A DNA stretch of 64,000 nucleotides from Roseibium alexandrii DFL-11 (GTDB lineage: Bacteria > Pseudomonadota > Alphaproteobacteria > Rhizobiales > Stappiaceae), in assembly GCF_000158095.2 (NCBI RefSeq), contig NZ_CM011002.1, positions 3,071,203 through 3,135,202 of the forward strand. The letters run 5' to 3'. The notes below the pieces were generated by a model that worked only from the letters and a program-made list of their open reading frames with translations, did no database searches and was not told the origin of the DNA. Positions 1 to 64,000 of the stretch are shown piece by piece; the first letter of the stretch is position 1; each line of letters starts with the position of its first letter. The position numbers and the translations under genes were made by a program.

Positions 1-334
1 CTTCGGTCAGGATCTGGCCGGAAACATAGAAGGCGACGCTGTCCGGTCCATGTTCCCGGATTGCGGCTGAAAATTTTTCGGCAACGAGAGTCAGTGCCCC
101 GTCCCAATCGGACCGCTTGCCGCCGATTTCCGGATAAAGCAGCCGGTCTTCCAATGACAGGGTTTCCCCCAGCGCTGACCCCTTTGAGCACAACCGGCCG
201 TAGTTAGCCGGATGATCCGGATCGCCGGCAATTCCCACCGATCCGTCTTCTCTGACAGTTGCCAGCACCCCGCATCCCACACCGCAATAAGGGCAAGTGG
301 TCTTGACCGTTTTTTCTTTTGATATGCCGGTCAT
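1..334 (-). CDS. nasA: Assimilatory nitrate reductase catalytic subunit, N-terminal part (cut by window edge)
   Basis: Molybdopterin oxidoreductase that reduces nitrate to nitrite in the cytoplasm. Only the first 111 residues are in the window. They begin MTGISKEKTVKTTCPYCGVG, which carries the CxxCxxxC pattern of the N-terminal [4Fe-4S] site; the fourth cysteine follows in RLCSKGS. Start at 334 is supported by an AAGGAG ribosome binding site seven bases upstream. It is the last visible gene of the nrtA-nrtB-nrtCD-nirB-nirD-nasA run, 49 bases after nirD. The pairing with NirBD supports an assimilatory rather than a respiratory role. The 3' end lies outside the window, so NasA domain content beyond residue 111 cannot be judged. 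Confidence 0.9.
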   Translation of the reverse strand, partial: MTGISKEKTVKTTCPYCGVGCGVLATVREDGSVGIAGDPDHPANYGRLCSKGSALGETLSLEDRLLYPEIGGKRSDWDGALTLVAEKFSAAIREHGPDSVAFYVSGQILTE

Positions 335-383
335 CGGGCGCGGCTCCTTGGGCTTTCCTCGATTTTTGATTGGGTGGACGCGG

Positions 384-731
384 TCAGCTTGCCGACCGGC
401 GTGCCAGATCGTCGGCTGCAAGCAGGATCCGGCCCTGCTCAACCCGGACTGCTGTCATGGCCACTGCCCCTTCGTCTGCGCCCTGGGCAAGGCCTGTTGC
501 CAGGTCAAACACCCAGTTGTGCAAGGGACAGGTCACCGAAGTGCCGTGGACTATGCCCTGACTGAGAGGGCCACCCTTATGCGGGCAACGATCATCCAGT
601 GCGTAAACCTTGTCATCTGCGGTCCGGAATACGGCGATGCAGCCAGCATCGGTTTTCACCACCCGGGCGCCCTCGCGCGGGATGTCTGTCAGGTCGCCGA
701 TGGCGACCCAGTTTCTTGGATGCGCGTTCAT
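384..731 (-). CDS. nirD: Nitrite reductase [NAD(P)H] small subunit, with intact Rieske ligands
   Basis: 115 residues, beginning MNAHPRNWVAIGDLTD. Small subunit of cytoplasmic NADH-nitrite reductase, partner of NirB. The start at 731 overlaps the nirB stop as ATGA, so the genes are translationally coupled; a longer in-frame extension upstream lies inside nirB and is rejected. A full Rieske pattern is visible: C49-P-H51 and C68-P-L-H71. From family knowledge, the E. coli NirD has the fold but not the cluster ligands, so this version probably binds a [2Fe-2S] cluster and could take part in electron transfer. The fold itself is inferred. Confidence 0.93.
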   Translation of the reverse strand: MNAHPRNWVAIGDLTDIPREGARVVKTDAGCIAVFRTADDKVYALDDRCPHKGGPLSQGIVHGTSVTCPLHNWVFDLATGLAQGADEGAVAMTAVRVEQGRILLAADDLARRSAS

Positions 732-3190
732 TCCGCCGCCTCCTGAGTGAGCACTGCCATCGGCTTGAACTCGTGCTTGTCCTTGCCTGAAACACGCTCC
801 GACCATGGATCGACCTGGGCAAACTTCTGGGAGAAGACAAAGCGGTCATAATAGGCTTTGCGCTTGTCCGTATCGTCCATGATCTGACGGCGGATCTCGT
901 CATAGCCGATGCGTTTGGCCCACTTGTAGATCCGTTCCAGGTAGTGGCCCTGCTCCCGGTACATTTGCGTGAGCGCGACGATATGTTCGAGCGCCTCGTC
1001 TTCGGTTGTGACGAGACCGAGAATTTCCGTGCCCTTGATGTCGAGCCCGGCAGCGCCCGCAAAGTGAATTTCAAAGCCGCTGTCGACACAGACAACCCCG
1101 ATGTCCTTGCAGGTGGCTTCCGCGCAGTTTCGCGGGCACCCGGAGACAGCCAGCTTCAGTTTGGCCGGTGTCCAGGAGCCCCACATGAATTTCTCGATCC
1201 GTATGCCGAAACCTGTGGAGTCCTGTGTTCCGAACCGGCACCAGTCCGTGCCGACACATGTCTTCACGGTCCGAAGGCCTTTCGCATAGGCCTGACCTGA
1301 CACGAACCCGGCCTTGCCGAGATCGGCCCACACGGCGGGCAGGTCTTCTTTCTTGATGCCCAGCATGTCGATGCGCTGACCGCCGGTGCATTTCACTGCC
1401 GGAATATTGAACTTGTCGACCACATCGGCAATGGCACGCAGCTCCTTGGAGGACGTCATCCCGCCCCACATGCGCGGAACGACCGAATAGGTCCCGTCCT
1501 TCTGGATGTTGGCGTGGACGCGCTCGTTGATGAAGCGCGACTGATAATCATCCGCATATTCATCCGGCCACTCGCTGACGAGATAGTAGTTCAGTGCCGG
1601 ACGACACTTGGCGCAGCCGCCGGAAGTGGTCCATTCCAGATCTTGCATCACGGCCGGAATGGTCGTCAGTCCCTTGGACTTGATCAACCGGCGGACATCC
1701 GAATGCCCGAGATGCGTGCAGCCGCACATCGGCGTGACAGCCGCCGGATTGTAAGCATCGCCCAAGGTTACCTGCATGAGCTGTTCGACCAGTCCTGTAC
1801 AAGTGCCGCACGATGCCGAGGCCTTGGTGTGAGCGCGCACGTCATCAAGGGTGGTCAGGCCCTTGTCAGTGAGCGCGCCAACGATTTTCGATTTGCATAC
1901 GCCGTTGCAGCCGCAGATTTCCGCATCATCCGGCAAGGCTGCAACGGCCGCCGTAGGGTCCAGGGGGGCGCCCCCCTGATACGCCTGGCCGAAAATCAGG
2001 GTCTCCCGCATTTCGGAGATATCTGATTGTTTTTTCAAAAGATCGAAGAACCACGGGCCATCGGCTGTCTCCCCGTAAAGCACCGCGCCAATGATCTTGT
2101 TGTCCTTCAAAACGAGGCGCTTGTAGACCCCGGCGGCGGCATCGCGCAGAACGATTTCCTCACGGTCTTCGCCTTCGGCAAAATCACCGGCCGAATAAAG
2201 ATCAACACCGGTGACCTTGAGCTTTGTTGCCGTGACCGAGCCTGTGTATTCGGACGTTCCACCCAGAAGATTTTCCGCGATAACCTCTGCCATCTCATAG
2301 AGCGGGGCAACCAGACCGTAACACTGGCCATTATGTTCCACGCATTCGCCGAGCGCGTAGATGTCCGGGTCGGCCGTGCGCATGGTGTCGTCAACGAGAA
2401 TTCCGCGATTGACATCCAGCCCGGCCGTCCTTGCAAGATCCGCTGACGGGCGAATGCCAACCGCCATCACAACGATGCGCGCTTCGATCTCCGTGCCATC
2501 GTCCAGCCGGATACCTTTGACATTCCCGGCACCATCATCGACGATTTCGTGGCTGTTGGCTTTGGTGCGCACATCAATGCCGCGGCGCTTGAATTCTTCC
2601 TCCAGCAGAAACCCGGCTGCCGGATCGAGCTGGCGTTCCATCAGCGTCGGCATCAGGTGAAGAACCGTGACCTCCATGCTCTGCATCTTCAGACCGGCTG
2701 CGGCTTCAAGGCCAAGCAGCCCGCCGCCAATCACAACGGCGCGGCCTCCGTCCTTTGCGGCGTCCAGCATCTGGTCGACATCATCGAGATCGCGATAGGT
2801 CAGGACGCCATTGAGGTCCTTGCCCGGCAGCGGGATGATGAACGGGTTGGACCCGGTCGCAATCACCAGGTTGTCGTAGTTGACGGTGATGCCGTTTTCC
2901 GATGTGACGGTTTTGGCAGAACGGTCGATCTCCGAGATGCGGGCCGACTTGTGCAGGGTCACGCCGTGCTCAGTGTACCAGTCGTCGCCATGGGTGATGA
3001 TGTCTTCATAGGACTTCTCACCGGAGAGGACCGGGGACAGCATCAAGCGATTGTAGTTCACCCGTGGTTCGGCATTGAAAATGGTGACGTCATAGGCGTC
3101 CTTGTCCTGATCAAACAGGTGCTCCAGCATCCGGCCCGACGCCATGCCGTTGCCGATGATGACAAGCTTTTGTTTCGTCATAGTTGCCAT
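728..3190 (-). CDS. nirB: Nitrite reductase [NAD(P)H] large subunit
   Basis: 820 residues; reduces nitrite to ammonium with NAD(P)H in the cytoplasm. Domain order visible: an N-terminal FAD/NAD disulfide-reductase-like part (VIIGNGMASGRMLE, later VVIGGGLLGLEAA), a BFD-type [2Fe-2S] domain (CGCNGVCKS, then SCGTCTGLV), then siroheme/[4Fe-4S] domains with TCVGTDWCRFG and SGCPRNCAEA. This is the usual length for NirB. The start at 3190 (MATMTKQKL) follows an AAAGGGGG ribosome binding site; the longer frame upstream overlaps the ABC gene. It begins 7 bases after nrtCD and overlaps nirD by 4 bases, so it belongs to one transcript. Confidence 0.96.
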   Translation of the reverse strand: MATMTKQKLVIIGNGMASGRMLEHLFDQDKDAYDVTIFNAEPRVNYNRLMLSPVLSGEKSYEDIITHGDDWYTEHGVTLHKSARISEIDRSAKTVTSENGITVNYDNLVIATGSNPFIIPLPGKDLNGVLTYRDLDDVDQMLDAAKDGGRAVVIGGGLLGLEAAAGLKMQSMEVTVLHLMPTLMERQLDPAAGFLLEEEFKRRGIDVRTKANSHEIVDDGAGNVKGIRLDDGTEIEARIVVMAVGIRPSADLARTAGLDVNRGILVDDTMRTADPDIYALGECVEHNGQCYGLVAPLYEMAEVIAENLLGGTSEYTGSVTATKLKVTGVDLYSAGDFAEGEDREEIVLRDAAAGVYKRLVLKDNKIIGAVLYGETADGPWFFDLLKKQSDISEMRETLIFGQAYQGGAPLDPTAAVAALPDDAEICGCNGVCKSKIVGALTDKGLTTLDDVRAHTKASASCGTCTGLVEQLMQVTLGDAYNPAAVTPMCGCTHLGHSDVRRLIKSKGLTTIPAVMQDLEWTTSGGCAKCRPALNYYLVSEWPDEYADDYQSRFINERVHANIQKDGTYSVVPRMWGGMTSSKELRAIADVVDKFNIPAVKCTGGQRIDMLGIKKEDLPAVWADLGKAGFVSGQAYAKGLRTVKTCVGTDWCRFGTQDSTGFGIRIEKFMWGSWTPAKLKLAVSGCPRNCAEATCKDIGVVCVDSGFEIHFAGAAGLDIKGTEILGLVTTEDEALEHIVALTQMYREQGHYLERIYKWAKRIGYDEIRRQIMDDTDKRKAYYDRFVFSQKFAQVDPWSERVSGKDKHEFKPMAVLTQEAAE

Positions 3191-3197
3191 CCCCCTT

Positions 3198-4958
3198 TCA
3201 TTCCGCTGCTTCGATCGCGGCCTTTTGGCGGGCCATGCGCGCAGCGCGTTTTTCCTGGATGGATTTGAGTTGGTCTTCACTCGGATCCGCACCGCCCTCA
3301 TAGGCTTCAAGGAAGTCGAGAAGTTCTTCGCGGTAGGCGTAGTAATCCGGGTGGGCCAGCAGGTCCTTGCGAGAGCGCGGGCGTGGCAGGTCCACCTCCA
3401 TGATGTTGCCGATCCTGGCATTCGGGCCGTTCGACATCATCACCACCCGGTCGGCGAGCAGGATCGCTTCATCGACATCATGGGTCACGCAGATCGCCGT
3501 CACTTGCGTCCGCTTCCAGACATCCATCAGAACATCCTGCAGTTCCCAACGGGTGAGGCTGTCGAGCATGCCGAAAGGTTCATCGAGAAGGAGCAGTTTT
3601 GGGGACAATGCAAAGGCGCGGGCAATGCCGACGCGCTGCTTCATGCCGTTGGACAGGTCGACGGCCGGTTTTTGCATGGCATCAGCGAGACCGACCTTGG
3701 ACAGGTAGTATTCGATGACGTCCCGCTTTTCCTGTTTGGACGCGTCCGGATAAACCTTGTCGACGCCAAGCGCGACATTTTCATAGGCCGTCAGCCAGGG
3801 CATCAGGCTTGGTGCCTGAAAAACGACCGCCCGGTCGGGACCTGCCTGCGTGACATGCGTGCCGTCCAGGATGATGGCACCCTCGGTGATCGGATTGAGA
3901 CCCGCGACCATGGACAGAACCGTCGACTTGCCGCAACCGGAATGGCCGATCAGCGTAATGAACTCGCTCTTGTTCATTTTCAGGTTAAAGCCATCAACAA
4001 CAGTCAGCGGACCTTTCGGCGTTGGATAGACCTTCTGGAGCTGAGAGAACTCGAGGAAACGCTCGTCTTTTAGCGTTTCAGAAGCCTTCTCGTAGATTGC
4101 GGGCAGTTTGTCGTCCGTCTTCAGCCGCTGGGTGATCGGCACGATGTTCGGCAGAACAATATCGCGCTCCAGATCCGCGCCGCGTTCGGCCCCAACCTCC
4201 ATCAGATACTCGGTAATGTCTGCCCGCAGCTTGATGAACTCATCGTTGTGATTGAGTTCGCCGCGGTCCCGCGGACGTTTGAACGGCACCTGGAATTCCG
4301 GTCCGAGCGTTGCAGACGTTCCGGGTTTCAATGGAATGATCCGGTCGGCCAGCAGGATCGCCTCATCCACGTCATTGGTGATGAGAACGATGGTCTTCTT
4401 TTCCTGCTCGCAGATCGCGGCGAATTCGTCCTGCAGCTTGGCGCGGGTCAGGGCGTCCAGCGCGGAGAGCGGTTCATCGAGCAGCAGGAGTTCGGGCTGC
4501 ATGGCAAGTGCCCGGGCCACCGCCACGCGCTGGCGCATGCCGCCGGAAAGTTCCGCCGGCTTGCGATCCTTGGCATGAGCCAGACCGACCATCTCGATGT
4601 ATTTGTCGCAGATTTCCTTGCGCTCTTTTGCGCTCTTTTTCCTGAAAACGCTGTCGACCGCAAGAGCGACATTTCCCGTGACCGAAAGCCACGGCATCAG
4701 AGAATAGGACTGGAAGACAACACCCCGGTTCGGGCTCGGGCCGTCAATTTCCTTGCCCTTGAAGACGATCCCGCCAGTGTCCGGTTCGATCAGGCCCGCG
4801 AGCATGGAAATGAGGGTCGTCTTGCCGGTTCCCGAGAACCCGACGATGGCAATGAACTCGCCATCCTCGACCTTGAGATTGATGTCGTCCAGAACATCGG
4901 TGCGGCTCGCGCCTTCACCGTAAGACTTGGAGACGCCGGAGATTTCCAAAAAGGGCAT
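3198..4958 (-). CDS. nrtCD: Nitrate ABC transporter ATPase with two fused nucleotide-binding domains (NrtC/NrtD type)
   Basis: 586 residues holding two complete ABC ATPase domains in one chain. The first has Walker [10 protein letters not shown], signature LSGGMRQRV and Walker [13 protein letters not shown]. The second has Walker [10 protein letters not shown], a variant signature LSNGMKQRV and Walker [14 protein letters not shown] linker of roughly 60 residues joins them. In cyanobacteria NrtC and NrtD are separate genes and NrtC carries a solute-binding-like domain instead; that domain is absent here. The start at 4958 (MPFLEISGV) follows AAGGAG. The gene lies 10 bases after nrtB and should energise nitrate uptake. 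NrtC/NrtD naming is by context; nitrite or cyanate transport by relatives is possible. Confidence 0.9.
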
Positions 4959-4968
4959 CAGGGTCTCC

Positions 4969-6051
4969 TTAGCGGTTCGCGCTGAATGTGAAGGCGCGCT
5001 GAAGGGCAAACATCAGCCGGTCGAGCATGAACCCGATGAGGCCAATGGTCAGAACAGCAACCATGATCTTTGCAAGCGACTGGGAGGAGCCGTTCTGGAA
5101 CTCGTCCCAGACGAATTTGCCAAGACCCGGGTTCTGCGCGAGCATTTCAGCGGCGATCAGAACCATCCAGCCCACACCCAGCGACAGACGCAGACCGGTG
5201 AAGATCAACGGCAAGGAGGAGGGCAGAACCAGCTTGGTGATCGTTTTCCAGGTCGGCAGCTGCAAAACCCGGCCGACATTCATCAGGTCCTTGTCGACAG
5301 AGGCAACGCCGAGGGCCGTGTTGATCAAGGTCGGCCACATGGAGCAGAGCGTGACTGTGACGGCCGAGATCAAAAGGGATTTCGACAACCAGTCATACGG
5401 ATTGGCGTAGGTCGCAGACACGATCATCGTGACGATCGGCAGCCAGGCGAGCGGGGAGACCGGCTTGAAGATCTGGATTAGCGGATTGATTGCACCGTTG
5501 AAGGTGCGCGACAGGCCTGAAGCAATACCGAGCGGAACGGCGATGATTGTTGCGATCAGAAATCCGAGACCAACGGTCAACAGGGATGTACCGATCTGGT
5601 CGATGTAGGTCGGTTTGCCCGTATAAGTCCGGTGCTTGATGCGATCGGTCTTGCCTTCTGCGGCAAGCTTTGCGTTTCGGGCGTCCTGCCGCTCGTAGAA
5701 GGCGTCCGCCTTTCCACGTTCGCGCACATGGTCTTCCCAAAGGTTGACCGTTTGGGTCCAAACCTGCGCCGGCCCTGGAACAGCGCCAAGAGATGTCTGA
5801 ACCTGCGGTGCTAGCACTGCCCACATGGTAAGAAACGCCAGTATACCGATCAGCGGGATCACGAGCACTCGCTTCAACTCGCCCATCTGTTCTTTCGGGC
5901 TGTCACCAGCGGCGATTTTCAGGAGCGGCACCAGCCAGGAAAAGCCCAGCGCATCCAGCCAGCCACCGGCCTTGTTGATCGAGGTGAAAAGTTTTTCCTT
6001 GCGGGCGGCCCGGGCAAGGTCCGGGGAGCTGGCTGTGTCGGCGTTGGCCAT
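4969..6051 (-). CDS. nrtB: Nitrate ABC transporter permease
   Basis: 360 residues, inner-membrane permease of the nitrate importer, BPD_transp_1 family. A first membrane segment lies near residues 60-82 ([19 protein letters not shown]). Then comes a long charged loop (about 100-150), then a cluster of segments from about 155 onward. The EAA-like coupling region is around [18 protein letters not shown]. This is longer than the roughly 280 residues of a minimal permease, because of the N-terminal extension and the loop; this layout is familiar in alphaproteobacterial NrtB proteins. It is placed between nrtA and the double ATPase gene with a 10-base gap to the latter. Confidence 0.93.
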
Positions 6052-6095
6052 CGGTGGCGTCCCTTAACGTCTGAATTCTGGTGTTGGGGAGGTGG

Positions 6096-6120
6096 AGCGG
6101 CCGGGCTGCTGACCGCCGCT
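6096..6120 (-). repeat. Short inverted repeat between nrtA and nrtB
   Basis: AGCGGC (6096-6101) and GCCGCT (6115-6120) could form a 6-bp stem with a 13-base loop in the nrtA-nrtB intergenic RNA. There is no U-tract, so it is not a Rho-independent terminator. Such stems after a binding-protein gene often protect the upstream message and give more binding protein than permease; that role is inference. Confidence 0.3.
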
Positions 6121-6134
6121 CTCACAGTCGGGGA

Positions 6135-7541
6135 TTAACCGCCGACCACTTCGTTGCCGTCAACAACCTGCTTGCCTTTCAGGCCGATCGGCAGGCTGTC
6201 GATGTAGGCATTGGGCTGTTTACCGTCGTAAGGAATGCCGTCAATGATGTCGGCTGCCGGTGTCGGAGTACGGTAACCATCGCTGTCCCACGGGAAGTCT
6301 TCCTCGGCCACGTGACCTTCCTCGACCAGCATGCGGGCTGCTTTCAGATAGGTGTCCGGCAGGTAGACGGACTTGGCGACTTCGTCATACCAGCTGTCCG
6401 GCTTGTGCTCGGTGATCTGCCCCCAGCGGCGCATCTGTGTCAGGTACCAGACAGCATCCGAATAGTATGGGTAGGTCGCGAAGTAGCGGTAAAACACGTT
6501 GAAGTCCGGCACTTCACGCTTGTCACCCTTTTCGTATTCGAAAGTCCCGGTCATGGAGTTGGCGATGACTTCTGCATCCGCGCCGACATATTCGGAACGG
6601 GCCAGGATCTCGACCGCTTCCATGCGGTTGGCGTTGTCGTTTTCATCCAGCCACTTGGCAGCACGGATGAGCGCCTTGGTGATGGCGAGAGTGGTGTTCG
6701 GATTTTCCTCGGTGAATTCCTTGGTCATTCCGAAAACCTTCTCTGGATTGTTTTTCCAGATCTCGTAGTCGGTGATCACCGGAACGCCGATGCCCTTGAA
6801 CACTGCTTGCTGGTTCCAGGGTTCGCCGACGCAATAGCCGTAAATCGTACCGGCTTCGAGTGTCGCCGGCATTTGCGGCGGTGGGGTCACGGACAAAAGC
6901 GCTTCCCCCATGATCTGACCGGAGATGTCCGTCTCGGAATAAAAGCCTGGGTGGATATCACCAGAGGCGAGCCAGTAGCGCAGCTCATAGTTGTGCGTGG
7001 AAACCGGGAAAACCATACCCATGTTGAATGGCTTGCCTTCGTCGATGAACTTTTCGACGACCGGCTTTAGGGCTGCCGCGCTGATTGGGTGCTGCGGACG
7101 GCCATCATCCATTTTCGGGATGTTCGGCTTCATCATTTCCCAGATTTCGTTGGAAACGGTGATGCCGTTGCCGTTGAGATCCATGGAGAACGGGGTGACA
7201 ATATGGGCCTTGGTGCCGAAGCCGATGGTGGCAGCCAGCGGCTGACCAGCCAGCATGTGGGCTCCGTCCAGTTCGCCGGTGATGACCCGGTCAAGAAGAA
7301 CCTTCCAGTTGGCCTGGGGCTCAAGCGTAACGAAGAGGCCCTCGTCTTCAAAGTAGCCAAGCTCATAGGCAACGGCGAGCGGGGCCATATCGGTCAGCTT
7401 AATAAAGCCAAAGGTCAGCTCATCTTTTTCAACATCGAGCATATCAGCCATAGCCCCGGTCGCCGGGGCCAGAGCTGTTACGGCCAGCAAAGTGCCAAGT
7501 GCGGTCCGCCGGGTGAATTTGAGTGTATCTCTGAGTTTCAC
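6135..7541 (-). CDS. nrtA: Nitrate ABC transporter substrate-binding protein
   Basis: 468 residues, NrtA/CmpA family periplasmic binding protein. The N-terminus [20 protein letters not shown] followed by a hydrophobic stretch to ATGAMA resembles a Tat-type signal with a twin arginine; no lipobox cysteine was seen. Family-like segments include [14 protein letters not shown] and [11 protein letters not shown], the latter shared with the NasS protein upstream. The start is GTG at 7541, read as methionine; a downstream ATG would remove the signal peptide. It is the first gene of the nitrate operon, preceded by a 390-base region containing promoter, hairpins and terminator, so its expression should depend on NasT antitermination. 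Confidence 0.94.
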
Positions 7542-7595
7542 GTCCTGTCCCTCGCAGTTCTTTTTGTGCTGCAGCGCAGCATTGGAAGGTCAAAG

Positions 7596-7661
7596 AAAAA
7601 GCCGCCGACTGATCCTGCGGGCCTTTGGGAGGAGGAACCTGCAAGTCAGAACGGCGGCTTT
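7596..7661 (-). terminator. Rho-independent terminator in the nrtA leader (regulated attenuator)
   Basis: The two arms AAAGCCGCCG (7598-7607) and CGGCGGCTTT (7652-7661) are perfectly complementary over 10 bp. Read on the minus strand, the second arm runs directly into a T-rich tract (7600-7596). The loop is unusually long, about 44 bases, with a smaller CTGA/TCAG pairing inside. It stands 55 bases before the nrtA start and 6 bases after the second leader hairpin, the position expected for the terminator controlled by an ANTAR antiterminator. Confidence 0.8.
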
Positions 7662-7667
7662 GCCTGA

Positions 7668-7710
7668 ACGCCCGCCAATGGGCGCGATATCGTGAGGCCA
7701 ACGTCGGCCT
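7668..7710 (-). promoter_or_regulatory. Tandem hairpins, probable NasT (ANTAR) RNA target
   Basis: Two stem-loops lie in the predicted leader RNA. Hairpin 1 is 7710-7695: stem AGGCC/GGCCU with a six-base loop GACGUU. Hairpin 2 is 7685-7668: stem GCGCCC/GGGCGU with a six-base loop AUUGGC. ANTAR regulators are known to bind paired hexaloop hairpins with A at loop position 1 and G at position 4. Hairpin 2 fits exactly; hairpin 1 has the G4 but G instead of A at position 1. The two are 9 bases apart, right after the predicted transcription start and before the terminator. Confidence 0.7.
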
Positions 7711-7724
7711 TGTTTTTACTGTTA

Positions 7725-7739
7725 GCAGGAAGCGTGCCA
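7725..7739 (-). promoter_or_regulatory. Sigma-54 type promoter of the nitrate operon
   Basis: On the minus strand, TGGCAC (7739-7734), five bases, then CTGC (7728-7725) matches the -24/-12 pattern TGGCAC-N5-TTGC with one mismatch. The predicted start is near 7713, three bases before the first leader hairpin, which makes the layout coherent. Sigma-54 with NtrC is the usual control of nitrate assimilation in this group. A clear NtrC dyad was not found upstream; TGCACC at 7782-7787 is only a half-site. Confidence 0.65.
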
Positions 7740-7934
7740 AACGCTGCGTTTTGTAATTTCCTTATATTTTCCAATGCCGCATGCACCTGAACCCGAACAT
7801 GCGCCTATTGCCACCGCATCAATTTCTGGCCAATTTCGGAGGCATTTGATGCTTTTTTGTGCATCGCAACAGAAATCATTGGGCAAGCCAAAGGCGCGTT
7901 CTGCATCACAAGCTGCCGATAGATGTTCCACCCT

Positions 7935-9104
7935 TCATACCGTCCCCATATCAAACAGACGGATGGTTTGTGCGCCCTCATCCGGGCCAATACCTAGAGC
8001 CTCTTCATAGAGAGCTGGAGAAAAGATTGCCGCTGCTTCCCTATCCGCTTTCGGATCAGACACGGCCTGCCCCCAACGAACCATCTGACTGTAGAACCAG
8101 ACACCTTGCGCGGGCGAGGGCGCGGCACGGGCTCCGCCGGAGAAAGTTAGAAAATCCGGTATGCTCTTGCGTGTGTTTTGACCAAGTCTCATGTCTCCGC
8201 CGAGCGCGGGCAAGCAGAGCCCGGGGGAACAGGCGAGAAAGTTAGGCCCTGCCAGTAACTTTGCAAGTTCGTTCAAATTTTCAGGCCGGGCGCACCAATC
8301 GGCGGCGTCCGATATAGCCCTCATCAGTGCGGACAAGGTACCTGGATGGGCGTTCGCCCACTTCCGGGTGACACCGAGAACCTTTTCCGGGCTGTCAGGC
8401 CAAATGGCCTGTTTGTAGGTTGCAATTCGGCCTGTCCCAGCCTGAACTGCTGCCGTGTTCCAGGGTTCGCCAACACAATAGCCATCCAGTTGGCCTGTAG
8501 CGAGCGCATCGGCCATCAGCTGCGGCGGTAGTACGGAGATCTCGACATCCGTGTCCGGATCGAGCCCCGCGGCAGCGAGCCAATAGCGAAGCTCATACGC
8601 ATGACCAGAAAAGGGATGAACAACACCAAACCGTAGCAAACTGTCACCGTTTTCACGGCGCTTTGAGAGCACTTTGGCGAGAGCGGACCCGGTGGAGGTC
8701 GGATCACCATCCGGATCGGCGCCAAAACCGGCCATTTGCCGCCAAACAGGGATTGCCACCGTAATTGCGTTCCCTCCGAGCCCCAGCACCATCGGTGCCA
8801 GCATGGGGACTGCCAGACTGGTCAGGTTGAGACTCGCCGCAATCGGCATGGGAGCCAGCATGTGCGCCACATCGAAGTGGCCGACAGCCAGCCGGTCGCG
8901 GATGTTTGCCCAGGAGGTTTCCCGGATAAGCTGGAGTGCAATGCCTTCTCGTTCGGCAAAGCCCTTTTCCTTTGCCGCCACCAACACAGCGCTGTCGAGC
9001 AGCGGTATGAACCCGGCAATCACCGGTGTCAGTTTGGTGCCCATATTCTCCTGCTCTCCCCGATAGCCGCCCCTCCCTGGCGTTTCGTTTTTTTGTGCAT
9101 CCAT
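7935..9104 (-). CDS. nasS: NasS, cytoplasmic nitrate/nitrite sensor of the NasS-NasT pair
   Basis: 389 residues related to NrtA (shared [13 protein letters not shown] and [14 protein letters not shown] segments) but with no signal peptide, as expected of the cytoplasmic sensor NasS. From work on Azotobacter and Paracoccus, NasS binds NasT when nitrate is absent and releases it when nitrate or nitrite binds, allowing antitermination. The gene overlaps nasT (TGATG at 9102-9106), so equal production of the two proteins is likely. An alternative start at MGTKLTPV (9044) is possible but the coupling favours 9104. Its own transcript must end before or continue into the nrtA leader region. Confidence 0.9.
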   Translation of the reverse strand: MDAQKNETPGRGGYRGEQENMGTKLTPVIAGFIPLLDSAVLVAAKEKGFAEREGIALQLIRETSWANIRDRLAVGHFDVAHMLAPMPIAASLNLTSLAVPMLAPMVLGLGGNAITVAIPVWRQMAGFGADPDGDPTSTGSALAKVLSKRRENGDSLLRFGVVHPFSGHAYELRYWLAAAGLDPDTDVEISVLPPQLMADALATGQLDGYCVGEPWNTAAVQAGTGRIATYKQAIWPDSPEKVLGVTRKWANAHPGTLSALMRAISDAADWCARPENLNELAKLLAGPNFLACSPGLCLPALGGDMRLGQNTRKSIPDFLTFSGGARAAPSPAQGVWFYSQMVRWGQAVSDPKADREAAAIFSPALYEEALGIGPDEGAQTIRLFDMGTV

Positions 9105-9691
9105 CAGTCTCCCAGCAGCCCGCTGGCAATGACCAGACTTTGCGCGACTTCAATAATCTTCCGGCTTTGGTTCATCGCCGTCTTGCGCAGGAGGTCAAAG
9201 GCCTCCTGTTCCGTGAGATTTTTCGACTTCATGAGAATGCCCTTGGCGCGGTCTATGGTCTTCCGGTCCGCCAACTCGTTGCGGGCGTCTTCCAGATCCT
9301 GGGTAAGTTTTGAAAATGCGCGGAAACGGCTGATGGCCATATCCAGGATCGGCTTGACGCGTTCCCGCTTCAATCCATCAACAATGTAGGCGGAAACACC
9401 GGCATCAACTGCTGCCTCTATCGATTGGCTGTCTGCCTTATCGACAAACATTGCAATCGGACGCTGCACAGCCCGCGACACCTGGAACATGTGTTCCAGC
9501 CGGTCGCGGTTGGGGTTTTCCAGGTCAATAACAATGACGTCCGGGTTAATCTCCGCGATCTGGCGGACAAGCCCCTCCATTTGATGCACAAGAATGACTT
9601 TCTCATGCCCTGCGTCGCGCAATCCCTCTTCAATGATGGATGCCCGGATCTTGTTGTCATCGATGACAAGTATGGATAGCCCGCCCCTCAT
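9104..9691 (-). CDS. nasT: NasT, ANTAR-domain antitermination regulator
   Basis: 195 residues. The N-terminal receiver-like domain (LSILVIDDNKIRASI; VIVIDLENPNRD) is followed by a C-terminal ANTAR RNA-binding domain of about 55 residues (RKTIDRAKGILMKSKNLTEQ onward). It is predicted to bind the paired hairpins at 7668-7710 and prevent formation of the terminator at 7596-7661, switching on nrtA through nasA. It is held inactive by NasS. No strong ribosome binding site precedes the ATG at 9691. A small dyad CGCAT-T-ATGCG overlaps the start region and might be an operator, but this is weak. Confidence 0.92.
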   Translation of the reverse strand: MRGGLSILVIDDNKIRASIIEEGLRDAGHEKVILVHQMEGLVRQIAEINPDVIVIDLENPNRDRLEHMFQVSRAVQRPIAMFVDKADSQSIEAAVDAGVSAYIVDGLKRERVKPILDMAISRFRAFSKLTQDLEDARNELADRKTIDRAKGILMKSKNLTEQEAFDLLRKTAMNQSRKIIEVAQSLVIASGLLGD

Positions 9692-9892
9692 GCCCGCATT
9701 ATGCGCAAGGTCATTTTTTATGCAACGCAGAAATGCTGCAGCGCGGCATCAATACACAATCGCATCTTCTTGCGGCGTGATCGCTGCCGGGCTAAAGGCG
9801 GTGGCAATAGCGATTTGCGGAACTTGCAGCTGCGAGCCCATACTGTGTTTAAAGGCCACATAGGGGCAAAAATTGGATAAGAGGGAACTCGG

Positions 9893-10996
9893 ATGAAGGT
9901 CAATGGAACACAGTACCGCTCGTTGTGGTGGGATGCGGAGTTGAACTGCCTTCAGATCATCGACCAACGCTGGTTGCCGCATAAGTTCAAAACCCAGCCC
10001 GTGCGCACCATGCAGGAGTTTGCGGACGCGATTGTTGAAATGCGCGTCCGGGGAGCGCCGCTCATCGGCGCAACCGCTGCTTATGGCGTCGCATTGGCCA
10101 TGGCCAATGATCCCTCTGACGCCAATCTGGACGCCGCTTGGACATTCCTGGAAAAGACGCGACCCACTGCTATCAATCTGCGTTGGGCGCTGAATAGATG
10201 CCGAACCGCGCTTAAACTGCTTCCAGTGGAAGCACGTGCGGCAACCGCCCTTCAGCTTGCCCATGACATCTCCGACGAAGACGTCGAGATCAATCGCCGT
10301 ATCGGTGAAAACGGGTTGAAACTAATCCGGGACATTGCAGCACAAAAACCAGATGGCGAGCCGGTTCGACTACTCACACACTGCAACGCCGGTTGGATTG
10401 CGACAGTCGACTGGGGAACCGCGACAAGCCCGATGTATCAGGCTCATGACGCAGGTATTCCGTTGCATATCTGGGTCGACGAGACACGGCCGCGGAACCA
10501 AGGGGCCCTCACATCGTGGGAGCTGGGGAGCCATGGCGTTCCGCATACCTACGTCACCGACAATGCTGGCGGTCATTTAATGCAGCATGGGCTGGTCGAC
10601 ATGGTCATCGTTGGCACAGACCGGACAACCCGGCGTGGGGATGTGTGCAACAAGATCGGGACTTACCTCAAGGCACTGGCTGCCCGCGACAACAATGTGC
10701 CGTTCTATGTGGCTCTCCCCTCTCCAACGATCGACTGGAGCGTGAGCGACGGCGTGTCCGAAATCCCGATCGAAGAACGTTCTGAGCGCGAGACAACCCA
10801 TATCCAGGGTAAGTCGGACGAAGGAGCGATCGGCGTTGTGCAGGTTACACCGGATGGCACGTCCGGCGGAAACCCGGCATTTGATGTAACGCCCAACCGG
10901 CTTGTTACCGGACTGATCACGGAACGCGGGATCTGCGAAGCATCATCAGAGGGCTTGGCCGGCTTGTTTCCAGAGATGGCGCAAGCGGCGGAGTAG
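9893..10996 (+). CDS. mtnA: S-methyl-5-thioribose-1-phosphate isomerase
   Basis: 367 residues, aldose-ketose isomerase of methionine salvage that converts methylthioribose-1-phosphate to methylthioribulose-1-phosphate. Family hallmarks are EMRVRGAPLIGATAAYG, the catalytic cysteine in THCNAGWIATVDWGTA, and the catalytic aspartate region VGTDRTTRRGDVCNKIGTY. Length is normal. The start at 9893 has GAGGGA upstream. It stands alone: nasT is divergent upstream and doeB is convergent downstream. No other methionine-salvage gene is in the window, so the pathway partner (MtnK/MtnP or the 5-deoxyribose route) must be elsewhere; eIF2B-like paralogues can act on related sugars. Confidence 0.92.
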   Translation: MKVNGTQYRSLWWDAELNCLQIIDQRWLPHKFKTQPVRTMQEFADAIVEMRVRGAPLIGATAAYGVALAMANDPSDANLDAAWTFLEKTRPTAINLRWALNRCRTALKLLPVEARAATALQLAHDISDEDVEINRRIGENGLKLIRDIAAQKPDGEPVRLLTHCNAGWIATVDWGTATSPMYQAHDAGIPLHIWVDETRPRNQGALTSWELGSHGVPHTYVTDNAGGHLMQHGLVDMVIVGTDRTTRRGDVCNKIGTYLKALAARDNNVPFYVALPSPTIDWSVSDGVSEIPIEERSERETTHIQGKSDEGAIGVVQVTPDGTSGGNPAFDVTPNRLVTGLITERGICEASSEGLAGLFPEMAQAAE

Positions 10997-11040
10997 AGAG
11001 CGTGGGGCCGTTCAGTGGAAGTGCGTCCCCACAATCGGCG

Positions 11041-12030
11041 CTAGACCACCTTCGCGACAACTGCCAGGCAGTCTCCCATCTTCACCAGCCCGGGAAAATG
11101 ACGGGCCATCAAGATGCCAGATCGTTTGGCCTGGTATTCGACTGGGTTCGCGCCGGTGCGATCTATCGGCCAGACCCGAGCAACGATGTCTCCCTCAGCG
11201 ACTGTGTTTCCCAAATCGCATACGGGCTCGATCATGCCTCCTTGCTCGCAGAAAACGAAACACTCCTCATCCGGCATGTCGAGCGTCACAGTCGGGCTCA
11301 ATTCCTGCTCGCCTGACAGGATACCGGTATGCTTTAAAAGGTTGCGCGCGCCCTTCTTGGCGATGCCGATCGATCGCGCCGTTGCTGTGCCGCCGCCGCC
11401 AAGCTCGGTCGTGACAAACACCTTGCCTTTTTGCTCGACTGCCGTGTCGAGCATGCCGACACTGTCGATTTCCAGCATGGTCGCGGAGTACGGCGCGTTG
11501 AACGCTTGCATAGCGGCGACACACGCGGCCTGCTGATCTTTGTTCTCCAGAACGTGCGCGGCTGCGAACGGCACAAAATCCAGTGTCTTACCTCCGGAAT
11601 GGTAATCCAGAACAATATCCGCCATCGGGATCAAGACCGTATCGACGTAATGGGCAATCTTCTGGGTGACGGTCCCATCCGGCTTTCCTGGAAAGGACCG
11701 GTTGAGATTTCCTTGGTCGACTGGCGACGTACGTGTCCCGGCAAGAAAGGCTGGATGGTTGAGAGCCGGAACTATGATGACCCTCCCCCGAATGTCCTCC
11801 GGTTTTAGGGTTGCGGCCAGTTCCTGAAGCGCAATCGGTCCTTCGTACTCATCGCCATGGTTGCCGCCAGTCAACAGCGCAGTTGGCCCGTCACTGCTGC
11901 GCACAACCGTAATCGGGATCATCACAGATCCCCAAGCCGAGTCGTCCCGGCTGTAGGGAAGACGCAAAAAGCCGTGATTAATGCCATCTTGATCGAACGG
12001 AACGGTCGGGCTGATCGGGTTTCCGGTCAT
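11041..12030 (-). CDS. doeB: N-alpha-acetyl-L-2,4-diaminobutyrate deacetylase (ectoine degradation)
   Basis: 329 residues, succinylglutamate desuccinylase/aspartoacylase-type zinc hydrolase, also called EutE. The zinc ligands are visible as GGNHGDEYEGP (HxxE) and DYHSGG. It removes the acetyl group from N-alpha-acetyl-diaminobutyrate made by DoeA, giving 2,4-diaminobutyrate. It starts 3 bases after doeA and is the last gene of enuR-eutB-eutC-doeA-doeB. Downstream it faces mtnA with 44 bases between; the GTGGGG/CCCCAC inverted repeat there lacks a U-tract. Assignment is strong from the neighbourhood. Confidence 0.93.
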   Translation of the reverse strand: MTGNPISPTVPFDQDGINHGFLRLPYSRDDSAWGSVMIPITVVRSSDGPTALLTGGNHGDEYEGPIALQELAATLKPEDIRGRVIIVPALNHPAFLAGTRTSPVDQGNLNRSFPGKPDGTVTQKIAHYVDTVLIPMADIVLDYHSGGKTLDFVPFAAAHVLENKDQQAACVAAMQAFNAPYSATMLEIDSVGMLDTAVEQKGKVFVTTELGGGGTATARSIGIAKKGARNLLKHTGILSGEQELSPTVTLDMPDEECFVFCEQGGMIEPVCDLGNTVAEGDIVARVWPIDRTGANPVEYQAKRSGILMARHFPGLVKMGDCLAVVAKVV

Positions 12031-12033
12031 CTA

Positions 12034-13221
12034 TCAGTCCTTCACAAACAAGCGTCGAGGCACATTGGCGAGGCACTCCGGTTCGTTCGTGCCAATGACG
12101 ATGCTTTCGGTGATCTCGAACCCCCAGTCCTCCATCCATAGGCCGGTCATGAAGTGGAAGGTCATGTTTTCTTCCAGAACGGATGTGTCCCCGCTGCGCA
12201 AGGACATTGTCCGCTCGCCCCAATCTGGTGGATAGGACACGCCGATGGAGTAACCGGTTCGATTATCCTTTGTGAAGCCGTACTTCTTCAGAACCTTGAA
12301 AAAGGCATGCGCTACATCTTCGCAAAGGTTTCCGGCCTTTGCGACTTCAAGCCCCGCTTCAAGGCCCTCAAGCACGGCCTTTTCCGCATCAAGAAACTTT
12401 TGCGGCGGCTTTCCGAGGTAAAGCGTGCGCGAAAGCGGACAATGGTAACGATTATGAACGCCCGCCACCTCAAAGAAGGTTCCCTCACCGGCCTTCATTG
12501 GCTGGTCATCCCATGTCAGATGCGGGGCCGCAGCGTCACTTCCCGAGGGCACAAGCGGGACAATGGCCGGATAGTCTCCACCGGCATCCAGGAGGGCATC
12601 GTAACGCAAGCCCGCATCATAGATGTCGGCCACAAGATCGCATTTGCGAAGGCCCGGCTCCGCCTTCTCCAGAATGCGGGCATGGATCTTTTCGACCTTT
12701 TTCCCCGCTATACGCATGTAGTCGAGTTCCGGCGCGGACTTGACCGCCCGCTGCCAATTGACCAGCGTATTGGCATCTTGAAAGCGGGCGTTCGGCAGAT
12801 GCCTTTGCAGCGAGGCAAACGCGGCTGCGGAAAAATAGTAATTGTCCATTTCCACGCCGATATTCAGGTTCGCCCAGCCACGCTCCTCAATCTTCGCAGA
12901 AAGGTAGTCCATCGGATGCCGCTCCGTGGACTGCACATAGTGATCCGGATATCCGATGATGTTGGCAGGATCCATGAAACAGGTGCGCAGCGCCCCATTG
13001 GCGTCCTGTCCCCGGCCGAACCAGACCGGTTCACCGTCCAGGGACAGCAGCACCGCCTGATGGACATAAAAGGACCAGCCGTCGTATCCGGTCAGCCAAT
13101 TCATGTTGGACGGGTCGGAAACGATAAGCAGTTCCAACCCGGCCGCTTCCATTGCCTTGCGGGTCTTGTCGACACGGCGCTGGTATTCGTCTCTCGAAAA
13201 ACGAAGCGTGAGTTCAATCAT
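12034..13221 (-). CDS. doeA: Ectoine hydrolase
   Basis: 395 residues, M24-peptidase (creatinase-like) fold, also called EutD. It opens the ectoine ring to N-acetyl-diaminobutyrates. The N-terminal creatinase-like domain (SNMNWLTGYDGWSFYVHQAV) is followed by the pita-bread catalytic domain (PLVPSGSDAAAPHLTW; GTFFEVAGVHNRYHCPLSRT). The start is ATG at 13221; the TTG codon just before it is less likely. It lies between eutC (18 bases away) and doeB (3 bases). N-alpha-acetyl-diaminobutyrate is the known inducer recognised by EnuR, so this enzyme also generates the signal. Confidence 0.94.
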   Translation of the reverse strand: MIELTLRFSRDEYQRRVDKTRKAMEAAGLELLIVSDPSNMNWLTGYDGWSFYVHQAVLLSLDGEPVWFGRGQDANGALRTCFMDPANIIGYPDHYVQSTERHPMDYLSAKIEERGWANLNIGVEMDNYYFSAAAFASLQRHLPNARFQDANTLVNWQRAVKSAPELDYMRIAGKKVEKIHARILEKAEPGLRKCDLVADIYDAGLRYDALLDAGGDYPAIVPLVPSGSDAAAPHLTWDDQPMKAGEGTFFEVAGVHNRYHCPLSRTLYLGKPPQKFLDAEKAVLEGLEAGLEVAKAGNLCEDVAHAFFKVLKKYGFTKDNRTGYSIGVSYPPDWGERTMSLRSGDTSVLEENMTFHFMTGLWMEDWGFEITESIVIGTNEPECLANVPRRLFVKD

Positions 13222-13239
13222 CAAACGATCCCCGGCTCA

Positions 13240-14232
13240 TCATGTGTCGATTGTCGTTCCCGCTTGCAGCGACAGAGCCTGCGCGCGGGCGTATGTTGCA
13301 ATTGCTGTGTCCTGCACCCCCGTTCCGGTGAGGTCACAGATCGTGATGTCAGCATCGGACGCACGCCCCCTCGCCTGCCCCGCGACGATGTCTCCGAGTT
13401 CGCTGAAGTTTGCCCCCGCACTGACAGCGCCTGCAGCCAAAGCTGCCCGCAGTTCTCCCATCAACTCGGTTTGAGATTGCCGATCCGGAACATAAAAGTC
13501 AGCCCGCGTCAGACAGGCCGCCTCCAATTCATTTTTTGTGTGCTGGTCCGATCCCATGGCTGTAATGTGATGTCCGGCACGCAACCATTCGGCCCTTATG
13601 AGCGGTTCGGTGCTCGGGGTCGTGGTGACGACCACATCTGCAGCTTCTACAGTCGCGGCAAGGTCTGAGACAGGCGAGACCTCGATTTCCAAACGGGACG
13701 CCAACTCGTTTGCGGCAACTTGAGCCTTGGACATATCCCGCGCCCAGATTGATGCGTGTTTTATCGGGCGCACTAGGCACAGCGCCTGCAGCTGCAGTTT
13801 GGCCTGCAGTCCAGCCCCTACAATACAAGCGCTTGATGCCTGCATAGGTGCCAAGTGTTTCGCGGCAACGGCACCGGCTGCGGCCGTCCGGACTTCCGTG
13901 AGATAGCCATTGTCAAGCATGACGGCTTCGACCAACCCCGTCCGTGCCGAAAACAAGATCATCAAACCAGAATTGCTCGGCAGACCAATCTTTGGGTTGT
14001 CGAAAAAGCCGGGAGATACTTTCAGCGCAAAGCTATCGAGACCGGGAACATAGGCAGTTTTGGCATCGACTTCGCCATTGAAGTCGGCAATTTCCATGGA
14101 GAGGATTGGCGGCATCACGACCTTTCCACTTGCCAGGGCCGCGAAAGCCCGCTCGATCTGTTCAACGGCTTCGATGTTAAGTGGAACCGCCTTGCGCAGC
14201 TCTGTTTCGGTCAGAATCGTGATTTGCGGCAT
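13240..14232 (-). CDS. eutC: EutC, ornithine cyclodeaminase/mu-crystallin family protein of (hydroxy)ectoine utilisation
   Basis: 330 residues with the family Rossmann region (SACIVGAGLQAKLQLQAL) and the active-site segment around SPGFFDNPKIGLPSNSG. In ectoine clusters EutB and EutC are proposed to convert hydroxyectoine to ectoine, EutC acting as a reductase on the imine or keto intermediate; this role is known by genetics rather than detailed enzymology. It follows eutB by 3 bases and precedes doeA by 18 bases, so it is cotranscribed. Relatives include ornithine cyclodeaminase and alanine dehydrogenase, but the context favours EutC. Confidence 0.88.
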   Translation of the reverse strand: MPQITILTETELRKAVPLNIEAVEQIERAFAALASGKVVMPPILSMEIADFNGEVDAKTAYVPGLDSFALKVSPGFFDNPKIGLPSNSGLMILFSARTGLVEAVMLDNGYLTEVRTAAAGAVAAKHLAPMQASSACIVGAGLQAKLQLQALCLVRPIKHASIWARDMSKAQVAANELASRLEIEVSPVSDLAATVEAADVVVTTTPSTEPLIRAEWLRAGHHITAMGSDQHTKNELEAACLTRADFYVPDRQSQTELMGELRAALAAGAVSAGANFSELGDIVAGQARGRASDADITICDLTGTGVQDTAIATYARAQALSLQAGTTIDT

Positions 14233-14235
14233 GGG

Positions 14236-15240
14236 TCAACCTTCCTCGCTGTTCGCGAGATCAACGTCCTCTCCGGCGATAACGCGATGGTGCAGGTTCA
14301 TATCGATGTTACAGCCTGTCAGCAGAACAGCGACGGGCCCTATTGGATTTATTTTTCCCGCTAAAAGCCCAGTAATCCCAACCGCACCGCTGCCCTCAAC
14401 GACTTGACGTTCCTGCCAATAGGCATGACGAATTCCGGCTGCAATTTCGGCCTCGGTGAGCAGAACAATGTCGTCGACGAGCTCCCGGGTGGTTTCAAAC
14501 GTGAACTGATTGTCGAGGCCAATGCCGCCGCCGAGCGAATCTGCGAGGCTGGGCTCTTCGATGACCTGAACCGGGCGGCCAGCTGTCAATGAGGCCGCCA
14601 TCGCCGCGCCCCGCTCCATGGACAGTCCAACAACTTTCACCGAAGGCCTTGCAGCCTTCAGTGCAGCGGCAATACCCGCGATCAAACCGCCGCCCGACAA
14701 GGGGACAAGTACGGTCTGAACCTCCGGGATCTCCTCCAGAACTTCCAGTCCGAGTGTTCCTTGCCCGCTGATTATGTCTGGATGATCAAACGGCGGCAGA
14801 AGTACAAGGCCCTCCTCAAGAACCAGGCGGTCCGCCTCCAGTTGCGCTTCATCCTGAGATGCGCCGGTTATTCGGATATCGGCTCCAAGTTTCGCAATCG
14901 CATCGACCTTGTTTTGCGGAACCAGGCGCGACATGCAAATCGTGCAAGAAATGCCTGCCTTCTTGGCGGCATAGGCCAGCGCCCGGCCGTGATTTCCGGT
15001 AGACACACAAACGACACCCTTTTGGCGCTGGTCCGCAGTCAATTTTGAGATTGCGTTGGTCGCGCCCCGCAGTTTGAAGCTTCCCGTCGTCTGAAGTTGC
15101 TCCAGCTTCAGGTAAACCGGCACACCGGCTTTTTCAGACAGGCTATCGGAAGGCACCACGGGTGTACGCCGGACGTGCGGCTTGATCCGATCTGCGGCCG
15201 CCAAGAAATCAAACTGATTGATGCGATGGTTCACGCTCAT
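14236..15240 (-). CDS. eutB: EutB, PLP threonine dehydratase-like enzyme of hydroxyectoine utilisation
   Basis: 334 residues, fold type II PLP enzyme. The lysine that binds PLP is in TTGSFKLRGATNA, and a glycine-rich phosphate cup appears as VPLSGGGLIAG. Proposed role: dehydration of hydroxyectoine, followed by EutC. The start at 15240 (MSVNHRINQF) is preferred over a longer upstream frame. A 150-base gap separates it from enuR and contains a copy of the TCATGACAATT motif shared with the enuR promoter region, so eutB may have its own promoter. EutA, usually present with EutBC, was not found here. Confidence 0.88.
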   Translation of the reverse strand: MSVNHRINQFDFLAAADRIKPHVRRTPVVPSDSLSEKAGVPVYLKLEQLQTTGSFKLRGATNAISKLTADQRQKGVVCVSTGNHGRALAYAAKKAGISCTICMSRLVPQNKVDAIAKLGADIRITGASQDEAQLEADRLVLEEGLVLLPPFDHPDIISGQGTLGLEVLEEIPEVQTVLVPLSGGGLIAGIAAALKAARPSVKVVGLSMERGAAMAASLTAGRPVQVIEEPSLADSLGGGIGLDNQFTFETTRELVDDIVLLTEAEIAAGIRHAYWQERQVVEGSGAVGITGLLAGKINPIGPVAVLLTGCNIDMNLHHRVIAGEDVDLANSEEG

Positions 15241-15357
15241 TGTCTGATCCAATTGGCGAGAGGATCTGCGTGCCAACTGCTTTTCACTATCCGCTCCCGT
15301 GTTTCTCAAAAGACGAGAGTGAAGCGCGAAAAATATCAGGTCAATCGAAACATTAAA

Positions 15358-15368
15358 TCATGACAATT
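15358..15368. promoter_or_regulatory. Shared 11-mer upstream of eutB (candidate EnuR operator)
   Basis: TCATGACAATT occurs here, about 120 bases upstream of eutB and just after the enuR stop, and again at 16799-16809 in the enuR/asnC intergenic region. Two exact 11-base matches in the two intergenic regions of one regulon suggest a regulator site. Assignment to EnuR is inference. Confidence 0.4.
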
Positions 15369-15390
15369 TTAGCTTGATCACTTTACTTCT

Positions 15391-16779
15391 CTAAAGCGCG
15401 AAGACATTCCCTTCCGGTTTGCTGTGACACAGCACAGCGAGCTGCTGCATTCCGAAAATGAACTGGTCTTCCGCCATATTGCCGAGACAGATCCGCACGC
15501 CGGGGGCCGCGGCTGCCCCCGGCAAGGCGAAAGCTGAACCCGGGGCAACGACAATACCTTTTTGACGTGCGGCTTCAATGAAGCTGTCTTCGCCCCATCC
15601 GCCCGGCAGTGGCAGCCAAATATGCAATCCGTTTGGGCTGCTGTTGAATGGCATACCTGCCAGAAGCTCATGCGCCAACGCGTTGCGCCGCTTAAGGGCC
15701 GTTTTCTGCCAGGACAGCAACTCTTCTGCCGTTCCATCTTCAATCCACCGTGCGGCCAATTCGGCCATAAAAGGAGTTGCAATCCAGTCCATCACCAGGT
15801 GACGATTTGAGGCCGCAGAAGCAAACGCCTCTGGCGCGATCAGATAACCGTGCCGCAAGCCAGGCAGAAGGCACTTCGTGAAGCTGGTAAAATAAAAAGT
15901 ACGCTCTGGAGCCAATGCTACAATCGGCGGCAAACGGCGCGGTTGAAGAGGCCCCCAAGCGTCGTTTTCAATGATCAAAAGATCGTACTTCCGCGCAAGT
16001 GCGACCAGCTGTTCGCGCCGCTGCAAGCCCATGATCAAGGCCAACGGCCCCAGACCATTCGGCAATAAGAACAATATCTTGACCGATCTTTGACGGCACA
16101 TCTCATCAAGGGCAGCGGGTAAAATTCCCTCTTCGTCTACCGGCAAACCGGTCAAGTTGAAGTTCATGTACTGCGACATTCTAAATAGCGGGTAGTGACA
16201 GACCGCGTCGGTCGCGATCACCTCGCTGCCATCAACAGCCGTCATCAGGGCAATCGCCATAGCCGAACTGCTGCCATTCGTCATGATGATCTGATCTGAA
16301 GAACAAGTCAGTCCGCACTGCTCCAACCAGGAGACGGCTGCCGGCAGATAAGGCCGCAAGGTGGTTGCTGGCCGGAAGGAGAGCAGTGCGCTTTCGCTAA
16401 TATCGCTCGAAAGACCACTGAGAGCCCGGCGCATACAATCCATGTGCAACTGACCAGTGACTGGCTTCAAGTTTGAGAAATCGACAAGCTGATCCCCTAT
16501 GAGATGCGGAAGATACGGCGGCGACGTTTCCACCGGCCGCGCGTTTACATAAGTCCCCCGGCCGACCTCACCTTTGACAAGCCCGCGGCGGATCAGAAGA
16601 TCGTAAGCCCGGCTCACAGTTTGAACACTGATTGCAAGCTTGTAGGAAAGGTCCCTGTGCGGCGGCAGTTTTTCGCCGCCTGCCAGGTCTCCGCGCTTGA
16701 TTGCCGCACTGATCCAGTCCGCCAGGGACCGGTAGGCCGGACGATCAAGCTTCTTTGGTAGAGCATTCCATATTGTCAT
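15391..16779 (-). CDS. enuR: EnuR, MocR/GntR-type regulator with aminotransferase domain
   Basis: 462 residues. The N-terminal winged-helix GntR domain (about 10-75; LPPHRDLSYKLAISVQTVSR) is followed by a fold type I aminotransferase-like domain. Its PLP lysine is visible in SFTKCLLPGLRHGYL. EnuR is known as a repressor of ectoine genes that uses PLP to sense N-alpha-acetyl-diaminobutyrate or diaminobutyrate. It is transcribed toward eutB-eutC-doeA-doeB and diverges from the AsnC-doeC-doeD genes with only 63 bases between, so one binding event there could control both sides. Confidence 0.92.
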   Translation of the reverse strand: MTIWNALPKKLDRPAYRSLADWISAAIKRGDLAGGEKLPPHRDLSYKLAISVQTVSRAYDLLIRRGLVKGEVGRGTYVNARPVETSPPYLPHLIGDQLVDFSNLKPVTGQLHMDCMRRALSGLSSDISESALLSFRPATTLRPYLPAAVSWLEQCGLTCSSDQIIMTNGSSSAMAIALMTAVDGSEVIATDAVCHYPLFRMSQYMNFNLTGLPVDEEGILPAALDEMCRQRSVKILFLLPNGLGPLALIMGLQRREQLVALARKYDLLIIENDAWGPLQPRRLPPIVALAPERTFYFTSFTKCLLPGLRHGYLIAPEAFASAASNRHLVMDWIATPFMAELAARWIEDGTAEELLSWQKTALKRRNALAHELLAGMPFNSSPNGLHIWLPLPGGWGEDSFIEAARQKGIVVAPGSAFALPGAAAAPGVRICLGNMAEDQFIFGMQQLAVLCHSKPEGNVFAL

Positions 16780-16798
16780 GGTTTAAAGCTTATCTTTT

Positions 16799-16809
16799 TC
16801 ATGACAATT
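16799..16809. promoter_or_regulatory. Shared 11-mer in the enuR/asnC divergent promoter (candidate EnuR operator)
   Basis: Second exact copy of TCATGACAATT. It continues as a tandem direct repeat, TGACAAT then TGACAAG (16802-16815). MocR-type regulators commonly bind direct repeats, which fits EnuR. It lies in the 63-base region that must contain both divergent promoters. Confidence 0.45.
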
Positions 16810-16842
16810 GACAAGCACTGACTGCATGCTCATGGTCACACT

Positions 16843-17355
16843 ATGACCTTGAAACTTGACGATCGCGATCTGAAAATCCTCGCCGCCCTTTCCAAGGAGG
16901 GGCGGCTTTCCAAAGCCGAGCTTGCAAAGCGCGTCAATCTTTCGCCAACCCCACTTTGGGAGAGACTGAAGCGCCTTGAAAAGCACGGGATTATCTCAGG
17001 ATACCGCGCCGAGATCTCACTCAAACAAGTGGCACCGCATATCGAGGTGTTCGTCACCGTTGAGCTGGAAGACCACCGGTCTGAGAGCTTCCAACAGTTC
17101 GAACGCATGGTGGATCAACATGATGAGATTGTCGCTTGCTGGGCGATCGGCGGCGGCCTGGATTATATCCTCAATATCATCACCAGAGACATCGACAGCT
17201 ACCAACGGCTCATCGACACACTCCTTGCCGGAAAAACCGGGCTGGCGCGCTATTACACCTATGTGGTCACAAAGCCGGTAAAAAGCCGGGCTCAGCTCCC
17301 CTTGCACAGCCTCTTGCAAGACGATCCTGTAAGCAATCCGGCATCAAACAGATAA
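16843..17355 (+). CDS. doeX: Lrp/AsnC-family regulator of the ectoine cluster
   Basis: 170 residues. The N-terminal helix-turn-helix (LSKAELAKRVNLSPTPLWER) is followed by a RAM-type ligand-binding domain (from about residue 65). An AsnC/Lrp protein (DoeX or AsnC) accompanies ectoine catabolic genes in Halomonas and many alphaproteobacteria, where it is thought to activate or modulate them, perhaps in response to an amino acid product. It diverges from enuR and precedes doeC by 84 bases. The symbol is assigned from context; the sequence alone gives only the family. Confidence 0.85.
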   Translation: MTLKLDDRDLKILAALSKEGRLSKAELAKRVNLSPTPLWERLKRLEKHGIISGYRAEISLKQVAPHIEVFVTVELEDHRSESFQQFERMVDQHDEIVACWAIGGGLDYILNIITRDIDSYQRLIDTLLAGKTGLARYYTYVVTKPVKSRAQLPLHSLLQDDPVSNPASNR

Positions 17356-17439
17356 ATCGTCCTGCGCGCCATCCAAATACAGAACTTTCATCTGCCGGTC
17401 TCCGCCTAACGTTTGCTTATGCAATCGGAGACCAGAACA

Positions 17440-18921
17440 ATGACCCTAGCTCTGCAGCACGAACCAGTTTCAGCGAATTTGGCCGACATGCGCCTCTTGC
17501 GCTCCTTCGCATATGTCGATGGGCACTGGGTAGCAGGCGCGGACAACGCTGCTTTTGAGGTATCCGATCCGGCAACTGGAGCAGTTATCGGGGATGTTGC
17601 CCGGCTGACCGCTGGAGATAGCGCCGCTGCGGTCGACGCAGCAACGAGAGCGTTTCCGGGCTGGGCTGCGCTCTTGCCGCAAGATCGCGCGCGCATTCTG
17701 CGCCGCTGGTTCGAGCTGATCATCGAGAACAAGGAAGATCTGGCTCAGCTCATGACACTGGAGCAGGGGAAGCCTCTGTCGGAAGCACGTGGTGAGATCG
17801 ACTATGGTGCATCCTTTGTCGAGTTTTATGCAGAAGAAGCAAAACGCCCAAACATTGAAGGGATCACGTCTCATCTGCCGGATGCAGAAGTGGAACTCTG
17901 GATGGAACCGGCTGGTGTTGCCGCGCTGATCACGCCCTGGAACTTCCCGCACGCAATGATCACGCGAAAGGCTGCGGCAGCTTTGGCCGCAGGGTGCCCG
18001 GTCCTCGTTCACCCGTCGTGTGAAACACCTTACTCCGCACTCGCCTTGGCCGAGCTTGCGGAGCGGGCAGGCTTTCCGGCCGGGGTCTTCAACGTGATCA
18101 CAGGGAAACCGGAGACGATTGTATCTGCCTGGATGGACGACACCCGCGTTCGGGTCGTTTCTTTCACAGGGTCAACGGAAATCGGCCGGCTGCTCTATCG
18201 GCAAAGCGCAGACACGGTCAAAAAACTCGTTCTGGAACTTGGGGGACATGCACCTTTTCTCGTCTTCGCCGACTGCGACCTTGAGCGTGCAATTGATGAA
18301 GCGATCAAAGCGAAATTCGCAACATCCGGACAAGACTGTCTCGGCGCCAATCGGTTCTTCGTGGAACGAACCATCTACGACGCCTTCTGCCAGGGTTTCA
18401 CCGAGCGGACGGAACAGCTTTCCGTCGGACCAGGCATAAAGGATCCGGATATCGGCCCTTTGATGAACTTGGGTGCCGTCAACAAACAAGAAGCACATAT
18501 TGCCGATGCACTGAATAACGGTGCCGAAGTTTTATGTGGCGGTGGACGCCATCCTGCCGGAGACCTGTTCTTCCAACCAACCGTGTTAAAGGACGTTCCA
18601 GCCAACGCGCTCATCATGCGGGAAGAGACTTTCGGTCCGGTCGCCGCAATCTCACCGTTCGATGATGAAGACGACGTCATCGCCCGCGCGAATGCGACCG
18701 ACTACGGGCTGATCGCCTATGTTCACACCAGCGATCCCCGCCGGATCTATCGGGCGAGCCGGCAACTCCAATTCGGGATGGTCGCAATCAACCGCACCAA
18801 GGTGACCGGTGCTCCTATCCCTTTCGGCGGGATGAAGCAATCCGGCCTTGGCCGTGAAGGTGCGCGCATGGGCATGGCCGAGTTCATGGACATCAAATAC
18901 GTCTGCCGTGACTGGGCGTAA
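17440..18921 (+). CDS. doeC: Aldehyde dehydrogenase converting aspartate semialdehyde to aspartate (DoeC/Ssd type)
   Basis: 493 residues, NAD(P)-dependent aldehyde dehydrogenase. Motifs seen: LITPWNFPHAMITRK, the general base glutamate in VLELGGHAPF, and the nucleophile cysteine in SGQDCLGANRFF. The closest named families are succinate semialdehyde dehydrogenases; in ectoine clusters this enzyme is DoeC, finishing the pathway to aspartate. The start at 17440 (MTLALQHEPV) has GGAGA upstream; earlier TTG/ATG codons at 17413 and 17419 lack one. It lies 24 bases before doeD. Confidence 0.88.
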   Translation: MTLALQHEPVSANLADMRLLRSFAYVDGHWVAGADNAAFEVSDPATGAVIGDVARLTAGDSAAAVDAATRAFPGWAALLPQDRARILRRWFELIIENKEDLAQLMTLEQGKPLSEARGEIDYGASFVEFYAEEAKRPNIEGITSHLPDAEVELWMEPAGVAALITPWNFPHAMITRKAAAALAAGCPVLVHPSCETPYSALALAELAERAGFPAGVFNVITGKPETIVSAWMDDTRVRVVSFTGSTEIGRLLYRQSADTVKKLVLELGGHAPFLVFADCDLERAIDEAIKAKFATSGQDCLGANRFFVERTIYDAFCQGFTERTEQLSVGPGIKDPDIGPLMNLGAVNKQEAHIADALNNGAEVLCGGGRHPAGDLFFQPTVLKDVPANALIMREETFGPVAAISPFDDEDDVIARANATDYGLIAYVHTSDPRRIYRASRQLQFGMVAINRTKVTGAPIPFGGMKQSGLGREGARMGMAEFMDIKYVCRDWA

Positions 18922-18945
18922 AACTTCAAAGAAATGAGGACTAAG

Positions 18946-20319
18946 ATGCTGCGCAACGACACGCTTGATCAATGGGATCGTGAAAACCTCTTTCACCCCT
19001 CAACGCACCTCGCCCAACACGCGCGCGGTGAAGCGCCCAGCCGGATCGTAGAAACCGGTTCAGGGGTCTATATCGAGGATCGCAACGGCACCAAACTGCT
19101 TGATGCGTTTGCGGGACTTTACTGCGTAAACGTTGGATACGGACGATCTGAAATCTCTGATGCAATTGCGGAGCAAGCCAAGAAGCTGGCCTACTACCAT
19201 TCCTATGTCGGTCACGGCACGGAAGCCTCGATCACGTTGTCCAAGATGATCCTCGACCGTGCACCCGCCAACATGTCGAAGGTCTATTTCGGTCTGGGTG
19301 GATCCGATGCCAACGAGACCAACATCAAGCTGGTCTGGTACTACAACAATATCCTCGGTCGTCCGGAAAAGAAGAAGATCATCTCACGATGGCGCGGGTA
19401 TCATGGCTCTGGCCTGATGACAGGGTCGCTGACCGGTCTGGAGCTCTTTCACAAGAAGTTTGATCTGCCACTGGCGCAAGTCCTTCACACGGAGGCTCCT
19501 TATTATTTCCGCCGCCCCGACACAGCTATGAGCGAAGCAGACTTCGTGGCCCATTGTGCAGCAGAACTGGAAGCCATGATCGAGCGGGAAGGCCCTGAAA
19601 CAATTGCGGCTTTCATCGGCGAGCCCGCACTTGGGACCGGTGGACTTGTGCCGCCGCCGCAGGGCTATTGGGAGGCAATCCAGCCGATCTTGAAGAAACA
19701 CGATATTCTATTGATTGCCGATGAAGTGGTTACCGGGTTCGGCCGGCTTGGATCGATGTTCGGTTCCGAACACTACAATATTGAAGCTGACATCATCACG
19801 ATCGCCAAAGGCCTAACGTCTGCTTACGCGCCCTTGTCCGGATCCATTGTGTCCGACAAGGTCTGGAAAATCCTGGAGCAAGGTACGGACGAAAACGGAC
19901 CGATCGGCCACGGCTGGACCTATTCAGCGCATCCAATTGGAGCGGCCGCAGGTATCGCCAATCTGGAACTGGTGGACAGCCTTGGCCTCGTGAAGAATGC
20001 GACAGCCATGGGCACTTACATGAAGGCTGCCCTTCAAGACGCGCTCGGTGACCATCCGAATGTCGGCGATATCCGCGGCGAAGGCCTGCTCATGGCGGTC
20101 GAGCTTGTCGAAGACAGGTCTGCGCGAACTTTCTTCGACCCAGCGCGCAAGATCGGCCCGACCCTCGCCGGTGAACTCTTGAAACATGGCGTCATTTCCC
20201 GAGCCATGCCGCAAGGCGACATTCTCGGGTTTGCGCCACCACTCTGCATAAATCAGGCGGAGATCGACACCGTCGTGCGTGCAACCAAGGCGGCTATAGA
20301 CGCCGTGCTTCCAGACTGA
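18946..20319 (+). CDS. doeD: L-2,4-diaminobutyrate transaminase (ectoine degradation)
   Basis: 457 residues, class III PLP aminotransferase. Family segments include SDANETNIKLVWYY, ADEVVTGFGRLG and the PLP lysine in IITIAKGLTSAYAPLSG. It converts diaminobutyrate, released by DoeB, to aspartate semialdehyde for DoeC. The start at 18946 (MLRNDTLDQW) follows GAGGAC; the ATG at 18934 is too close to its own ribosome site. The gene ends 18 bases before a strong stem-loop that separates it from the convergent binding-protein gene. Omega-amino acid:pyruvate transaminases are close relatives. Confidence 0.88.
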   Translation: MLRNDTLDQWDRENLFHPSTHLAQHARGEAPSRIVETGSGVYIEDRNGTKLLDAFAGLYCVNVGYGRSEISDAIAEQAKKLAYYHSYVGHGTEASITLSKMILDRAPANMSKVYFGLGGSDANETNIKLVWYYNNILGRPEKKKIISRWRGYHGSGLMTGSLTGLELFHKKFDLPLAQVLHTEAPYYFRRPDTAMSEADFVAHCAAELEAMIEREGPETIAAFIGEPALGTGGLVPPPQGYWEAIQPILKKHDILLIADEVVTGFGRLGSMFGSEHYNIEADIITIAKGLTSAYAPLSGSIVSDKVWKILEQGTDENGPIGHGWTYSAHPIGAAAGIANLELVDSLGLVKNATAMGTYMKAALQDALGDHPNVGDIRGEGLLMAVELVEDRSARTFFDPARKIGPTLAGELLKHGVISRAMPQGDILGFAPPLCINQAEIDTVVRATKAAIDAVLPD

Positions 20320-20337
20320 TCAAACTGGAACCAAGAG

Positions 20338-20366
20338 AAGCCAGGCTGCACCGTACAGCCTGGCTT
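20338..20366. terminator. Stem-loop between convergent doeD and the ABC binding-protein gene
   Basis: AAGCCAGGCTG (20338-20348) and CAGCCTGGCTT (20356-20366) pair perfectly over 11 bp with a 7-base loop. There is only a short T run on either side, but the symmetric placement between two convergent genes suggests a bidirectional terminator. Confidence 0.6.
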
Positions 20367-20388
20367 CGAACTTTGCATTTAGAAGACT

Positions 20389-21645
20389 TTACTTCTTCAA
20401 GGATGCAATGAACGCATCCACTTCGGTCAGGGACAGATATTCAACTTCTTCCGTTCCGCTGTCGGTGAATTTCCAGACGACTGCCGGTGCGGACACGTCC
20501 CCGTTAGCATCAAAGCGGACATTCCCAGTCGCGCCCTGGTACATCACCGTGCCCCCCTCCGCGAGCGTGGTTTTTGCGGCCTTGAACCCGGCAATGTCGG
20601 CAGTGATCGCTGTCCCATTCGGATCTGTCACCTTGGTTACCGCGGCAGCGATGTCAGCACCTGAGGCATCCTTGCCGGCCGCTTCCATCGCAAGCAAGGC
20701 AATCATTGCTGCGTCATAGCTGTTTGCCAGACCTGGGCCGTTCGGCTGTGATCCAAATTTCGCTTCATAAGCTGCCTTGAAAGCATCCGCGCTCTCGACC
20801 CGCGGTGAAGCGGTATCGGTGCCAAACGCGTTTCCGAGGTATTGCAGGCCGACGCTGTCGCGGAACTCATCGGATTTAAGGGAGTTCGCAAGGATCATAT
20901 TCTGTGTTCCACCAAGCGAAATCCACTCGCGAACAGCCGACTTGCCTTCTGTTGGATACAAAGCGAGGTAAAGCGCATCCGGCTGGCTCGTCAGAGCTTC
21001 AGTGACTTCAGCACGGTAAGATGGCTGTGCGTCATTGATTGCAACATTCGCGGTTACTTCAACGCCTGCGGCTGCGAAGTCTGCTGCGATCAGACGGGAC
21101 ATGTCCTGACCCCAGTCATCGTTCTTGTAGAGGATGGCCACAGACTTCCAGCCCTTATCTGCAGCCACCTTCGCTCCCATGGCGGATTGCACGCCAGTTG
21201 TTGCAAAGGTCCGGAACCAGAGCCCGTTGGTCTTGCCTTCCTCAGACAGCTTGGTAAAGGCCGTTGATGAGGAGCAGCAGGACATCTGCATGACACCGCT
21301 CGGCACCGTGACCGAGGTCAGGATCGGCATGGAAACACCAGAGGAGACGGCACCGAGCAGAACCTTGACGCCTTCCAGATCAACGAGCGCTTTCGCTGCG
21401 TCGACGCCAACCTTTGGGTCCACTTGGGTGTCCCGCAACACCATCTCGATGGAACAGCCGCCGGCGCCGCCGGCTTCATTGACCTGATCCACAGCAAATT
21501 GCGCCACTTCGGCAATTGGCCGTCCCCAGTCGACGGATGTCGGCAGTGCGGCGCCGATTTTTGTGGTGCAGTCCTGAGCCTGAACGCCGGTACTCAGCGT
21601 CGTCATGCCCGCGGCGACTGCGGCAAAAACTAGTGCTTTTTTCAT
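20389..21645 (-). CDS. Branched-chain amino acid-type ABC transporter, substrate-binding protein
   Basis: 418 residues, periplasmic type I (Peripla_BP_6/LivJ) binding protein. The signal peptide MKKALVFAAVAAGMTTLSTG ends near VQAQ. The mature start contains KIGAALPTSVDWGRPIAEVA, and a receptor-family core is visible (VAILYKNDDWGQDMSRL). The start at 21645 overlaps the permease stop as ATGA. It is the last gene of a seven-gene run, whereas the binding protein is often first. The ligand is unknown: it could be an amino acid, an amide or another small nitrogen compound. It stands next to the transporter-less ectoine genes, but transcript structure ties it to the aldo/keto reductase module. Confidence 0.85.
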   Translation of the reverse strand: MKKALVFAAVAAGMTTLSTGVQAQDCTTKIGAALPTSVDWGRPIAEVAQFAVDQVNEAGGAGGCSIEMVLRDTQVDPKVGVDAAKALVDLEGVKVLLGAVSSGVSMPILTSVTVPSGVMQMSCCSSSTAFTKLSEEGKTNGLWFRTFATTGVQSAMGAKVAADKGWKSVAILYKNDDWGQDMSRLIAADFAAAGVEVTANVAINDAQPSYRAEVTEALTSQPDALYLALYPTEGKSAVREWISLGGTQNMILANSLKSDEFRDSVGLQYLGNAFGTDTASPRVESADAFKAAYEAKFGSQPNGPGLANSYDAAMIALLAMEAAGKDASGADIAAAVTKVTDPNGTAITADIAGFKAAKTTLAEGGTVMYQGATGNVRFDANGDVSAPAVVWKFTDSGTEEVEYLSLTEVDAFIASLKK

Positions 21646-22622
21646 GTTAGTCCCTCTGCTTGTGTCTTTCCCCGGCTTCCTCCTCCGGGTTGCGAAACGA
21701 CCAGCCGCTCGGGGAACAGACCTTGTGGTCTCCAAAGCAGCATGCCGACGATCACCATGCCGATCAGAACGAACTGGATCGAGCCGGTGTAAAGTTGAAC
21801 CTCAACGGGTGCAAAGCGGGACAGGGCCCAGCCTGAGAACGTCCAGGAACCCCAAATCAAAAACGCTCCTGCCATTGCCCCCTTGTTGTTACCGGCTCCG
21901 CCAACAATCAGCATCGCCCAGATCTGAAACGTCAGAATGGGCAAAACATCTTGCGGGCTGACAAAGGCATAAAATGTTCCATAGAGCGAACCGGCCAGTC
22001 CGATAATCACGGATCCGGTGACGAAGGCTGCAAGCCTCACCTTGTCGGGTGACTTGCCGAGAGACCGGGCTGCGGTTTCATCCTCCCGGATTGCACGGAG
22101 CAACCGTCCGAAGGGGGAGACCGTAAGGCGTTCCAGAAAAACATAGACGAGGACGAGACAAATCAGAACGGCGATGAGGAACACCAAATTGTAGGTGAAC
22201 CCACTGCCGATAAGGCTTTGAAGGGGCCGTTCGAACCCTCTGATCCCCTGAGCACCACCTGTAACGGCAGTTGCGTTGCGCATGACATTTTCAAAGGCAA
22301 CGGCCACCCCGAACGTCGCAATCGCCAAGTAATCATGCCGGAGGCGCAAGGTTAGTTTGCCGACCACCCAAGCCAACACACCGGCGAAGATCATGCCACC
22401 TAGGAGCGCGAGCGGATAAAAGAGGTCGAAACCGCCCAGATGCCCATCTTGAGGCGTTCCACCGAGGATCAGTGTTCCGTAGGCCCCTGCCCCGAAGGAC
22501 GCAACAACACCGCCGTTGAACAGGCCCGTGTTGCCCCACTGAAGGTTCAATCCCAAAACAGCAATCGCGAGGATCGCGGCGACGGTTGAAAAAAACACCA
22601 GATAGGAAATGACGCCGATCAT
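21642..22622 (-). CDS. livM: Branched-chain amino acid-type ABC transporter permease (LivM type)
   Basis: 326 residues, hydrophobic throughout, LivM family. Recognisable segments are LGLNLQWGNTGLFNGG near residue 25 and LRLRHDYLAIATFGVAVAFE. The cytoplasmic coupling region reads LRAIREDETAARSLGKSPDK. About eight to ten membrane segments are expected. Start and stop overlap the neighbouring livH and binding-protein genes by ATGA junctions, so translation is coupled. It forms the transmembrane channel with LivH. The symbol denotes family; leucine transport is not claimed. Confidence 0.87.
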   Translation of the reverse strand: MIGVISYLVFFSTVAAILAIAVLGLNLQWGNTGLFNGGVVASFGAGAYGTLILGGTPQDGHLGGFDLFYPLALLGGMIFAGVLAWVVGKLTLRLRHDYLAIATFGVAVAFENVMRNATAVTGGAQGIRGFERPLQSLIGSGFTYNLVFLIAVLICLVLVYVFLERLTVSPFGRLLRAIREDETAARSLGKSPDKVRLAAFVTGSVIIGLAGSLYGTFYAFVSPQDVLPILTFQIWAMLIVGGAGNNKGAMAGAFLIWGSWTFSGWALSRFAPVEVQLYTGSIQFVLIGMVIVGMLLWRPQGLFPERLVVSQPGGGSRGKTQAEGLT

Positions 22623-23533
22623 GCCCGCGCCTCCCCGAACAAACCGTTCGGACGCACCAAAAGGACCGCCAAGATCATCAGGAAGGGCACCGACGGGCTG
22701 TAACCAGATGGCAAAATAACGAGAGCAAGGTTTGATGCTATGCCGACAATGAACCCTCCAAGCACCGCGCCATATACGCTGCCGATCCCACCGACGATGG
22801 TCGCAGCAAAGATCGGCAGTACGAGGTCCCGGCCCATGACAGGCGTGATCTGGTAGCTCAGGCCATAGAAGATCCCGGCAACCGCACCGAGGCCGCCGCC
22901 AATAATCCAGACAGCCGCGATCATGCGTTTCAGATTGACCCCATGCACCTGAGCAAGGCTTGGATTTTCAGCAACCGCCCGCAGGGAAAAGCCGAATGTT
23001 GTCCGCGACAAGACAAGGTGCAGCGCAAACATCAGGATCAATGCCGCGATCAGCACGAAGACCTGATCCGGTTTGACGAGAAGCAACGGATCGCGCGATA
23101 GGATCATCGCGAAGGCTATGTCCCCGGAATAGAGCTCCGCCGACAGGCCAAACACCAGACCGATGATGTTGCGGATAATGAGCGCCATGCCAAAGGATGC
23201 AAACACCATGGACAGCTCTTCACCCTTTTGCCGCACCCGCTGAAAAATGAACCGGTCGATCAAGACTGCGGACAGTCCGGTGATTGCCATCGACAAGACG
23301 ATCGAAATAGCAAGCGCGCCTGTCATGGACAGCGGCCCGATTTTGGCGGCCAATACCGGCAAGAGGCTTTCAAACACCTTGTCAAAAACCAATGCGCAGT
23401 AAGCGCCGATCGACAAAAGCTCCGCATGGGAGAAGTTCGCAAAGCGCAGGATATGCATGGCCATTGTCAAACCAATCGCGCCGAGCGACAGGAACGATCC
23501 GACCAAGATACCGTCGACGAGATGCTGAATCAT
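22619..23533 (-). CDS. livH: Branched-chain amino acid-type ABC transporter permease (LivH type)
   Basis: 304 residues, LivH family membrane protein. Segments seen include GAIGLTMAMHILRFANFSHA (the family N-terminal signature) and the coupling loop LRAVAENPSLAQVHGVNLKR. It overlaps livF upstream and livM downstream by ATGA junctions. It partners LivM in the inner membrane; energy comes from the LivF/LivG ATPases encoded just upstream. Substrate specificity cannot be read from the sequence. Confidence 0.87.
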   Translation of the reverse strand: MIQHLVDGILVGSFLSLGAIGLTMAMHILRFANFSHAELLSIGAYCALVFDKVFESLLPVLAAKIGPLSMTGALAISIVLSMAITGLSAVLIDRFIFQRVRQKGEELSMVFASFGMALIIRNIIGLVFGLSAELYSGDIAFAMILSRDPLLLVKPDQVFVLIAALILMFALHLVLSRTTFGFSLRAVAENPSLAQVHGVNLKRMIAAVWIIGGGLGAVAGIFYGLSYQITPVMGRDLVLPIFAATIVGGIGSVYGAVLGGFIVGIASNLALVILPSGYSPSVPFLMILAVLLVRPNGLFGEARA

Positions 23534-24258
23534 GCCGGTACCCGCCTTTCACCGCCCAGATAGATCCGGCCGAGAGCCGGATCCTGTAGGAGATCCGTTG
23601 CGAGCCCGTCGATCTGGTTTCGGCCTTCGGCGAGCACATAACAATGATCGGCCCGCTTGAGAGCTTGTTTGACGTTCTGCTCAACCAGTAAAATGGTCAC
23701 ACCGAAGCCGGTGAGTTGCTTGGCATGATCGAGCACCTCTTCGGCAGCTTTTGGCGAGAGGCCGGCCGATGGTTCGTCCATCAGGATCAAAACTGGATCT
23801 GCTGCTAAAGCCATAGCGACGGCTAGAAATTGACGTTGCCCACCGGACAAAGATCCCGCCTTGTCCCGTTGCTTGTCTGCAAGAACCGGGAAACGCTCAT
23901 AGAGGTCTGAGAGCCTTTCCGAAGCGTGCGCGTGCCGTTGCAAAGCCAGATCAAGGTTCTGGCGGATTGTCAGCGTCCTGAACACATTGTCCGTTTGCGG
24001 AACATAGGCGATGCCCGCGCTCGTCATACGATCTGGGGAAAGGCCCGTGATGTCTTGACCGTTGGCCGTGATACTTCCCCTGGAAACCGGCAAAAGGCCG
24101 ATAACTGCCTTGATCAAGGTCGACTTACCGGCCCCGTTGGGGCCGATAATGACCGTTAGTTTTTCCCGTTCGGCGGTCACGGACACATCCCGCAAAATCG
24201 GCAAGTCCGGAACATAGCCGGCAGTCACGTTATCAACGGAAAGCACCGCATCAGGCAT
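23530..24258 (-). CDS. livF: Branched-chain amino acid-type ABC transporter ATPase (LivF type)
   Basis: 242 residues. Walker A is IGPNGAGKST, the signature is LSGGQRQFLA, and Walker B is LILMDEPSAGLSP. It has the short LivF form. The start at 24258 (MPDAVLSVDN) lies inside the end of livG with an 8-base overlap; the longer open frame upstream is rejected. It works as a heterodimer with LivG on the LivHM permeases. Confidence 0.9.
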   Translation of the reverse strand: MPDAVLSVDNVTAGYVPDLPILRDVSVTAEREKLTVIIGPNGAGKSTLIKAVIGLLPVSRGSITANGQDITGLSPDRMTSAGIAYVPQTDNVFRTLTIRQNLDLALQRHAHASERLSDLYERFPVLADKQRDKAGSLSGGQRQFLAVAMALAADPVLILMDEPSAGLSPKAAEEVLDHAKQLTGFGVTILLVEQNVKQALKRADHCYVLAEGRNQIDGLATDLLQDPALGRIYLGGERRVPA

Positions 24259-25024
24259 CGACCGGCGCTCCAAGATATGCTTCCAAAAGAACAGGATTGG
24301 ACTGAGCTTCTTCCGCTGAGCCTTCAAAGACCACCCGACCCTCGGCAAGGGCGATGACCGGATCACAGTGGCGCATCACGAAATCCATGTCGTGTTCAAT
24401 AATGAGGAAGGTTTTTCCGGACCGGTTGAGCTCTTCGATCTTGCCGATCAGAACTTCCGTAAGTGCAGGGTTCACACCTGCAGCCGGTTCGTCCAAGAGG
24501 ATCAGTTTTGGATCGCCCATCAGGACACGGGCCAATTCCAGCAGCTTCATCTGACCGCCCGATATCTTGCCGGCTGGCTGGTCCGCAAGCGGACGGAGTG
24601 TCACGAAGTCTAGCACCTCGAGGGCGCGCTTTCGAATGGTGGATTCCTCCTGGCGGATCCTAGCACGGCCAAAAACCGGAGCCAGCAGCCCCTCCCCGCT
24701 CTGATCCAGCGGCGCAAGCATGACATTTTCCAGAACGCTCATGCGCTTGAATGGGCGCGGGATCTGAAAGGTCCGGCCAAGACCGGCGGCGAAACGGCGT
24801 TCCGGTGCAAGGCTCGAAATGTCCTTACCATCAAACACCACCCGGCCGGCACTTGGCATCAGATCCCCGGCGACGACGTTGAAAAGTGTCGACTTACCGG
24901 CCCCATTCGGACCAATAAGGCCGGTGATCGAGCCGCTCCGGATATCCAGCGACACCCCATCCACGGCGAGGAAATCGCCGAAGGCGCGTGAGACATCCAG
25001 CAGTCTTAGGATCGGCTCACCCAT
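24251..25024 (-). CDS. livG: Branched-chain amino acid-type ABC transporter ATPase (LivG type)
   Basis: 257 residues. Walker A is IGPNGAGKST, the signature region is KISGGQMKLLELARVLM, and Walker B is LILLDEPAAGVNP. The C-terminal extension typical of LivG (FVMRHCDPVIALAEGRVVFEG) is present. The start at 25024 (MGEPILRLL) overlaps the end of the aldo/keto reductase gene by 8 bases, tying the transporter to the enzyme. This coupling is the main reason to think the imported compound is a substrate of the neighbouring enzymes. Confidence 0.9.
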   Translation of the reverse strand: MGEPILRLLDVSRAFGDFLAVDGVSLDIRSGSITGLIGPNGAGKSTLFNVVAGDLMPSAGRVVFDGKDISSLAPERRFAAGLGRTFQIPRPFKRMSVLENVMLAPLDQSGEGLLAPVFGRARIRQEESTIRKRALEVLDFVTLRPLADQPAGKISGGQMKLLELARVLMGDPKLILLDEPAAGVNPALTEVLIGKIEELNRSGKTFLIIEHDMDFVMRHCDPVIALAEGRVVFEGSAEEAQSNPVLLEAYLGAPVDA

Positions 25025-26099
25025 TGACCGCCCCCAACACGGCATCGTCCGGACGGGTGTTGAGATTGTATTTCATGATCCGGCCATGACGCCCGTTCCG
25101 GTCTCGTTCCAGCCCAAACACGTCACCTTGTGGGCCCGGCGCCGTTTGTAGCAGTGCGGCAATGCGCGAGAGATCCTCTGCATCAAGCTCAAATTGGAAA
25201 ACTTCCAGGGTTTTCGGCAAGTGGCGGGCATACCGGGCACCAACAATGGCAGCGACAACCTGGGGCTGCTGCAAAACCCAGCGGGTCGCAACTGAGCTCA
25301 AGGACACACTGTGCCGGCGCCCAATGTCATTCAGCAATAGAAGCAGGGTTTGAAACCGGTCCCAGGTTCCGAATTCATCAATTATGAGGCGGTATTTGAT
25401 CAGGGAGCGGTTTTCGAATTGAAAGCCAGGGTCCGGTTTTCCAAGCCAATTTTCAGTCAAGAACCCGCCGGCCAGCGTGCCGTAGCACAAAAGCTGGACA
25501 TCATGAGCTGCTCCCCATGGCGCCAGGATCTTGGCAGCGCGGCGGTCCAGAACAGAATACTGCACCTGTGTAGAGACCAGATCGATCCCGGCATCCAGAT
25601 AAGGCGCGGTTTCCTTCACATCCCAGTTGGTGACGCCAAGATGGGCGATCTTGCCCTTTTCCTGACAACGCTTCAGCGTCTCCATCGCCGTGACAGGCGC
25701 GCCAATCGAAGTATCCCACCAGTAGAACTGCACCAGATGCAAACGGTCGATTTGCAGGCGCTGGAGCGAGCGGTCGACAATGGCTTCCACCTCGTCTGCT
25801 GTAAGTTCGGAAAGCCTCGCCAGATCCGGCACCAGTTTGGTATGCACCTGCACCCGGTCAGCGACCTCTGCCCCACGCCGCTCGCGGACGTCAGAGATGA
25901 AGCTGCCGATCATCTCTTCTACGCCGGTGTAAATGTCTGCGCAGTCGAAGGATGTGATCCCAGCGTCAAGAAAAGCTTCCATATCAGCAATGGCTGCGGA
26001 TGAATCAACCGGCCCATGATCGCCAGCAAGTTGCCATCCACCTTTGATGACGCGGGAGATGGCATACCCTGGCCGGAGGTCTGAGGTTTCAGCTGTCAT
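25017..26099 (-). CDS. Aldo/keto reductase-like protein lacking the catalytic histidine
   Basis: 360 residues with the aldo/keto reductase barrel pattern. Tetrad residues D52 and Y57 (FDCADIYTG) and K88 (VHTKLVPD) are present. The position normally held by histidine is tyrosine: LVQFYWW (Y126), where the paralogue at 27281 has LLQFHWW. The change may alter or abolish carbonyl reduction, as seen in other tetrad variants. It is coupled to a TIGR04076-type gene upstream (ATGA overlap) and to livG downstream. The C-terminus ends MKYNLNTRPDDAVLGAVNG. Substrate unknown. Confidence 0.85.
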   Translation of the reverse strand: MTAETSDLRPGYAISRVIKGGWQLAGDHGPVDSSAAIADMEAFLDAGITSFDCADIYTGVEEMIGSFISDVRERRGAEVADRVQVHTKLVPDLARLSELTADEVEAIVDRSLQRLQIDRLHLVQFYWWDTSIGAPVTAMETLKRCQEKGKIAHLGVTNWDVKETAPYLDAGIDLVSTQVQYSVLDRRAAKILAPWGAAHDVQLLCYGTLAGGFLTENWLGKPDPGFQFENRSLIKYRLIIDEFGTWDRFQTLLLLLNDIGRRHSVSLSSVATRWVLQQPQVVAAIVGARYARHLPKTLEVFQFELDAEDLSRIAALLQTAPGPQGDVFGLERDRNGRHGRIMKYNLNTRPDDAVLGAVNG

Positions 26100-26506
26100 T
26101 CCGCCTCGTCCTTCTGCCAGTAAGGTGTGCTACGCTGATCCGGCAATCCGGTTGTCTCAGAGTGACTGAACCAGCGCTTTTTCGTCCGTGTAATCCGGAA
26201 CCGCCCGCCGCAATGCGGATCTGGACAGGCAACTTCCGCGTCCGTGCTCATCCAATCGTTTGAACTTGTCGGTCGTTGTTTGGCAGGAAGGAGAGGCAAA
26301 ACGGCAGCAAGCGCGTACATTGACACCCGCTGCCCCGCGTGGAAGACCAGCGCTTCACCCTCGACGGTGAAACTCTCGCCTTCGACATGCCGACACACCG
26401 GTGTTCGACCGTCCAGAACCGTCTCGACTTTCAAGTCATAAAGCCAGAAGCCGTCGCCAGCCTCTGCCGCTGCCACACGGTCTGACCCGTCAAAATCTTC
26501 CGCCAC
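26096..26506 (-). CDS. TIGR04076-like small protein
   Basis: About 136 residues with a GTG start at 26506 (V-A-E-D-F), chosen because GGGGAG lies four bases upstream and because longer frames run into the divergent gntR promoter. The start is uncertain; GTG at 26518 is possible. Visible pattern: LYDLKVETVLDG, a cysteine in TPVCRHVEGESF, and a C-terminal CPDPHCGGRFRITRTKKRW. This resembles the TIGR04076 family of small cysteine-containing proteins of unknown function. It is the first gene of the operon leading through the aldo/keto reductase to the Liv-type transporter, and overlaps the next gene by ATGA. Confidence 0.6.
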   Translation of the reverse strand: MAEDFDGSDRVAAAEAGDGFWLYDLKVETVLDGRTPVCRHVEGESFTVEGEALVFHAGQRVSMYALAAVLPLLPAKQRPTSSNDWMSTDAEVACPDPHCGGRFRITRTKKRWFSHSETTGLPDQRSTPYWQKDEAE

Positions 26507-26579
26507 CGCGCTCCCCACTTTTTTGTTTTGGCGCCTTGCTTGTGATCTGTGATATTTTATACCATGTCTCAAAACCGGA

Positions 26580-26591
26580 TTGTCAAGACAA
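26580..26591. promoter_or_regulatory. Dyad in the divergent promoter, candidate GntR operator
   Basis: TTGTC-AA-GACAA is a perfect 5-bp inverted repeat with a two-base centre, lying 27 bases upstream of the gntR start and in the only intergenic space between the two divergent transcripts. FadR-subfamily GntR regulators bind short dyads of this size. Binding by the adjacent GntR protein is inference. Confidence 0.45.
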
Positions 26592-26618
26592 GAAGCCAAC
26601 GCGGCCAAAGGCACAGGG

Positions 26619-27269
26619 ATGAGCGAGCCAAAGATTGCCAGGATCGATCAGTCGAAACTGAGGGAAAGCGTCTATGAAGAGTTGCGTGACGCTTTCACGC
26701 GTGGCGTTTTTGCGCCGGGCGAAAGTGTAAGCCTGCGCACACTGGCTGATCAGCTCGGCACCTCAATGACGCCAGTGCGGGAAGCCGTGCGCCGCCTCGT
26801 GGCTGAGGGGGCGTTGGTGGATACGCCCAGCCGGACGCTAGAAGTGCCGCCATTCGATGCCGACCGCATGCGTGAGCTGAAGTCCGCCCGTTTGGCACTT
26901 GAGGCAATCCTGCTCGATGAAGCCATCGACCACATGGATGACGCTGCGATCGATGCTCTTGCTGCAATCATTGCCCGACCGCGGCCTGAAGGCGAGTTAC
27001 CGGACCTCACCCAAAACTACGAATTTCACTTTACCCTTTACCGCCAGTCCCGATCCCGGGTCATCCTGCCGCTCGTTGAGGCGCTATGGCTCCAGTACGG
27101 AGCTTTTTTGAACCTCGTCGTTCAGGAAAAGGCCGCCTCGGAAATCCCGGAACACATCCATCACGAAGAGATCATCGCAGCATTGCATGCCAAAGACCGG
27201 GCAGCCGCGCAAAAGGCTCTTGCCCTGGACATTGAACGCAGTTTCAAGCTGCTCCTGCCGGAAACCTGA
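26619..27269 (+). CDS. GntR-family transcriptional regulator (FadR subfamily, FCD domain)
   Basis: 216 residues. The N-terminal winged helix (RESVYEELRDAFTRGVFAPG; LRTLADQLGTSMTPVREAVR) is followed by an all-helical FCD-type ligand domain (ELKSARLALEAILLDEAI; YEFHFTLYRQSRS). The start at 26619 (MSEPKIARID) is preferred over the upstream in-frame ATG. It sits divergent to the TIGR04076/AKR/Liv operon and 11 bases before the AKR-Rid fusion, so it most likely controls both in response to a pathway metabolite. Effector unknown. Confidence 0.88.
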   Translation: MSEPKIARIDQSKLRESVYEELRDAFTRGVFAPGESVSLRTLADQLGTSMTPVREAVRRLVAEGALVDTPSRTLEVPPFDADRMRELKSARLALEAILLDEAIDHMDDAAIDALAAIIARPRPEGELPDLTQNYEFHFTLYRQSRSRVILPLVEALWLQYGAFLNLVVQEKAASEIPEHIHHEEIIAALHAKDRAAAQKALALDIERSFKLLLPET

Positions 27270-27280
27270 AGGATCCACTC

Positions 27281-28750
27281 ATGACCCTCCATCCGCCGCG
27301 CCAGATACTAGCTGACGGCCTGGAAATCAGCCGTGTTTTGACAGGCCTCTGGCAGGTCGCCGATATCGAAAAAAACGGTTCGGAACTCGACCCGGAAAAA
27401 GGTGCGGATCACCTGGAAGCCTATCTGAAGGCCGGGTTTTCCACCTTCGACATGGCCGATCACTATGGCAGCGCTGAGATCATCTCTGGACGTTTGCTCG
27501 CGCGCCATGATGGACAGAACCGCCCCCAGGTCTTCACCAAATGGTGTCCGGAACCGGGCCCGATGACGGCCGACGTCGTGCGCGCGGGCGTTCAGGAACG
27601 GCTCGACCGGCTGGGCACGGACTGCGTTGATCTTCTGCAGTTTCATTGGTGGAGTTTTGAACATCCGGCTTGGCTGGACGCCCTTCATGAGATGGCGAAA
27701 CTGAAGGACGAGGGCCTGATCAAGGCTCTCGGCGTCACCAATTTTGATGCCGCGCACCTGCGCCTCGCCCTTTCAGACGGCATACCGCTCGTCAGCAATC
27801 AGGTATCGTTTTCCATGATCGACCGCCGGGCGCTTGGCCCCTTGTCCGATCTGTGCGCGGAAAGAGACGTCCGGTTGCTTGGTTACGGCACGTTGTGTGG
27901 CGGCTTCCTGTCGGATCGCTGGCTCGGCAAACCTGAACCCGCTGACATCACCGACTGGTCGAAAATGAAGTACAAGCGCTTCATCTACGCTGCCGGTGGC
28001 TGGGACGGATTTCAGGCGATATTGAAAGCAGCCAGTTCAATAGCGCAAAAACACCACGTCTCACTTGCAAACGTGGCGACGCGCTGGGTTCTGGAGCAAC
28101 CGGCCGTTGCTGGTGTGATTGTCGGTGCCCGGCTCGGTGAAAGCGAGCACATGGCAGACAATGCAAAGCTTTTCTCGTTCGCCCTCGACGAGGAAGACAC
28201 CTCGCGGTTGGACAAGGCTTTTTCACAAACATCACCGGTCCCGGGGGACTGCGGCGATGAATACCGCCGCCCACCATTTCTAACGGCCTCCGGTGATCTC
28301 AGTCATCACCTGTCTGAAATGCCTCGGGCTCATGACGCTGCCCCGGCACCGCACCGGCCGGATGCAACTCATGTTTTGACAGGGTCGGATTGGGAGGAGA
28401 TTGCCGGATACTGCCGGGCCCATCGGATCGGCAACCGAATTCTTGTCTCGGGCACAACCGCGGTGGCCGGAGCGTCCCGGGCCGTTGCGCCAGAGGACGC
28501 CGCGGCACAGACCACCTTCATTCTCGACAAGATTCTCGCCGCGTTTTCAGCGCTTGGCGCGACTGCCAACGATGTCGTGCGGACACGGATCTTCATCACG
28601 GATGAGGCCGATGTGTTCGACATCTCCCGCGCCCATGGCCGCGTTTTCTCGGACATCAAGCCGGCAAACACACTCGTGGTCGTTGCCGGATTGATCGGCG
28701 ATCACAAGGTGGAAATTGAGGCCGAGGCTTTGTTGCAGGGCGACGCCTGA
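27281..28750 (+). CDS. Aldo/keto reductase fused to a Rid (YjgF/YER057c) domain
   Basis: 489 residues. Residues 1 to about 325 form an aldo/keto reductase with the complete tetrad pattern (D and Y in FDMADHYGS, K in VFTKWCPEPG, H in LLQFHWW). Residues about 365-489 form a Rid domain (RILVSGTTAVAGASRAV; VVRTRIFITDEADVFDISRA; HKVEIEAEALLQG). In RidA enamine/imine deaminases an arginine follows PA (PARS); here the segment is PANTLVVVAGL, so that arginine is absent and the domain belongs to another Rid group. The join is in frame with no stop. It forms a unit with gntR 11 bases upstream. Substrate unknown. Confidence 0.87.
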   Translation: MTLHPPRQILADGLEISRVLTGLWQVADIEKNGSELDPEKGADHLEAYLKAGFSTFDMADHYGSAEIISGRLLARHDGQNRPQVFTKWCPEPGPMTADVVRAGVQERLDRLGTDCVDLLQFHWWSFEHPAWLDALHEMAKLKDEGLIKALGVTNFDAAHLRLALSDGIPLVSNQVSFSMIDRRALGPLSDLCAERDVRLLGYGTLCGGFLSDRWLGKPEPADITDWSKMKYKRFIYAAGGWDGFQAILKAASSIAQKHHVSLANVATRWVLEQPAVAGVIVGARLGESEHMADNAKLFSFALDEEDTSRLDKAFSQTSPVPGDCGDEYRRPPFLTASGDLSHHLSEMPRAHDAAPAPHRPDATHVLTGSDWEEIAGYCRAHRIGNRILVSGTTAVAGASRAVAPEDAAAQTTFILDKILAAFSALGATANDVVRTRIFITDEADVFDISRAHGRVFSDIKPANTLVVVAGLIGDHKVEIEAEALLQGDA

Positions 28751-28800
28751 CGGCACCAACTCGCATGTCTAACACGTTCTGCCTTGGTTTTTGCACGCCC

Positions 28801-28831
28801 TATTCAGTGACCTGTAAGGTCCCGCTGAATA
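28801..28831. repeat. Two-tier inverted repeat after the AKR-Rid gene
   Basis: TATTCAG (28801-28807) pairs with CTGAATA (28825-28831), and inside it ACCT (28810-28813) pairs with AGGT (28817-28820). There is no U-tract. It could be a weak terminator of the upstream gene or a protein site just before the riboswitch promoter. Confidence 0.35.
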
Positions 28832-28845
28832 AGATAAATTCCGTA

Positions 28846-28874
28846 TTGATCATTCGCGTCTGCACAAATAGTCT
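28846..28874 (+). promoter_or_regulatory. Promoter of the first cobalamin riboswitch transcript
   Basis: TTGATC (28846-28851), 17-base spacer, TAGTCT (28869-28874). The predicted start near 28881 coincides with the first bases of the riboswitch, which supports the call. Confidence 0.5.
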
Positions 28875-28880
28875 GAGCGC

Positions 28881-29115
28881 TGATGGTTCCCGCGGAACGA
28901 AATCGCTGCGGGATGAAAAGGGAACACTGTGAGGAAGAGCCGCAAGGGCGCCTAATCCGTGACTGCCCCCGCAACTGTGAGCGGAGAGCGACCCCGAACG
29001 ACGCCACTGGGCCCATGATCGCATGGCCCGGGAAGGTACGGGAAAGCTTCGACCCGCGAGTCAGGAGACCTGCCATCGCAACCACAACAACCCGGGCGGG
29101 GTGTCCCGGAGGGAG
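28881..29115 (+). ncRNA. Cobalamin riboswitch 1 with expression platform
   Basis: Conserved parts of the AdoCbl aptamer are present in order: an early GGGAACAC element (28920-28927), GACTGCCCCCGCAACTGTGA (28961-28980), GCCACTGGG, GGGAAGG, and the B12 box GAGTCAGGAGACCTGCCAT (29058-29076). After the aptamer, CCGGG-CGGGGTGT-CCCGG followed by AGGGAG can hide the ribosome site of the ORF starting at 29122, which points to translational control. Downstream are two small coupled ORFs and a metal ABC transporter. Confidence 0.95.
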
Positions 29116-29121
29116 AAGCCA

Positions 29122-29262
29122 ATGTGCCACGCGGCCAAAACTGCCGTTCGACAATATGGTCCCGCCATGCCCCCGTCTCATCGGAGGTGGCGATGCGCCC
29201 GATTGCGATTCGAACCAATTTTCCTGCCCACGGCGATAACCGGGTCAGCACAGTCGGCCTGA
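29122..29262 (+). CDS. Possible leader ORF directly after riboswitch 1
   Basis: 46 codons beginning MCHAAKTAVRQYGPAMPPSH, with GGAGGGAG at the expected distance within the riboswitch expression platform. It overlaps the next small ORF (29193) in another frame, so translation of one could influence the other. Cysteine and arginine rich, no recognisable domain. It could be a regulatory leader rather than a functional protein. Confidence 0.35.
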   Translation: MCHAAKTAVRQYGPAMPPSHRRWRCARLRFEPIFLPTAITGSAQSA

Positions 29263-29300
29263 TCCCCGTCATTTACAAACATCGCGAGTTGTCCCGATGA
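29193..29300 (+). CDS. Small ORF 1 of the riboswitch-controlled metal transporter operon
   Basis: 35 residues beginning MRPIAIRTNFPAHGDNRVST and ending HRELSR. It has a strong GGAGGT ribosome site six bases before the ATG, and its stop overlaps the ATG of the next small ORF (ATGA at 29297-29300). Not recognised. The good ribosome site and the coupled chain argue that it is translated; whether the peptide has a role or only starts the coupled translation cannot be told. Confidence 0.5.
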   Translation: MRPIAIRTNFPAHGDNRVSTVGLIPVIYKHRELSR

Positions 29301-29434
29301 CCCGGCGCTCTGCTTCGAAAGAGCTTCCGGCAAGCCGATTTCCGTGCCTGACAGAAATGAGCCTGCCAGCCCTCATCGGCGGGGCTGCCGGTTTGTCTGC
29401 CATACTTTGGCTCGCAATTCTGGCGGTGCTTTGA
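29297..29434 (+). CDS. Small membrane protein ORF coupled to the metal ABC ATPase gene
   Basis: 45 residues. A basic N-terminus (MTRRSASKELPASRFPCL) is followed by one predicted membrane helix, roughly residues 24-45 (LIGGAAGLSAILWLAILAVL). It starts within the ATGA overlap with the previous ORF and ends in a TGATG overlap with the ABC ATPase start at 29434, so it lies inside a continuously coupled chain. It is not CbtB-like, as no histidine-rich tail is seen. It could be a small accessory subunit of the transporter. Not recognised. Confidence 0.55.
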   Translation: MTRRSASKELPASRFPCLTEMSLPALIGGAAGLSAILWLAILAVL

Positions 29435-30192
29435 TGACCGCAGTTGTTGAAATCCGGAATCTTGCTCTGGGATATCCCGAGCTGACGTTGTTCAAGCATT
29501 TGTCTTTGGACATTCAGGCCGGAACCACCCTGGCGGTGCTTGGCGCGAACGGCTCGGGCAAGAGCACCTTCGTCAAGATGCTGCTTGGGTTAATGGATCC
29601 CCTTGCCGGCCGTGTCACTTGGCCGGCCGGGCGTCCGCAGGAAGTCGGCTATCTGGCACAATTGACCGAATTTGACCGCAGGTTCCCGATCCGGGTCCGG
29701 GATCTGGCAGCCATGGGCGCCTGGCGCGGGTTTGGCCTTTGGTCAGGCCTTGGCCGCACGGGGCGGAACCGGGTGGCCGCAGCGCTTGAGGAGGCCGGCA
29801 TTCTGGATCTGGCAGACCGATCGCTGCACACGCTGTCCGGCGGGCAGCTGCAGCGGGCCCTGTTTGCGCGCGTGATCCTGCAGGACGCCCCCTTGGTCCT
29901 GCTCGATGAACCTTTTGCTGCGGTTGACCAAAGCACCGAAGCGCACCTCCTTTCAATCATCGATCGCTGGCGCGCCGAAGGCAGGGCGGTCGTGCTTGTT
30001 GTGCATGACCTGTCCTCCGTTCTCGATCACTGCAGCCATGCAGTTCTTCTGGGGGGTGGCATGGCAGCTCAGGGGACGGTCGACGAGGTTTTGACGCCGG
30101 GCCGCCTCGTTGCCCAGGGGTACATGTCCGAAAGCCAGGCCTCTTGGATGTTCCGGGGCAACTCCCAACAGCGGGAGGCTGCCTATGTTTGA
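29434..30192 (+). CDS. Metal ABC transporter ATPase (ZnuC/MntB family), riboswitch-controlled
   Basis: 252 residues. Walker A is LGANGSGKST, the signature is LSGGQLQRALFARV, Walker B is LVLLDEPFAAVD, and the H-loop is VVHDLSS. The family is the ATPase of Zn/Mn/Fe-type importers. The start at 29434 (MTAVVEIRNL) overlaps the stop of the small membrane ORF. The permease gene starts 8 bases before this gene ends. Because the operon follows a cobalamin riboswitch, cobalt is a likely cargo; zinc or manganese cannot be excluded. Confidence 0.88.
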   Translation: MTAVVEIRNLALGYPELTLFKHLSLDIQAGTTLAVLGANGSGKSTFVKMLLGLMDPLAGRVTWPAGRPQEVGYLAQLTEFDRRFPIRVRDLAAMGAWRGFGLWSGLGRTGRNRVAAALEEAGILDLADRSLHTLSGGQLQRALFARVILQDAPLVLLDEPFAAVDQSTEAHLLSIIDRWRAEGRAVVLVVHDLSSVLDHCSHAVLLGGGMAAQGTVDEVLTPGRLVAQGYMSESQASWMFRGNSQQREAAYV

Positions 30193-31087
30193 GCTTATTG
30201 CGGAGATGTGGGACTTCGCCTTCATGCGGCGGGCCTTTGTCGCGACCACCGTACTTTCGGCCTCTGTTGCCCCGATCGGAGCGTTTTTGGTCCTGCGGCG
30301 GTTGTCGCTTGCCGGAGAAGCCATGGCGCATGCGATCACGCCCGGCATCGTCATCGGGTTTGTCACCGCCGGTTTGTCTGTGGTGTCCCTGCTGGTCGGA
30401 GGGCTCGTCGCAGGTGTCGGCGTTGCGATCCTGACTGCTCTTCTTGCGCGCAAGACAATTCTGCGCAGCGATGCCAGTCTGGCTTCCCTTTATCTTATCG
30501 CCCTGGCTGCCGGGATCTTCATTCTGTCGGCGGCCGGATCCGCCGTACCGCTGAAGAGCTTTCTGTTCGGCTCCATCCTCGGGATTGACGACGCGTCGAT
30601 GATGCTCGTCGGCGGTGTTGCGACCGTGACCCTGATCGCCTTTGCTATCCTGCTGCGCCCCCTCATTGTCAGCACCTGCGATCCGATCTTCTTCGAGGCC
30701 CAGACCCGGCGGCCCTGGCTGGTCGACCAGGGGTTCATGCTGCTTCTGGTGCTGAACCTGCTTGCCGCCTTCAAGACGCTCGGAACGTTGATGGCTGTCG
30801 GCTTGATGATCCTGCCGGCGACAGCTGCCCGCTATTGGGCAAGCACGATTACCGGCCAGCTGGTGCTGGGCTTTGTCTTTGCCCTTGCCAGCTGCTGGAT
30901 CGGCCTCACCCTGTCCTACCTGTTTCCCGAGACCCCGTCGGGGCCTGCCATCGTCCTGGTGGCTGGCGGCTTCTTCCTGATTTCGGCCCTGTTCGGACCG
31001 CTCGGCTTCGGCGCCCGCCTGCGCAAGCCGTCCCCCAAACCAACACATTCGCTCGAACAAACCTACATTGAAGAGAGAACTCAATGA
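30185..31087 (+). CDS. Metal ABC transporter permease (ZnuB/MntC family)
   Basis: 300 residues, ABC-3 family membrane protein with around eight hydrophobic segments. The family hallmark near the N-terminus, LVLRRLSLAGEAMAHAITPG, is present, as is the later FKTLGTLMAVGLMILPATAA. The start at 30185 (MFELIAEMWDF) overlaps the ATPase gene end by 8 bases; it overlaps the binding-protein gene by ATGA. It forms the inner-membrane path for the metal delivered by the TroA-like protein. Confidence 0.88.
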   Translation: MFELIAEMWDFAFMRRAFVATTVLSASVAPIGAFLVLRRLSLAGEAMAHAITPGIVIGFVTAGLSVVSLLVGGLVAGVGVAILTALLARKTILRSDASLASLYLIALAAGIFILSAAGSAVPLKSFLFGSILGIDDASMMLVGGVATVTLIAFAILLRPLIVSTCDPIFFEAQTRRPWLVDQGFMLLLVLNLLAAFKTLGTLMAVGLMILPATAARYWASTITGQLVLGFVFALASCWIGLTLSYLFPETPSGPAIVLVAGGFFLISALFGPLGFGARLRKPSPKPTHSLEQTYIEERTQ

Positions 31088-31980
31088 GCCTTTTGAAATC
31101 CCTGGCGGCCAGTATTGCGGCTACATCGCTCGCGTTTGTCACCTTGCCGGCTGCCGCACATGAAGATGTAAAGGTCGTCGCCAGCTTCTCGATCCTTGGC
31201 GACATGGTCGAGCAGGTGGTGGGCGATTATGCCAGCGTGACCACCATCGTCGGTCCCGATGCTGATGCCCACGTCTTTCAGCCGTCGGTCGCCGATGCGA
31301 AAGCGGTTGCGAAGGCCGATGTGATCTTCGTCAACGGCCTCGGCTTTGAAACCTGGTCGGACACTTTGATAAAGGAATCCGGCACGGAGGCAGCCGTCTT
31401 TGTGGCAACGGAAGGCGTCACCCCGGTGAAGGTCGACGGAGAAACCGATCCGCACGCCTGGAATTCTCTGACAAATGGCGCCATCTACGTGCGCAACATC
31501 GCCGATGCCATGGGCAAGGCCCTGCCCGAGCATGCCGATGACTTCACCGCAAACGCGGACGCCTACATTGCAAGGCTGGAAGCCCTCGACAAGGAAACCC
31601 GCAAGAAGCTTGCCGCACTTCCGGAAGACCGCCGCACAGTCGTCACGGCGCATGACGCCTTCGGCTATCTCGCCGACGCTTACGGACTAACCTTCCTCGC
31701 ACCGGTCGGCATCGACACCGAAGCCGAGCCGTCCGCGCGGAATCTTGCCGTGTTGATCACGCAGCTGAAAGAGCAAGGCGCTGCCGCCCTCTTCGTTGAA
31801 AACATCACCAGCCCGGCACTTGTCCAGCAGATCTCCGATGAAACCGGCATCGAAATCGGTGGACGTCTGTTCTCTGACGCCCTGTCGGAACGCGGCGGAC
31901 CTGCGACCAGCTACGAGGCCATGTTCCAGCACAATCTCGGCACACTGCTCGAGGCACTCGGCAAACAGAACGCAAGCTGA
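31084..31980 (+). CDS. Metal ABC transporter substrate-binding protein (TroA-like cluster A-I)
   Basis: 298 residues with signal peptide (MSLLKSLAASIAATSLAFVT, cleavage near PAAA-H). Likely metal ligands by family pattern are H63 (DADAHVFQP), H124 (DPHAWNS), H190 (TAHDAFGYL) and D265 (LFSDALS), the His/His/His/Asp set known from TroA. There is no histidine-rich loop of the ZnuA kind. It ends 15 bases before a stem-loop terminator. With a cobalamin riboswitch heading the operon, Co2+ is the best guess for the physiological ligand; the coordination set itself would also accept Zn or Mn. Confidence 0.88.
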   Translation: MSLLKSLAASIAATSLAFVTLPAAAHEDVKVVASFSILGDMVEQVVGDYASVTTIVGPDADAHVFQPSVADAKAVAKADVIFVNGLGFETWSDTLIKESGTEAAVFVATEGVTPVKVDGETDPHAWNSLTNGAIYVRNIADAMGKALPEHADDFTANADAYIARLEALDKETRKKLAALPEDRRTVVTAHDAFGYLADAYGLTFLAPVGIDTEAEPSARNLAVLITQLKEQGAAALFVENITSPALVQQISDETGIEIGGRLFSDALSERGGPATSYEAMFQHNLGTLLEALGKQNAS

Positions 31981-31995
31981 GCGACATAGAAAAAT

Positions 31996-32021
31996 GAAGG
32001 CGACGATATCCCGTCGCCTTC
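31996..32021 (+). terminator. Stem-loop after the metal transporter operon
   Basis: GAAGGCGACG (31996-32005) pairs perfectly with CGTCGCCTTC (32012-32021) around a 6-base loop. The following sequence has few T residues, so termination may be weak. It separates the operon from the second riboswitch. Confidence 0.6.
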
Positions 32022-32052
32022 AATGCATACGCCTGTCGCCTGTTGGGACGAG

Positions 32053-32081
32053 TTGACACGCTCCACATGGCAGGTGAGACT
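32053..32081 (+). promoter_or_regulatory. Promoter of the second cobalamin riboswitch transcript
   Basis: TTGACA (32053-32058), 17-base spacer, GAGACT (32076-32081). The -35 is consensus and the -10 weak. The predicted start near 32088 matches the beginning of the aptamer, as for riboswitch 1. Confidence 0.5.
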
Positions 32082-32087
32082 AATGAT

Positions 32088-32310
32088 GATGGTTCCCGGC
32101 GGTGACATGTTCACCTTGGGATGAATAGGGAATACGGTGCGGCGATGAATCCAATGCCAAATCCGTGACTGCCCCCGCAACTGTGAGCGGTGAGCAACCT
32201 TGAACTGGCCACTGGGAGATCCCGGGAAGGCTCAAGGAAGCTAAGACCCGCAAGTCAGGAGACCTGCCATCTTTCTGTAACTCAAACCCGGGCGGGGTGC
32301 TCCGGCGGAG
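32088..32310 (+). ncRNA. Cobalamin riboswitch 2 with expression platform
   Basis: Aptamer elements in order are ATAGGGAATACGGTG, GACTGCCCCCGCAACTGTGA (32167-32186), GGCCACTGGG, GGGAAGG, and the B12 box AAGTCAGGAGACCTGCCAT (32252-32270). The platform CCCGGGCGGGGTGCTCCGG followed by CGGAGAAGG closely resembles that of riboswitch 1 and can hide the ribosome site of the ORF at 32320. No known B12-regulated gene follows; the next large gene is mrpA, which has its own promoter. Confidence 0.94.
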
Positions 32311-32319
32311 AAGGACGAT

Positions 32320-32451
32320 ATGGTATTCGTAACCACAGGCCAGATGCCTGCATCCAACTCTGTTCCAGTTCATGCCCCGCACAGACGCGGAGGGCGTAAT
32401 GAACCGGAATACGACACAAGACATAGCCAGCAATCTTCTCAATTTGACTGA
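32320..32451 (+). CDS. Possible leader ORF directly after riboswitch 2
   Basis: 43 codons beginning MVFVTTGQMPASNSVPVHAP, with GGAGAAGG upstream inside the riboswitch platform. Like the leader ORF after riboswitch 1, it overlaps the next small ORF in another frame. No domain recognised. It could be a translated leader used to control the ORF at 32399. Confidence 0.35.
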   Translation: MVFVTTGQMPASNSVPVHAPHRRGGRNEPEYDTRHSQQSSQFD

Positions 32452-32620
32452 AAGCCTGAGCCAGCGTGCCCAAAGAGCCATGCGTCCCAACGGTGCGGGC
32501 GACCCTGAAGCCCTGGAAACGGCGCTACACGTGATCGCTTTTGCGCCCTCATCAGAGAGGACTGCAGAACCTGGGCAACCTTTGTTTAGCGGCCCCTCTT
32601 TGAGCAAGCGGACACGTTGA
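32399..32620 (+). CDS. Hypothetical small protein downstream of riboswitch 2
   Basis: 73 residues beginning MNRNTTQDIASNLLNLTESL and ending PSLSKRTR. A CGGAGGG ribosome site lies upstream of the ATG, mirroring small ORF 1 after riboswitch 1. An in-frame ATG at 32372 is an alternative start. The first half looks helical and soluble; no family recognised. It is the only sizeable frame that the second riboswitch could control before the mrp promoter. It may be a remnant of a larger B12-regulated gene. Confidence 0.45.
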   Translation: MNRNTTQDIASNLLNLTESLSQRAQRAMRPNGAGDPEALETALHVIAFAPSSERTAEPGQPLFSGPSLSKRTR

Positions 32621-32670
32621 GAGTGGCGAACAGGGTAATTCCACCGGTGCATAGTACCGTTGGAAATGCA

Positions 32671-32688
32671 TGTTCAGGTTTCCGAACA
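32671..32688. promoter_or_regulatory. Upstream dyad 1 of the mrp operon (candidate activator site)
   Basis: TGTTCAGGTTTCCGAACA is an 18-bp dyad with TGTTC/GAACA arms. Its centre is about -120 from the predicted sigma-54 start at 32800. It is a near reverse complement of dyad 2. Confidence 0.65.
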
Positions 32689-32703
32689 TGAACTTGGAAA
32701 AGG

Positions 32704-32721
32704 TGTTCGGAAGCCTGAACA
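32704..32721. promoter_or_regulatory. Upstream dyad 2 of the mrp operon (candidate activator site)
   Basis: TGTTCGGAAGCCTGAACA is the second 18-bp dyad with the same arms, centred about -87. Its centre is 33 bp, or about three helical turns, from dyad 1, suitable for cooperative binding of an enhancer-binding protein. A further GAACA half-site follows at 32731. Confidence 0.65.
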
Positions 32722-32773
32722 CTGCCAACAGAACACCACTAGTAACTTATTGACTTTAAATAATAAGGCCGAA

Positions 32774-32789
32774 TGGCACTGCAATTGCA
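32774..32789 (+). promoter_or_regulatory. Sigma-54 promoter of the mrp operon
   Basis: TGGCAC (32774-32779), five bases, TTGCA (32785-32789) is a full match to the -24/-12 consensus with correct spacing. The predicted transcription start is near 32800, 23 bases before the mrpA start codon, with the ribosome site GAGGT between. Two dyads stand at enhancer distance upstream. Confidence 0.75.
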
Positions 32790-32822
32790 AACGTCGGAGA
32801 GACGATCAATTGAGGTGCCAAC

Positions 32823-35744
32823 ATGTTTTCAAACACGCTTGATAGCTCTGCTATCGCCAGCTGGATGCCCGGAGAGGCCATTCCAAGCTTGCTGGTGATC
32901 GCTTTTCTAGGTGCTGCGCTCAGCTTCCTGGTCCTGCCGCGGCTCGGCAAATCTGCCGGCCCTGTCGCAGCATTGTTGCCTGCAGGCCTGTTTGCGGCGT
33001 TCATGACCTATGTGCCTGTCATGGCGTATGGCGAGGGCGTCCCGACGATCCTACAGACTGTGCAATGGGTTCCGTCGCTGGGCATCAACTTCGATGTGCG
33101 CTTGGACGGCTTTTCGCTGTTGTTCGCCTTGATGATCACAGGCATCGGGTCCCTGGTGGTTCTCTACGCAGGATCCTATTTCGCCGAAAAACCTGCGGAC
33201 GACCGGGGACGCTTCCTAAGCTACATCCTCCTGTTCATGTCTGCGATGCTCGGCACTGTTCTGTCCGACAACGTGATCGTGATGTTCGTCTTCTGGGAAA
33301 TGACGAGCCTCTTGTCCTTCCTTCTCATCGGCTTCAATTCCACCTCGATTGAAGCACGCAAGGCAGCACTGCAGTCACTGGTGATCACCGCCGGTGGCGG
33401 CTTGGCGCTGTTCGGCGGTCTGCTCATCATGGGTATGGAAGCCGGCACCTTCTCTTTGCTTGAAATCACGAGCAACCCGGGAGTTGTGACTGACAGCACA
33501 TGGTTCGGCGTTATTGCCGCCCTGGTCCTGATCGGTGCCTTCACCAAGTCCGCGCAGTTCCCGTTTCATTTCTGGCTGCCGAATGCAATGCAGGCGCCGA
33601 CACCGGCATCCGCTTATCTCCATTCTGCGACAATGGTGAAGCTGGGCATCTTCTTGCTGGCCCGGTTCGACCCCATCTTGAGCGCCTCGCCGACCGTGAT
33701 CGTAATCATGGTTGCCGTTGGCCTGACCACGATGCTGGTTGCCGCACTGATGGCGCTTCGGGCTGATGGTTTGAAAGCCATTCTTGCGTATTCGACAGTG
33801 GCCTCCCTTGGTCTTCTGGTGACGCTTATCGGCCTTCAGGGTCCAGGAAGCTCCATCGGCATCGCCGGGTTTATTCTCGCCCACTCGCTCTACAAAGCCG
33901 CGCTGTTCTTCTGCGCAGGCATTGTCATTCACGCGACCGGAGCGACGCGGGTCCGCGATCTCGGTGCACTCTTCGGCCTTCTGCCGCTGACCGCAATCGC
34001 GGCGATTCTCGCCAGTTTGTCGATGGCCGGCCTGCCCCCATTCGTTGGGTTCATCGCCAAGGAATATGTCCTCGAGGCCAAACTCGACTCTTCCTTTGCG
34101 GCCATCGTGACGTTTGTTGCAGTGCTGGTGAACTCGGTGTTGGTCGCAATTGCGGGTATCTTTGCGCTTCGTCCGTTCTTCGGCAAAGCCACGGCCTTTA
34201 CTGAAAAGCCGAAACATGGCGAAACGATCGGGATGACAACCGGACCGGTTGTTCTGGCAGCCCTCGGCGTATTCTTCGGCCTGTTCGCGGACATCCCGCA
34301 GTACTTCATTGTCGGGCCGGCTGCTGTCGCCCTGCAGGGTGCTCCGTTCTATGTGTCCTTCGAGCTGTGGCATGGCATCACACCGATGCTTGGCCTGTCC
34401 GCTCTGGTTGTTCTGATTGGTGGCCTTCTGGTCTGGAAATGGACACCGATCCATGAGGCCATGCTGCGCCTGTCGTTCATCGACCGCTTTTCCTTCGAGA
34501 AGGGCTATGACGCGATATTCGGCGGTCTCCTTAGCCTTGCGCAGAGCACAACACGCACGATCCAGAACGGTCAGATGCGGACCTATGTCGCCGTGACCAT
34601 TGCCGTGGTAACGGGTGCTCTGGTCTATGCAGTGCTCGCCGGTGAAACCTTTGCCGGAGCTGCCGGCCTCACATTGCCGCCACTCGCTGCCGACGAAATC
34701 CGGCCGTATCTCCTGATCGTTTGTACGCTCATCGCACTAGGGGGCATCGTTGCGGCGGTCTCCCGCTCGATGGTCGTCTCGCTCGTCGGTGTGGGTCTGT
34801 CTGGCTATGGCATTGCATTGGTCTTCCTGAAAAACGGCGCACCTGACCTGGCTCTGACACAGTTCCTTGTCGAGACACTTCTGGTCGTCATCGTCTCTGC
34901 GGTCCTAGTCAAGATGCCGGCGATTGCCGATGGCCTGCGCAGCTATTCCAAGTTCGACCTGCGGATCGGGGACGCGCTGTTGTCGACTGTCTTTGCCGGT
35001 GCACTGTTTGTCGTGCTCCTGTCGATTGCGGCCAAGCCGTTCAATCCGGCAGTCACCGAATACTACGCCGTCACAAGCCTGTCTGAAGCGTTCGGCCGCA
35101 ACGTGGTCAACGTGATCCTGGTCGACTTCCGCGCGCTGGACACGCTCGGAGAGATTGCCGTTGTTGCATTCGCAGCCATCGCAGCCTGGGCGGTCCTGAC
35201 CGGCGGCAATCCACCATCGAAGACCCCAAAGGCTGGCGTTGCGACAAACCGCGCTGTGCCGTCTTTGATCTTCGAAACGACTGCACGGATGTTCTTCTTC
35301 CTGATGCTCATTGTGTCGGTCTGGGTGCTGTTCCGCGGTCACAACGAGCCGGGCGGCGGGTTCATTGGTGGTTTGATTGCCTCAGCAGGGTTTGCAGTGC
35401 TCGCACTGGCCTTGGGCGTCGACTTCGCACGCCGGAGACTGCTCCTGCATCCAATCGCCTGGATGGGTATCGGTCTGACGCTGGCCATCCTGTCCGGTGT
35501 CCCGGGCGCCATCATCAACGAGTCGTTCCTGACGCACCAATGGATCAATCTAAACCTCGGCGTGACCTCATTGAAGCTTGGCACCACCTATCTTTTCGAC
35601 ATTGGCGTCTACCTGACAGTGATCGGCGGCGTTCTCGCCTTCCTCATTCGAGTTCAACAGCAAAACAGTGGCGGCGATGACGCCACCACTGCAGCTGACG
35701 ATGTCACGAAATCCAACATCTCAACTCAAGGAGCGTCGGCATGA
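32823..35744 (+). CDS. mrpA: Mrp Na+/H+ antiporter subunits A and B, fused
   Basis: 973 residues, inner-membrane protein. Residues 1 to about 790 are MrpA, related to the NuoL subunit of complex I (FVFWEMTSLLSFLLIGFNST; FPFHFWLPNAMQAPTPASAY; DUF4040-like part around LVFLKNGAPDLALTQFLVET). Residues about 825-950 are an MrpB domain (FRGHNEPGGGFIGGLIASAG). Fusion of A and B is known from rhizobial Pha systems (group 2 Mrp). The start at 32823 has GAGGT eight bases upstream. First gene of a six-gene operon with overlapping junctions; predicted to be driven by the sigma-54 promoter at 32774. Confidence 0.95.
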   Translation: MFSNTLDSSAIASWMPGEAIPSLLVIAFLGAALSFLVLPRLGKSAGPVAALLPAGLFAAFMTYVPVMAYGEGVPTILQTVQWVPSLGINFDVRLDGFSLLFALMITGIGSLVVLYAGSYFAEKPADDRGRFLSYILLFMSAMLGTVLSDNVIVMFVFWEMTSLLSFLLIGFNSTSIEARKAALQSLVITAGGGLALFGGLLIMGMEAGTFSLLEITSNPGVVTDSTWFGVIAALVLIGAFTKSAQFPFHFWLPNAMQAPTPASAYLHSATMVKLGIFLLARFDPILSASPTVIVIMVAVGLTTMLVAALMALRADGLKAILAYSTVASLGLLVTLIGLQGPGSSIGIAGFILAHSLYKAALFFCAGIVIHATGATRVRDLGALFGLLPLTAIAAILASLSMAGLPPFVGFIAKEYVLEAKLDSSFAAIVTFVAVLVNSVLVAIAGIFALRPFFGKATAFTEKPKHGETIGMTTGPVVLAALGVFFGLFADIPQYFIVGPAAVALQGAPFYVSFELWHGITPMLGLSALVVLIGGLLVWKWTPIHEAMLRLSFIDRFSFEKGYDAIFGGLLSLAQSTTRTIQNGQMRTYVAVTIAVVTGALVYAVLAGETFAGAAGLTLPPLAADEIRPYLLIVCTLIALGGIVAAVSRSMVVSLVGVGLSGYGIALVFLKNGAPDLALTQFLVETLLVVIVSAVLVKMPAIADGLRSYSKFDLRIGDALLSTVFAGALFVVLLSIAAKPFNPAVTEYYAVTSLSEAFGRNVVNVILVDFRALDTLGEIAVVAFAAIAAWAVLTGGNPPSKTPKAGVATNRAVPSLIFETTARMFFFLMLIVSVWVLFRGHNEPGGGFIGGLIASAGFAVLALALGVDFARRRLLLHPIAWMGIGLTLAILSGVPGAIINESFLTHQWINLNLGVTSLKLGTTYLFDIGVYLTVIGGVLAFLIRVQQQNSGGDDATTAADDVTKSNISTQGASA

Positions 35745-36130
35745 TCTACGTTTATGCGGCTACCATCGTCATCGTTGCAGGAGCTGGGATCTACATGATT
35801 CTTGCACAGAACATCGTGCGGATCATTTTGGGCGTCGCCCTGCTCGCCGCCTCGGCCAACCTGCTGATCTTCCTGTCCGGCCGGCTTGGCTCGGTCACGC
35901 CGCCGATCATCCGGCAAGATGCGGAAGTGTTGGGCAGTTATGCCGCCAATCCACTGCCGCAAGCCCTGGTACTGACGGCGATTGTGATTGGCTTTGCTCT
36001 CACCGCCTATGCCGTCGCGCTCGCCGTGAAAGGCTACAAGTCGCTGGGCACCATGGATACGAGCCAGATGCATGACGCAGAAGAACTCGGATCGCCGTTC
36101 GCAGCAAAATCAGCACCAAAACAAGGCTGA
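35741..36130 (+). CDS. mrpC: Mrp antiporter subunit C
   Basis: 129 residues, NuoK-like subunit with three membrane helices (IYVYAATIVIVAGAGIYMIL; IILGVALLAASANLLIFLSG; ALVLTAIVIGFALTAYAVAL). The conserved segment DPLPQALVLTAIVIGFA of the family appears here as NPLPQALVLTAIVIG. It overlaps mrpAB by ATGA and ends 5 bases before mrpD. Part of the proton/sodium exchange complex. Confidence 0.94.
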   Translation: MIYVYAATIVIVAGAGIYMILAQNIVRIILGVALLAASANLLIFLSGRLGSVTPPIIRQDAEVLGSYAANPLPQALVLTAIVIGFALTAYAVALAVKGYKSLGTMDTSQMHDAEELGSPFAAKSAPKQG

Positions 36131-36135
36131 GTTAA

Positions 36136-37677
36136 ATGACAGAAACATCATACAATCTGCTTGTTCTCGCCTTTCCGGTGCTGGTTCCGCTGACACTTGC
36201 AGCGATCACAGCAATCCTCTGGCGCAACATTCAGGCCCAGCGCGTTGTCGCGATTGCCGGCCTTGGCGTGATCGTGGTCTGCTCGGTCCTGCTCACAATG
36301 GCCGTGCTTCGCTACGACATCCTTGCCGTTGAATTCGGCTCGTGGGCCGTGCCATTTGGCATCTCCTTTGTGGCTGACCGCTTCGCAGCGGCTCTGGTCA
36401 TGATCACGGGTGTTCTTGCGTTCTGTGTAGGCATCTTCAGCCTACGGGATATGCGCCAGATCCACATGCGTGCAGGTTTCTACCCGCTCTTCTTCGGCAT
36501 GGTCGCCGGGGTGAACGGGGCGTTCCTGACCGGAGATCTGTTCAATCTCTATGTCTGGTTCGAGGTGATGCTCATTACGTCACTCGGCCTGCTGGTGATT
36601 GGCCGCACGAAAGCGCAGATCGACGGCGCGATTAAATACGCGCTGCTGAACCTCCTCGGCACGGTCTTGTTCCTGATGGCCATCGGCTTGCTCTATGGGG
36701 CTGCCGGCACGTTGGCATTCGCCGACCTTGCGCGGGTCCTGCCAACGCTTGAGCCGACACCTGGCCTGGTTGGAGCAGCGATCCTGTTCCTGTGTGCCTT
36801 TGGCATCAAGGCAGGCGTGTTTCCGCTGTTCTTCTGGCTTCCGGCCAGCTACCACACAGCACCCTTCACAATTTCTGCGATCTTTGCAGGTCTACTCACC
36901 AAGGTCGGCGTCTACGCGGCATTCCGCGTGTTCACGCTGCTGTTCACAGTCGAGGAGTCGGGGATCCGCGAAATCGTCGCCGTTGTTGCAGCACTCACCA
37001 TGGTGACCGGGGTGTTCGGAGCCGCAGTCCAGTGGAACATCCGTCGGATTCTGTCGTTCCACATCATCTCGCAGATTGGCTACATCCTGATGGGCCTTGC
37101 GATCGCCACACCTTTGGCCATCGCAGGTGCGGTATTCTACATCGTTCACCACATCATCGTGAAAGCCAATTTGTTCCTGCTGGCCGGTGCCATTCGTCAG
37201 GCAAGCGGGACGGACGACCTGAAGAAATCTGGCGGCCTCCTGAAAAGCCACCCGTGGCTGGCGGTGCTCTTTCTAATTCCCGCCCTGTCGCTGGCAGGGT
37301 TGCCGCCGCTGTCGGGTTTCTGGGCTAAGTTCCTCGTCGTTGACGCCTCGTTCAAGGGCGACATGGCGTGGCTGGCAGCCGTTGCCCTGTTTACCGGTCT
37401 GTTGACGCTCTACTCCATGACAAAGATCTGGATGGAAGCATTCTGGAAAGCACCGGGCATCGAGCGTTCTCAAACGCGTCCGGTCCCTGTCCTGATGGTC
37501 GCTCCAATCGCCGTTCTGGGTGCGATCACGCTCACAATTGGCTTTTACGCCGAACCGTTCGTTCAGTTCGCGGAGAAAGCCTCCATCACACTCACGCAAC
37601 CGGATGTCTACATCGCAGCCTTCTTCGGTGAAGAGACCCAAGTTGGTGAAGCTGCTCTTGAAAGGATCGACCAATGA
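36136..37677 (+). CDS. mrpD: Mrp antiporter subunit D
   Basis: 513 residues, NuoM/NuoN-like antiporter subunit with about 14 membrane segments. Characteristic parts are FNLYVWFEVMLITSLGLLVI, KAGVFPLFFWLPASYHTAPF, and the lysine-containing HIIVKANLFLLAGAI. It lies between mrpC (5 bases) and mrpE (ATGA overlap). With MrpA it should form the two ion-translocating units of the complex. Confidence 0.95.
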   Translation: MTETSYNLLVLAFPVLVPLTLAAITAILWRNIQAQRVVAIAGLGVIVVCSVLLTMAVLRYDILAVEFGSWAVPFGISFVADRFAAALVMITGVLAFCVGIFSLRDMRQIHMRAGFYPLFFGMVAGVNGAFLTGDLFNLYVWFEVMLITSLGLLVIGRTKAQIDGAIKYALLNLLGTVLFLMAIGLLYGAAGTLAFADLARVLPTLEPTPGLVGAAILFLCAFGIKAGVFPLFFWLPASYHTAPFTISAIFAGLLTKVGVYAAFRVFTLLFTVEESGIREIVAVVAALTMVTGVFGAAVQWNIRRILSFHIISQIGYILMGLAIATPLAIAGAVFYIVHHIIVKANLFLLAGAIRQASGTDDLKKSGGLLKSHPWLAVLFLIPALSLAGLPPLSGFWAKFLVVDASFKGDMAWLAAVALFTGLLTLYSMTKIWMEAFWKAPGIERSQTRPVPVLMVAPIAVLGAITLTIGFYAEPFVQFAEKASITLTQPDVYIAAFFGEETQVGEAALERIDQ

Positions 37678-38054
37678 TTAGCCTTTTAAAGCGTTTGGGC
37701 GCCTTCGGCCTTCTGTGCGGCGTCTTTATCATCGAGCTGGTAAAAGCCTCAGTGGACGTGACGGTCGCCGTCTTGTCCAACAAGCAGAAATTGAAGCCAG
37801 CCATTGTTGCGGTCCCGCTCGACCTGCGGACAGACATGGGGATTACCACCCTTGCGAACATCGTGAGCCTGACACCGGGAACCACCTCGCTGCACATCTC
37901 AGATGACCGCAAGACGCTCTACGTCCATGTCCTGGACCGGGAAAGCGACGAGGACGTGATCCGTTCCATCAAAGATACGTTTGAAACCCGCGTTCGGGCT
38001 GTCGAGGGACCGGCTCCCAGCGAAACTGTAGCCAAGAAAGGAGCCGTCGCATGA
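37674..38054 (+). CDS. mrpE: Mrp antiporter subunit E
   Basis: 126 residues. An N-terminal membrane part (RLGAFGLLCGVFIIELVKAS) is followed by a cytoplasmic domain (TLANIVSLTPGTTSLHISDD; LYVHVLDRESDEDVI) typical of MrpE. This is shorter than the roughly 160 residues of many MrpE proteins, lacking one of the early helices. It overlaps mrpD and mrpF by ATGA junctions. Confidence 0.92.
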   Translation: MISLLKRLGAFGLLCGVFIIELVKASVDVTVAVLSNKQKLKPAIVAVPLDLRTDMGITTLANIVSLTPGTTSLHISDDRKTLYVHVLDRESDEDVIRSIKDTFETRVRAVEGPAPSETVAKKGAVA

Positions 38055-38407
38055 GCATTGAGAGCATTCTGGGTATTTCTGAGACCCTCAACACGGTTCT
38101 GGTGCTGTTGATCATCGGCGCTTTCGCACTCACCGCCTTGCGTCTCATGAAGGGCCCGAGTTATGCGGACCGGTTTGTCGCCATCGATATGCTGACGGGT
38201 CTAGCCGTGGCCGCATGCGCCTTGACCGCGCTGACGACCGGCCGGTCAGAATTCCTTGACGTGGCGTTTGCGCTGGCCCTGATCGCCTTTGTCGCAACTG
38301 CAGCCTTTGCGGCTTTCCTGGAACGCAAGGTTGCTGTCACCGATGGCCACTTCAGGGACAATGGCAAACAAAAAGCTACTAAATCCGCGCAGCAGGAGGC
38401 ATCGTGA
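38051..38407 (+). CDS. mrpF: Mrp antiporter subunit F
   Basis: 118 residues, three membrane helices (TVLVLLIIGAFALTALRLMK; IDMLTGLAVAACALTALTTG; ALALIAFVATAAFAAFLERK). The family RLxxGPsxaDR pattern is present as RLMKGPSYADRFVAIDM. Its stop overlaps the mrpG start (TGATG), so the small subunits are made in a coupled series. Confidence 0.93.
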   Translation: MSIESILGISETLNTVLVLLIIGAFALTALRLMKGPSYADRFVAIDMLTGLAVAACALTALTTGRSEFLDVAFALALIAFVATAAFAAFLERKVAVTDGHFRDNGKQKATKSAQQEAS

Positions 38408-39684
38408 TGGTTGATCTTATTGCCCTTTTGGTGAAATTCGTTGGCGTAGGCTTCTTGCTGATCGCAACGATCGGATTGCTGCGCTTTGACGATCCTTTCC
38501 AGCGGATGCACGCCGCAACGAAAGCGGGCACGCTGGGTGCAGGTCTGGTCCTGATCGGGACCATGCTGAGCAAATCCAGCTTGGATTCAACCATGATGGG
38601 CGGCATGACCTTGTTGTTCCTGATCCTGACGATTCCGGTCGCAAGCCATTTGCTGGCACGGGCGGCGTATCTTTCCGGCGCTGAACTGGCCGGGATCGGA
38701 GATGCGGACAACGCCTTGCGTGACGTCCTGAAAAGGCCAGAGCAGCCGATTGAAAAGCAGGCTGAACGCTTGGACCTGCAAGGAATGGCGGCCGCGGCTG
38801 AGACAGACATTGCAACAGAAGTGCCGGTGTCGGCGGATCCTGTGCTCTGCGATGCCGAAAAATTAGGTTTCGTATCCCTGAAAGATGTGGTTGCGCCTGA
38901 GCGCGTCCGCTTTGCAGCTGTTGGCGATGCCGCGCCAAAACTCGCGCGCCGCGCAGCAGAGTTTGCGGCCCGCACGGACCTCCCGCTCATCGCTGTTGTT
39001 GCTGTCGACACTGGATATGTGGATGCAACAGACAATAGCACCGAGACGATGCGGCTGATCCGCGACAAAGTCGGACATTGGCTGCCTGATCTGCGCTCGC
39101 TCTCAGACGATCTCGGCGTTTCAGTGGAGCTCGTCTACCAGGAAGGTGACGCGGCTGCATCAATGGCCGGTGTTGGCGACATGCGTGAGTTTCTAGTTCT
39201 GCCAACGGACGGATGGGCAGACCATGGTGTCGGCGTTGCAACCCCTCATGCCACCAAGCAACCCGACGGATTGCTGCGTGTTGCCAGCATGCACCCCGGG
39301 CCAACGCTTTATGCGGTCGATGTTCCAAGAGCCGGTCCCGTCACTGTGTTGTTCGATGGGTCTTATGACATCTGGCGCGCGCTTGATCTGGCGCTCGTCG
39401 AGCGACTTTGGACTGCGACAGAACTCCGGGTGTTTGGGTACGTTGACGCGGCCAGCCGGGCGGAAATTGAGCAACGTGCCGCCGATGCCAATACCCCTGT
39501 CGTCTTCGCCGACCCGGAACTAACCGCACCGGATGAAGCCTTGTTGCCGGAACAAATGGTCTCCGACGCTGTCGCAGTGATCCTTCCGGACCTGCCAAGA
39601 CCTCTGCGGACCCGTTGGTACGGGACTTTTTGGCAAGACAAGATCTCGCCAAATTGGCGGGGGGACGTTCTGGTTTGGACCTAG
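38407..39684 (+). CDS. mrpG: Mrp antiporter subunit G with long USP-like C-terminal extension
   Basis: 425 residues, whereas MrpG is normally about 100-130. Residues 1 to about 95 are a standard MrpG (FVGVGFLLIATIGLLRFDDP; MHAATKAGTLGAGLVLIGTM). A charged linker to about 160 leads to roughly 260 extra residues with an alternating strand/helix pattern. Segments such as VRFAAVGDAAPKLARRAAEF, then GVSVELVYQEGDAAASM and REFLVLPTDGWADHG, resemble one universal stress protein fold; VTVLFDGSYDIWRALDLALV begins a possible second. This part should be cytoplasmic. The start at 38407 is preferred over GTG at 38404. The frame is intact, so this is a genuine fusion. The USP resemblance is by eye. Confidence 0.85.
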   Translation: MVDLIALLVKFVGVGFLLIATIGLLRFDDPFQRMHAATKAGTLGAGLVLIGTMLSKSSLDSTMMGGMTLLFLILTIPVASHLLARAAYLSGAELAGIGDADNALRDVLKRPEQPIEKQAERLDLQGMAAAAETDIATEVPVSADPVLCDAEKLGFVSLKDVVAPERVRFAAVGDAAPKLARRAAEFAARTDLPLIAVVAVDTGYVDATDNSTETMRLIRDKVGHWLPDLRSLSDDLGVSVELVYQEGDAAASMAGVGDMREFLVLPTDGWADHGVGVATPHATKQPDGLLRVASMHPGPTLYAVDVPRAGPVTVLFDGSYDIWRALDLALVERLWTATELRVFGYVDAASRAEIEQRAADANTPVVFADPELTAPDEALLPEQMVSDAVAVILPDLPRPLRTRWYGTFWQDKISPNWRGDVLVWT

Positions 39685-39735
39685 CCCGAGGCGTTCCTTG
39701 CCATTAGGATTGCAAACGTTCTTGAAAAACATCAA

Positions 39736-39762
39736 GGGGATGGCGTCAGCGCCATCCCCGTT
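39736..39762 (+). terminator. Rho-independent terminator after mrpG
   Basis: GGGGATGGCG (39736-39745), loop TCAG, CGCCATCCCC (39750-39759), followed by GTTCTTT. A perfect 10-bp stem and a T-rich tail. It ends 17 bases before the histidine kinase start, so the kinase/regulator pair is either a separate unit or reads through. Confidence 0.85.
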
Positions 39763-39779
39763 CTTTAGCTGGGCCTCAT

Positions 39780-41303
39780 ATGCCACCTGACGCACCTTCG
39801 GAACACCAGAATAAAACCGGCATGGCAGGACCGGGTGCAAAGAGACTGAGATCCTGGCCGTTGGTATGGCGGCTGCCGGTGGCTATGGCCTCGGTCGTTA
39901 TGCTGTTTGCTGTTGTGTTGACCATTTTTGGTTTGCAGGAGCTGGAACGCCGGGAAGCCGAGCTCCGCGTCGAAGTCGGCGGGGCATTTCTCGATACTTT
40001 GGCCGGACTGATCACACCAGCTGTTACCGCCGGCGCTCCGTTATCGGAAATTGAGGGCCTGCTGTCGGCATCTGCCCGGTTCAAACCCTCGTTGCGCAAC
40101 GAAGCTGTTGCCGTTTGTTGCCTGGCAGATGGGCCCATTTTGATGACATCCTCTTACCCGGATGATCCCACAAATGGAGCTAAACCGCGAACAACCGAGC
40201 TTGCTCTTGAAGACTGGCTCAACGCCAATCGCAGTCTGCCGCCAAACGAAGCCGCAATCCAAAATGTCGATGAGACAAACAAACAACTGATTGCGCAGTC
40301 TTTTCCCGTAAGTGATGGTTCAACGATCCTGCTTGGTGCAGCCTTTGATCTCGAATGGCAACGTTCCGAGCAAGAAGAACGACGCCGTGTGGCTCTTGCC
40401 GTGGACGTCGCGTTTTCTGTACTAGCGGCGATCCTCACGTTTTTTATCGCGCAACACAGCCTGCGCCCTATTGATGACCTCACCAAGGCTCTCGACGACG
40501 ATTCCTTTGACACGCAGACCGAGGTTGAACCAGCATCCGCGAACACGGAAATCGGCCGTTTGCAAAATGCGCTGAGAACCCGGGCCGAACTTCAGGCGCG
40601 GGCTGACGCGATCGCAAAAACAGAAAACAAACATGCGCGGGAGGCAACGCTGGCCCGCCTTGCAGCAGGGCTCGCACATGAGGTGCGCAATCCGCTTGCC
40701 GGGATGAGCGCGGCAACCTCGACCTTGCGCCGGTTTGGAGATGACAAAACTGTGCGGGAACAGACGATTGACCTGATCGACCGGGGCCTGCAAAGCATTG
40801 ATCATGTGGCGGCCAGCATGTTGTCGACCTACCGGCCACCTGAAGGCAACAGAGATCTCAAGCCCGACGACCTCAATGACCTGCGGACCTTGATCAACCC
40901 GAAAGTGCGCGCCAAACAGGTGGACTTGAGTTTTCAGTCGGAGCTCGCAGAAACCTACCCGGCCAGCGCGGAAGCCGTGCGCCAGATCGTGCTCAACCTG
41001 CTCTTAAATGCCATAGACGCCACTCCGGTTGGCAGTACCGTTGCCTTTGAGTCCAAGCTGATCGAAGAGCAACTCACCATCAAGGTCTCCGACAGCGGCC
41101 CCGGTCTTCCAGGAGAAGCCTTGAATGTCCTGACCGGCGGAACCACTCCGGAGAAACCACAGACGCGGCGCCTTGGACTTTGGCTGGTTCATCAACTGAT
41201 CGATGATGTGAATGGCCGGTTGGCGATTTCAACACGTCCGCAAAGCGGCACAGTGATCACCATCACCATTCCAAAACGCACCGACGAGGCGGAAAATGTC
41301 TGA
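39780..41303 (+). CDS. Membrane sensor histidine kinase, partner of the adjacent sigma-54 activator
   Basis: 507 residues. TM1 lies near 30-50 (VAMASVVMLFAVVLTIFGLQ). A sensor region outside the membrane extends to about 200, TM2 is near 205-230 (VAFSVLAAILTFFIAQ), and a HAMP-like linker follows. Then come HisKA with the H box LAAGLAHEVRNPLAG, N box NLLLNAIDA, and G box DSGPGLP. The last eight bases overlap the response regulator gene. Its place just after the mrp operon, together with a sigma-54 promoter before it, suggests it senses a condition met by the antiporter (pH, sodium or alkali stress); this is inference. Confidence 0.9.
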   Translation: MPPDAPSEHQNKTGMAGPGAKRLRSWPLVWRLPVAMASVVMLFAVVLTIFGLQELERREAELRVEVGGAFLDTLAGLITPAVTAGAPLSEIEGLLSASARFKPSLRNEAVAVCCLADGPILMTSSYPDDPTNGAKPRTTELALEDWLNANRSLPPNEAAIQNVDETNKQLIAQSFPVSDGSTILLGAAFDLEWQRSEQEERRRVALAVDVAFSVLAAILTFFIAQHSLRPIDDLTKALDDDSFDTQTEVEPASANTEIGRLQNALRTRAELQARADAIAKTENKHAREATLARLAAGLAHEVRNPLAGMSAATSTLRRFGDDKTVREQTIDLIDRGLQSIDHVAASMLSTYRPPEGNRDLKPDDLNDLRTLINPKVRAKQVDLSFQSELAETYPASAEAVRQIVLNLLLNAIDATPVGSTVAFESKLIEEQLTIKVSDSGPGLPGEALNVLTGGTTPEKPQTRRLGLWLVHQLIDDVNGRLAISTRPQSGTVITITIPKRTDEAENV

Positions 41304-42672
41304 ACTGATACTGTTGGTGGAAGACGATCCGGTCCTTGGCCCCTCCTTGCAACAACGGCTTGTTCTGGAAGGGTTTTCCGTCGTTCATGCCACCACACTG
41401 GCAGCCGCCCGCGAGTTTCTCGGCAAACGGGTTCCGAGCTTTGTTTTGTCGGACATCCGGTTGCCGGATGGGTCCGGCGCCGATTTGCTGCGAGAGGTTC
41501 TCAGCCAGCACGGCGCGGTCCCGATTGTTTATATGACAGCCTATGGTTCTGTAGATCAGGCCGTGGAACTCGTTCGCGATGGCGCCAGGGACTACCTTGC
41601 CAAACCCTTCAACCTGGATGAACTTGTCTGCCGCATTCAGGAGCTTTTGCTTCGCCCGCTTGCGCCGCAAGTGGATGACCCGTTCTCGACATTTGGTCTT
41701 TCTGCCTCCATGCGTGGCGTGCGCTCCATGCTGAACCGCTTGGCGGGGATTGATTTGCCCGTTCTGCTGATTGGAGAAACAGGCACCGGCAAGGAAATCG
41801 CAGCGCGGTATCTGCACGCCAAGAACGCTGCACAATCGCGCCCCTTTGAAGCTGTAAACTGTGGGCAGTTGTCGCCGGAGCTGGCTGATTCGACGCTTTT
41901 TGGGCACGAGAAAGGTGCCTTCACCAGCGCGCATGACCGGCGGATCGGGGTCTTGGAAAGCGTTGGCGAGGGGACGCTGCTTCTCGATGAAATCGGTGAC
42001 ACCGGCCCGGAACTTCAATTGAAGCTTTTGCGCGTGTTGCAGGAGCGGCAGTTCAGGCGGCTGGGTGCATCACAGGATCTTGCCTTCAAAGGCCGGCTTG
42101 TTTGCGCAACGAACCGTGATCTGGAGGAAGCGGTCAGAGACGGCGTGTTCCGGGAGGATCTCCTGTTTCGCATCAACGTTGTGACGATCCGCGTTCCGCC
42201 TTTGCGTGAGCGTCTGGAAGAAGTGGCGCCGCTCATCACTGCCTTTGCTGCAAACGCTGCGCAGCGCATGGGACTTGCTCCAATACCGGCCTCAGCTGCC
42301 GCAGTGTTAGCGGCAGAGCAGCATGATTGGCCGGGAAATGTCCGTGAACTCCGGAACCGTGTAGAACGCGCCGTCGCACTCGCGGGCGGCGCTGAGCTGA
42401 CGCCAGCCGATTTATTTCCGGAAAACGCTACTCGCCTCCTTCAGCCTGCGAGCCATGCTTCAGGCGGTCCAGAAACTGCTCAGTCAAGCAGCTCTATCGG
42501 GTTCCCTTCGTTGGCTGAAGTCCGGGATCAAGCAGAACGCACCCACATTTTACGCGCCCTTGATGAAACCGATGGCCGGTTGCAGGACGCAGCCAAGCTT
42601 TTGGATATCTCACGCACAACCTTATGGGAACGCATGCGCCGCCACGGCATCGACCGATCGACAGAGAGCTAG
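41296..42672 (+). CDS. NtrC-family response regulator (sigma-54 activator) with GAFTSA variant
   Basis: 458 residues. The receiver domain (LILLVEDDPVLG; acceptor aspartate in VLSDIRLPDGSG) leads to an AAA+ domain with Walker A GETGTGKE and Walker B LLLDEIGD. The C-terminal Fis-type helix-turn-helix (DAAKLLDISRTTLWERMRR) should bind DNA. The sigma-54 contact loop reads GAFTSA rather than GAFTGA. Substitutions in this loop often weaken sigma-54 activation, though some natural variants work. Best candidate regulator of the promoter at 32774 through the dyads at 32671 and 32704. Confidence 0.92.
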   Translation: MSELILLVEDDPVLGPSLQQRLVLEGFSVVHATTLAAAREFLGKRVPSFVLSDIRLPDGSGADLLREVLSQHGAVPIVYMTAYGSVDQAVELVRDGARDYLAKPFNLDELVCRIQELLLRPLAPQVDDPFSTFGLSASMRGVRSMLNRLAGIDLPVLLIGETGTGKEIAARYLHAKNAAQSRPFEAVNCGQLSPELADSTLFGHEKGAFTSAHDRRIGVLESVGEGTLLLDEIGDTGPELQLKLLRVLQERQFRRLGASQDLAFKGRLVCATNRDLEEAVRDGVFREDLLFRINVVTIRVPPLRERLEEVAPLITAFAANAAQRMGLAPIPASAAAVLAAEQHDWPGNVRELRNRVERAVALAGGAELTPADLFPENATRLLQPASHASGGPETAQSSSSIGFPSLAEVRDQAERTHILRALDETDGRLQDAAKLLDISRTTLWERMRRHGIDRSTES

Positions 42673-42842
42673 TTTGGTATTGCAAATTCAACGGGTGCCG
42701 ACGAATTCCATCACACACATTCGTTCTTCGACTCTTGAGTGAGAAAACGGCGCAGTGTGATCACGGAAGGACGAAATATGCGCAGATTTTTAACATACCG
42801 CTGACCTAGCAGCCGTGCGTTACAATTTTTGGATTTGTGAGA

Positions 42843-42919
42843 TGGCGCACCGGGGAGGATTCGAACCCCCGACCCCCAGATTCGTAGTCTGGTGCTCTAT
42901 CCAGCTGAGCTACCGGTGC
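42843..42919 (-). tRNA. tRNA-Arg (anticodon ACG)
   Basis: Read on the minus strand the cloverleaf is complete: acceptor GCACCGG pairs with CCGGTGC, the D arm contains AGCTCAGCTGGATAGAGC, and the anticodon stem CCAGA/TCTGG encloses the loop CTACGAA. The T arm contains GGTTCGAATCC. Discriminator G and an encoded CCA end follow (42846-42843). Anticodon ACG is read as inosine-CG, decoding CGU/CGC/CGA arginine codons. Confidence 0.97.
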
Positions 42920-43007
42920 TTAAGAACGACGCCCGCAGGATCATGGAGTGATCCAATTCGAGTGGCGGTTCAGTTTGCGGGGCGCTGTGTGCCCCGGACA
43001 GGGCGCT

Positions 43008-43036
43008 TATCTACTGCGGACTGGCAGGGGATGCAA
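43008..43036 (-). promoter_or_regulatory. Probable promoter of tRNA-Arg
   Basis: On the minus strand TTGCAT (43036-43031), 17 bases, TAGATA (43013-43008). The predicted start near 43001 leaves an 80-base 5' leader before the mature tRNA. Nothing else was recognised in 42920-43185. Confidence 0.45.
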
Positions 43037-43185
43037 GCGCCTTTTTGAACTTTTTCTGAAAGTCACACCAAGTTGTCTATTTGCCCGCAGTTTTCTAGGA
43101 AACCGGGGCTTCGATTGTGCACAAGCACTGCTTGAAGGCTGTGCTTTGTGTCGGCTGATGCCATTTTCGAATAGATTGGCTTCGC

Positions 43186-44667
43186 TCAAGTTGTCCTATC
43201 CGGCAATTGTATCTTGAAGCACGTTCCCGGCTGGTCACAGTCCAGCTCGATCACACCACCATGAGCCCTGAGCAGCTCTGCGACGATGGCAAGCCCCAAG
43301 CCGACACCGCCTGCTTTCGCGCCGCTGTGAAACGCCTTGAAGAGGCCTCTCTGCGTATTTTCGGGAATGCCCGGGCCAGTGTCATGCACTTCAATATGAA
43401 CGCAGTTCGCCTGTCGCTCCGCTGAAAGACTAATGCGCCGAACCAGCGTCCCATCCCGTTCCGCCTCAAGCGCCTGCACCGCATTGCGGGTCAGGTTCAA
43501 AAGCACACGGAAGATCTGTTCGGGATCCGCATCAACCTCGAGTGTTTCGCCAATCCGGTTTTCGAACTGAATGGTATCATGGTCGACGAGCCCCAGGACA
43601 TCAGCGACATCCTCCCCCACCCTGTGGAGCGCGATCAGCCGCCGTTGCGGAGCCCGTTCCTGGGCCTTGCCATAGGCCATGACCGCCTGCGTATACCCGA
43701 CCGCCCGATCGAGTGTTGCCAGGATCTTCGGTGCCAACCGGTTGACCGTTGGATCGGGCACATGTTCCAGCCGCTCCAAAAAAAGCTGCGCAGACGCCAG
43801 CAAATTTCGCAAATCGTGATTGATCTTGGACACGGCCAATCCAAGATCCGCCAGCCGCTGTTTTTGATGCAAGGCGCGAGAAAGGGCTTCCTCCATCGCC
43901 GCCAGACGAATTTCCGCATCGCCGAGTTCGTCGCGCCGCCCGGATACCTTTATGATCCGGGATCCATCTTCCGGGTTTTCGGCAAACTGCTCCATGGAAC
44001 GCGTCAACCGGCGCAAAGGGCGGATGAAAATGGCGCGCAGAGTGATATAGACCAACGCTGCGGTTATCCCGGAAATCACCAGCGACAGCGCCAGGATCCG
44101 GCCGGAAAACGCCAGCATTTCCTGTTGAAGAAGCGCGACCGGAAAGACAATATCAACACGTTCTGTATGGCCCATCTGACCCGCGGCGACTGCCCGCATG
44201 ACGCCGTCCCCGCGATAGGTCAGGATCGCAAAGCTGCCGAGGATCGAGGTCAACGGCGTGACTTCCGCCATGTCCACAACGAAATCGACCTGTGTCGGCA
44301 CATTGCTCATTGCGATCAACCGGCGCTGCGCGCCTTGATCCAGCGCGATGGCCACAGCACCCGTTGTTTTCAGAAGCTCTTCCTGCAGTCGCGGCGCAAG
44401 CGTGTTGGTTTCAGCAAGGACAGATGCAGCAACACCTGCCGTTGTCAGCCGGTCCATCAACCATGTGTTCCTAAAGTTCGCTATGGAGGGCACGTAAATA
44501 AGCACCTCGGCAATCATGACGAACACGACGGTCAAAAGAAGAAGTTTGCTGGACAGGCCGCCAAAACGATGACGCCCGAAACCCGGATCAAGTTCCGGGT
44601 TCGCAGCCGGACCCAATCCGTCTGCATCGGGTGTTGCAGTCCCCTTAGGGGTGCCCTCATGCTTCAT
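43186..44667 (-). CDS. Orphan membrane sensor histidine kinase (HDLRN-type H box)
   Basis: 493 residues. TM1 is near 42-62 (LLLLTVVFVMIAEVLIYVPS), with a periplasmic region to about 195. TM2 is near 197-215 (LALSLVISGITAALVYITLR), followed by HAMP. The H box is the less common SKINHDLRNLLASAQLF, followed by N box NLTRNAVQAL and G boxes DTGPGIP and GGVGLGLAI. No response regulator gene is adjacent on this strand; the neighbour on the other strand belongs to the pair at 39780. The start at 44667 (MKHEGTPKG) has GGAG upstream and is preferred over TTG at 44682. It may be cotranscribed with the reductase gene 50 bases upstream. Confidence 0.87.
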   Translation of the reverse strand: MKHEGTPKGTATPDADGLGPAANPELDPGFGRHRFGGLSSKLLLLTVVFVMIAEVLIYVPSIANFRNTWLMDRLTTAGVAASVLAETNTLAPRLQEELLKTTGAVAIALDQGAQRRLIAMSNVPTQVDFVVDMAEVTPLTSILGSFAILTYRGDGVMRAVAAGQMGHTERVDIVFPVALLQQEMLAFSGRILALSLVISGITAALVYITLRAIFIRPLRRLTRSMEQFAENPEDGSRIIKVSGRRDELGDAEIRLAAMEEALSRALHQKQRLADLGLAVSKINHDLRNLLASAQLFLERLEHVPDPTVNRLAPKILATLDRAVGYTQAVMAYGKAQERAPQRRLIALHRVGEDVADVLGLVDHDTIQFENRIGETLEVDADPEQIFRVLLNLTRNAVQALEAERDGTLVRRISLSAERQANCVHIEVHDTGPGIPENTQRGLFKAFHSGAKAGGVGLGLAIVAELLRAHGGVIELDCDQPGTCFKIQLPDRTT

Positions 44668-44717
44668 GACAGCTCCGTCCAACGATCACGGCAAGAGCCC
44701 ATTCAGCCCAATACATC

Positions 44718-46148
44718 TTATCCAAACTTGCGCAAGATACCGATTCCAAAACGTAACCAACCACTTTTCGGCATGTCAGCATAGTACGAAATTGCTGCAC
44801 GGCGCACCAGCTCGCCTAAGGTTGGGTACGGAGCAATGAAGCCTGCGAGGTCTTTCATCTTCAGTTTTTTCGACAGCGCCAGAGACAACAGGTTGATAAT
44901 CTCGCCAGCCTGCGCGCCCACGATCTCAGCGCCGAGAAGCCTGCCACCAGGGCCTGCAATCAGTTTCAGACGCCCCGTTGTTACCGCCTCGGCCTGTGCC
45001 CGGTCGTTGCCTGAATAGTCTGCCGTCAAAACCTTGACCTTGTCACCGAAACGGTCGCGTGCCGCGGCTTCGCTGAGCCCGACATGCCCCAATTCCGGTG
45101 ACGTGTATGTGACCCAAGGCACCTGATCGTTGTCCATGGAAACCGGCAGCCGGAACAAAATGGATCGGATCACCAGCCCGGCCTGATACCCGGCAACATG
45201 GGTAAATTGAAGACCGCCGGCGATATCGCCGATTGCATAAATTTTGCGGTTTGAGGTCCGAAGACCTTTGTCGACCGTGATACCTTTTTTTGAGAAATCG
45301 ACGCCCGCCGCCTCCAGCCCCAAGCTGTCCACATTTGGTGCGCGGCCGGTCGCAACCAGCAAATGACTGACCGTTTGAGTAACAGTATCCCCGGCTTCGT
45401 TACGCGCTGTCACGGCGATCCCGTCACCCGTTTTTTCAACCCTCTCGACGGCCGTTTCCTGGAGGATTTCGATCCCCTCGTCTTTTAAGGCATCCAAGAC
45501 GATACCCGCCAATTCCGGATCGTCTTTTCCGAGCGCCGTCTGAGCTTCAAACACCGTCACCTTCGCCCCAAGACGGCGATGCGCCTGCGCCATTTCCAAT
45601 CCAATCGGGCCGCCGCCAATAATGCCCAGGTGCTCCGGTGTTTCTCTCAAATTAAACAGGGTTTCGTTGATAAGATACGGCACTTCATCCAATCCGGGGA
45701 TCGGAGGAACAAGGGCGGAGGAACCCGCCGCGATTACAAAGCGTCGTGCCTTGATCTCATGGTCGCCGGCTGAAACACAGTCCGGGCTTGTGAATTGCCC
45801 ATGCTCCCGCAGCACGGTGACGCCAAGACCTTCAAACCGCTCCTGGGAATCATGTGGCTCGATCGCCGCAATCACGCTTCGGACGTGATCATTTGCTTCA
45901 GAAAAGCTGATTTCAGCTGCACCGGCGTGAATACCAAACGCCGCGCTTCCCTGACCCTGTTTTGCGGCTTTGCCTGCCGCCAGAAGAGCTTTTGATGGAA
46001 CGCACCCGTAATTCAGGCAATCTCCGCCCATTTTGCCCTTTTCGATCAGAACCACGTCCACGCCGAAAGCAGCGGCAGCGGCGGCGACAGACAAGCCACC
46101 CGATCCTGCGCCGATCACGCAAATGTCTGGGGTCAGCAGTTTCGCCAT
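44718..46148 (-). CDS. FAD-dependent disulfide oxidoreductase (dihydrolipoamide dehydrogenase/mercuric reductase family)
   Basis: 476 residues, class I pyridine nucleotide-disulfide reductase. The FAD site is ICVIGAGSGGLSVAAAAAAF, and the redox pair is in GGDCLNYGCVPSKAL. The NAD site is IIGGGPIGLEMAQAHRRLGA, the second FAD motif is KIYAIGDIAGG, and a C-terminal dimerisation domain is present. It lacks an N-terminal heavy-metal domain. The C-terminus does not show the usual HPTLSE histidine-glutamate pair: the comparable spot reads APYPTLGELVRR, so a standard dihydrolipoamide or mercury reaction is doubtful. It lies 43 bases after the TVP38-family gene, a pairing found in many genomes. Confidence 0.88.
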   Translation of the reverse strand: MAKLLTPDICVIGAGSGGLSVAAAAAAFGVDVVLIEKGKMGGDCLNYGCVPSKALLAAGKAAKQGQGSAAFGIHAGAAEISFSEANDHVRSVIAAIEPHDSQERFEGLGVTVLREHGQFTSPDCVSAGDHEIKARRFVIAAGSSALVPPIPGLDEVPYLINETLFNLRETPEHLGIIGGGPIGLEMAQAHRRLGAKVTVFEAQTALGKDDPELAGIVLDALKDEGIEILQETAVERVEKTGDGIAVTARNEAGDTVTQTVSHLLVATGRAPNVDSLGLEAAGVDFSKKGITVDKGLRTSNRKIYAIGDIAGGLQFTHVAGYQAGLVIRSILFRLPVSMDNDQVPWVTYTSPELGHVGLSEAAARDRFGDKVKVLTADYSGNDRAQAEAVTTGRLKLIAGPGGRLLGAEIVGAQAGEIINLLSLALSKKLKMKDLAGFIAPYPTLGELVRRAAISYYADMPKSGWLRFGIGILRKFG

Positions 46149-46191
46149 GCACGGCTCCTGTCATGTTGGCATTGGAGGGGCAGTTTTTTGA

Positions 46192-46977
46192 TTATCGGGA
46201 GCGCAAACGCTTCAAGACGACGGGGATCAGACTCGCGATACCAAGGGCAAAGAATGCTGCAATCAACTGCGGTGTGACAAGCGCCGAGATTTCGACTGAG
46301 CAAGTTCCAGCGGACGCGCAGCCAGGATTGGCCGCTTCCTGGGCCGCAATAACGCTGTCGAGACCGGACCCAATGAAAGCAAAAGCGAATGTGCCGGGTA
46401 TGATGCCGACAAATGTGGCAAGCGCATACGACGGTAAAGGCATTTGAAAAACAGCAGGTGCAATGTTCACCAGCCAGAAGGGGAAAATCGGCGTCAGGCG
46501 GAGAAAGAGGAGATAGTTGAAGGCGTCTTGCCGGAACCCTTCGGACAATCGTGTCAGGAAGGGACCTGCCCGCGCCGTCAGCACATCTCCGACCGAGGAA
46601 CGGGCGATCAGGAATACTGCTGCTGCGCCCAAGGTCGCGCCAAAAACAGTGGCCAAGCCGCCGATAACCCAACCGAACAGAAAACCGCCCGCGATCGTGA
46701 AGAGCGAGGCACCCGGGAACGACAGGGCGACAGTGGCGGCATAAAGACCGATATAGCTTAGGACGGCCACTGCAAGATTGGCATCAACGAAGGTGATCAG
46801 CTGCTGCCGCTCCATGATAAGCGTAGAAAGTGTAAGATGTTTATGCAGGCCTTGTGAAAACGCGAGTGCCATCAGGGACAACAAGACAACAAGTGGAGCC
46901 CACTTTTTCGCAATCGCTGAAAACGAGCGTCCGGGCACCGAATTCTCTTTTTTGTCGTTTTCGTCGGATGCGTTCAT
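46192..46977 (-). CDS. TVP38/TMEM64 (DedA-like) family membrane protein
   Basis: 261 residues, inner-membrane SNARE-associated/VTT-domain protein. Visible parts are FPGASLFTIAGGFLFGWVIG, FLRLTPIFPFWLVNIAPAVF and LATFVGIIPGTFAFAFIGSG, which are conserved in the family. The start at 46977 (MNASDENDKK) has GGAGG three bases away, better than 47001. These proteins are linked to lipid or cation homeostasis; the precise function is not established. The adjacent flavin disulfide reductase suggests a joint redox or membrane stress role, which is inference. Confidence 0.85.
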   Translation of the reverse strand: MNASDENDKKENSVPGRSFSAIAKKWAPLVVLLSLMALAFSQGLHKHLTLSTLIMERQQLITFVDANLAVAVLSYIGLYAATVALSFPGASLFTIAGGFLFGWVIGGLATVFGATLGAAAVFLIARSSVGDVLTARAGPFLTRLSEGFRQDAFNYLLFLRLTPIFPFWLVNIAPAVFQMPLPSYALATFVGIIPGTFAFAFIGSGLDSVIAAQEAANPGCASAGTCSVEISALVTPQLIAAFFALGIASLIPVVLKRLRSR

Positions 46978-47060
46978 TGCCTCCGCCTCATTGCCGCGCA
47001 TTGGCCAATCACTCCATTATCCCTATTTCCGCCGCTTTTGACCGGTAGTTGTGCCGATGT

Positions 47061-47082
47061 TTTAAGGCAGGTGTACCTTAAA
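47061..47082. promoter_or_regulatory. Dyad upstream of the TVP38-family gene
   Basis: TTTAAGG (47061-47067) and CCTTAAA (47076-47082) form a perfect 7-bp inverted repeat with an 8-base spacer. It lies 84 bases upstream of the TVP38 start on the minus strand and about 100 bases upstream of the rpmH promoter on the plus strand. Candidate operator; regulator unknown. Confidence 0.4.
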
Positions 47083-47183
47083 CGGTGTAAAAAGAAGTCG
47101 GTTTCACTGATAAGTGAGGCTGGCAGTGTTTTCGGTCACCTGTGTGTGATTGCCCGAGAAAGCGAGAATCTCGGCGACACAAG

Positions 47184-47212
47184 TTGACTCCAAACACCAT
47201 GACGCTTATAAG
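47184..47212 (+). promoter_or_regulatory. rpmH promoter
   Basis: TTGACT (47184-47189), 17-base spacer, TATAAG (47207-47212). A strong housekeeping-type promoter about 130 bases before rpmH. The leader ends with a GC-rich stem CCGCGC/GCGCGG just before the rpmH ribosome site. Confidence 0.75.
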
Positions 47213-47340
47213 CGCGCTCGATCGGGACATGCATTCGGACCCAAGGCTTTTTAGGAGCTGCGCTGGCTGAGCGCTTCGAGTGCTTCCTCCAAAGAATTTA
47301 AATGAACAAGGGCCGCGCTTAAGCCGCGCGGGGAAGAACA

Positions 47341-47475
47341 ATGAAGCGTACGTATCAACCGAGCCGTCTTGTCCGCAAGCGTCGCCACGGCTTCCGCGCA
47401 CGTATGGCCACCAAAAGCGGCCGTCAGGTGCTTGCTCGCCGTCGTGCGAAGGGCCGTAAGAGCCTCAGCGCCTAA
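47341..47475 (+). CDS. rpmH: 50S ribosomal protein L34
   Basis: 44 residues, [20 protein letters not shown] at the N-terminus and [12 protein letters not shown] at the end, the highly conserved L34 sequence and length. Basic throughout, a component of the large ribosomal subunit. GGGGAAG precedes the ATG. First gene of the conserved rpmH-rnpA-yidC run. It is too short for many ORF callers but unambiguous. Confidence 0.98.
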
Positions 47476-47532
47476 GCGGCAACTGATTGCAGCGCCGGAT
47501 TGGCGGCGCATGCCAACAGCCAATCCGCAGCC

Positions 47533-47946
47533 ATGAACACACTCAAAAAGCGCTCCGATTTCCTTGCGGTTGCCAAAGGCGGCCGTGTAGGTCGGCGCGC
47601 TTTTGTTGTTCAGGGCTTGCAACGCAGCGCCGAGGCTGCGCCGCGTATTGGCTATACAGTCACAAAAAAAACCGGCAATTCCGCTGTCCGCAGCCGCATC
47701 AAGCGGCGCTTGCGTGCGGCAGTTGCAGAGCTGGCATCAGCCGAAATTCCACAAAATGCCGATTTTGTGCTGGTCGCGCGTGAATCTGCACTGACTCTTC
47801 CCTTCCCAAATCTGGTTGCAGACCTTAAGTCTGGGCTAAACCAGGTGCTGGATCCGGCGACACCGCGTGGGCGCGGCAAGCCACGCAAGGGAAACCGGCA
47901 GAAACAGATGCATCACCGTACAGGTAACAGGGGTAAATCCAGTTGA
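47533..47946 (+). CDS. rnpA: Ribonuclease P protein component
   Basis: 137 residues; assists RNase P RNA in tRNA 5' processing. Conserved parts are [20 protein letters not shown] and [20 protein letters not shown]. The usual RNxxKRxxR motif appears as RSRIKRRLR, with serine in place of asparagine. The basic C-terminal tail ([14 protein letters not shown]) is longer than in E. coli. The start at 47533 ([10 protein letters not shown]) is preferred over the upstream in-frame ATG at 47500. It overlaps yidC at the TTGA junction. Confidence 0.95.
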
Positions 47947-49769
47947 TTTCTGAAAACCGCAATACGATTCTCGCAATCGTTCTGTCCCTGATTGTTCTGC
48001 TGGCCTGGCAATATTTTTATGCCGGTCCGCAATTGGAGCGCCAACAGGCGGCACTTCAGGCCCAACAGGAAGCAGAGGCTGCTCAACAGTCGGCACCAGG
48101 CGGGGTGAACCCCGACGCACCGACCCCATCCGTTGCCGGCTCGGGCACGACCGTAGCACCTTCCGCCACAAGCCCTCAAGGTTTTGCCTCTCGCGAACAG
48201 GCTCTTTCTGCGACACAACGCGTCGTCATTGATACTCCGCGCCTGGAAGGGTCTATTAACCTGACAGGCGGCCGTCTCGATGACTTGCGGTTGAAAGACT
48301 ATCACGAGACAGTCGACCGGAGCAGCCCGACCATCGTTCTGTTCTCTCCGACCGGCAGCCCGAACCCGTACTACAGCGACTACGGCTGGGTTGCTGATGC
48401 AGGTGCCAGCATTACCCTGCCGGGACCGGATACTATTTGGTCCGTCAACGGTTCGTCGGACCTCACGCCATCCACGCCTTTGACCCTGTCCTGGGACAAT
48501 GGCGAAGGCCTTGTGTTTAATCGCACGTTCTCGGTGGACGAGAACTACATGTTCGACGTCACCCAATCGGTGACAAACAACTCTGGCGATGTGGTTACGC
48601 TTTACCCATACGGGTTGATCGCACGTAAAGGCATCCCTGAAACAACCGGCATCTGGATCCTTCACGAAGGTCTGCTTGGCGTCTTTGGTGAAGAAGGCCT
48701 CGTAGAAGTCGACTATTCCGATTTGGAAGAAGATGGTCCGGTTCGCCCGGCAGCAGTCGATCGCGGATGGCTTGGCATCACCGACAAATACTGGGCTGCG
48801 ACCCTCATCCCGACACCTGGCCAGGAATTCCAACCCGGCTTCAGCTACGCCGCGCAGAGCGGCAACTTTCAGGCCGATTACCTCGGCAATGCGGTTGTCG
48901 TTCCTGCCGGCGGTGTCGGTGAAACCAGCTCATACCTTTTTGCCGGTGCCAAGGAGACCAATCTCCTCGACGCTTATGAGGCGTCCCTCAGCATTGAGCG
49001 TTTTGAGCTGCTGATCGACTGGGGCTGGTTCTACTTCCTGACTAAGCCGATGTTCTACGCCATCGACTTCCTTTTCCATTACTTCGGAAACTTTGGCGTC
49101 GCGATCCTGCTCGTCACCGTCATCATCAAACTGTTCTTCTTCCCGCTGGCAAACAAATCCTATGTCAGCATGAGTAAGATGAAGCTTGTGCAGCCCCAGA
49201 TGACGGAGATCCGCGAGAAGTATGCGGATGACCGGCAAAAACAGCAGCAAGCGCTGATGGAGCTGTATAAGAAGGAAAAGATCAATCCGCTGGCCGGCTG
49301 TTTGCCGATCCTGATCCAGATCCCGGTATTCTTTGCACTCTACAAGGTGTTGTTCGTTACCATCGAAATGCGTCACGCGCCCTTCTTTGGCTGGATCCAG
49401 GACCTCAGTGCACCGGATCCGACATCCTTGTTCAATCTGTTCGGCCTGATTCCGTGGGATCCGCCACAGCTGCTGATGCTCGGCGTATGGCCGCTCATCA
49501 TGGGCATCACCATGTTTGTCCAGATGAAAATGAACCCTGCTCCGCCAGACCCGACACAGCAGATGATCTTCACCTGGATGCCTGTGGTCTTCACCTTCAT
49601 GCTGGCATCGTTCCCGGCAGGTCTCGTGATCTACTGGGCTTGGAACAACTCGCTTTCGATTGCTCAGCAATGGGTGATCATGAGCCGCCAAGGCGTCAAG
49701 GTGGAGCTTTGGGACAATATCGGCTCCATGTTCAAACGAAAGAAACCGGCAGCCGACGACAAGAGCTGA
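47943..49769 (+). CDS. yidC: Membrane protein insertase YidC
   Basis: 608 residues. N-terminal membrane anchor ([20 protein letters not shown]), large periplasmic beta domain to about 370, then the conserved insertase core with five membrane segments ([60 protein letters not shown]). The start codon is TTG at 47943, overlapping the rnpA stop by 3 bases; residues 2-8 match the usual YidC start, so TTG is accepted. It inserts respiratory and other inner-membrane proteins with or without SecYEG. It is followed by a terminator. Confidence 0.96.
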
Positions 49770-49797
49770 CAAACCCGGAAAATCGATATATAGACCG

Positions 49798-49825
49798 AAG
49801 GCCTCGCCATCTGGCGGGGCCTTTT
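49798..49825 (+). terminator. Rho-independent terminator after yidC
   Basis: AAGGCCTCGCC (49798-49808), loop ATCT, GGCGGGGCCTT (49813-49823) with further T residues. An 11-bp stem with one G-U pair. It isolates yidC from the acetyltransferase gene. Confidence 0.85.
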
Positions 49826-49959
49826 CCAATCTCGGAGTGTCCAGTCAATGAACCACTAAGGCAAAGACCAGTTCCGCAAGGCGAAGCCGCTGACCGGTTG
49901 GTCGACCGCGTTTTCAATGACGCGCCCAACTTCCCTTGTTTCTTTGTTTTGGAGGTCCC

Positions 49960-50640
49960 ATGCACGGCCCAATCCCTGACCACACCTATCCATTCAACGG
50001 TGAGCCGCACACGGTTTTTTTAAAAAATGTCATTACCCGACCCAACATCGAGGTCGGCGACTACACCTATTATCACAATGACTCACACGCGGCGGAGTTT
50101 GAGAACCGCAACGTGCGCTATCACTTTGATTTCGTCGGCGACAAACTCAGGATTGGACGGTTTTGTGCGCTCGCATCAGGCACAACGTTCATCATGAATG
50201 GCGCAAACCACGCCATGACCGGCTTTTCGACCTACCCGTTCAATATCTTCGGCAACGGTTGGGAAGAAGGGTTCGATCCAGCGACGATCTTTGATCACCT
50301 CCGCGGCGACACGCTTGTGCAGCATGACGTATGGTTTGGCACCAATTCCGTTATCATGCCAGGCGTAACCATTTGTTCCGGTGCGATCATCGGTGCCCAT
50401 GCTGTCGTTGCGTCGGACATCCCTCCATTTGCAATCGCAGTCGGTAATCCGGCACAGGTCATCAAAATGCGCTTAGGCGAGCGAACGATCGAACGTCTCC
50501 TGGACATTGCATGGTGGGATTGGCCGGTTGAGAAAATCTCCCGGAACCTCTCGGCAATTAGAGCATCGGACATCGATGCGCTGGAATCTGCGGCCATGGA
50601 ACCTGCGAACATGCTCGACGCAACTGCGCAGGCAGGTTAG
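49960..50640 (+). CDS. Hexapeptide acetyltransferase (CatB/Vat xenobiotic acetyltransferase family)
   Basis: 226 residues of left-handed beta-helix type. Family segments are [36 protein letters not shown] (the histidine of the active site), [20 protein letters not shown], and [20 protein letters not shown]. Such enzymes acetylate chloramphenicol or streptogramin A, and many chromosomal relatives have unknown physiological acceptors. The start at 49960 ([10 protein letters not shown]) follows GGAGG. It is separated from yidC by a terminator and joined to engB by a 10-base gap. Resistance is not implied by sequence alone. Confidence 0.85.
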
Positions 50641-50650
50641 AAGGCAACTC

Positions 50651-51298
50651 ATGAGTGACTATGAGACCTATTCCGAAGAAGATCTGGAGGCCGGGCGGCT
50701 GATGTTTGCCCGGCAATGGGATTTTCTGACCAGCGTGACCGATATGGCAAATTTGCCGCCTGCCGCCGGCACGGAAATCGCTTTCGCCGGACGATCGAAT
50801 GTCGGCAAATCCAGCCTGATCAATGCTCTGACCGGACGAAAGGGGCTTGCCCGGACATCGTCCACGCCGGGCCGGACACAAATGCTGAACTTCTTTGTCG
50901 CGCCAGAAACACCGCTCACAATCGTCGACATGCCCGGCTACGGATATGCGCAAGCTCCAAAAGAGCTGGTCGAGGCTTGGACGAACCTCGTGTTCTCCTA
51001 CCTGCGTGGCCGTCCTAACCTTCGGCGCGTAATCCTGTTGATCGACAGCCGTCACGGGATCAAGAAGAACGATCTTGAGGCGATGGAGCTGCTTGATAAG
51101 GCTGCGGTTGTCTACCAGGTCGTGTTGACAAAGGCCGACAAAATCAAGCCACCTGCCCTGGTGCGCCTGATCGATGAAACCAAGGCCGCATCGGCTAAAC
51201 GGGTGGCAGCCCATCCTGAGATTATCGCAACTTCTTCGGAGAAAAACCGGGGCGTAGATGAGCTCCGGGCAGAGCTTTGTAACCTCGCCACTCAATAG
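50651..51298 (+). CDS. engB: Ribosome biogenesis GTPase YihA/EngB
   Basis: 215 residues. GTPase motifs: G1 [10 protein letters not shown]3 DMPGYG, G4 TKAD. The family pattern [16 protein letters not shown] is present. Essential GTPase for 50S subunit assembly in many bacteria. It usually follows yidC closely; here an acetyltransferase gene sits between and ends 10 bases before it. argB follows after 105 bases. Confidence 0.95.
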
Positions 51299-51403
51299 AC
51301 CTGCTGGGCTTCATTGATTGTGAGATCTCGCCAAACCCGGTATAGCAAAGCTCTTTCGCTTTCATGGACTTCTGCCGACTAAACTGAAGAGAATCGTTTC
51401 TTT

Positions 51404-52291
51404 ATGACCGCACCTGAAACTTCGAGCCGCGCGCACATTATCTCGCAAGCTTTGCCCTACATGCAGCGCTATGACGACAAGACTGTTGTCGTGAAGTATG
51501 GCGGGCATGCCATGGGCGATACGGATCTCGGTCAGGCATTCGCTCGAGACATCACGTTGTTGCGCCAAAGCGGCGTCAATCCTGTGGTGGTTCACGGCGG
51601 AGGTCCGCAAATCGGTAAGATGCTCGAGCGGCTGAACATTGTCAGTGAGTTCAAGGGCGGACTGCGGGTCACGGACAAGGCAACGGTCGAGGTCGTCGAG
51701 ATGGTCCTCGCCGGTGCGATCAACAAAGAAATCGTGCAGCTGATCAACGCCGAGGGCGGCCGTGCGGTCGGCCTTTGCGGCAAGGACGGCAATCTGATCA
51801 AGGCGCGTAAGTTGAAGCGCACGGTGGTCGACCCAAACAGCAACATTGAAAGCGTTCTGGATCTCGGGTTTGTCGGAGAACCGGCAGAAGTTGACCCGAC
51901 GGTCCTCAAACTCGTTCTCAAAGAAGACATTATCCCAGTCGTTGCCCCGGTTGCTCCGGGCGATGACGGCGAAACGTACAACATCAACGCCGACACCTGT
52001 GCCGGTGCAATTGCGGGTTCTTTGAATGCCAAACGCTTGTTGTTCCTGACCGATGTTCCGGGTGTTCTCGACAAGGATGGTCAACTGATCAAGCAGCTGA
52101 CCGTTGCAAAAGCGCGGGAACTGATGGCGGACGGGACGATCTCCGGCGGCATGATCCCAAAGGTCGAGACTTGCATTGACGCGCTGGAACGCGGTGTTGA
52201 GGGCGTGGTTATCCTGAATGGCAAGGTGCCGCATGCGGTGCTCTTGGAACTCTTCACCGATGGCGGCGCCGGGACGTTGATCAGACCGTGA
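51404..52291 (+). CDS. argB: Acetylglutamate kinase
   Basis: 295 residues, second step of arginine biosynthesis (N-acetylglutamate phosphorylation). Visible segments are [41 protein letters not shown], and [14 protein letters not shown]. The long form with an N-terminal helix ([20 protein letters not shown]) is typical of arginine-inhibited hexameric enzymes. It overlaps the following HAD gene (GTGA at 52288-52291). Confidence 0.96.
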
Positions 52292-53031
52292 CCGACAATC
52301 CTTCCCTTCCGACCGAAGGCCGGCATGCGCACCGGCAAGACTTGCGAGTATTTCAGGGCGTTGAGGCTTGGGTGTTCGATCTCGACAACACCCTCTATCC
52401 GCACGAGGCTGACCTCTTTCCGCAGATCAATGACCAGATCTCGAAGTATGTGCAGAAAATTTTTGACCTTGGGCGGGACGAGGCCATGGTGCACCAAAAG
52501 GCGTTGTACCATGAATACGGCACCACGTTGCGCGGGCTGATGACCACGCACAGCATCGATCCGGACGACTACCTCGCCTTCGTCCATGACATCGACTATT
52601 CGAACCTCGCACCCGACCCCGATTTGGGCACCGCGATCGAAGCCCTACCAGGCAAAAAATTCATCTTCACGAATGGTGATCGTCCGCATGCCGAACGCAC
52701 TGCGGAAGCACTCGGCATTTCGAACCATTTCGAAGACATTTTCGATATCGTATCCGCAGAGCTAATTCCAAAGCCCAACCGTGAGACATATGAGATGTTT
52801 TTGGCACGGACAGGAGTTGCCCCGGCACGAGCTGCCATGTTCGAGGACCTCGCCAAGAATCTCTCCGTTCCGCACCATCTCGGCATGCGCACTACGCTGA
52901 TTGTTCCGAGAGGATCTCGCGAAGTCTTGCAGGAGAACCTGGATCTGGAAGCAGATCCCTACCCGCATGTTGATTTTGTGACCGAGGACCTGGCAGGATT
53001 TTTGAAAGCCGTCAAAGGATCACTGGCTTAG
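52288..53031 (+). CDS. HAD-superfamily pyrimidine 5'-nucleotidase
   Basis: 247 residues. HAD motif I is FDLDNTLYP, motif II FTNGD, motif III lysine in [12 protein letters not shown], and motif [10 protein letters not shown]. The SDT1/PPM1-type family hydrolyses pyrimidine nucleotides, and its gene commonly follows argB in alphaproteobacteria. The start is GTG at 52288, overlapping the argB stop, so translation is coupled; no better ATG exists in frame. Confidence 0.88.
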
Positions 53032-53070
53032 GTGATATCCCTTCTGGCTTAAGAGCCGCGTATCTCTTAG

Positions 53071-53087
53071 ATTGAGAAAAACTCAAT
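53071..53087. promoter_or_regulatory. LysR-type operator upstream of lysR
   Basis: ATTGAGAAAAACTCAAT, part of a perfect 8-bp inverted repeat (53069-53089), matches the T-N11-A form and lies 15 bases before the lysR start, fitting autoregulation. A sister site with the same ATTGA-N7-TCAAT arms precedes the eamA gene. Confidence 0.6.
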
Positions 53088-53102
53088 CTGGTTCGGTCAT
53101 CA

Positions 53103-53966
53103 ATGGCGTCTCTTCGCGCACTCAACGCTTTTGCCCTGCTTGCCCGTCACGGACGGGCAGCACTGGCGGCTGAAAAACTGGGCGTGTCCCCCTCCGCCTT
53201 GTCGCATCTGATGCGCAAGCTGGAAAGTGAACTTGGGGCAACTCTGGTCAACCGGGATGGCCGCGGTTTGACCTTGACCGAAGAAGGTCAACGGCTCGCA
53301 CTCAGTCTCGGCGATGCGTTTGATAGAATTGATGAGGCCGTTGACAGCTTCAAGCGGCGTGGCCGCACGGAGTTGCGCATTAGCACCGTGTCGACCTTTG
53401 CCACACGGTGGTTGATCCCTCGCCTGCCACAGTTTCAATCCAACCAGCCGGATGTAGAACTTCTGCTGTCGACATCCACGCGGATGGTTGATCTGGATCG
53501 TGAGAATTATGACTGCGCTATCCGCCTCGGGACGGGCAACTGGCCAAGCGTCGAAAGCCATCTCCTTTGGAAGGAGCATTTGGTTGTCGCCGTGGCGCCC
53601 GGTTTGTTGGCTGGCAAGGACCCTGAGGACCCATCCGTCCTGACCGAACTGCCCCTGCTACATAGCGCGTCCCGCCGCAATGACTGGAGCCAATGGCTCA
53701 ACGCGGCTGGTCTTGATCATCCGGATACGAAATCAGGAACTCTACTGCAGAGCCGGGACCTTGCCATACAGGCTGCCATTGCTGGCATGGGTGCAATTGC
53801 GATCGATCGCCGATTTGTTTCCCAGGAACTGGAGGCCGGCCATCTCATTTGCCCGGACTGGACCGTATTGGAGCTGGAGACTGGATACTGGTTTGTCCGC
53901 TCGCCGGCACGGACCCTGAGCCGCCCGGTGTCGGCCTTCCGTGATTGGCTTCAGGACGCTGCGTGA
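53103..53966 (+). CDS. LysR-family transcriptional regulator (GcvA-like)
   Basis: 287 residues. The N-terminal helix-turn-helix (MASLRALNAFALLARHGRAA; KLGVSPSALSHLMRKLESEL) is followed by a type II binding-protein-like effector domain (LRISTVSTFATRWLIPRLPQ). The closest group is the GcvA/AmpR-like regulators. It is convergent with the EamA transporter gene 5 bases away, and both promoters carry matching dyads, so the transporter is its likely target. Effector unknown, perhaps an amino acid or related compound exported by the EamA protein. Confidence 0.88.
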   Translation: MASLRALNAFALLARHGRAALAAEKLGVSPSALSHLMRKLESELGATLVNRDGRGLTLTEEGQRLALSLGDAFDRIDEAVDSFKRRGRTELRISTVSTFATRWLIPRLPQFQSNQPDVELLLSTSTRMVDLDRENYDCAIRLGTGNWPSVESHLLWKEHLVVAVAPGLLAGKDPEDPSVLTELPLLHSASRRNDWSQWLNAAGLDHPDTKSGTLLQSRDLAIQAAIAGMGAIAIDRRFVSQELEAGHLICPDWTVLELETGYWFVRSPARTLSRPVSAFRDWLQDAA

Positions 53967-53971
53967 TCAAC

Positions 53972-54877
53972 TCAGCTCCAAAGAATGATACCCAGCACAG
54001 CCAGCACAATCAGGGCGCAGCCAGCGATCTCTGATCGTGCGATTGTTTCCTTGAACACCAACCATGACGCCAGGAACGTGAACACCAGCTCGATCTGTGC
54101 CAACGCACGGACATAGGCAACGTTCTGCAAGGTCATGGCCGTAAACCACCCGATTGAACCGGCCACACCGGTCGCTCCCGCCCAGATGGCAACGCGCCAA
54201 GCGGCTAGACTGGCTGTCAGTTGCTCGGGTTCCCGGAAGATCATCCAGGCGATCATGACGATGGTCTGAAAAAGCGTTGCGTAGGCCAGCGCAAAGCCGG
54301 CTTGCATCGGAACACCCGTGCCCTCCAGGGACAAAGATGCGACACGATAAGCAGCAGCAGACGCGCCAAACATGGCAGCCGAGCCCAAGCCGATCAAGGC
54401 AGGCCTGCTCATCAAAGATTGCCGGACGACCGAAGCACTCAATGACGTCCGGGCGAGTGAAATGACGATCACGCCCGCAATACCAATCAAAATGCAGAAA
54501 CCGGTCGCCCAGGAGATTTGCTCGCCCAAAAGCAGGAAACCAAAAAGCGCTGCCTGGATCGGTTCCGTTTTCGAATAGGCCGTGCCGACTGTAAAATTCC
54601 GGAAGGAAAACAGATAGACAAGCAGGAACGTACCGAAGATCTGAGCCAACCCTCCCAAGGCCCCCGCGATCAGGAATACGGAGTTGATTTCCGGAAACGC
54701 AAAACCAAACCCGGCATGCAAGACCGCGACATAAAGACTTGCAAACGGAAATCCATATCCAAACCGAACGAAGGTCGCACCTGTGCTGCCAAGCTGGCCT
54801 TTCAAGTGTTTCTGAACAGCTGAGCGCAAATTCTGGCAAAATGCAGCAAAGAGCGTAATCGGGATCCAGAGTTCCAT
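53972..54877 (-). CDS. EamA-family (DMT superfamily) transporter
   Basis: 301 residues, about ten membrane segments in two EamA halves (first from ITLFAAFCQNLRSAVQKHLK; second from ALIGLGSAAMFGASAAAYRV to GCALIVLAVLGIILW). DMT permeases often export amino acids or metabolites. The start at 54877 is 18 bases downstream (minus strand) of the LysR-type dyad at 54896-54912. Convergent with lysR. Confidence 0.87.
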   Translation of the reverse strand: MELWIPITLFAAFCQNLRSAVQKHLKGQLGSTGATFVRFGYGFPFASLYVAVLHAGFGFAFPEINSVFLIAGALGGLAQIFGTFLLVYLFSFRNFTVGTAYSKTEPIQAALFGFLLLGEQISWATGFCILIGIAGVIVISLARTSLSASVVRQSLMSRPALIGLGSAAMFGASAAAYRVASLSLEGTGVPMQAGFALAYATLFQTIVMIAWMIFREPEQLTASLAAWRVAIWAGATGVAGSIGWFTAMTLQNVAYVRALAQIELVFTFLASWLVFKETIARSEIAGCALIVLAVLGIILWS

Positions 54878-54895
54878 CTGAGTATCTATCTGATT

Positions 54896-54912
54896 ATTGA
54901 TTTAATCTCAAT
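54896..54912. promoter_or_regulatory. LysR-type operator upstream of the EamA gene
   Basis: ATTGATTTAATCTCAAT shares arms ATTGA/TCAAT and 17-bp length with the site at 53071-53087. It lies 19 bases upstream of the transporter start on the minus strand, in an AT-rich stretch. Confidence 0.6.
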
Positions 54913-55070
54913 ATACAGCCGACCAAATTATAGAATAATTATTGTTTTGAGCAACTATTAATGAATTTTACTCAACTATATAAAGGATTTATCCATTGAA
55001 CAGAGAAAGTGTTTCCTGCGCAAGCGCCATTTGTTTGCCGTTTGCCGACCCGTTCTGGTCGCAGCCGCGC

Positions 55071-55099
55071 TTGACACCTGACGGTGCGGAGGCTTAGGT
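55071..55099 (+). promoter_or_regulatory. Probable dapD promoter
   Basis: TTGACA (55071-55076), 17-base spacer, TTAGGT (55094-55099). The -35 is consensus and the -10 weak. It lies 39 bases before the dapD start codon. Confidence 0.45.
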
Positions 55100-55137
55100 C
55101 CGCGCTGAAATCCTCAGTTCCGGAGACTTGCTTCCAG

Positions 55138-55989
55138 ATGACACACGACCTAGCAGCCCTTTCGAAAATCATTGACGCGGCGTTCGAAGACAGTGCCTCG
55201 ATCGACATCCACACGACCGGCGACGTTCGTAATGCTGTTGAGACCACGCTGAACCTTCTCGATCGTGGGCAATTGCGGGTTGCTGAGAAGAAAGACGGCG
55301 ACTGGGTTGTCAACCAGTGGGCCAAGAAAGCGGTTCTGCTGTCGTTCCGTCTCAACCCGATGGATGTAATCAAGGGCGGTCCGGGTGATGCGACCTGGTG
55401 GGACAAGGTGCCGTCCAAGTTTGACGGCTGGCGCGGTCTCGATTTTGAAGACGCTGGCTTCCGGGCTGTGCCGAACTGCACCGTCCGCCGCTCCGCCTTC
55501 ATCGGCAAAGGTGTTGTGCTAATGCCGTCGTTCGTCAACCTCGGCGCATATGTCGACGAGGGCACGATGGTGGATACCTGGGCAACTGTCGGCTCCTGTG
55601 CTCAGATTGGCAAGAACGTTCACCTGTCGGGCGGAGTTGGTATTGGCGGCGTCTTGGAGCCGCTTCAGGCCGGTCCTGTCATCATCGAAGACAATTGCTT
55701 CATCGGAGCCCGCTCAGAAGTGGTTGAGGGCTGTATTGTCCGCGAAGGCTCTGTCCTGGGCATGGGCGTTTTCATCGGCAAGTCGACAAAAATTGTCAAC
55801 CGCATGACCGGTGAGATCACCTACGGCGAAGTCCCACCGTATTCGGTCGTTGTTGCCGGCTCCATGCCCAGCGCAAACACCATGGGCAATGGTGTAGCTG
55901 CCCCGCACCTCTACTGCGCCGTTATCGTCAAGACGGTGGACGAAAAGACACGGTCCAAGACCGCAATCAACGAGTTGCTGCGCGACTAA
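55138..55989 (+). CDS. dapD: Tetrahydrodipicolinate N-succinyltransferase
   Basis: 283 residues, lysine/diaminopimelate pathway enzyme that succinylates tetrahydrodipicolinate. N-terminal helical domain ([20 protein letters not shown]), then a left-handed beta-helix ([60 protein letters not shown]). The start at 55138 ([10 protein letters not shown]) is preferred over an upstream frame. It is followed by a strong terminator; dapE, which removes the succinyl group later in the same route, lies 700 bases downstream on the other strand. Confidence 0.96.
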
Positions 55990-56015
55990 ACTTCGAAAGC
56001 TTGAGTCTAAATCGT

Positions 56016-56045
56016 AAAACCCGCCGGTCTGCGGCGGGTTTTCTG
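56016..56045. terminator. Bidirectional terminator after dapD
   Basis: AAAACCCGCCG (56016-56026), loop GTCTG, CGGCGGGTTTT (56032-56042). A perfect 11-bp stem with T runs at both ends, so it can stop dapD transcription and that of the convergent membrane protein gene ending at 56062. Confidence 0.88.
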
Positions 56046-56061
56046 CGTTTTAACCAGCAAC

Positions 56062-56655
56062 TCAAGCTGCCCAAAGACGTCCCGTAAGCTCACCGATCAC
56101 AAGCGACAAAAGAATGTCGAGGAATACAATCCCGATCGCCATGCTGACTGATGCCTGCAAGGCAATGCGCGCAATCAGGAACCGGTACCAGAGCACGACA
56201 ATCAGGCAGGTGAAGGACAGCAGCACCATGATCCCGGACGGGATGATGCCGGTCAGGTACAACAGAGCAATCATTAAGTAAGGCATGGACGCCAGAATGC
56301 TCGTCCAGTTGCGCACCACGATAAAGGGTACATATTGCCGCGAGATCCCAATCGGCCCGGCGATCAGTGCCAGGATGAGGGGCAGTGTTACCCAATCGAT
56401 GCCGAGGCTCATGAATTGAGCAAACCAGTAAGTGTCCGCCGGAAAAAGCTCTGCGACGATGACGTTTTCAGAAATCAGCAGTTTCTTTTCCGCCATGGCG
56501 CTGACCAGAAACACAGGCGCCAACAAGAAGATCACTTGAAACGATCGCCAAAACCCCTGCAAGGACAGGTCGAAATAGGACATTCCCTGAGGGTCGCTGC
56601 GCAAAAGAAGCCAGGACCCTTCCCATGCTGCCCGCAATTCATTGGTACTGATCAA
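56062..56655 (-). CDS. Hypothetical membrane protein
   Basis: 197 residues with about five hydrophobic segments (FQVIFLLAPVFLVSAM; WVTLPLILALIAGPIGI; MIALLYLTGIIPSGIMVLLS; IVVLWYRFLIARIALQAS; IGIVFLDILLSLVIGEL). The cytoplasmic N-terminus has LRAAWEGSWLLLRSDPQG. Not recognised as a named family. It sits 17 bases after dapE on the same strand, so it is probably cotranscribed with dapE. Confidence 0.75.
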   Translation of the reverse strand: MISTNELRAAWEGSWLLLRSDPQGMSYFDLSLQGFWRSFQVIFLLAPVFLVSAMAEKKLLISENVIVAELFPADTYWFAQFMSLGIDWVTLPLILALIAGPIGISRQYVPFIVVRNWTSILASMPYLMIALLYLTGIIPSGIMVLLSFTCLIVVLWYRFLIARIALQASVSMAIGIVFLDILLSLVIGELTGRLWAA

Positions 56656-56672
56656 ATCCCGACGGCTCCGGC

Positions 56673-57836
56673 CTATTTCGAAAAGTAGCTGACCAGGAAT
56701 CGATGATAGATCGCAGCCAGACGGTCAAGATCTTCCACTGCGACACATTCATCAACCTTGTGCATCGTTTGGCCGACCAGACCAAACTCCACAACAGGAC
56801 AGTAGTTCTTGATGAACCGAGCATCTGACGTCCCACCGCCTGTCGATAGTTCCGGCGTCCGCCCTGTTTCCTCAGATACGGCTTTGCTGAGCGCCTCAAT
56901 CAGCGTTTCATCTTTGGTCAGGAAAGATTCGCTGGCGTCTCTTTTAAACTCGATGTTCATTTTCAAGGAACCCAGGTTCACCGTTTCCAGCGTCTCCAGG
57001 ATCTTTGCCTTCAGGCTGTCCAGCGTCCAAGCGTCATTATAGCGGATGTTAAACCGGAACTCTGCCCGTGCCGGTATGACGTTGAATGCCGTGTTGCCGA
57101 CATCGACCGTCACGATCTCCAAATTGGAGGGCTGAAACCGCTCATTGCCTTCGTCCAATTTTAGATCGTTGAGTGCAGCCATCAAATTTGTCAGGCCCGG
57201 GATCGGATTGTCCGCAAGATGCGGATAAGCAGCATGGCCCTGAACGCCGGTGACTGTGACAATGCCCGAGAGAGAGCCCCTGCGGCCAACCTTGATTGCA
57301 TCTCCAAGGGCAGCCGGGTTGGTCGGCTCGCCGACGATGCAGGCGTCAAACCGATGGCCTTGCTTGTCAGCCCACTCCAGCAACTTGACCGTGCCGTTGA
57401 TTGCCGGTCCTTCTTCGTCACCCGTGATCAGAAACGAGATTGTACCGCCGAAATCCGTTCCATTCTGGTCGACAAATTCCAGGGCAGCCGCTGCAAAGGA
57501 GGCAATGCCACCCTTCATATCAACGGCGCCGCGTCCATAAAGCACGCCGCTATCGACTTCCCCCTCAAATGGGCCATGCGTCCAGTCGGCTTCAGAACCT
57601 GCTGGAACAACATCAGTGTGCCCCGCGAAAACGAAATGCGGGGCTCCAGACCCAACGGAGGCAAAGAGGTTTTCAACATCCGGCGTATCGTCGTCCTGAA
57701 AAACCACTCTATCCACGCGGAAACCGGCGTCTTTCAGAAGCGTCTCAAGCGCCGACAATGCGCCGCCTTCTTTCGGTGTGACAGACGGGCACCGGATTAA
57801 ATTCCGGGCGATGGCGGTGGCAGGCGACATGGACAT
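56673..57836 (-). CDS. dapE: Succinyl-diaminopimelate desuccinylase
   Basis: 387 residues, M20 zinc peptidase-fold enzyme of lysine biosynthesis. Metal and catalytic segments are FVFAGHTDVVPAG (H, D), GRGAVDMKGGIASF (D), TGDEEGPAINGT (E-E), and STGGGTSDARFIKNY. The start at 57836 (MSMSPATAIARN) is chosen by resemblance to family N-termini; GTG at 57845 and ATG at 57830 are alternatives, and no clear ribosome site decides. The upstream DUF805 gene ends 36 bases away. Confidence 0.94.
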   Translation of the reverse strand: MSMSPATAIARNLIRCPSVTPKEGGALSALETLLKDAGFRVDRVVFQDDDTPDVENLFASVGSGAPHFVFAGHTDVVPAGSEADWTHGPFEGEVDSGVLYGRGAVDMKGGIASFAAAALEFVDQNGTDFGGTISFLITGDEEGPAINGTVKLLEWADKQGHRFDACIVGEPTNPAALGDAIKVGRRGSLSGIVTVTGVQGHAAYPHLADNPIPGLTNLMAALNDLKLDEGNERFQPSNLEIVTVDVGNTAFNVIPARAEFRFNIRYNDAWTLDSLKAKILETLETVNLGSLKMNIEFKRDASESFLTKDETLIEALSKAVSEETGRTPELSTGGGTSDARFIKNYCPVVEFGLVGQTMHKVDECVAVEDLDRLAAIYHRFLVSYFSK

Positions 57837-57872
57837 GATACGCACTTTTGTAGTGTTGGATGGCAGGCGGGA

Positions 57873-58295
57873 TCAGCTTTTGCGCCAGTAACTGTTGGGC
57901 AAGGGGCCATGCTTGTTGGGTTCTGCGACGCCCGGCGTGAAACCAACGATCAGAACCATCAGGATATTCAGGCCAGGCACAAAGATCAGCAAGGCCCAGA
58001 AGCCACTGAACCCCATATCCTGCAATCGTTTGATCACAAGCGCCAGTTCGATCCACTGCAGAACAAAAAACAAGATCGGAAACAGCGGATTGGATTCCAT
58101 GAATTGGGAGATTGCTACCGTCTCAGCCGTGAAATCGATCTCGGTCGAGCTCCACCACATATTCACTGAAATCGCGATAACGACCCAGACAAGCGCAAAA
58201 CACAACCAATAGGGTTCCCGCCCGATGCGTCCGATTGGGCTGAACAAGGCCCAGACGGGACCGGGGGAAATATTGGCGCTCGGAGCGTTGGTCAT
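57873..58295 (-). CDS. DUF805 membrane protein
   Basis: 140 residues, four predicted membrane segments (YWLCFALVWVVIAISVNMWW; LFPILFFVLQWIELALVIKR; GFWALLIFVPGLNILMVLIV). The family pattern FSPIGRIGREPYW near residue 20 and RLQDMGFSGFWALL identify DUF805. Function unknown. Same strand as dapE. Confidence 0.87.
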   Translation of the reverse strand: MTNAPSANISPGPVWALFSPIGRIGREPYWLCFALVWVVIAISVNMWWSSTEIDFTAETVAISQFMESNPLFPILFFVLQWIELALVIKRLQDMGFSGFWALLIFVPGLNILMVLIVGFTPGVAEPNKHGPLPNSYWRKS

Positions 58296-58384
58296 AGAAG
58301 TCCACTTGTTAAAATCGGGTCTGGACAGGAGTTAGTCGCTTAGGACATCGGGATCAAGCTTCGTTCTGCGCGAACGACGCACTC

Positions 58385-58535
58385 CAACACCGCTCTGGTT
58401 TTTTCTGTCGCAACAAGTCAACAATACCGCTGCGTAATTTTTTGTCAGGCTTTTGTCGCTACGGCAACCGTGCTTCCACCTGCTCTCCAGCAACAGTCGA
58501 TGGAAAAGCCCACGTCTGCTCTGGCACCATGTCAA
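58385..58535 (+). pseudogene. Decayed copy of the promoter and 5' end of the MscS-family gene
   Basis: 58385-58455 matches 61625-61696 (shared TCTGTCGCAACAAGTCA and AATACCGCTGCGTAA), and 58460-58535 matches 61849-61925 (shared AGTCGATGGAAAAGC). About 150 bp present in the intact copy, including the start codon, are missing at the join. The reading frame of the second block still resembles TATALPPALQEESMEK of the intact protein (TATVLPPALQQQSMEK). No functional product is expected. Confidence 0.8.
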
Positions 58536-58995
58536 GTGAGTAGTTATCACCTCTCCACTTGGCCAGCCCAGGTTGGTCCGGACCTATTAAGAAAGGTTGC
58601 GAGGATCATTAACCGCGCAAATCTGATTGCCCGAAGACGTGCAAGCCGCTGAACTCAGCAAGGGTTACAACCTTCTGACGGCAATGGCAGACGACCCTTC
58701 GGATACGATATCACTGAAGAGACTCTTATCTTGGCTGGAGGCTGGTTTGAATCAATTCTTAAACCGAGCCTTGCAAGAGCCCCGTTCTGACCAACACGAA
58801 GCTTAAGAGTAGTCCAGATTGCGGAAGCCAAGTACTGGAGGCGCGGCTCAATCTCTATATGATTCTATTCTCGACTAACCCACTACAATCCGCTTCGTGA
58901 ATTAGCATTCATGATAGTTGGAAGACGGCCTCGCCTCCAAATCGGATTCAAGACCGTCTCACAGTGTTTAATAATATATCGCTACCCTATAGGAT
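58536..58995. other. Gene-free AT-richer stretch
   Basis: No coding frame was supported. It holds one inverted repeat, AGACGG (58923-58928) with CCGTCT (58954-58959), in the right place to end the sulfatase transcript but with no U-tract. Together with the decayed copy before it, this looks like leftover sequence from a rearrangement. Confidence 0.5.
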
Positions 58996-60597
58996 CTATT
59001 GGGCAAACCCGCCTTCGGAGCTGGTCTGTGCTTGCACCTCGCTCTCATTGCTGACAGCAGTGCCCCGTGGCGGGAAGGCCTGGAACGTTGCCAGATGCCG
59101 TTGCACGAGCTTCGCCGCCGGACCAAAGGCCCACATCTTGTTACCCATCCAGCGGGTGTACAATCCGCTCTCCTCCGCCGCCTTTTCATAAGGATCCCGG
59201 CGGAGATTGAAGAGCAGCGGCGCATTCAACTCTTCTTTCGGTCCGGCCCAGCCATGCTTCTGGATCACGAAATGCGCCTTCCAGTCCCGGTACCGGACAG
59301 CCTGAAGGTCGGTGCCCTCATAATAGATGATTTCATCCCGGCTGCTGTCGCCCGTTCCAAGGAGGTAGGGAAGCTGGTTGTAGCCATCCAGATGAACGGT
59401 ATAGCCGTCATACCCTTCAAGCAGCTGCTCGGAAAGATTGTCAGGACCACCGGCCGCGGCAACCAGGGTTGGCATCCAGTCAAGACCGCTGAAGATCCCG
59501 TTGAGCACCTGCCCCTCGGCGATCTTGCCGGGCCAGCGAATGATCGCCGGCACCCGGAACCCGCCTTCCCAGGTTGTTCCCTTTTCGCCATGAAACGGCG
59601 TGGTGCCGCCATCGGGCCATGTCATGGTTTCCGGACCATTGTCGGAGGTGAACATCACGATGGTGTTGTCGGCAATCCCAAGCTCGTCGAGGCGTGACAG
59701 TACCTTACCAACATTGTTATCAAGTTCCTTCATCACGACGTCTTGCAGTCCGCGGCCGTCCCCCAGCATGGCCTCGTATTCCGGGCTGAGATGCGTCCAG
59801 ACATGGGCACGGGCCGGTGCCATCCAGATAAAAAACGGGGTCTGCCTTTCAACGGCCCGATCCATAAAGTCGATCGTGTGCGCGGTGACCTCATCGTCAA
59901 GTGTTTTCTGGCGCTCGGGAGGGGCTGGTCCGTCGTCGACAATGCGCTGTTTGCCAACTTTGCCCCAGCGGGGATCCACCGTCTCGTCTTCGGTCTCTGT
60001 TGCGAAGGAATGAATGATATTTCGCGGACCGAATTGTGCCGCGAATTCGGGATCCTTCGGCCAGTCTGGATCGGAGGTATACTCCATGGCATTGAGATGA
60101 TAGAGCCACCCCCAATATTCATCGAAACCCTTGGCTGTCGGCAGATATTTGTTCAGGTCGCCAAGATGGTTTTTGCCAAACTGACCAGTTGTATAACCGA
60201 GAGATTTCAACACGTTGGCAAGTGTTGGATCGTCCTCATTTAGACCGACCGGGTCACCGGGAAGTCCCACTGTGTGCATTCCGGTGCGCACCGGAAACTG
60301 ACCGGTGATGAAGGCCGACCGGCCGGCCGTACAGCTCGGCTCCGCATAATAGTCCGTCAGGCGGGCACCTTGCGCGGCGAGCCTGTCAAGGTTTGGGGTT
60401 TCAATGCTCTTGATGCCGCCGTGATAGCTGCTCAGGCTTGCCCAGCCGACGTCGTCCGCCATAATGACCAGAATGTTCGGCTTGTCTGTTTGGGAAAGCG
60501 CCGGCGCAGCGCCCACAACGGCACAGGCCGCCGCGGCGAACACGGCAGACACCTGCGATCGAAGTCTGCCGGTGAACGGCCATTTATCTCGTTTCAT
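58996..60597 (-). CDS. Secreted type I sulfatase (arylsulfatase family)
   Basis: 533 residues. Signal peptide (basic MKRDKWPFTGRLRSQ, hydrophobic core, ending near PALSQ). The sulfatase start KPNILVIMADDVGW carries two metal-binding aspartates. The formylglycine site is C89-T-A-G-R (PSCTAGRSAF), the cysteine type that needs a formylglycine-generating enzyme or an anaerobic maturase. Later ligands lie in MFTSDNGPETMTW. The start at 60597 has GGAGG seven bases upstream. Likely acts in the periplasm on a sulfate ester, perhaps algal polysaccharide or an aryl sulfate; substrate not readable. No maturase gene is visible in the window. Confidence 0.9.
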   Translation of the reverse strand: MKRDKWPFTGRLRSQVSAVFAAAACAVVGAAPALSQTDKPNILVIMADDVGWASLSSYHGGIKSIETPNLDRLAAQGARLTDYYAEPSCTAGRSAFITGQFPVRTGMHTVGLPGDPVGLNEDDPTLANVLKSLGYTTGQFGKNHLGDLNKYLPTAKGFDEYWGWLYHLNAMEYTSDPDWPKDPEFAAQFGPRNIIHSFATETEDETVDPRWGKVGKQRIVDDGPAPPERQKTLDDEVTAHTIDFMDRAVERQTPFFIWMAPARAHVWTHLSPEYEAMLGDGRGLQDVVMKELDNNVGKVLSRLDELGIADNTIVMFTSDNGPETMTWPDGGTTPFHGEKGTTWEGGFRVPAIIRWPGKIAEGQVLNGIFSGLDWMPTLVAAAGGPDNLSEQLLEGYDGYTVHLDGYNQLPYLLGTGDSSRDEIIYYEGTDLQAVRYRDWKAHFVIQKHGWAGPKEELNAPLLFNLRRDPYEKAAEESGLYTRWMGNKMWAFGPAAKLVQRHLATFQAFPPRGTAVSNESEVQAQTSSEGGFAQ

Positions 60598-61150
60598 GAA
60601 AATCCTCCGTAATCCAGAAATACGAGGCCAGGCCCCACTCGGCCCAGCCAATCCCGGCACAGCGTCAGGCAAGCCGCGTGCCAGCCCGGATGGAGCAAGC
60701 GCCCGGACAGCCGCAGCACAGCCCACGCTGGTCTATCCCGGCAGGATTCGCAATCCCGCAACCTGACTTAGCGTCACTTTTTTCAAGTTTCGAAAACCGG
60801 GATTTCGATTTTGCAAACACCCTCGGCAGCGTCCCTTTGCAAAATGCACCGGGGGTCCGCGCGTCTTGCGCCGTGCCAAGCTCAATGACCTGTCGCCGCG
60901 AGCCTGCTTTCAATTCCGAAACCGGTCCGGAAACAATGGGTTCCGTAAGTCATCTTTCAAGCTTCTGAGGAAGACTGGCGGTGGTTTGCAAGACAAGGGC
61001 AGCATCTGGCGTGCGTCTTGCGATCCGTTCGACACCACGGTCGTCACGGCCTTGCCCGTTGGCCTGTCCGATCCTGGCACGTGAACGGCCTGGCAGCTCA
61101 CACCGCCCGACGACATTGGATGACAGAGAGAATTGGGAAAGCAGAGTGCA
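60598..61150. other. Long divergent intergenic region between sulfatase and DUF4345 genes
   Basis: 553 bases with no supported gene. It holds two copies of the 8-bp palindrome TTTGCAAA (60810-60817 and 60836-60843), 26-27 bp apart, within a 9-bp inverted repeat TTTTGCAAA/TTTGCAAAA (60809-60817 and 60836-60844). These may be operator sites for the sulfatase gene. No clear promoter was identified. Confidence 0.5.
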
Positions 61151-61567
61151 ATGACCCCTGATACGAAACAGCGGCTGTTCCTGGGGATCGCGGCAGCAGG
61201 CCTCACCCCGATTGCCTTATCCTATGGTCTCCTGCCAGGCCTGACGTTGCCGTGGCTTTTTGGCGTGGACGCGGCCGGGATCAACACCCGGCACATCTTT
61301 CGCGCCGTCATGGGCTTGTATCTGGCGCTGGCAGTCTTCTGGTGTCTCGGGGCCCTTCGGCCCAACCTGCGGCTGCCGGCGCTCTGGAGCCTTGTGATCT
61401 TCATGCTGGGGCTGGCGCTTGGCCGGGCCCTCAGCCTCACCATGGATGGCATGCCGCATCCATTGTTGACCGTCTATATGCTCCTCGAGGTCGGGTTTGC
61501 CGCGATAGGCGCCCTGCTGATCCGCCAAAGCCGGTCTCCGCCCGGATCCTTCCGGCTTGACCACTAA
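61151..61567 (+). CDS. DUF4345 membrane protein
   Basis: 138 residues with four hydrophobic segments (LFLGIAAAGLTPIALSYGLL; MGLYLALAVFWCLGALRP; LWSLVIFMLGLALGRALSLT; LLTVYMLLEVGFAAIGALLI). The pattern NTRHIFRAVMGLYLALAVFW, followed by LGRALSLTMDG, identifies the DUF4345 family. Function unknown. The start at 61151 (MTPDTKQRLF) is chosen over a TTG at 61133. It lies between the sulfatase and the intact mscS-type gene. Confidence 0.8.
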   Translation: MTPDTKQRLFLGIAAAGLTPIALSYGLLPGLTLPWLFGVDAAGINTRHIFRAVMGLYLALAVFWCLGALRPNLRLPALWSLVIFMLGLALGRALSLTMDGMPHPLLTVYMLLEVGFAAIGALLIRQSRSPPGSFRLDH

Positions 61568-61753
61568 ACAAGGTGCAAAACCTATGTTCAGACGACAAAG
61601 GCAACAGGAAAACGAGAGACTGCACCAACACTTCTCTGGTTCTTTCTGTCGCAACAAGTCAATAATACCGCTGCGTAAATTTTTTGGCAGGCTTTTGCCT
61701 ATAGTGAGAATAACGCAGATATCCTCCAGTTCCACTTCCTGAGCGGGGCACCC

Positions 61754-63997
61754 ATGAAAAATGTTTCGGTAATAAAGAATCCCATCGCCTATTTCCTCAT
61801 CGCACTCATTGCCATCCCACTTTTCATAACTCCCTCAAACGCCCAGGAAACGGCAACAGCGCTTCCACCAGCTCTCCAGGAAGAGTCGATGGAAAAGCTC
61901 GCTTCGGATCTCGACCCGGATCAAGTCAATGCCCTGGCTGACCTTGTCACGTTGCTGCAAGAAGGCGCAGACGCCAAGAACGCCAGCAATGGCGCAGCTA
62001 CAGACGGACGCAGCTTTATCGAGCAATTGCAGTCCGCAGTTGGCGCCTTCGGGGCCATGATCGCCGGCCATTTCCAAAACTTGCCTGCACTTGTTACAGG
62101 GATTGTGTCGGGAATCGCCGCCTTGTTCGCGGGCTCGGTCGCCGGACCGGTCCACATCCTCCTAGGCTCGATCGCTCTGCTCTTGGTCACGGGTTATGCT
62201 GCCGAGTTTCTTTTCAACCGATTGGTCATAAAGAAACGAGAGCAGATACAGTCGCAGCAACCGGAGTCTCTCTTCCAGACCGTCAAGACTGTCTCGATCC
62301 GTGCCGGACTGGATCTTGGCGGACTGATCATATTTGCGATTGTTGTCATGATTGTCGGCCGGTTGGCGATCTTCGACCCTATGACCCGGTCCTTTGCGTT
62401 CCAGGCAGTGTTTTGGATTGTCCTGCTGCCGAGGGTCATTGCGGCGTTGCTGCGATTTGCGCTTGCGCCCCAGCGCAGCGAACTGCGTTTGGTAAGCGCA
62501 AATGACACCACCGCAAAGTCGCTCTACCGCAGCTTCACGTCACTGTTCGCTTTTGTCGGTGTTTCGTTCTTCGTGCGCGACGTGATGCTGGCGACCGGGG
62601 CAGATGTTGGCGAGACCTATCGTTTCTTTATCGGTTTCGGTGTGAACGCCTGGCTGGTCGCTGTTCTCTGGAAATCGCGGCATGGCCTCACAAACATCAT
62701 TCTGGGCGACGATGACGAACCGACCAGCGGCCTGGAACGCATGGCGCGGTTCTGGCCCTATTTCTCGATGGTGTTCATCGTCTTCAACTGGTTGCTTGTC
62801 CAGATCACATCCAGCATGGGCATCGATGCATTGACTGCGGGCCGGTCGCTCGGCGTCATTGCTCTGGTGGTCTTTGCCCCGTTCCTCGACACGATGGTTC
62901 GCGGGATCGTGTCCCACATTGTTCCGCCAATGCAGGGCGAAGGTCCGGTTGCCGAGGCCGCACACATGCAAACCCGGCAAAGCTATGTCCGGATTGCCCG
63001 TGTCGCATTGCTGGCATTTCTCATCCTTACCGTAGGCCGTATCTATGGCCTCAACCTGTTGGCCCTTGGCGGTGATGGGGGATCTGACGTTGCCCGCAAC
63101 AGCGTTATCTTCCTTCTGATATTGGCCGCGGGGTATTTGGCGTGGGAAATCACCAATCTCTGGGTCAGCCGCCAACTGGCGAAAGACTCGCCGCCACAAG
63201 CCGCCCAGGACGAGGAATCCGAAATGGGCGGTGCCGGCAAGTCCCGCCTGGCGACAATTCTGCCGCTTGTCCGGGTCGTTCTGCAGGTCACCATTGTCAC
63301 CCTCACCGTCCTGCTTGGATTGAGTCAGCTTGGAGTCAACATCACCCCGCTGCTTGCTGGTGCCGGTGTTGTCGGTCTGGCGGTCGGATTTGGAGCACAA
63401 ACGCTTGTGAGCGATGTTGTCGCGGGCATTTTCTTCCTGATGGACGACGCATTCCGCATGGGTGAATTCATCAACACTGGCGGTGCGCAAGGCACGATTG
63501 AAAAGATCTCGATCCGGTCGATGCAGCTGCGCGGCACGAAGGGAGCTGTGCATGTCGTGCCTTATGGTCAGATTTCAAATCTCACCAATCTGTCGCGCGA
63601 CTGGGTCATCATGAAACTGAAATTCACCATCCCGTTCGACACCGATCAGGAGAAGGTCCGCAAGATCTTCAAGAAAATCGGCCAAGAGATCATGGAGATG
63701 GAGGAATACAAGGACGACATGCTTGCGCCATTCAAAGGCCAGGGCGTCGCAGATGTCGACGATGTCGGTATTGTCGTCCGGGGCAAGTTCACCACCAAAC
63801 CTGGCAAACAGTTCGGTGTCCGCCGGGAAATCTACAAGCGTGTCCAAAAGGCGTTTGAAGAAAACGGGATCCAGTTTGCCCGCAAGGAGGTCCGGGTGCA
63901 GCTGCCGGAAAACACAAAACTCGATGATAGCGAAAAGGAAGCCATTGCCGCGGCAGCGGCAGAAGCTGCAGCCCCTAAACCAGCTCCTCGGACTTAG
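61754..63997 (+). CDS. Large MscS-family mechanosensitive channel
   Basis: 747 residues. Signal-like N-terminus (YFLIALIAIPLFITPSNA), a periplasmic helical part with a SMEKLASDLDPDQVNALADL segment, then many membrane helices. The C-terminal MscS core has the pore helix TPLLAGAGVVGLAVGFGAQT and VSDVVAGIFFLMDDAFRMGE, followed by the beta domain (TIEKISIRSMQLRGTKGAVH) and an acidic/alanine-rich tail. The size and domain order resemble YbiO-type members rather than small MscS. Complete; it ends three bases before the window edge. Its 5' region is partly duplicated at 58385-58535. Confidence 0.9.
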   Translation: MKNVSVIKNPIAYFLIALIAIPLFITPSNAQETATALPPALQEESMEKLASDLDPDQVNALADLVTLLQEGADAKNASNGAATDGRSFIEQLQSAVGAFGAMIAGHFQNLPALVTGIVSGIAALFAGSVAGPVHILLGSIALLLVTGYAAEFLFNRLVIKKREQIQSQQPESLFQTVKTVSIRAGLDLGGLIIFAIVVMIVGRLAIFDPMTRSFAFQAVFWIVLLPRVIAALLRFALAPQRSELRLVSANDTTAKSLYRSFTSLFAFVGVSFFVRDVMLATGADVGETYRFFIGFGVNAWLVAVLWKSRHGLTNIILGDDDEPTSGLERMARFWPYFSMVFIVFNWLLVQITSSMGIDALTAGRSLGVIALVVFAPFLDTMVRGIVSHIVPPMQGEGPVAEAAHMQTRQSYVRIARVALLAFLILTVGRIYGLNLLALGGDGGSDVARNSVIFLLILAAGYLAWEITNLWVSRQLAKDSPPQAAQDEESEMGGAGKSRLATILPLVRVVLQVTIVTLTVLLGLSQLGVNITPLLAGAGVVGLAVGFGAQTLVSDVVAGIFFLMDDAFRMGEFINTGGAQGTIEKISIRSMQLRGTKGAVHVVPYGQISNLTNLSRDWVIMKLKFTIPFDTDQEKVRKIFKKIGQEIMEMEEYKDDMLAPFKGQGVADVDDVGIVVRGKFTTKPGKQFGVRREIYKRVQKAFEENGIQFARKEVRVQLPENTKLDDSEKEAIAAAAAEAAAPKPAPRT

Positions 63998-64000
63998 TTT

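Follow-up and report, generated by a model that had tools for sequence, protein, structure and literature searches.

A putative sigma-54 promoter and paired AioR-type boxes upstream of an mrp operon linked to a two-component system related to AioS/AioR

Gene content of the mrp locus

The 64-kb stretch of Roseibium alexandrii DFL-11 DNA analyzed here (the window) carries on its forward strand an operon with the Mrp subunit genes A(B), C, D, E, F, and G in this order: mrpA, which has a fused MrpB (MnhB) domain and encodes 973 amino acids (positions 32823 to 35744), mrpC (35741 to 36130), mrpD (36136 to 37677), mrpE (37674 to 38054), mrpF (38051 to 38407), and mrpG (38404 to 39684). The subunit order is the same as that of other Mrp (CPA3) antiporter operons. 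Unlike those, however, the window operon encodes an MrpG with a C-terminal extension of ~310 residues, is followed by genes for a two-component pair, and is preceded by a putative sigma-54 promoter. The MrpG extension, on which the choice of loci for the comparisons below is based, showed a faint match to the Pfam Usp family (best E value, 0.033; three of eight members) and a faint match in the PDB (E value, 0.081), and an hhalign comparison with the Usp proteins of the host genome itself, based on shallow alignments, gave nothing. The extension has no confident family assignment, and a universal stress protein fold is at most tentative.

As described in the earlier note, genes for a sensor histidine kinase (39780 to 41303) and an NtrC-family sigma-54 activator (41296 to 42672) lie directly after the operon on the same strand. 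The gap between mrpG and the kinase gene measures 95 bp and contains a terminator-like hairpin (39736 to 39759, forward strand; 10-bp stem and T-rich tail). The gap is also 95 bp in loci L082 to L084 and elsewhere mostly ~20 to 110 bp, varying with the choice of start codon; short gaps between mrpG and the kinase gene were rejected as a sign of cotranscription, and the pair may or may not be cotranscribed with mrp. A hairpin with a T-rich tail follows mrpG in 5 of 29 loci (the window, L082 to L084, and L088), and a terminator at this position is thus not a general feature of the extended-MrpG loci.

The kinase has two hydrophobic spans with ~150 residues between them, as judged by hydropathy, and a histidine (residue 300) in the sequence AHEVRNPL. 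The activator has the domains of the NtrC family, i.e., a receiver domain (Asp53), an AAA+ domain (Sigma54_activat), and a Fis-type helix-turn-helix domain. ZraSR, AtoSC, NtrBC, and other sigma-54 two-component systems share this protein architecture; however, the window pair scores far below the curated cutoffs of the ZraSR, AtoSC, and NtrBC families, whose boxes and targets also differ from those of the pair. The kinase and the activator are 31% and 46% identical, respectively, to AioS and AioR of locus L073, in which genes pass the curated cutoffs for the small and large subunits of arsenite oxidase. The host genome has one match to the Sigma54_DBD family of RpoN. Upstream of the palindromes described below, positions 32073 to 32620 hold a cobalamin riboswitch together with a small ORF.

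Promoter and paired palindromes upstream of mrpA

A -24 element, TGGCAC (32774 to 32779), and a -12 element, TTGCA (32785 to 32789), were identified upstream of mrpA on the forward strand, both as exact pattern matches. Positions 32774 to 32789 read TGGCACTGCAATTGCA, that is, TGGCAC-TGCAA-TTGCA, with no mismatches, and the full consensus match claimed previously is therefore borne out. Sigma-54 promoters have GG and GC at -24 and -12 (TGGCAC-N5-TTGC), and the window element carries both. Transcription of mrp would probably start near position 32800, giving a leader of ~22 nucleotides with GAGG ahead of the ATG. A simple scan identified no sigma-70-like promoter between 32250 and 32900.

TGGCAC-N5-TTGCA is present as a single exact copy in the window, and three places match with at most one mismatch (1.95 expected). 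In the 5.46-Mb genome (three contigs), TGGCAC-N5-TTGCW occurs six times, compared to five times for a reversed control. Because the -24/-12 pattern is not enriched genome-wide, its uniqueness was dropped as evidence for a promoter; the match by itself is within chance, and it is the conservation across loci that decides.

Two exact 18-bp dyads with TGTTC/GAACA arms, predicted to be operators, precede the promoter on the forward strand: a distal one, TGTTCAGGTTTCCGAACA (32671 to 32688), and a proximal one, TGTTCGGAAGCCTGAACA (32704 to 32721). The proximal dyad begins 33 bp past the start of the distal dyad, in agreement with the three helical turns noted before, and 70 bp ahead of the -24 element; the reported positions of about -120 and -87 are correct for a transcription start near 32800. 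Paired palindromes 5' of the promoter are the arrangement of upstream activator sites, which the dyads are predicted to be. The proximal dyad is the reverse complement of the distal one at 17 of 18 positions, and the two are the only exact copies of TGTTC-N8-GAACA in the window, where six places match with at most one mismatch (2.12 expected). A fuller pattern, YGTTCRGRNNYCYGAACR, has two exact copies in the 5.46-Mb genome, both in the mrp upstream region, and five matches with at most one mismatch, compared to seven for a reversed control. The 16-bp core of the distal dyad, read on the reverse strand, has no mismatches to the published AioR motif, and the proximal dyad has one.

Conservation across Mrp loci

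Relatives of the regulator were matched in 12 of 87 family genomes and in 29 of 397 order genomes. A class-wide search at a stricter threshold (E value, 1e-120) matched 1 of 385 genomes, the window's own; given how strict this threshold is, the result shows no more than that close relatives are seldom present beyond the order. Four of the 29 matched order genomes were already known (G000, G008, G009, and G052), 20 regions came from 19 others, and 6 were left out. The regulator gene lies behind an mrp operon in 9 of the 12 family genomes, and no mrp gene was found in the region around the regulator gene in the other three. Among the nine family mrp loci, the strict -24/-12 element is present in seven, and TGGCAT is found in two Stappia-type loci. 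Both palindromes also occur upstream of the family mrp loci, the Pannonibacter form having drifted to GTCCGGA..TCCGGAC.

A scan of named genomes with a full-length MrpG alignment identified 172 loci, the best 80 of which were kept, so that the set of ordinary MrpG loci is partial. The 80 comprise 33 loci with a full-length extended MrpG (L082 to L114) and 47 with an ordinary MrpG. The extended loci are from Labrenzia, Stappia, Devosia, Rhizobium, Acuticoccus, Salinarimonas, Aquibium, Aliihoeflea, Pararhizobium, Peteryoungia, Agrobacterium, Arsenicitalea, Pelagibacterium, Pannonibacter, Chelativorans, Mesorhizobium, and less closely named records, and those nearest to the window are mostly from Labrenzia. 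Several of the compared loci are close relatives, and the loci are thus not independent.

Within these best 80 of 172 loci, and with L088 and L126 (partial mrpA) set aside, a -24/-12 element matching at least 9 of 11 positions was identified 5' of mrpA in 31 of 32 extended loci versus 0 of 46 ordinary loci; in shuffled sequences, the frequency was 5.3% (extended) and 5.2% (ordinary). The earlier note had named absence of the elements from orthologous loci as evidence against its reading and had called for a search of relatives for the promoter and dyads. Nearly all of the extended loci tested retain the promoter element, and the operator pair, tested as a best site of at least 14/16 with a partner of at least 12/16 located 25 to 36 bp away, was found in 28 of 32 extended and 0 of 46 ordinary loci of the best 80 of 172 (shuffles, 0 of 3,200 and 0 of 4,600, respectively). 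Besides L112, three extended loci (L094, L100, and L110) missed this test. The operator consensus was drawn from 12 loci and then applied to all.

The geometry was compared in 35 loci (31 named extended loci plus the window, L027, L065, and L066; L112 omitted). Both sites matched at least 12 of 16 positions in 34 of the 35; their spacing was 30 to 33 bp in 31 of these 34 and 21, 35, and 62 bp in the remaining three, and the proximal site begins 69 to 71 bp before the -24 element in 31 of the 35. Twenty-three of the 35 rows come from genomes other than those used for the consensus, and among these 23, with L112 (neither element) dropped beforehand, both sites were present in 22 and a promoter of at least 9/11 in all 23. 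The window and the three relatives closest to it have a -24/-12 element scoring 11/11; in L105 and L113, the element is weaker (9/11) and the boxes lie ~33 bp further off.

When the palindrome pair was searched for as a pattern only, with no protein query, matches were obtained in 10 of 87 family genomes (reversed control, 3): seven mrp loci with the linked pair, one aio locus (G042), and two other places (G014 and G071). The mrp locus in each of G008 and G009 and the aio locus in each of G052 and G012 escaped this search. The host genome has a second Mrp operon (L171; MrpD identity, 41 to 45%), upstream of which the patterns used identified neither the -24/-12 element nor a box.

The lack of genome-wide enrichment of the -24/-12 pattern alone and of the dyad pattern at one mismatch would fit the view that both elements arose by chance or are unrelated sequence. 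The cross-locus comparison contradicts this explanation, the sequence, position, and spacing being conserved across loci of many genera and absent from the 46 ordinary loci, and we consider it extremely improbable.

Linkage and variation of the kinase and regulator genes

The conserved upstream elements co-occur almost strictly with the kinase-regulator pair and the extended MrpG. The two genes are directly behind mrpG in 27 of the 31 extended loci that could be assessed (the contigs of L086 and L105 end too early to judge), and the L082 regulator gene runs off its contig. The exceptions are of three kinds: (i) L091 has the kinase gene, and its regulator frame stops after the receiver domain; (ii) L092 and L093 (Salinarimonas) have kept the promoter and boxes with no adjacent pair; and (iii) L112 has an extended MrpG but no pair, boxes, or promoter. 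Salinarimonas rosea DSM 21201 carries both L091 and L092, and control of L092 could thus occur only in trans. The regulator frame in the Pannonibacter phragmitetus record (L032/L109) diverges beyond residue 385, ahead of the helix-turn-helix domain. None of the 47 ordinary loci, some of which are on short contigs, has the pair directly behind mrpG. In one of them, L133 (Bordetella genomosp. 5), an AioSR-like pair is located ~3.6 kb beyond mrpG, and no AioX or AioBA match was found at this locus.

Sigma-54 activators usually carry the loop motif GAFTGA, and the window activator has GAFTSA (41914 to 41931). Among 33 mrp-type regulator rows, 27 have GAFTGA or GSFTGA, 4 have GAFTSA, and 1 has GAFTGS, and the motif was not found in 1. 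The GAFTSA form is shared by the window and the two close relatives for which the available sequence spans the motif. It could be that, in this lineage, the regulator binds the boxes but opens sigma-54 promoters poorly, with mrp being transcribed mainly from another promoter or by readthrough from upstream, where the riboswitch and small ORF are located. However, GAFTSA is also found in L103 (mrp type) and in L079 (an AioR), the 11/11 promoter of the window and its three nearest relatives would be unexpected if unused, and the simple scan of 32250 to 32900 for sigma-70-like promoters was blank. We therefore regard this alternative as improbable.

Relation to AioS/AioR and arsenite oxidation

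Eighteen regulator relatives without adjoining mrp genes are AioR proteins, their loci matching aioX (18 of 18), aioB (17 of 18), and aioA (16 of 18). The same box pair lies behind aioR in 17 of these 18 loci (dimer shuffles, 3 of 3,600), and a suitably placed -24/-12 element is present in 10 of 18, as counted by hand with a simple pattern. In the regulator tree, a single branch (support, 100/98) separates 33 mrp rows from 18 aio rows; L062, on a short contig without mrp, had been assigned to the mrp group before the tree was built, and two pairs of rows share genomes (L063/L088 and L030/L111). If the root is placed on the long L133 branch, as drawn, the mrp and aio regulators would be sister groups. 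The window regulator is on the other side of the 100/98 branch from the AioR group, and its membership of that group was therefore rejected.

In published work, DNase I footprinting placed AioR on GTTCGGATTTCCGAAC, a site located 5' of mcp in A. tumefaciens GW4 (PMC5335332), the NT-26 aioBA promoter is TGGCACAACGATTGCA (PMC6011840), and two tandem palindromes and a -24/-12 element precede all 12 aioBA operons with aioXSR and are absent from aioBA operons without aioXSR (PMC3834237). The AioXSR-aioBA system of Agrobacterium tumefaciens 5A/GW4 and Rhizobium sp. NT-26 and the mrp loci thus have in common an NtrC-family regulator and a membrane kinase of the same types, two tandem GTTCGGAnnTCCGAAC-type palindromes, a TGGCAC-N5-TTGC promoter, and the order palindrome, palindrome, -24/-12, target operon. 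In contrast to AioXSR-aioBA, the target at the mrp loci is mrp, the pair is downstream of its target, there is no AioX alongside, and the regulators form a separate group. The mrp loci thus lack two marks of an AioXSR system, aioX beside aioSR and aioBA as the target. By tree position and box match, the Mrp regulator is closely related to AioR, and its box is essentially that of AioR. As judged by sequence, the window pair belongs with AioS/AioR as a relative, and the dyads are boxes of the AioR type; neither point was made in the earlier note.

The shared box and promoter plan raises the question of whether the boxes serve AioR proper, mrp being part of an arsenite regulon. A search for the arsenite oxidase AioA (E value, 1e-40) was negative in all 14 genomes with an mrp-type regulator (13 with mrp adjoining the regulator gene and G187, placed by clade only) and positive in the control, G092. 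AioX (E value, 1e-3) was absent from 43 mrp-type sequences, including the whole window, and the AioX-like matches elsewhere in 12 of the 14 genomes were 26 to 33% identical. Together with the separate grouping of the mrp regulators, these results argue against an arsenite regulon, which we consider quite improbable. One weak AioA match (22%) was seen in L113. With no AioX beside mrp and no arsenite oxidase in the 14 genomes, the kinase would sense something else or use an unlinked partner. Both systems can share a cell, since Agrobacterium albertimagni AOL15 holds an mrp locus of the extended type (L102) and is reported to have an arsenic island (PMC3834237).

Discussion

The conserved promoter, the boxes, and the linked pair support the proposal that Mrp is under two-component, sigma-54 control, which the earlier note had put forward. 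With a probability that we put at approximately 0.88, the mrp operon depends on sigma-54 and is controlled by a dedicated two-component pair that is a relative of AioS/AioR. In the proposed mechanism, the membrane kinase would sense its stimulus, either directly or with the help of an unlinked partner, and would phosphorylate the regulator at Asp53. Regulator dimers would bind the two palindromes, ~three helical turns apart, and assemble an AAA+ ring, which DNA looping would bring to the sigma-54 polymerase at 32774 to 32789. The promoter would then open, and transcription of mrpABCDEFG would begin near 32800. Activation of this kind could serve cation and pH homeostasis on demand.

More speculatively, AioSR-type signaling may represent a broader family of envelope circuits, with the arsenite oxidase branch as one specialization. 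The Mrp branch would then sense ionic or pH stress without AioX, the MrpG extension might tie antiporter activity to the circuit, and the same boxes could be used by both AioR and the Mrp regulator in strains that have both systems (e.g., AOL15), with arsenite also inducing mrp. We consider this extended scheme unlikely as a whole. A Na+:H+ antiporter is reportedly needed for arsenite oxidation, and induction of mrp by arsenite through common boxes would, if true, provide a regulatory reason for this need.

Little appears to have been written on how Mrp antiporters are regulated. The text of a 2017 Mrp review does not contain the words promoter, sigma, or two-component, and AioR and Mrp never occur together as whole words in the open-access literature searched. 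Among the matches listed, the open-access text available contained no description of Mrp under sigma-54 (most subscription papers lie outside this scope); the portions of PMC12516955, PMC2700814, PMC6754898, and PMC10149814 that matched have the relevant words in unrelated places and do not deal with this subject.

The wiring of mrp with a sensor-regulator pair, AioR-type sites, and a sigma-54 promoter, as predicted from sequence comparison, appears to recur in many related bacteria. The AioSR family, known from arsenite oxidation, would thus have a branch with another target, and this Mrp branch helps in interpreting AioR-like boxes in genomes without arsenite oxidase. As the promoter, operator, regulator, and kinase are all defined by sequence in many culturable genera, it becomes possible to test which signal calls for Mrp.

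The mrpG gene (38404 to 39684) encodes an MrpG protein with a conserved C-terminal extension of ~310 residues, for which the sole family match was a faint one to Usp. A protein search among 8,000 candidates identified at least 20 relatives, mostly close ones, and remoter relatives were found at loci L089 to L114, which belong to the best 80 of 172 loci. In the sigma-54 activator encoded 3' of mrpG, the sigma-54 contact loop (41914 to 41931) contains GAFTSA in place of GAFTGA. Behind the activator gene, the reverse strand carries genes for a second histidine kinase, a pyridine-nucleotide disulphide oxidoreductase, and a VTT-domain membrane protein (43186 to 47001).

In Salinarimonas rosea (L092), three operator-like sites stand in tandem upstream of mrpA, starting at -132, -103, and -70 relative to the -24 element, and the kinase/regulator pair was not found adjoining mrp. 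In Bordetella genomosp. 5, an AioSR-like pair (L133, 13919 to 16584), the regulator of which showed 39% to 43% identity, is located close to an ordinary mrp operon; matches to AioX and to arsenite oxidase AioBA were sought at this locus, and none were found.

Two cobalamin riboswitches were identified on the forward strand, at 28867 to 29091 (124.7 bits) and 32073 to 32285 (129.3 bits). The second is placed 3' of a ZnuA-type gene and 5' of an 82-amino-acid ORF (32372 to 32620) that is conserved, wholly or partially, in three close relatives. An opposite-strand ORF (32080 to 32652) overlapping this riboswitch is probably not a gene. The first lies 5' of an ABC transporter (29344 to 31980) whose binding protein is encoded by the ZnuA-type gene, suggesting that this transporter is a B12-controlled metal importer.
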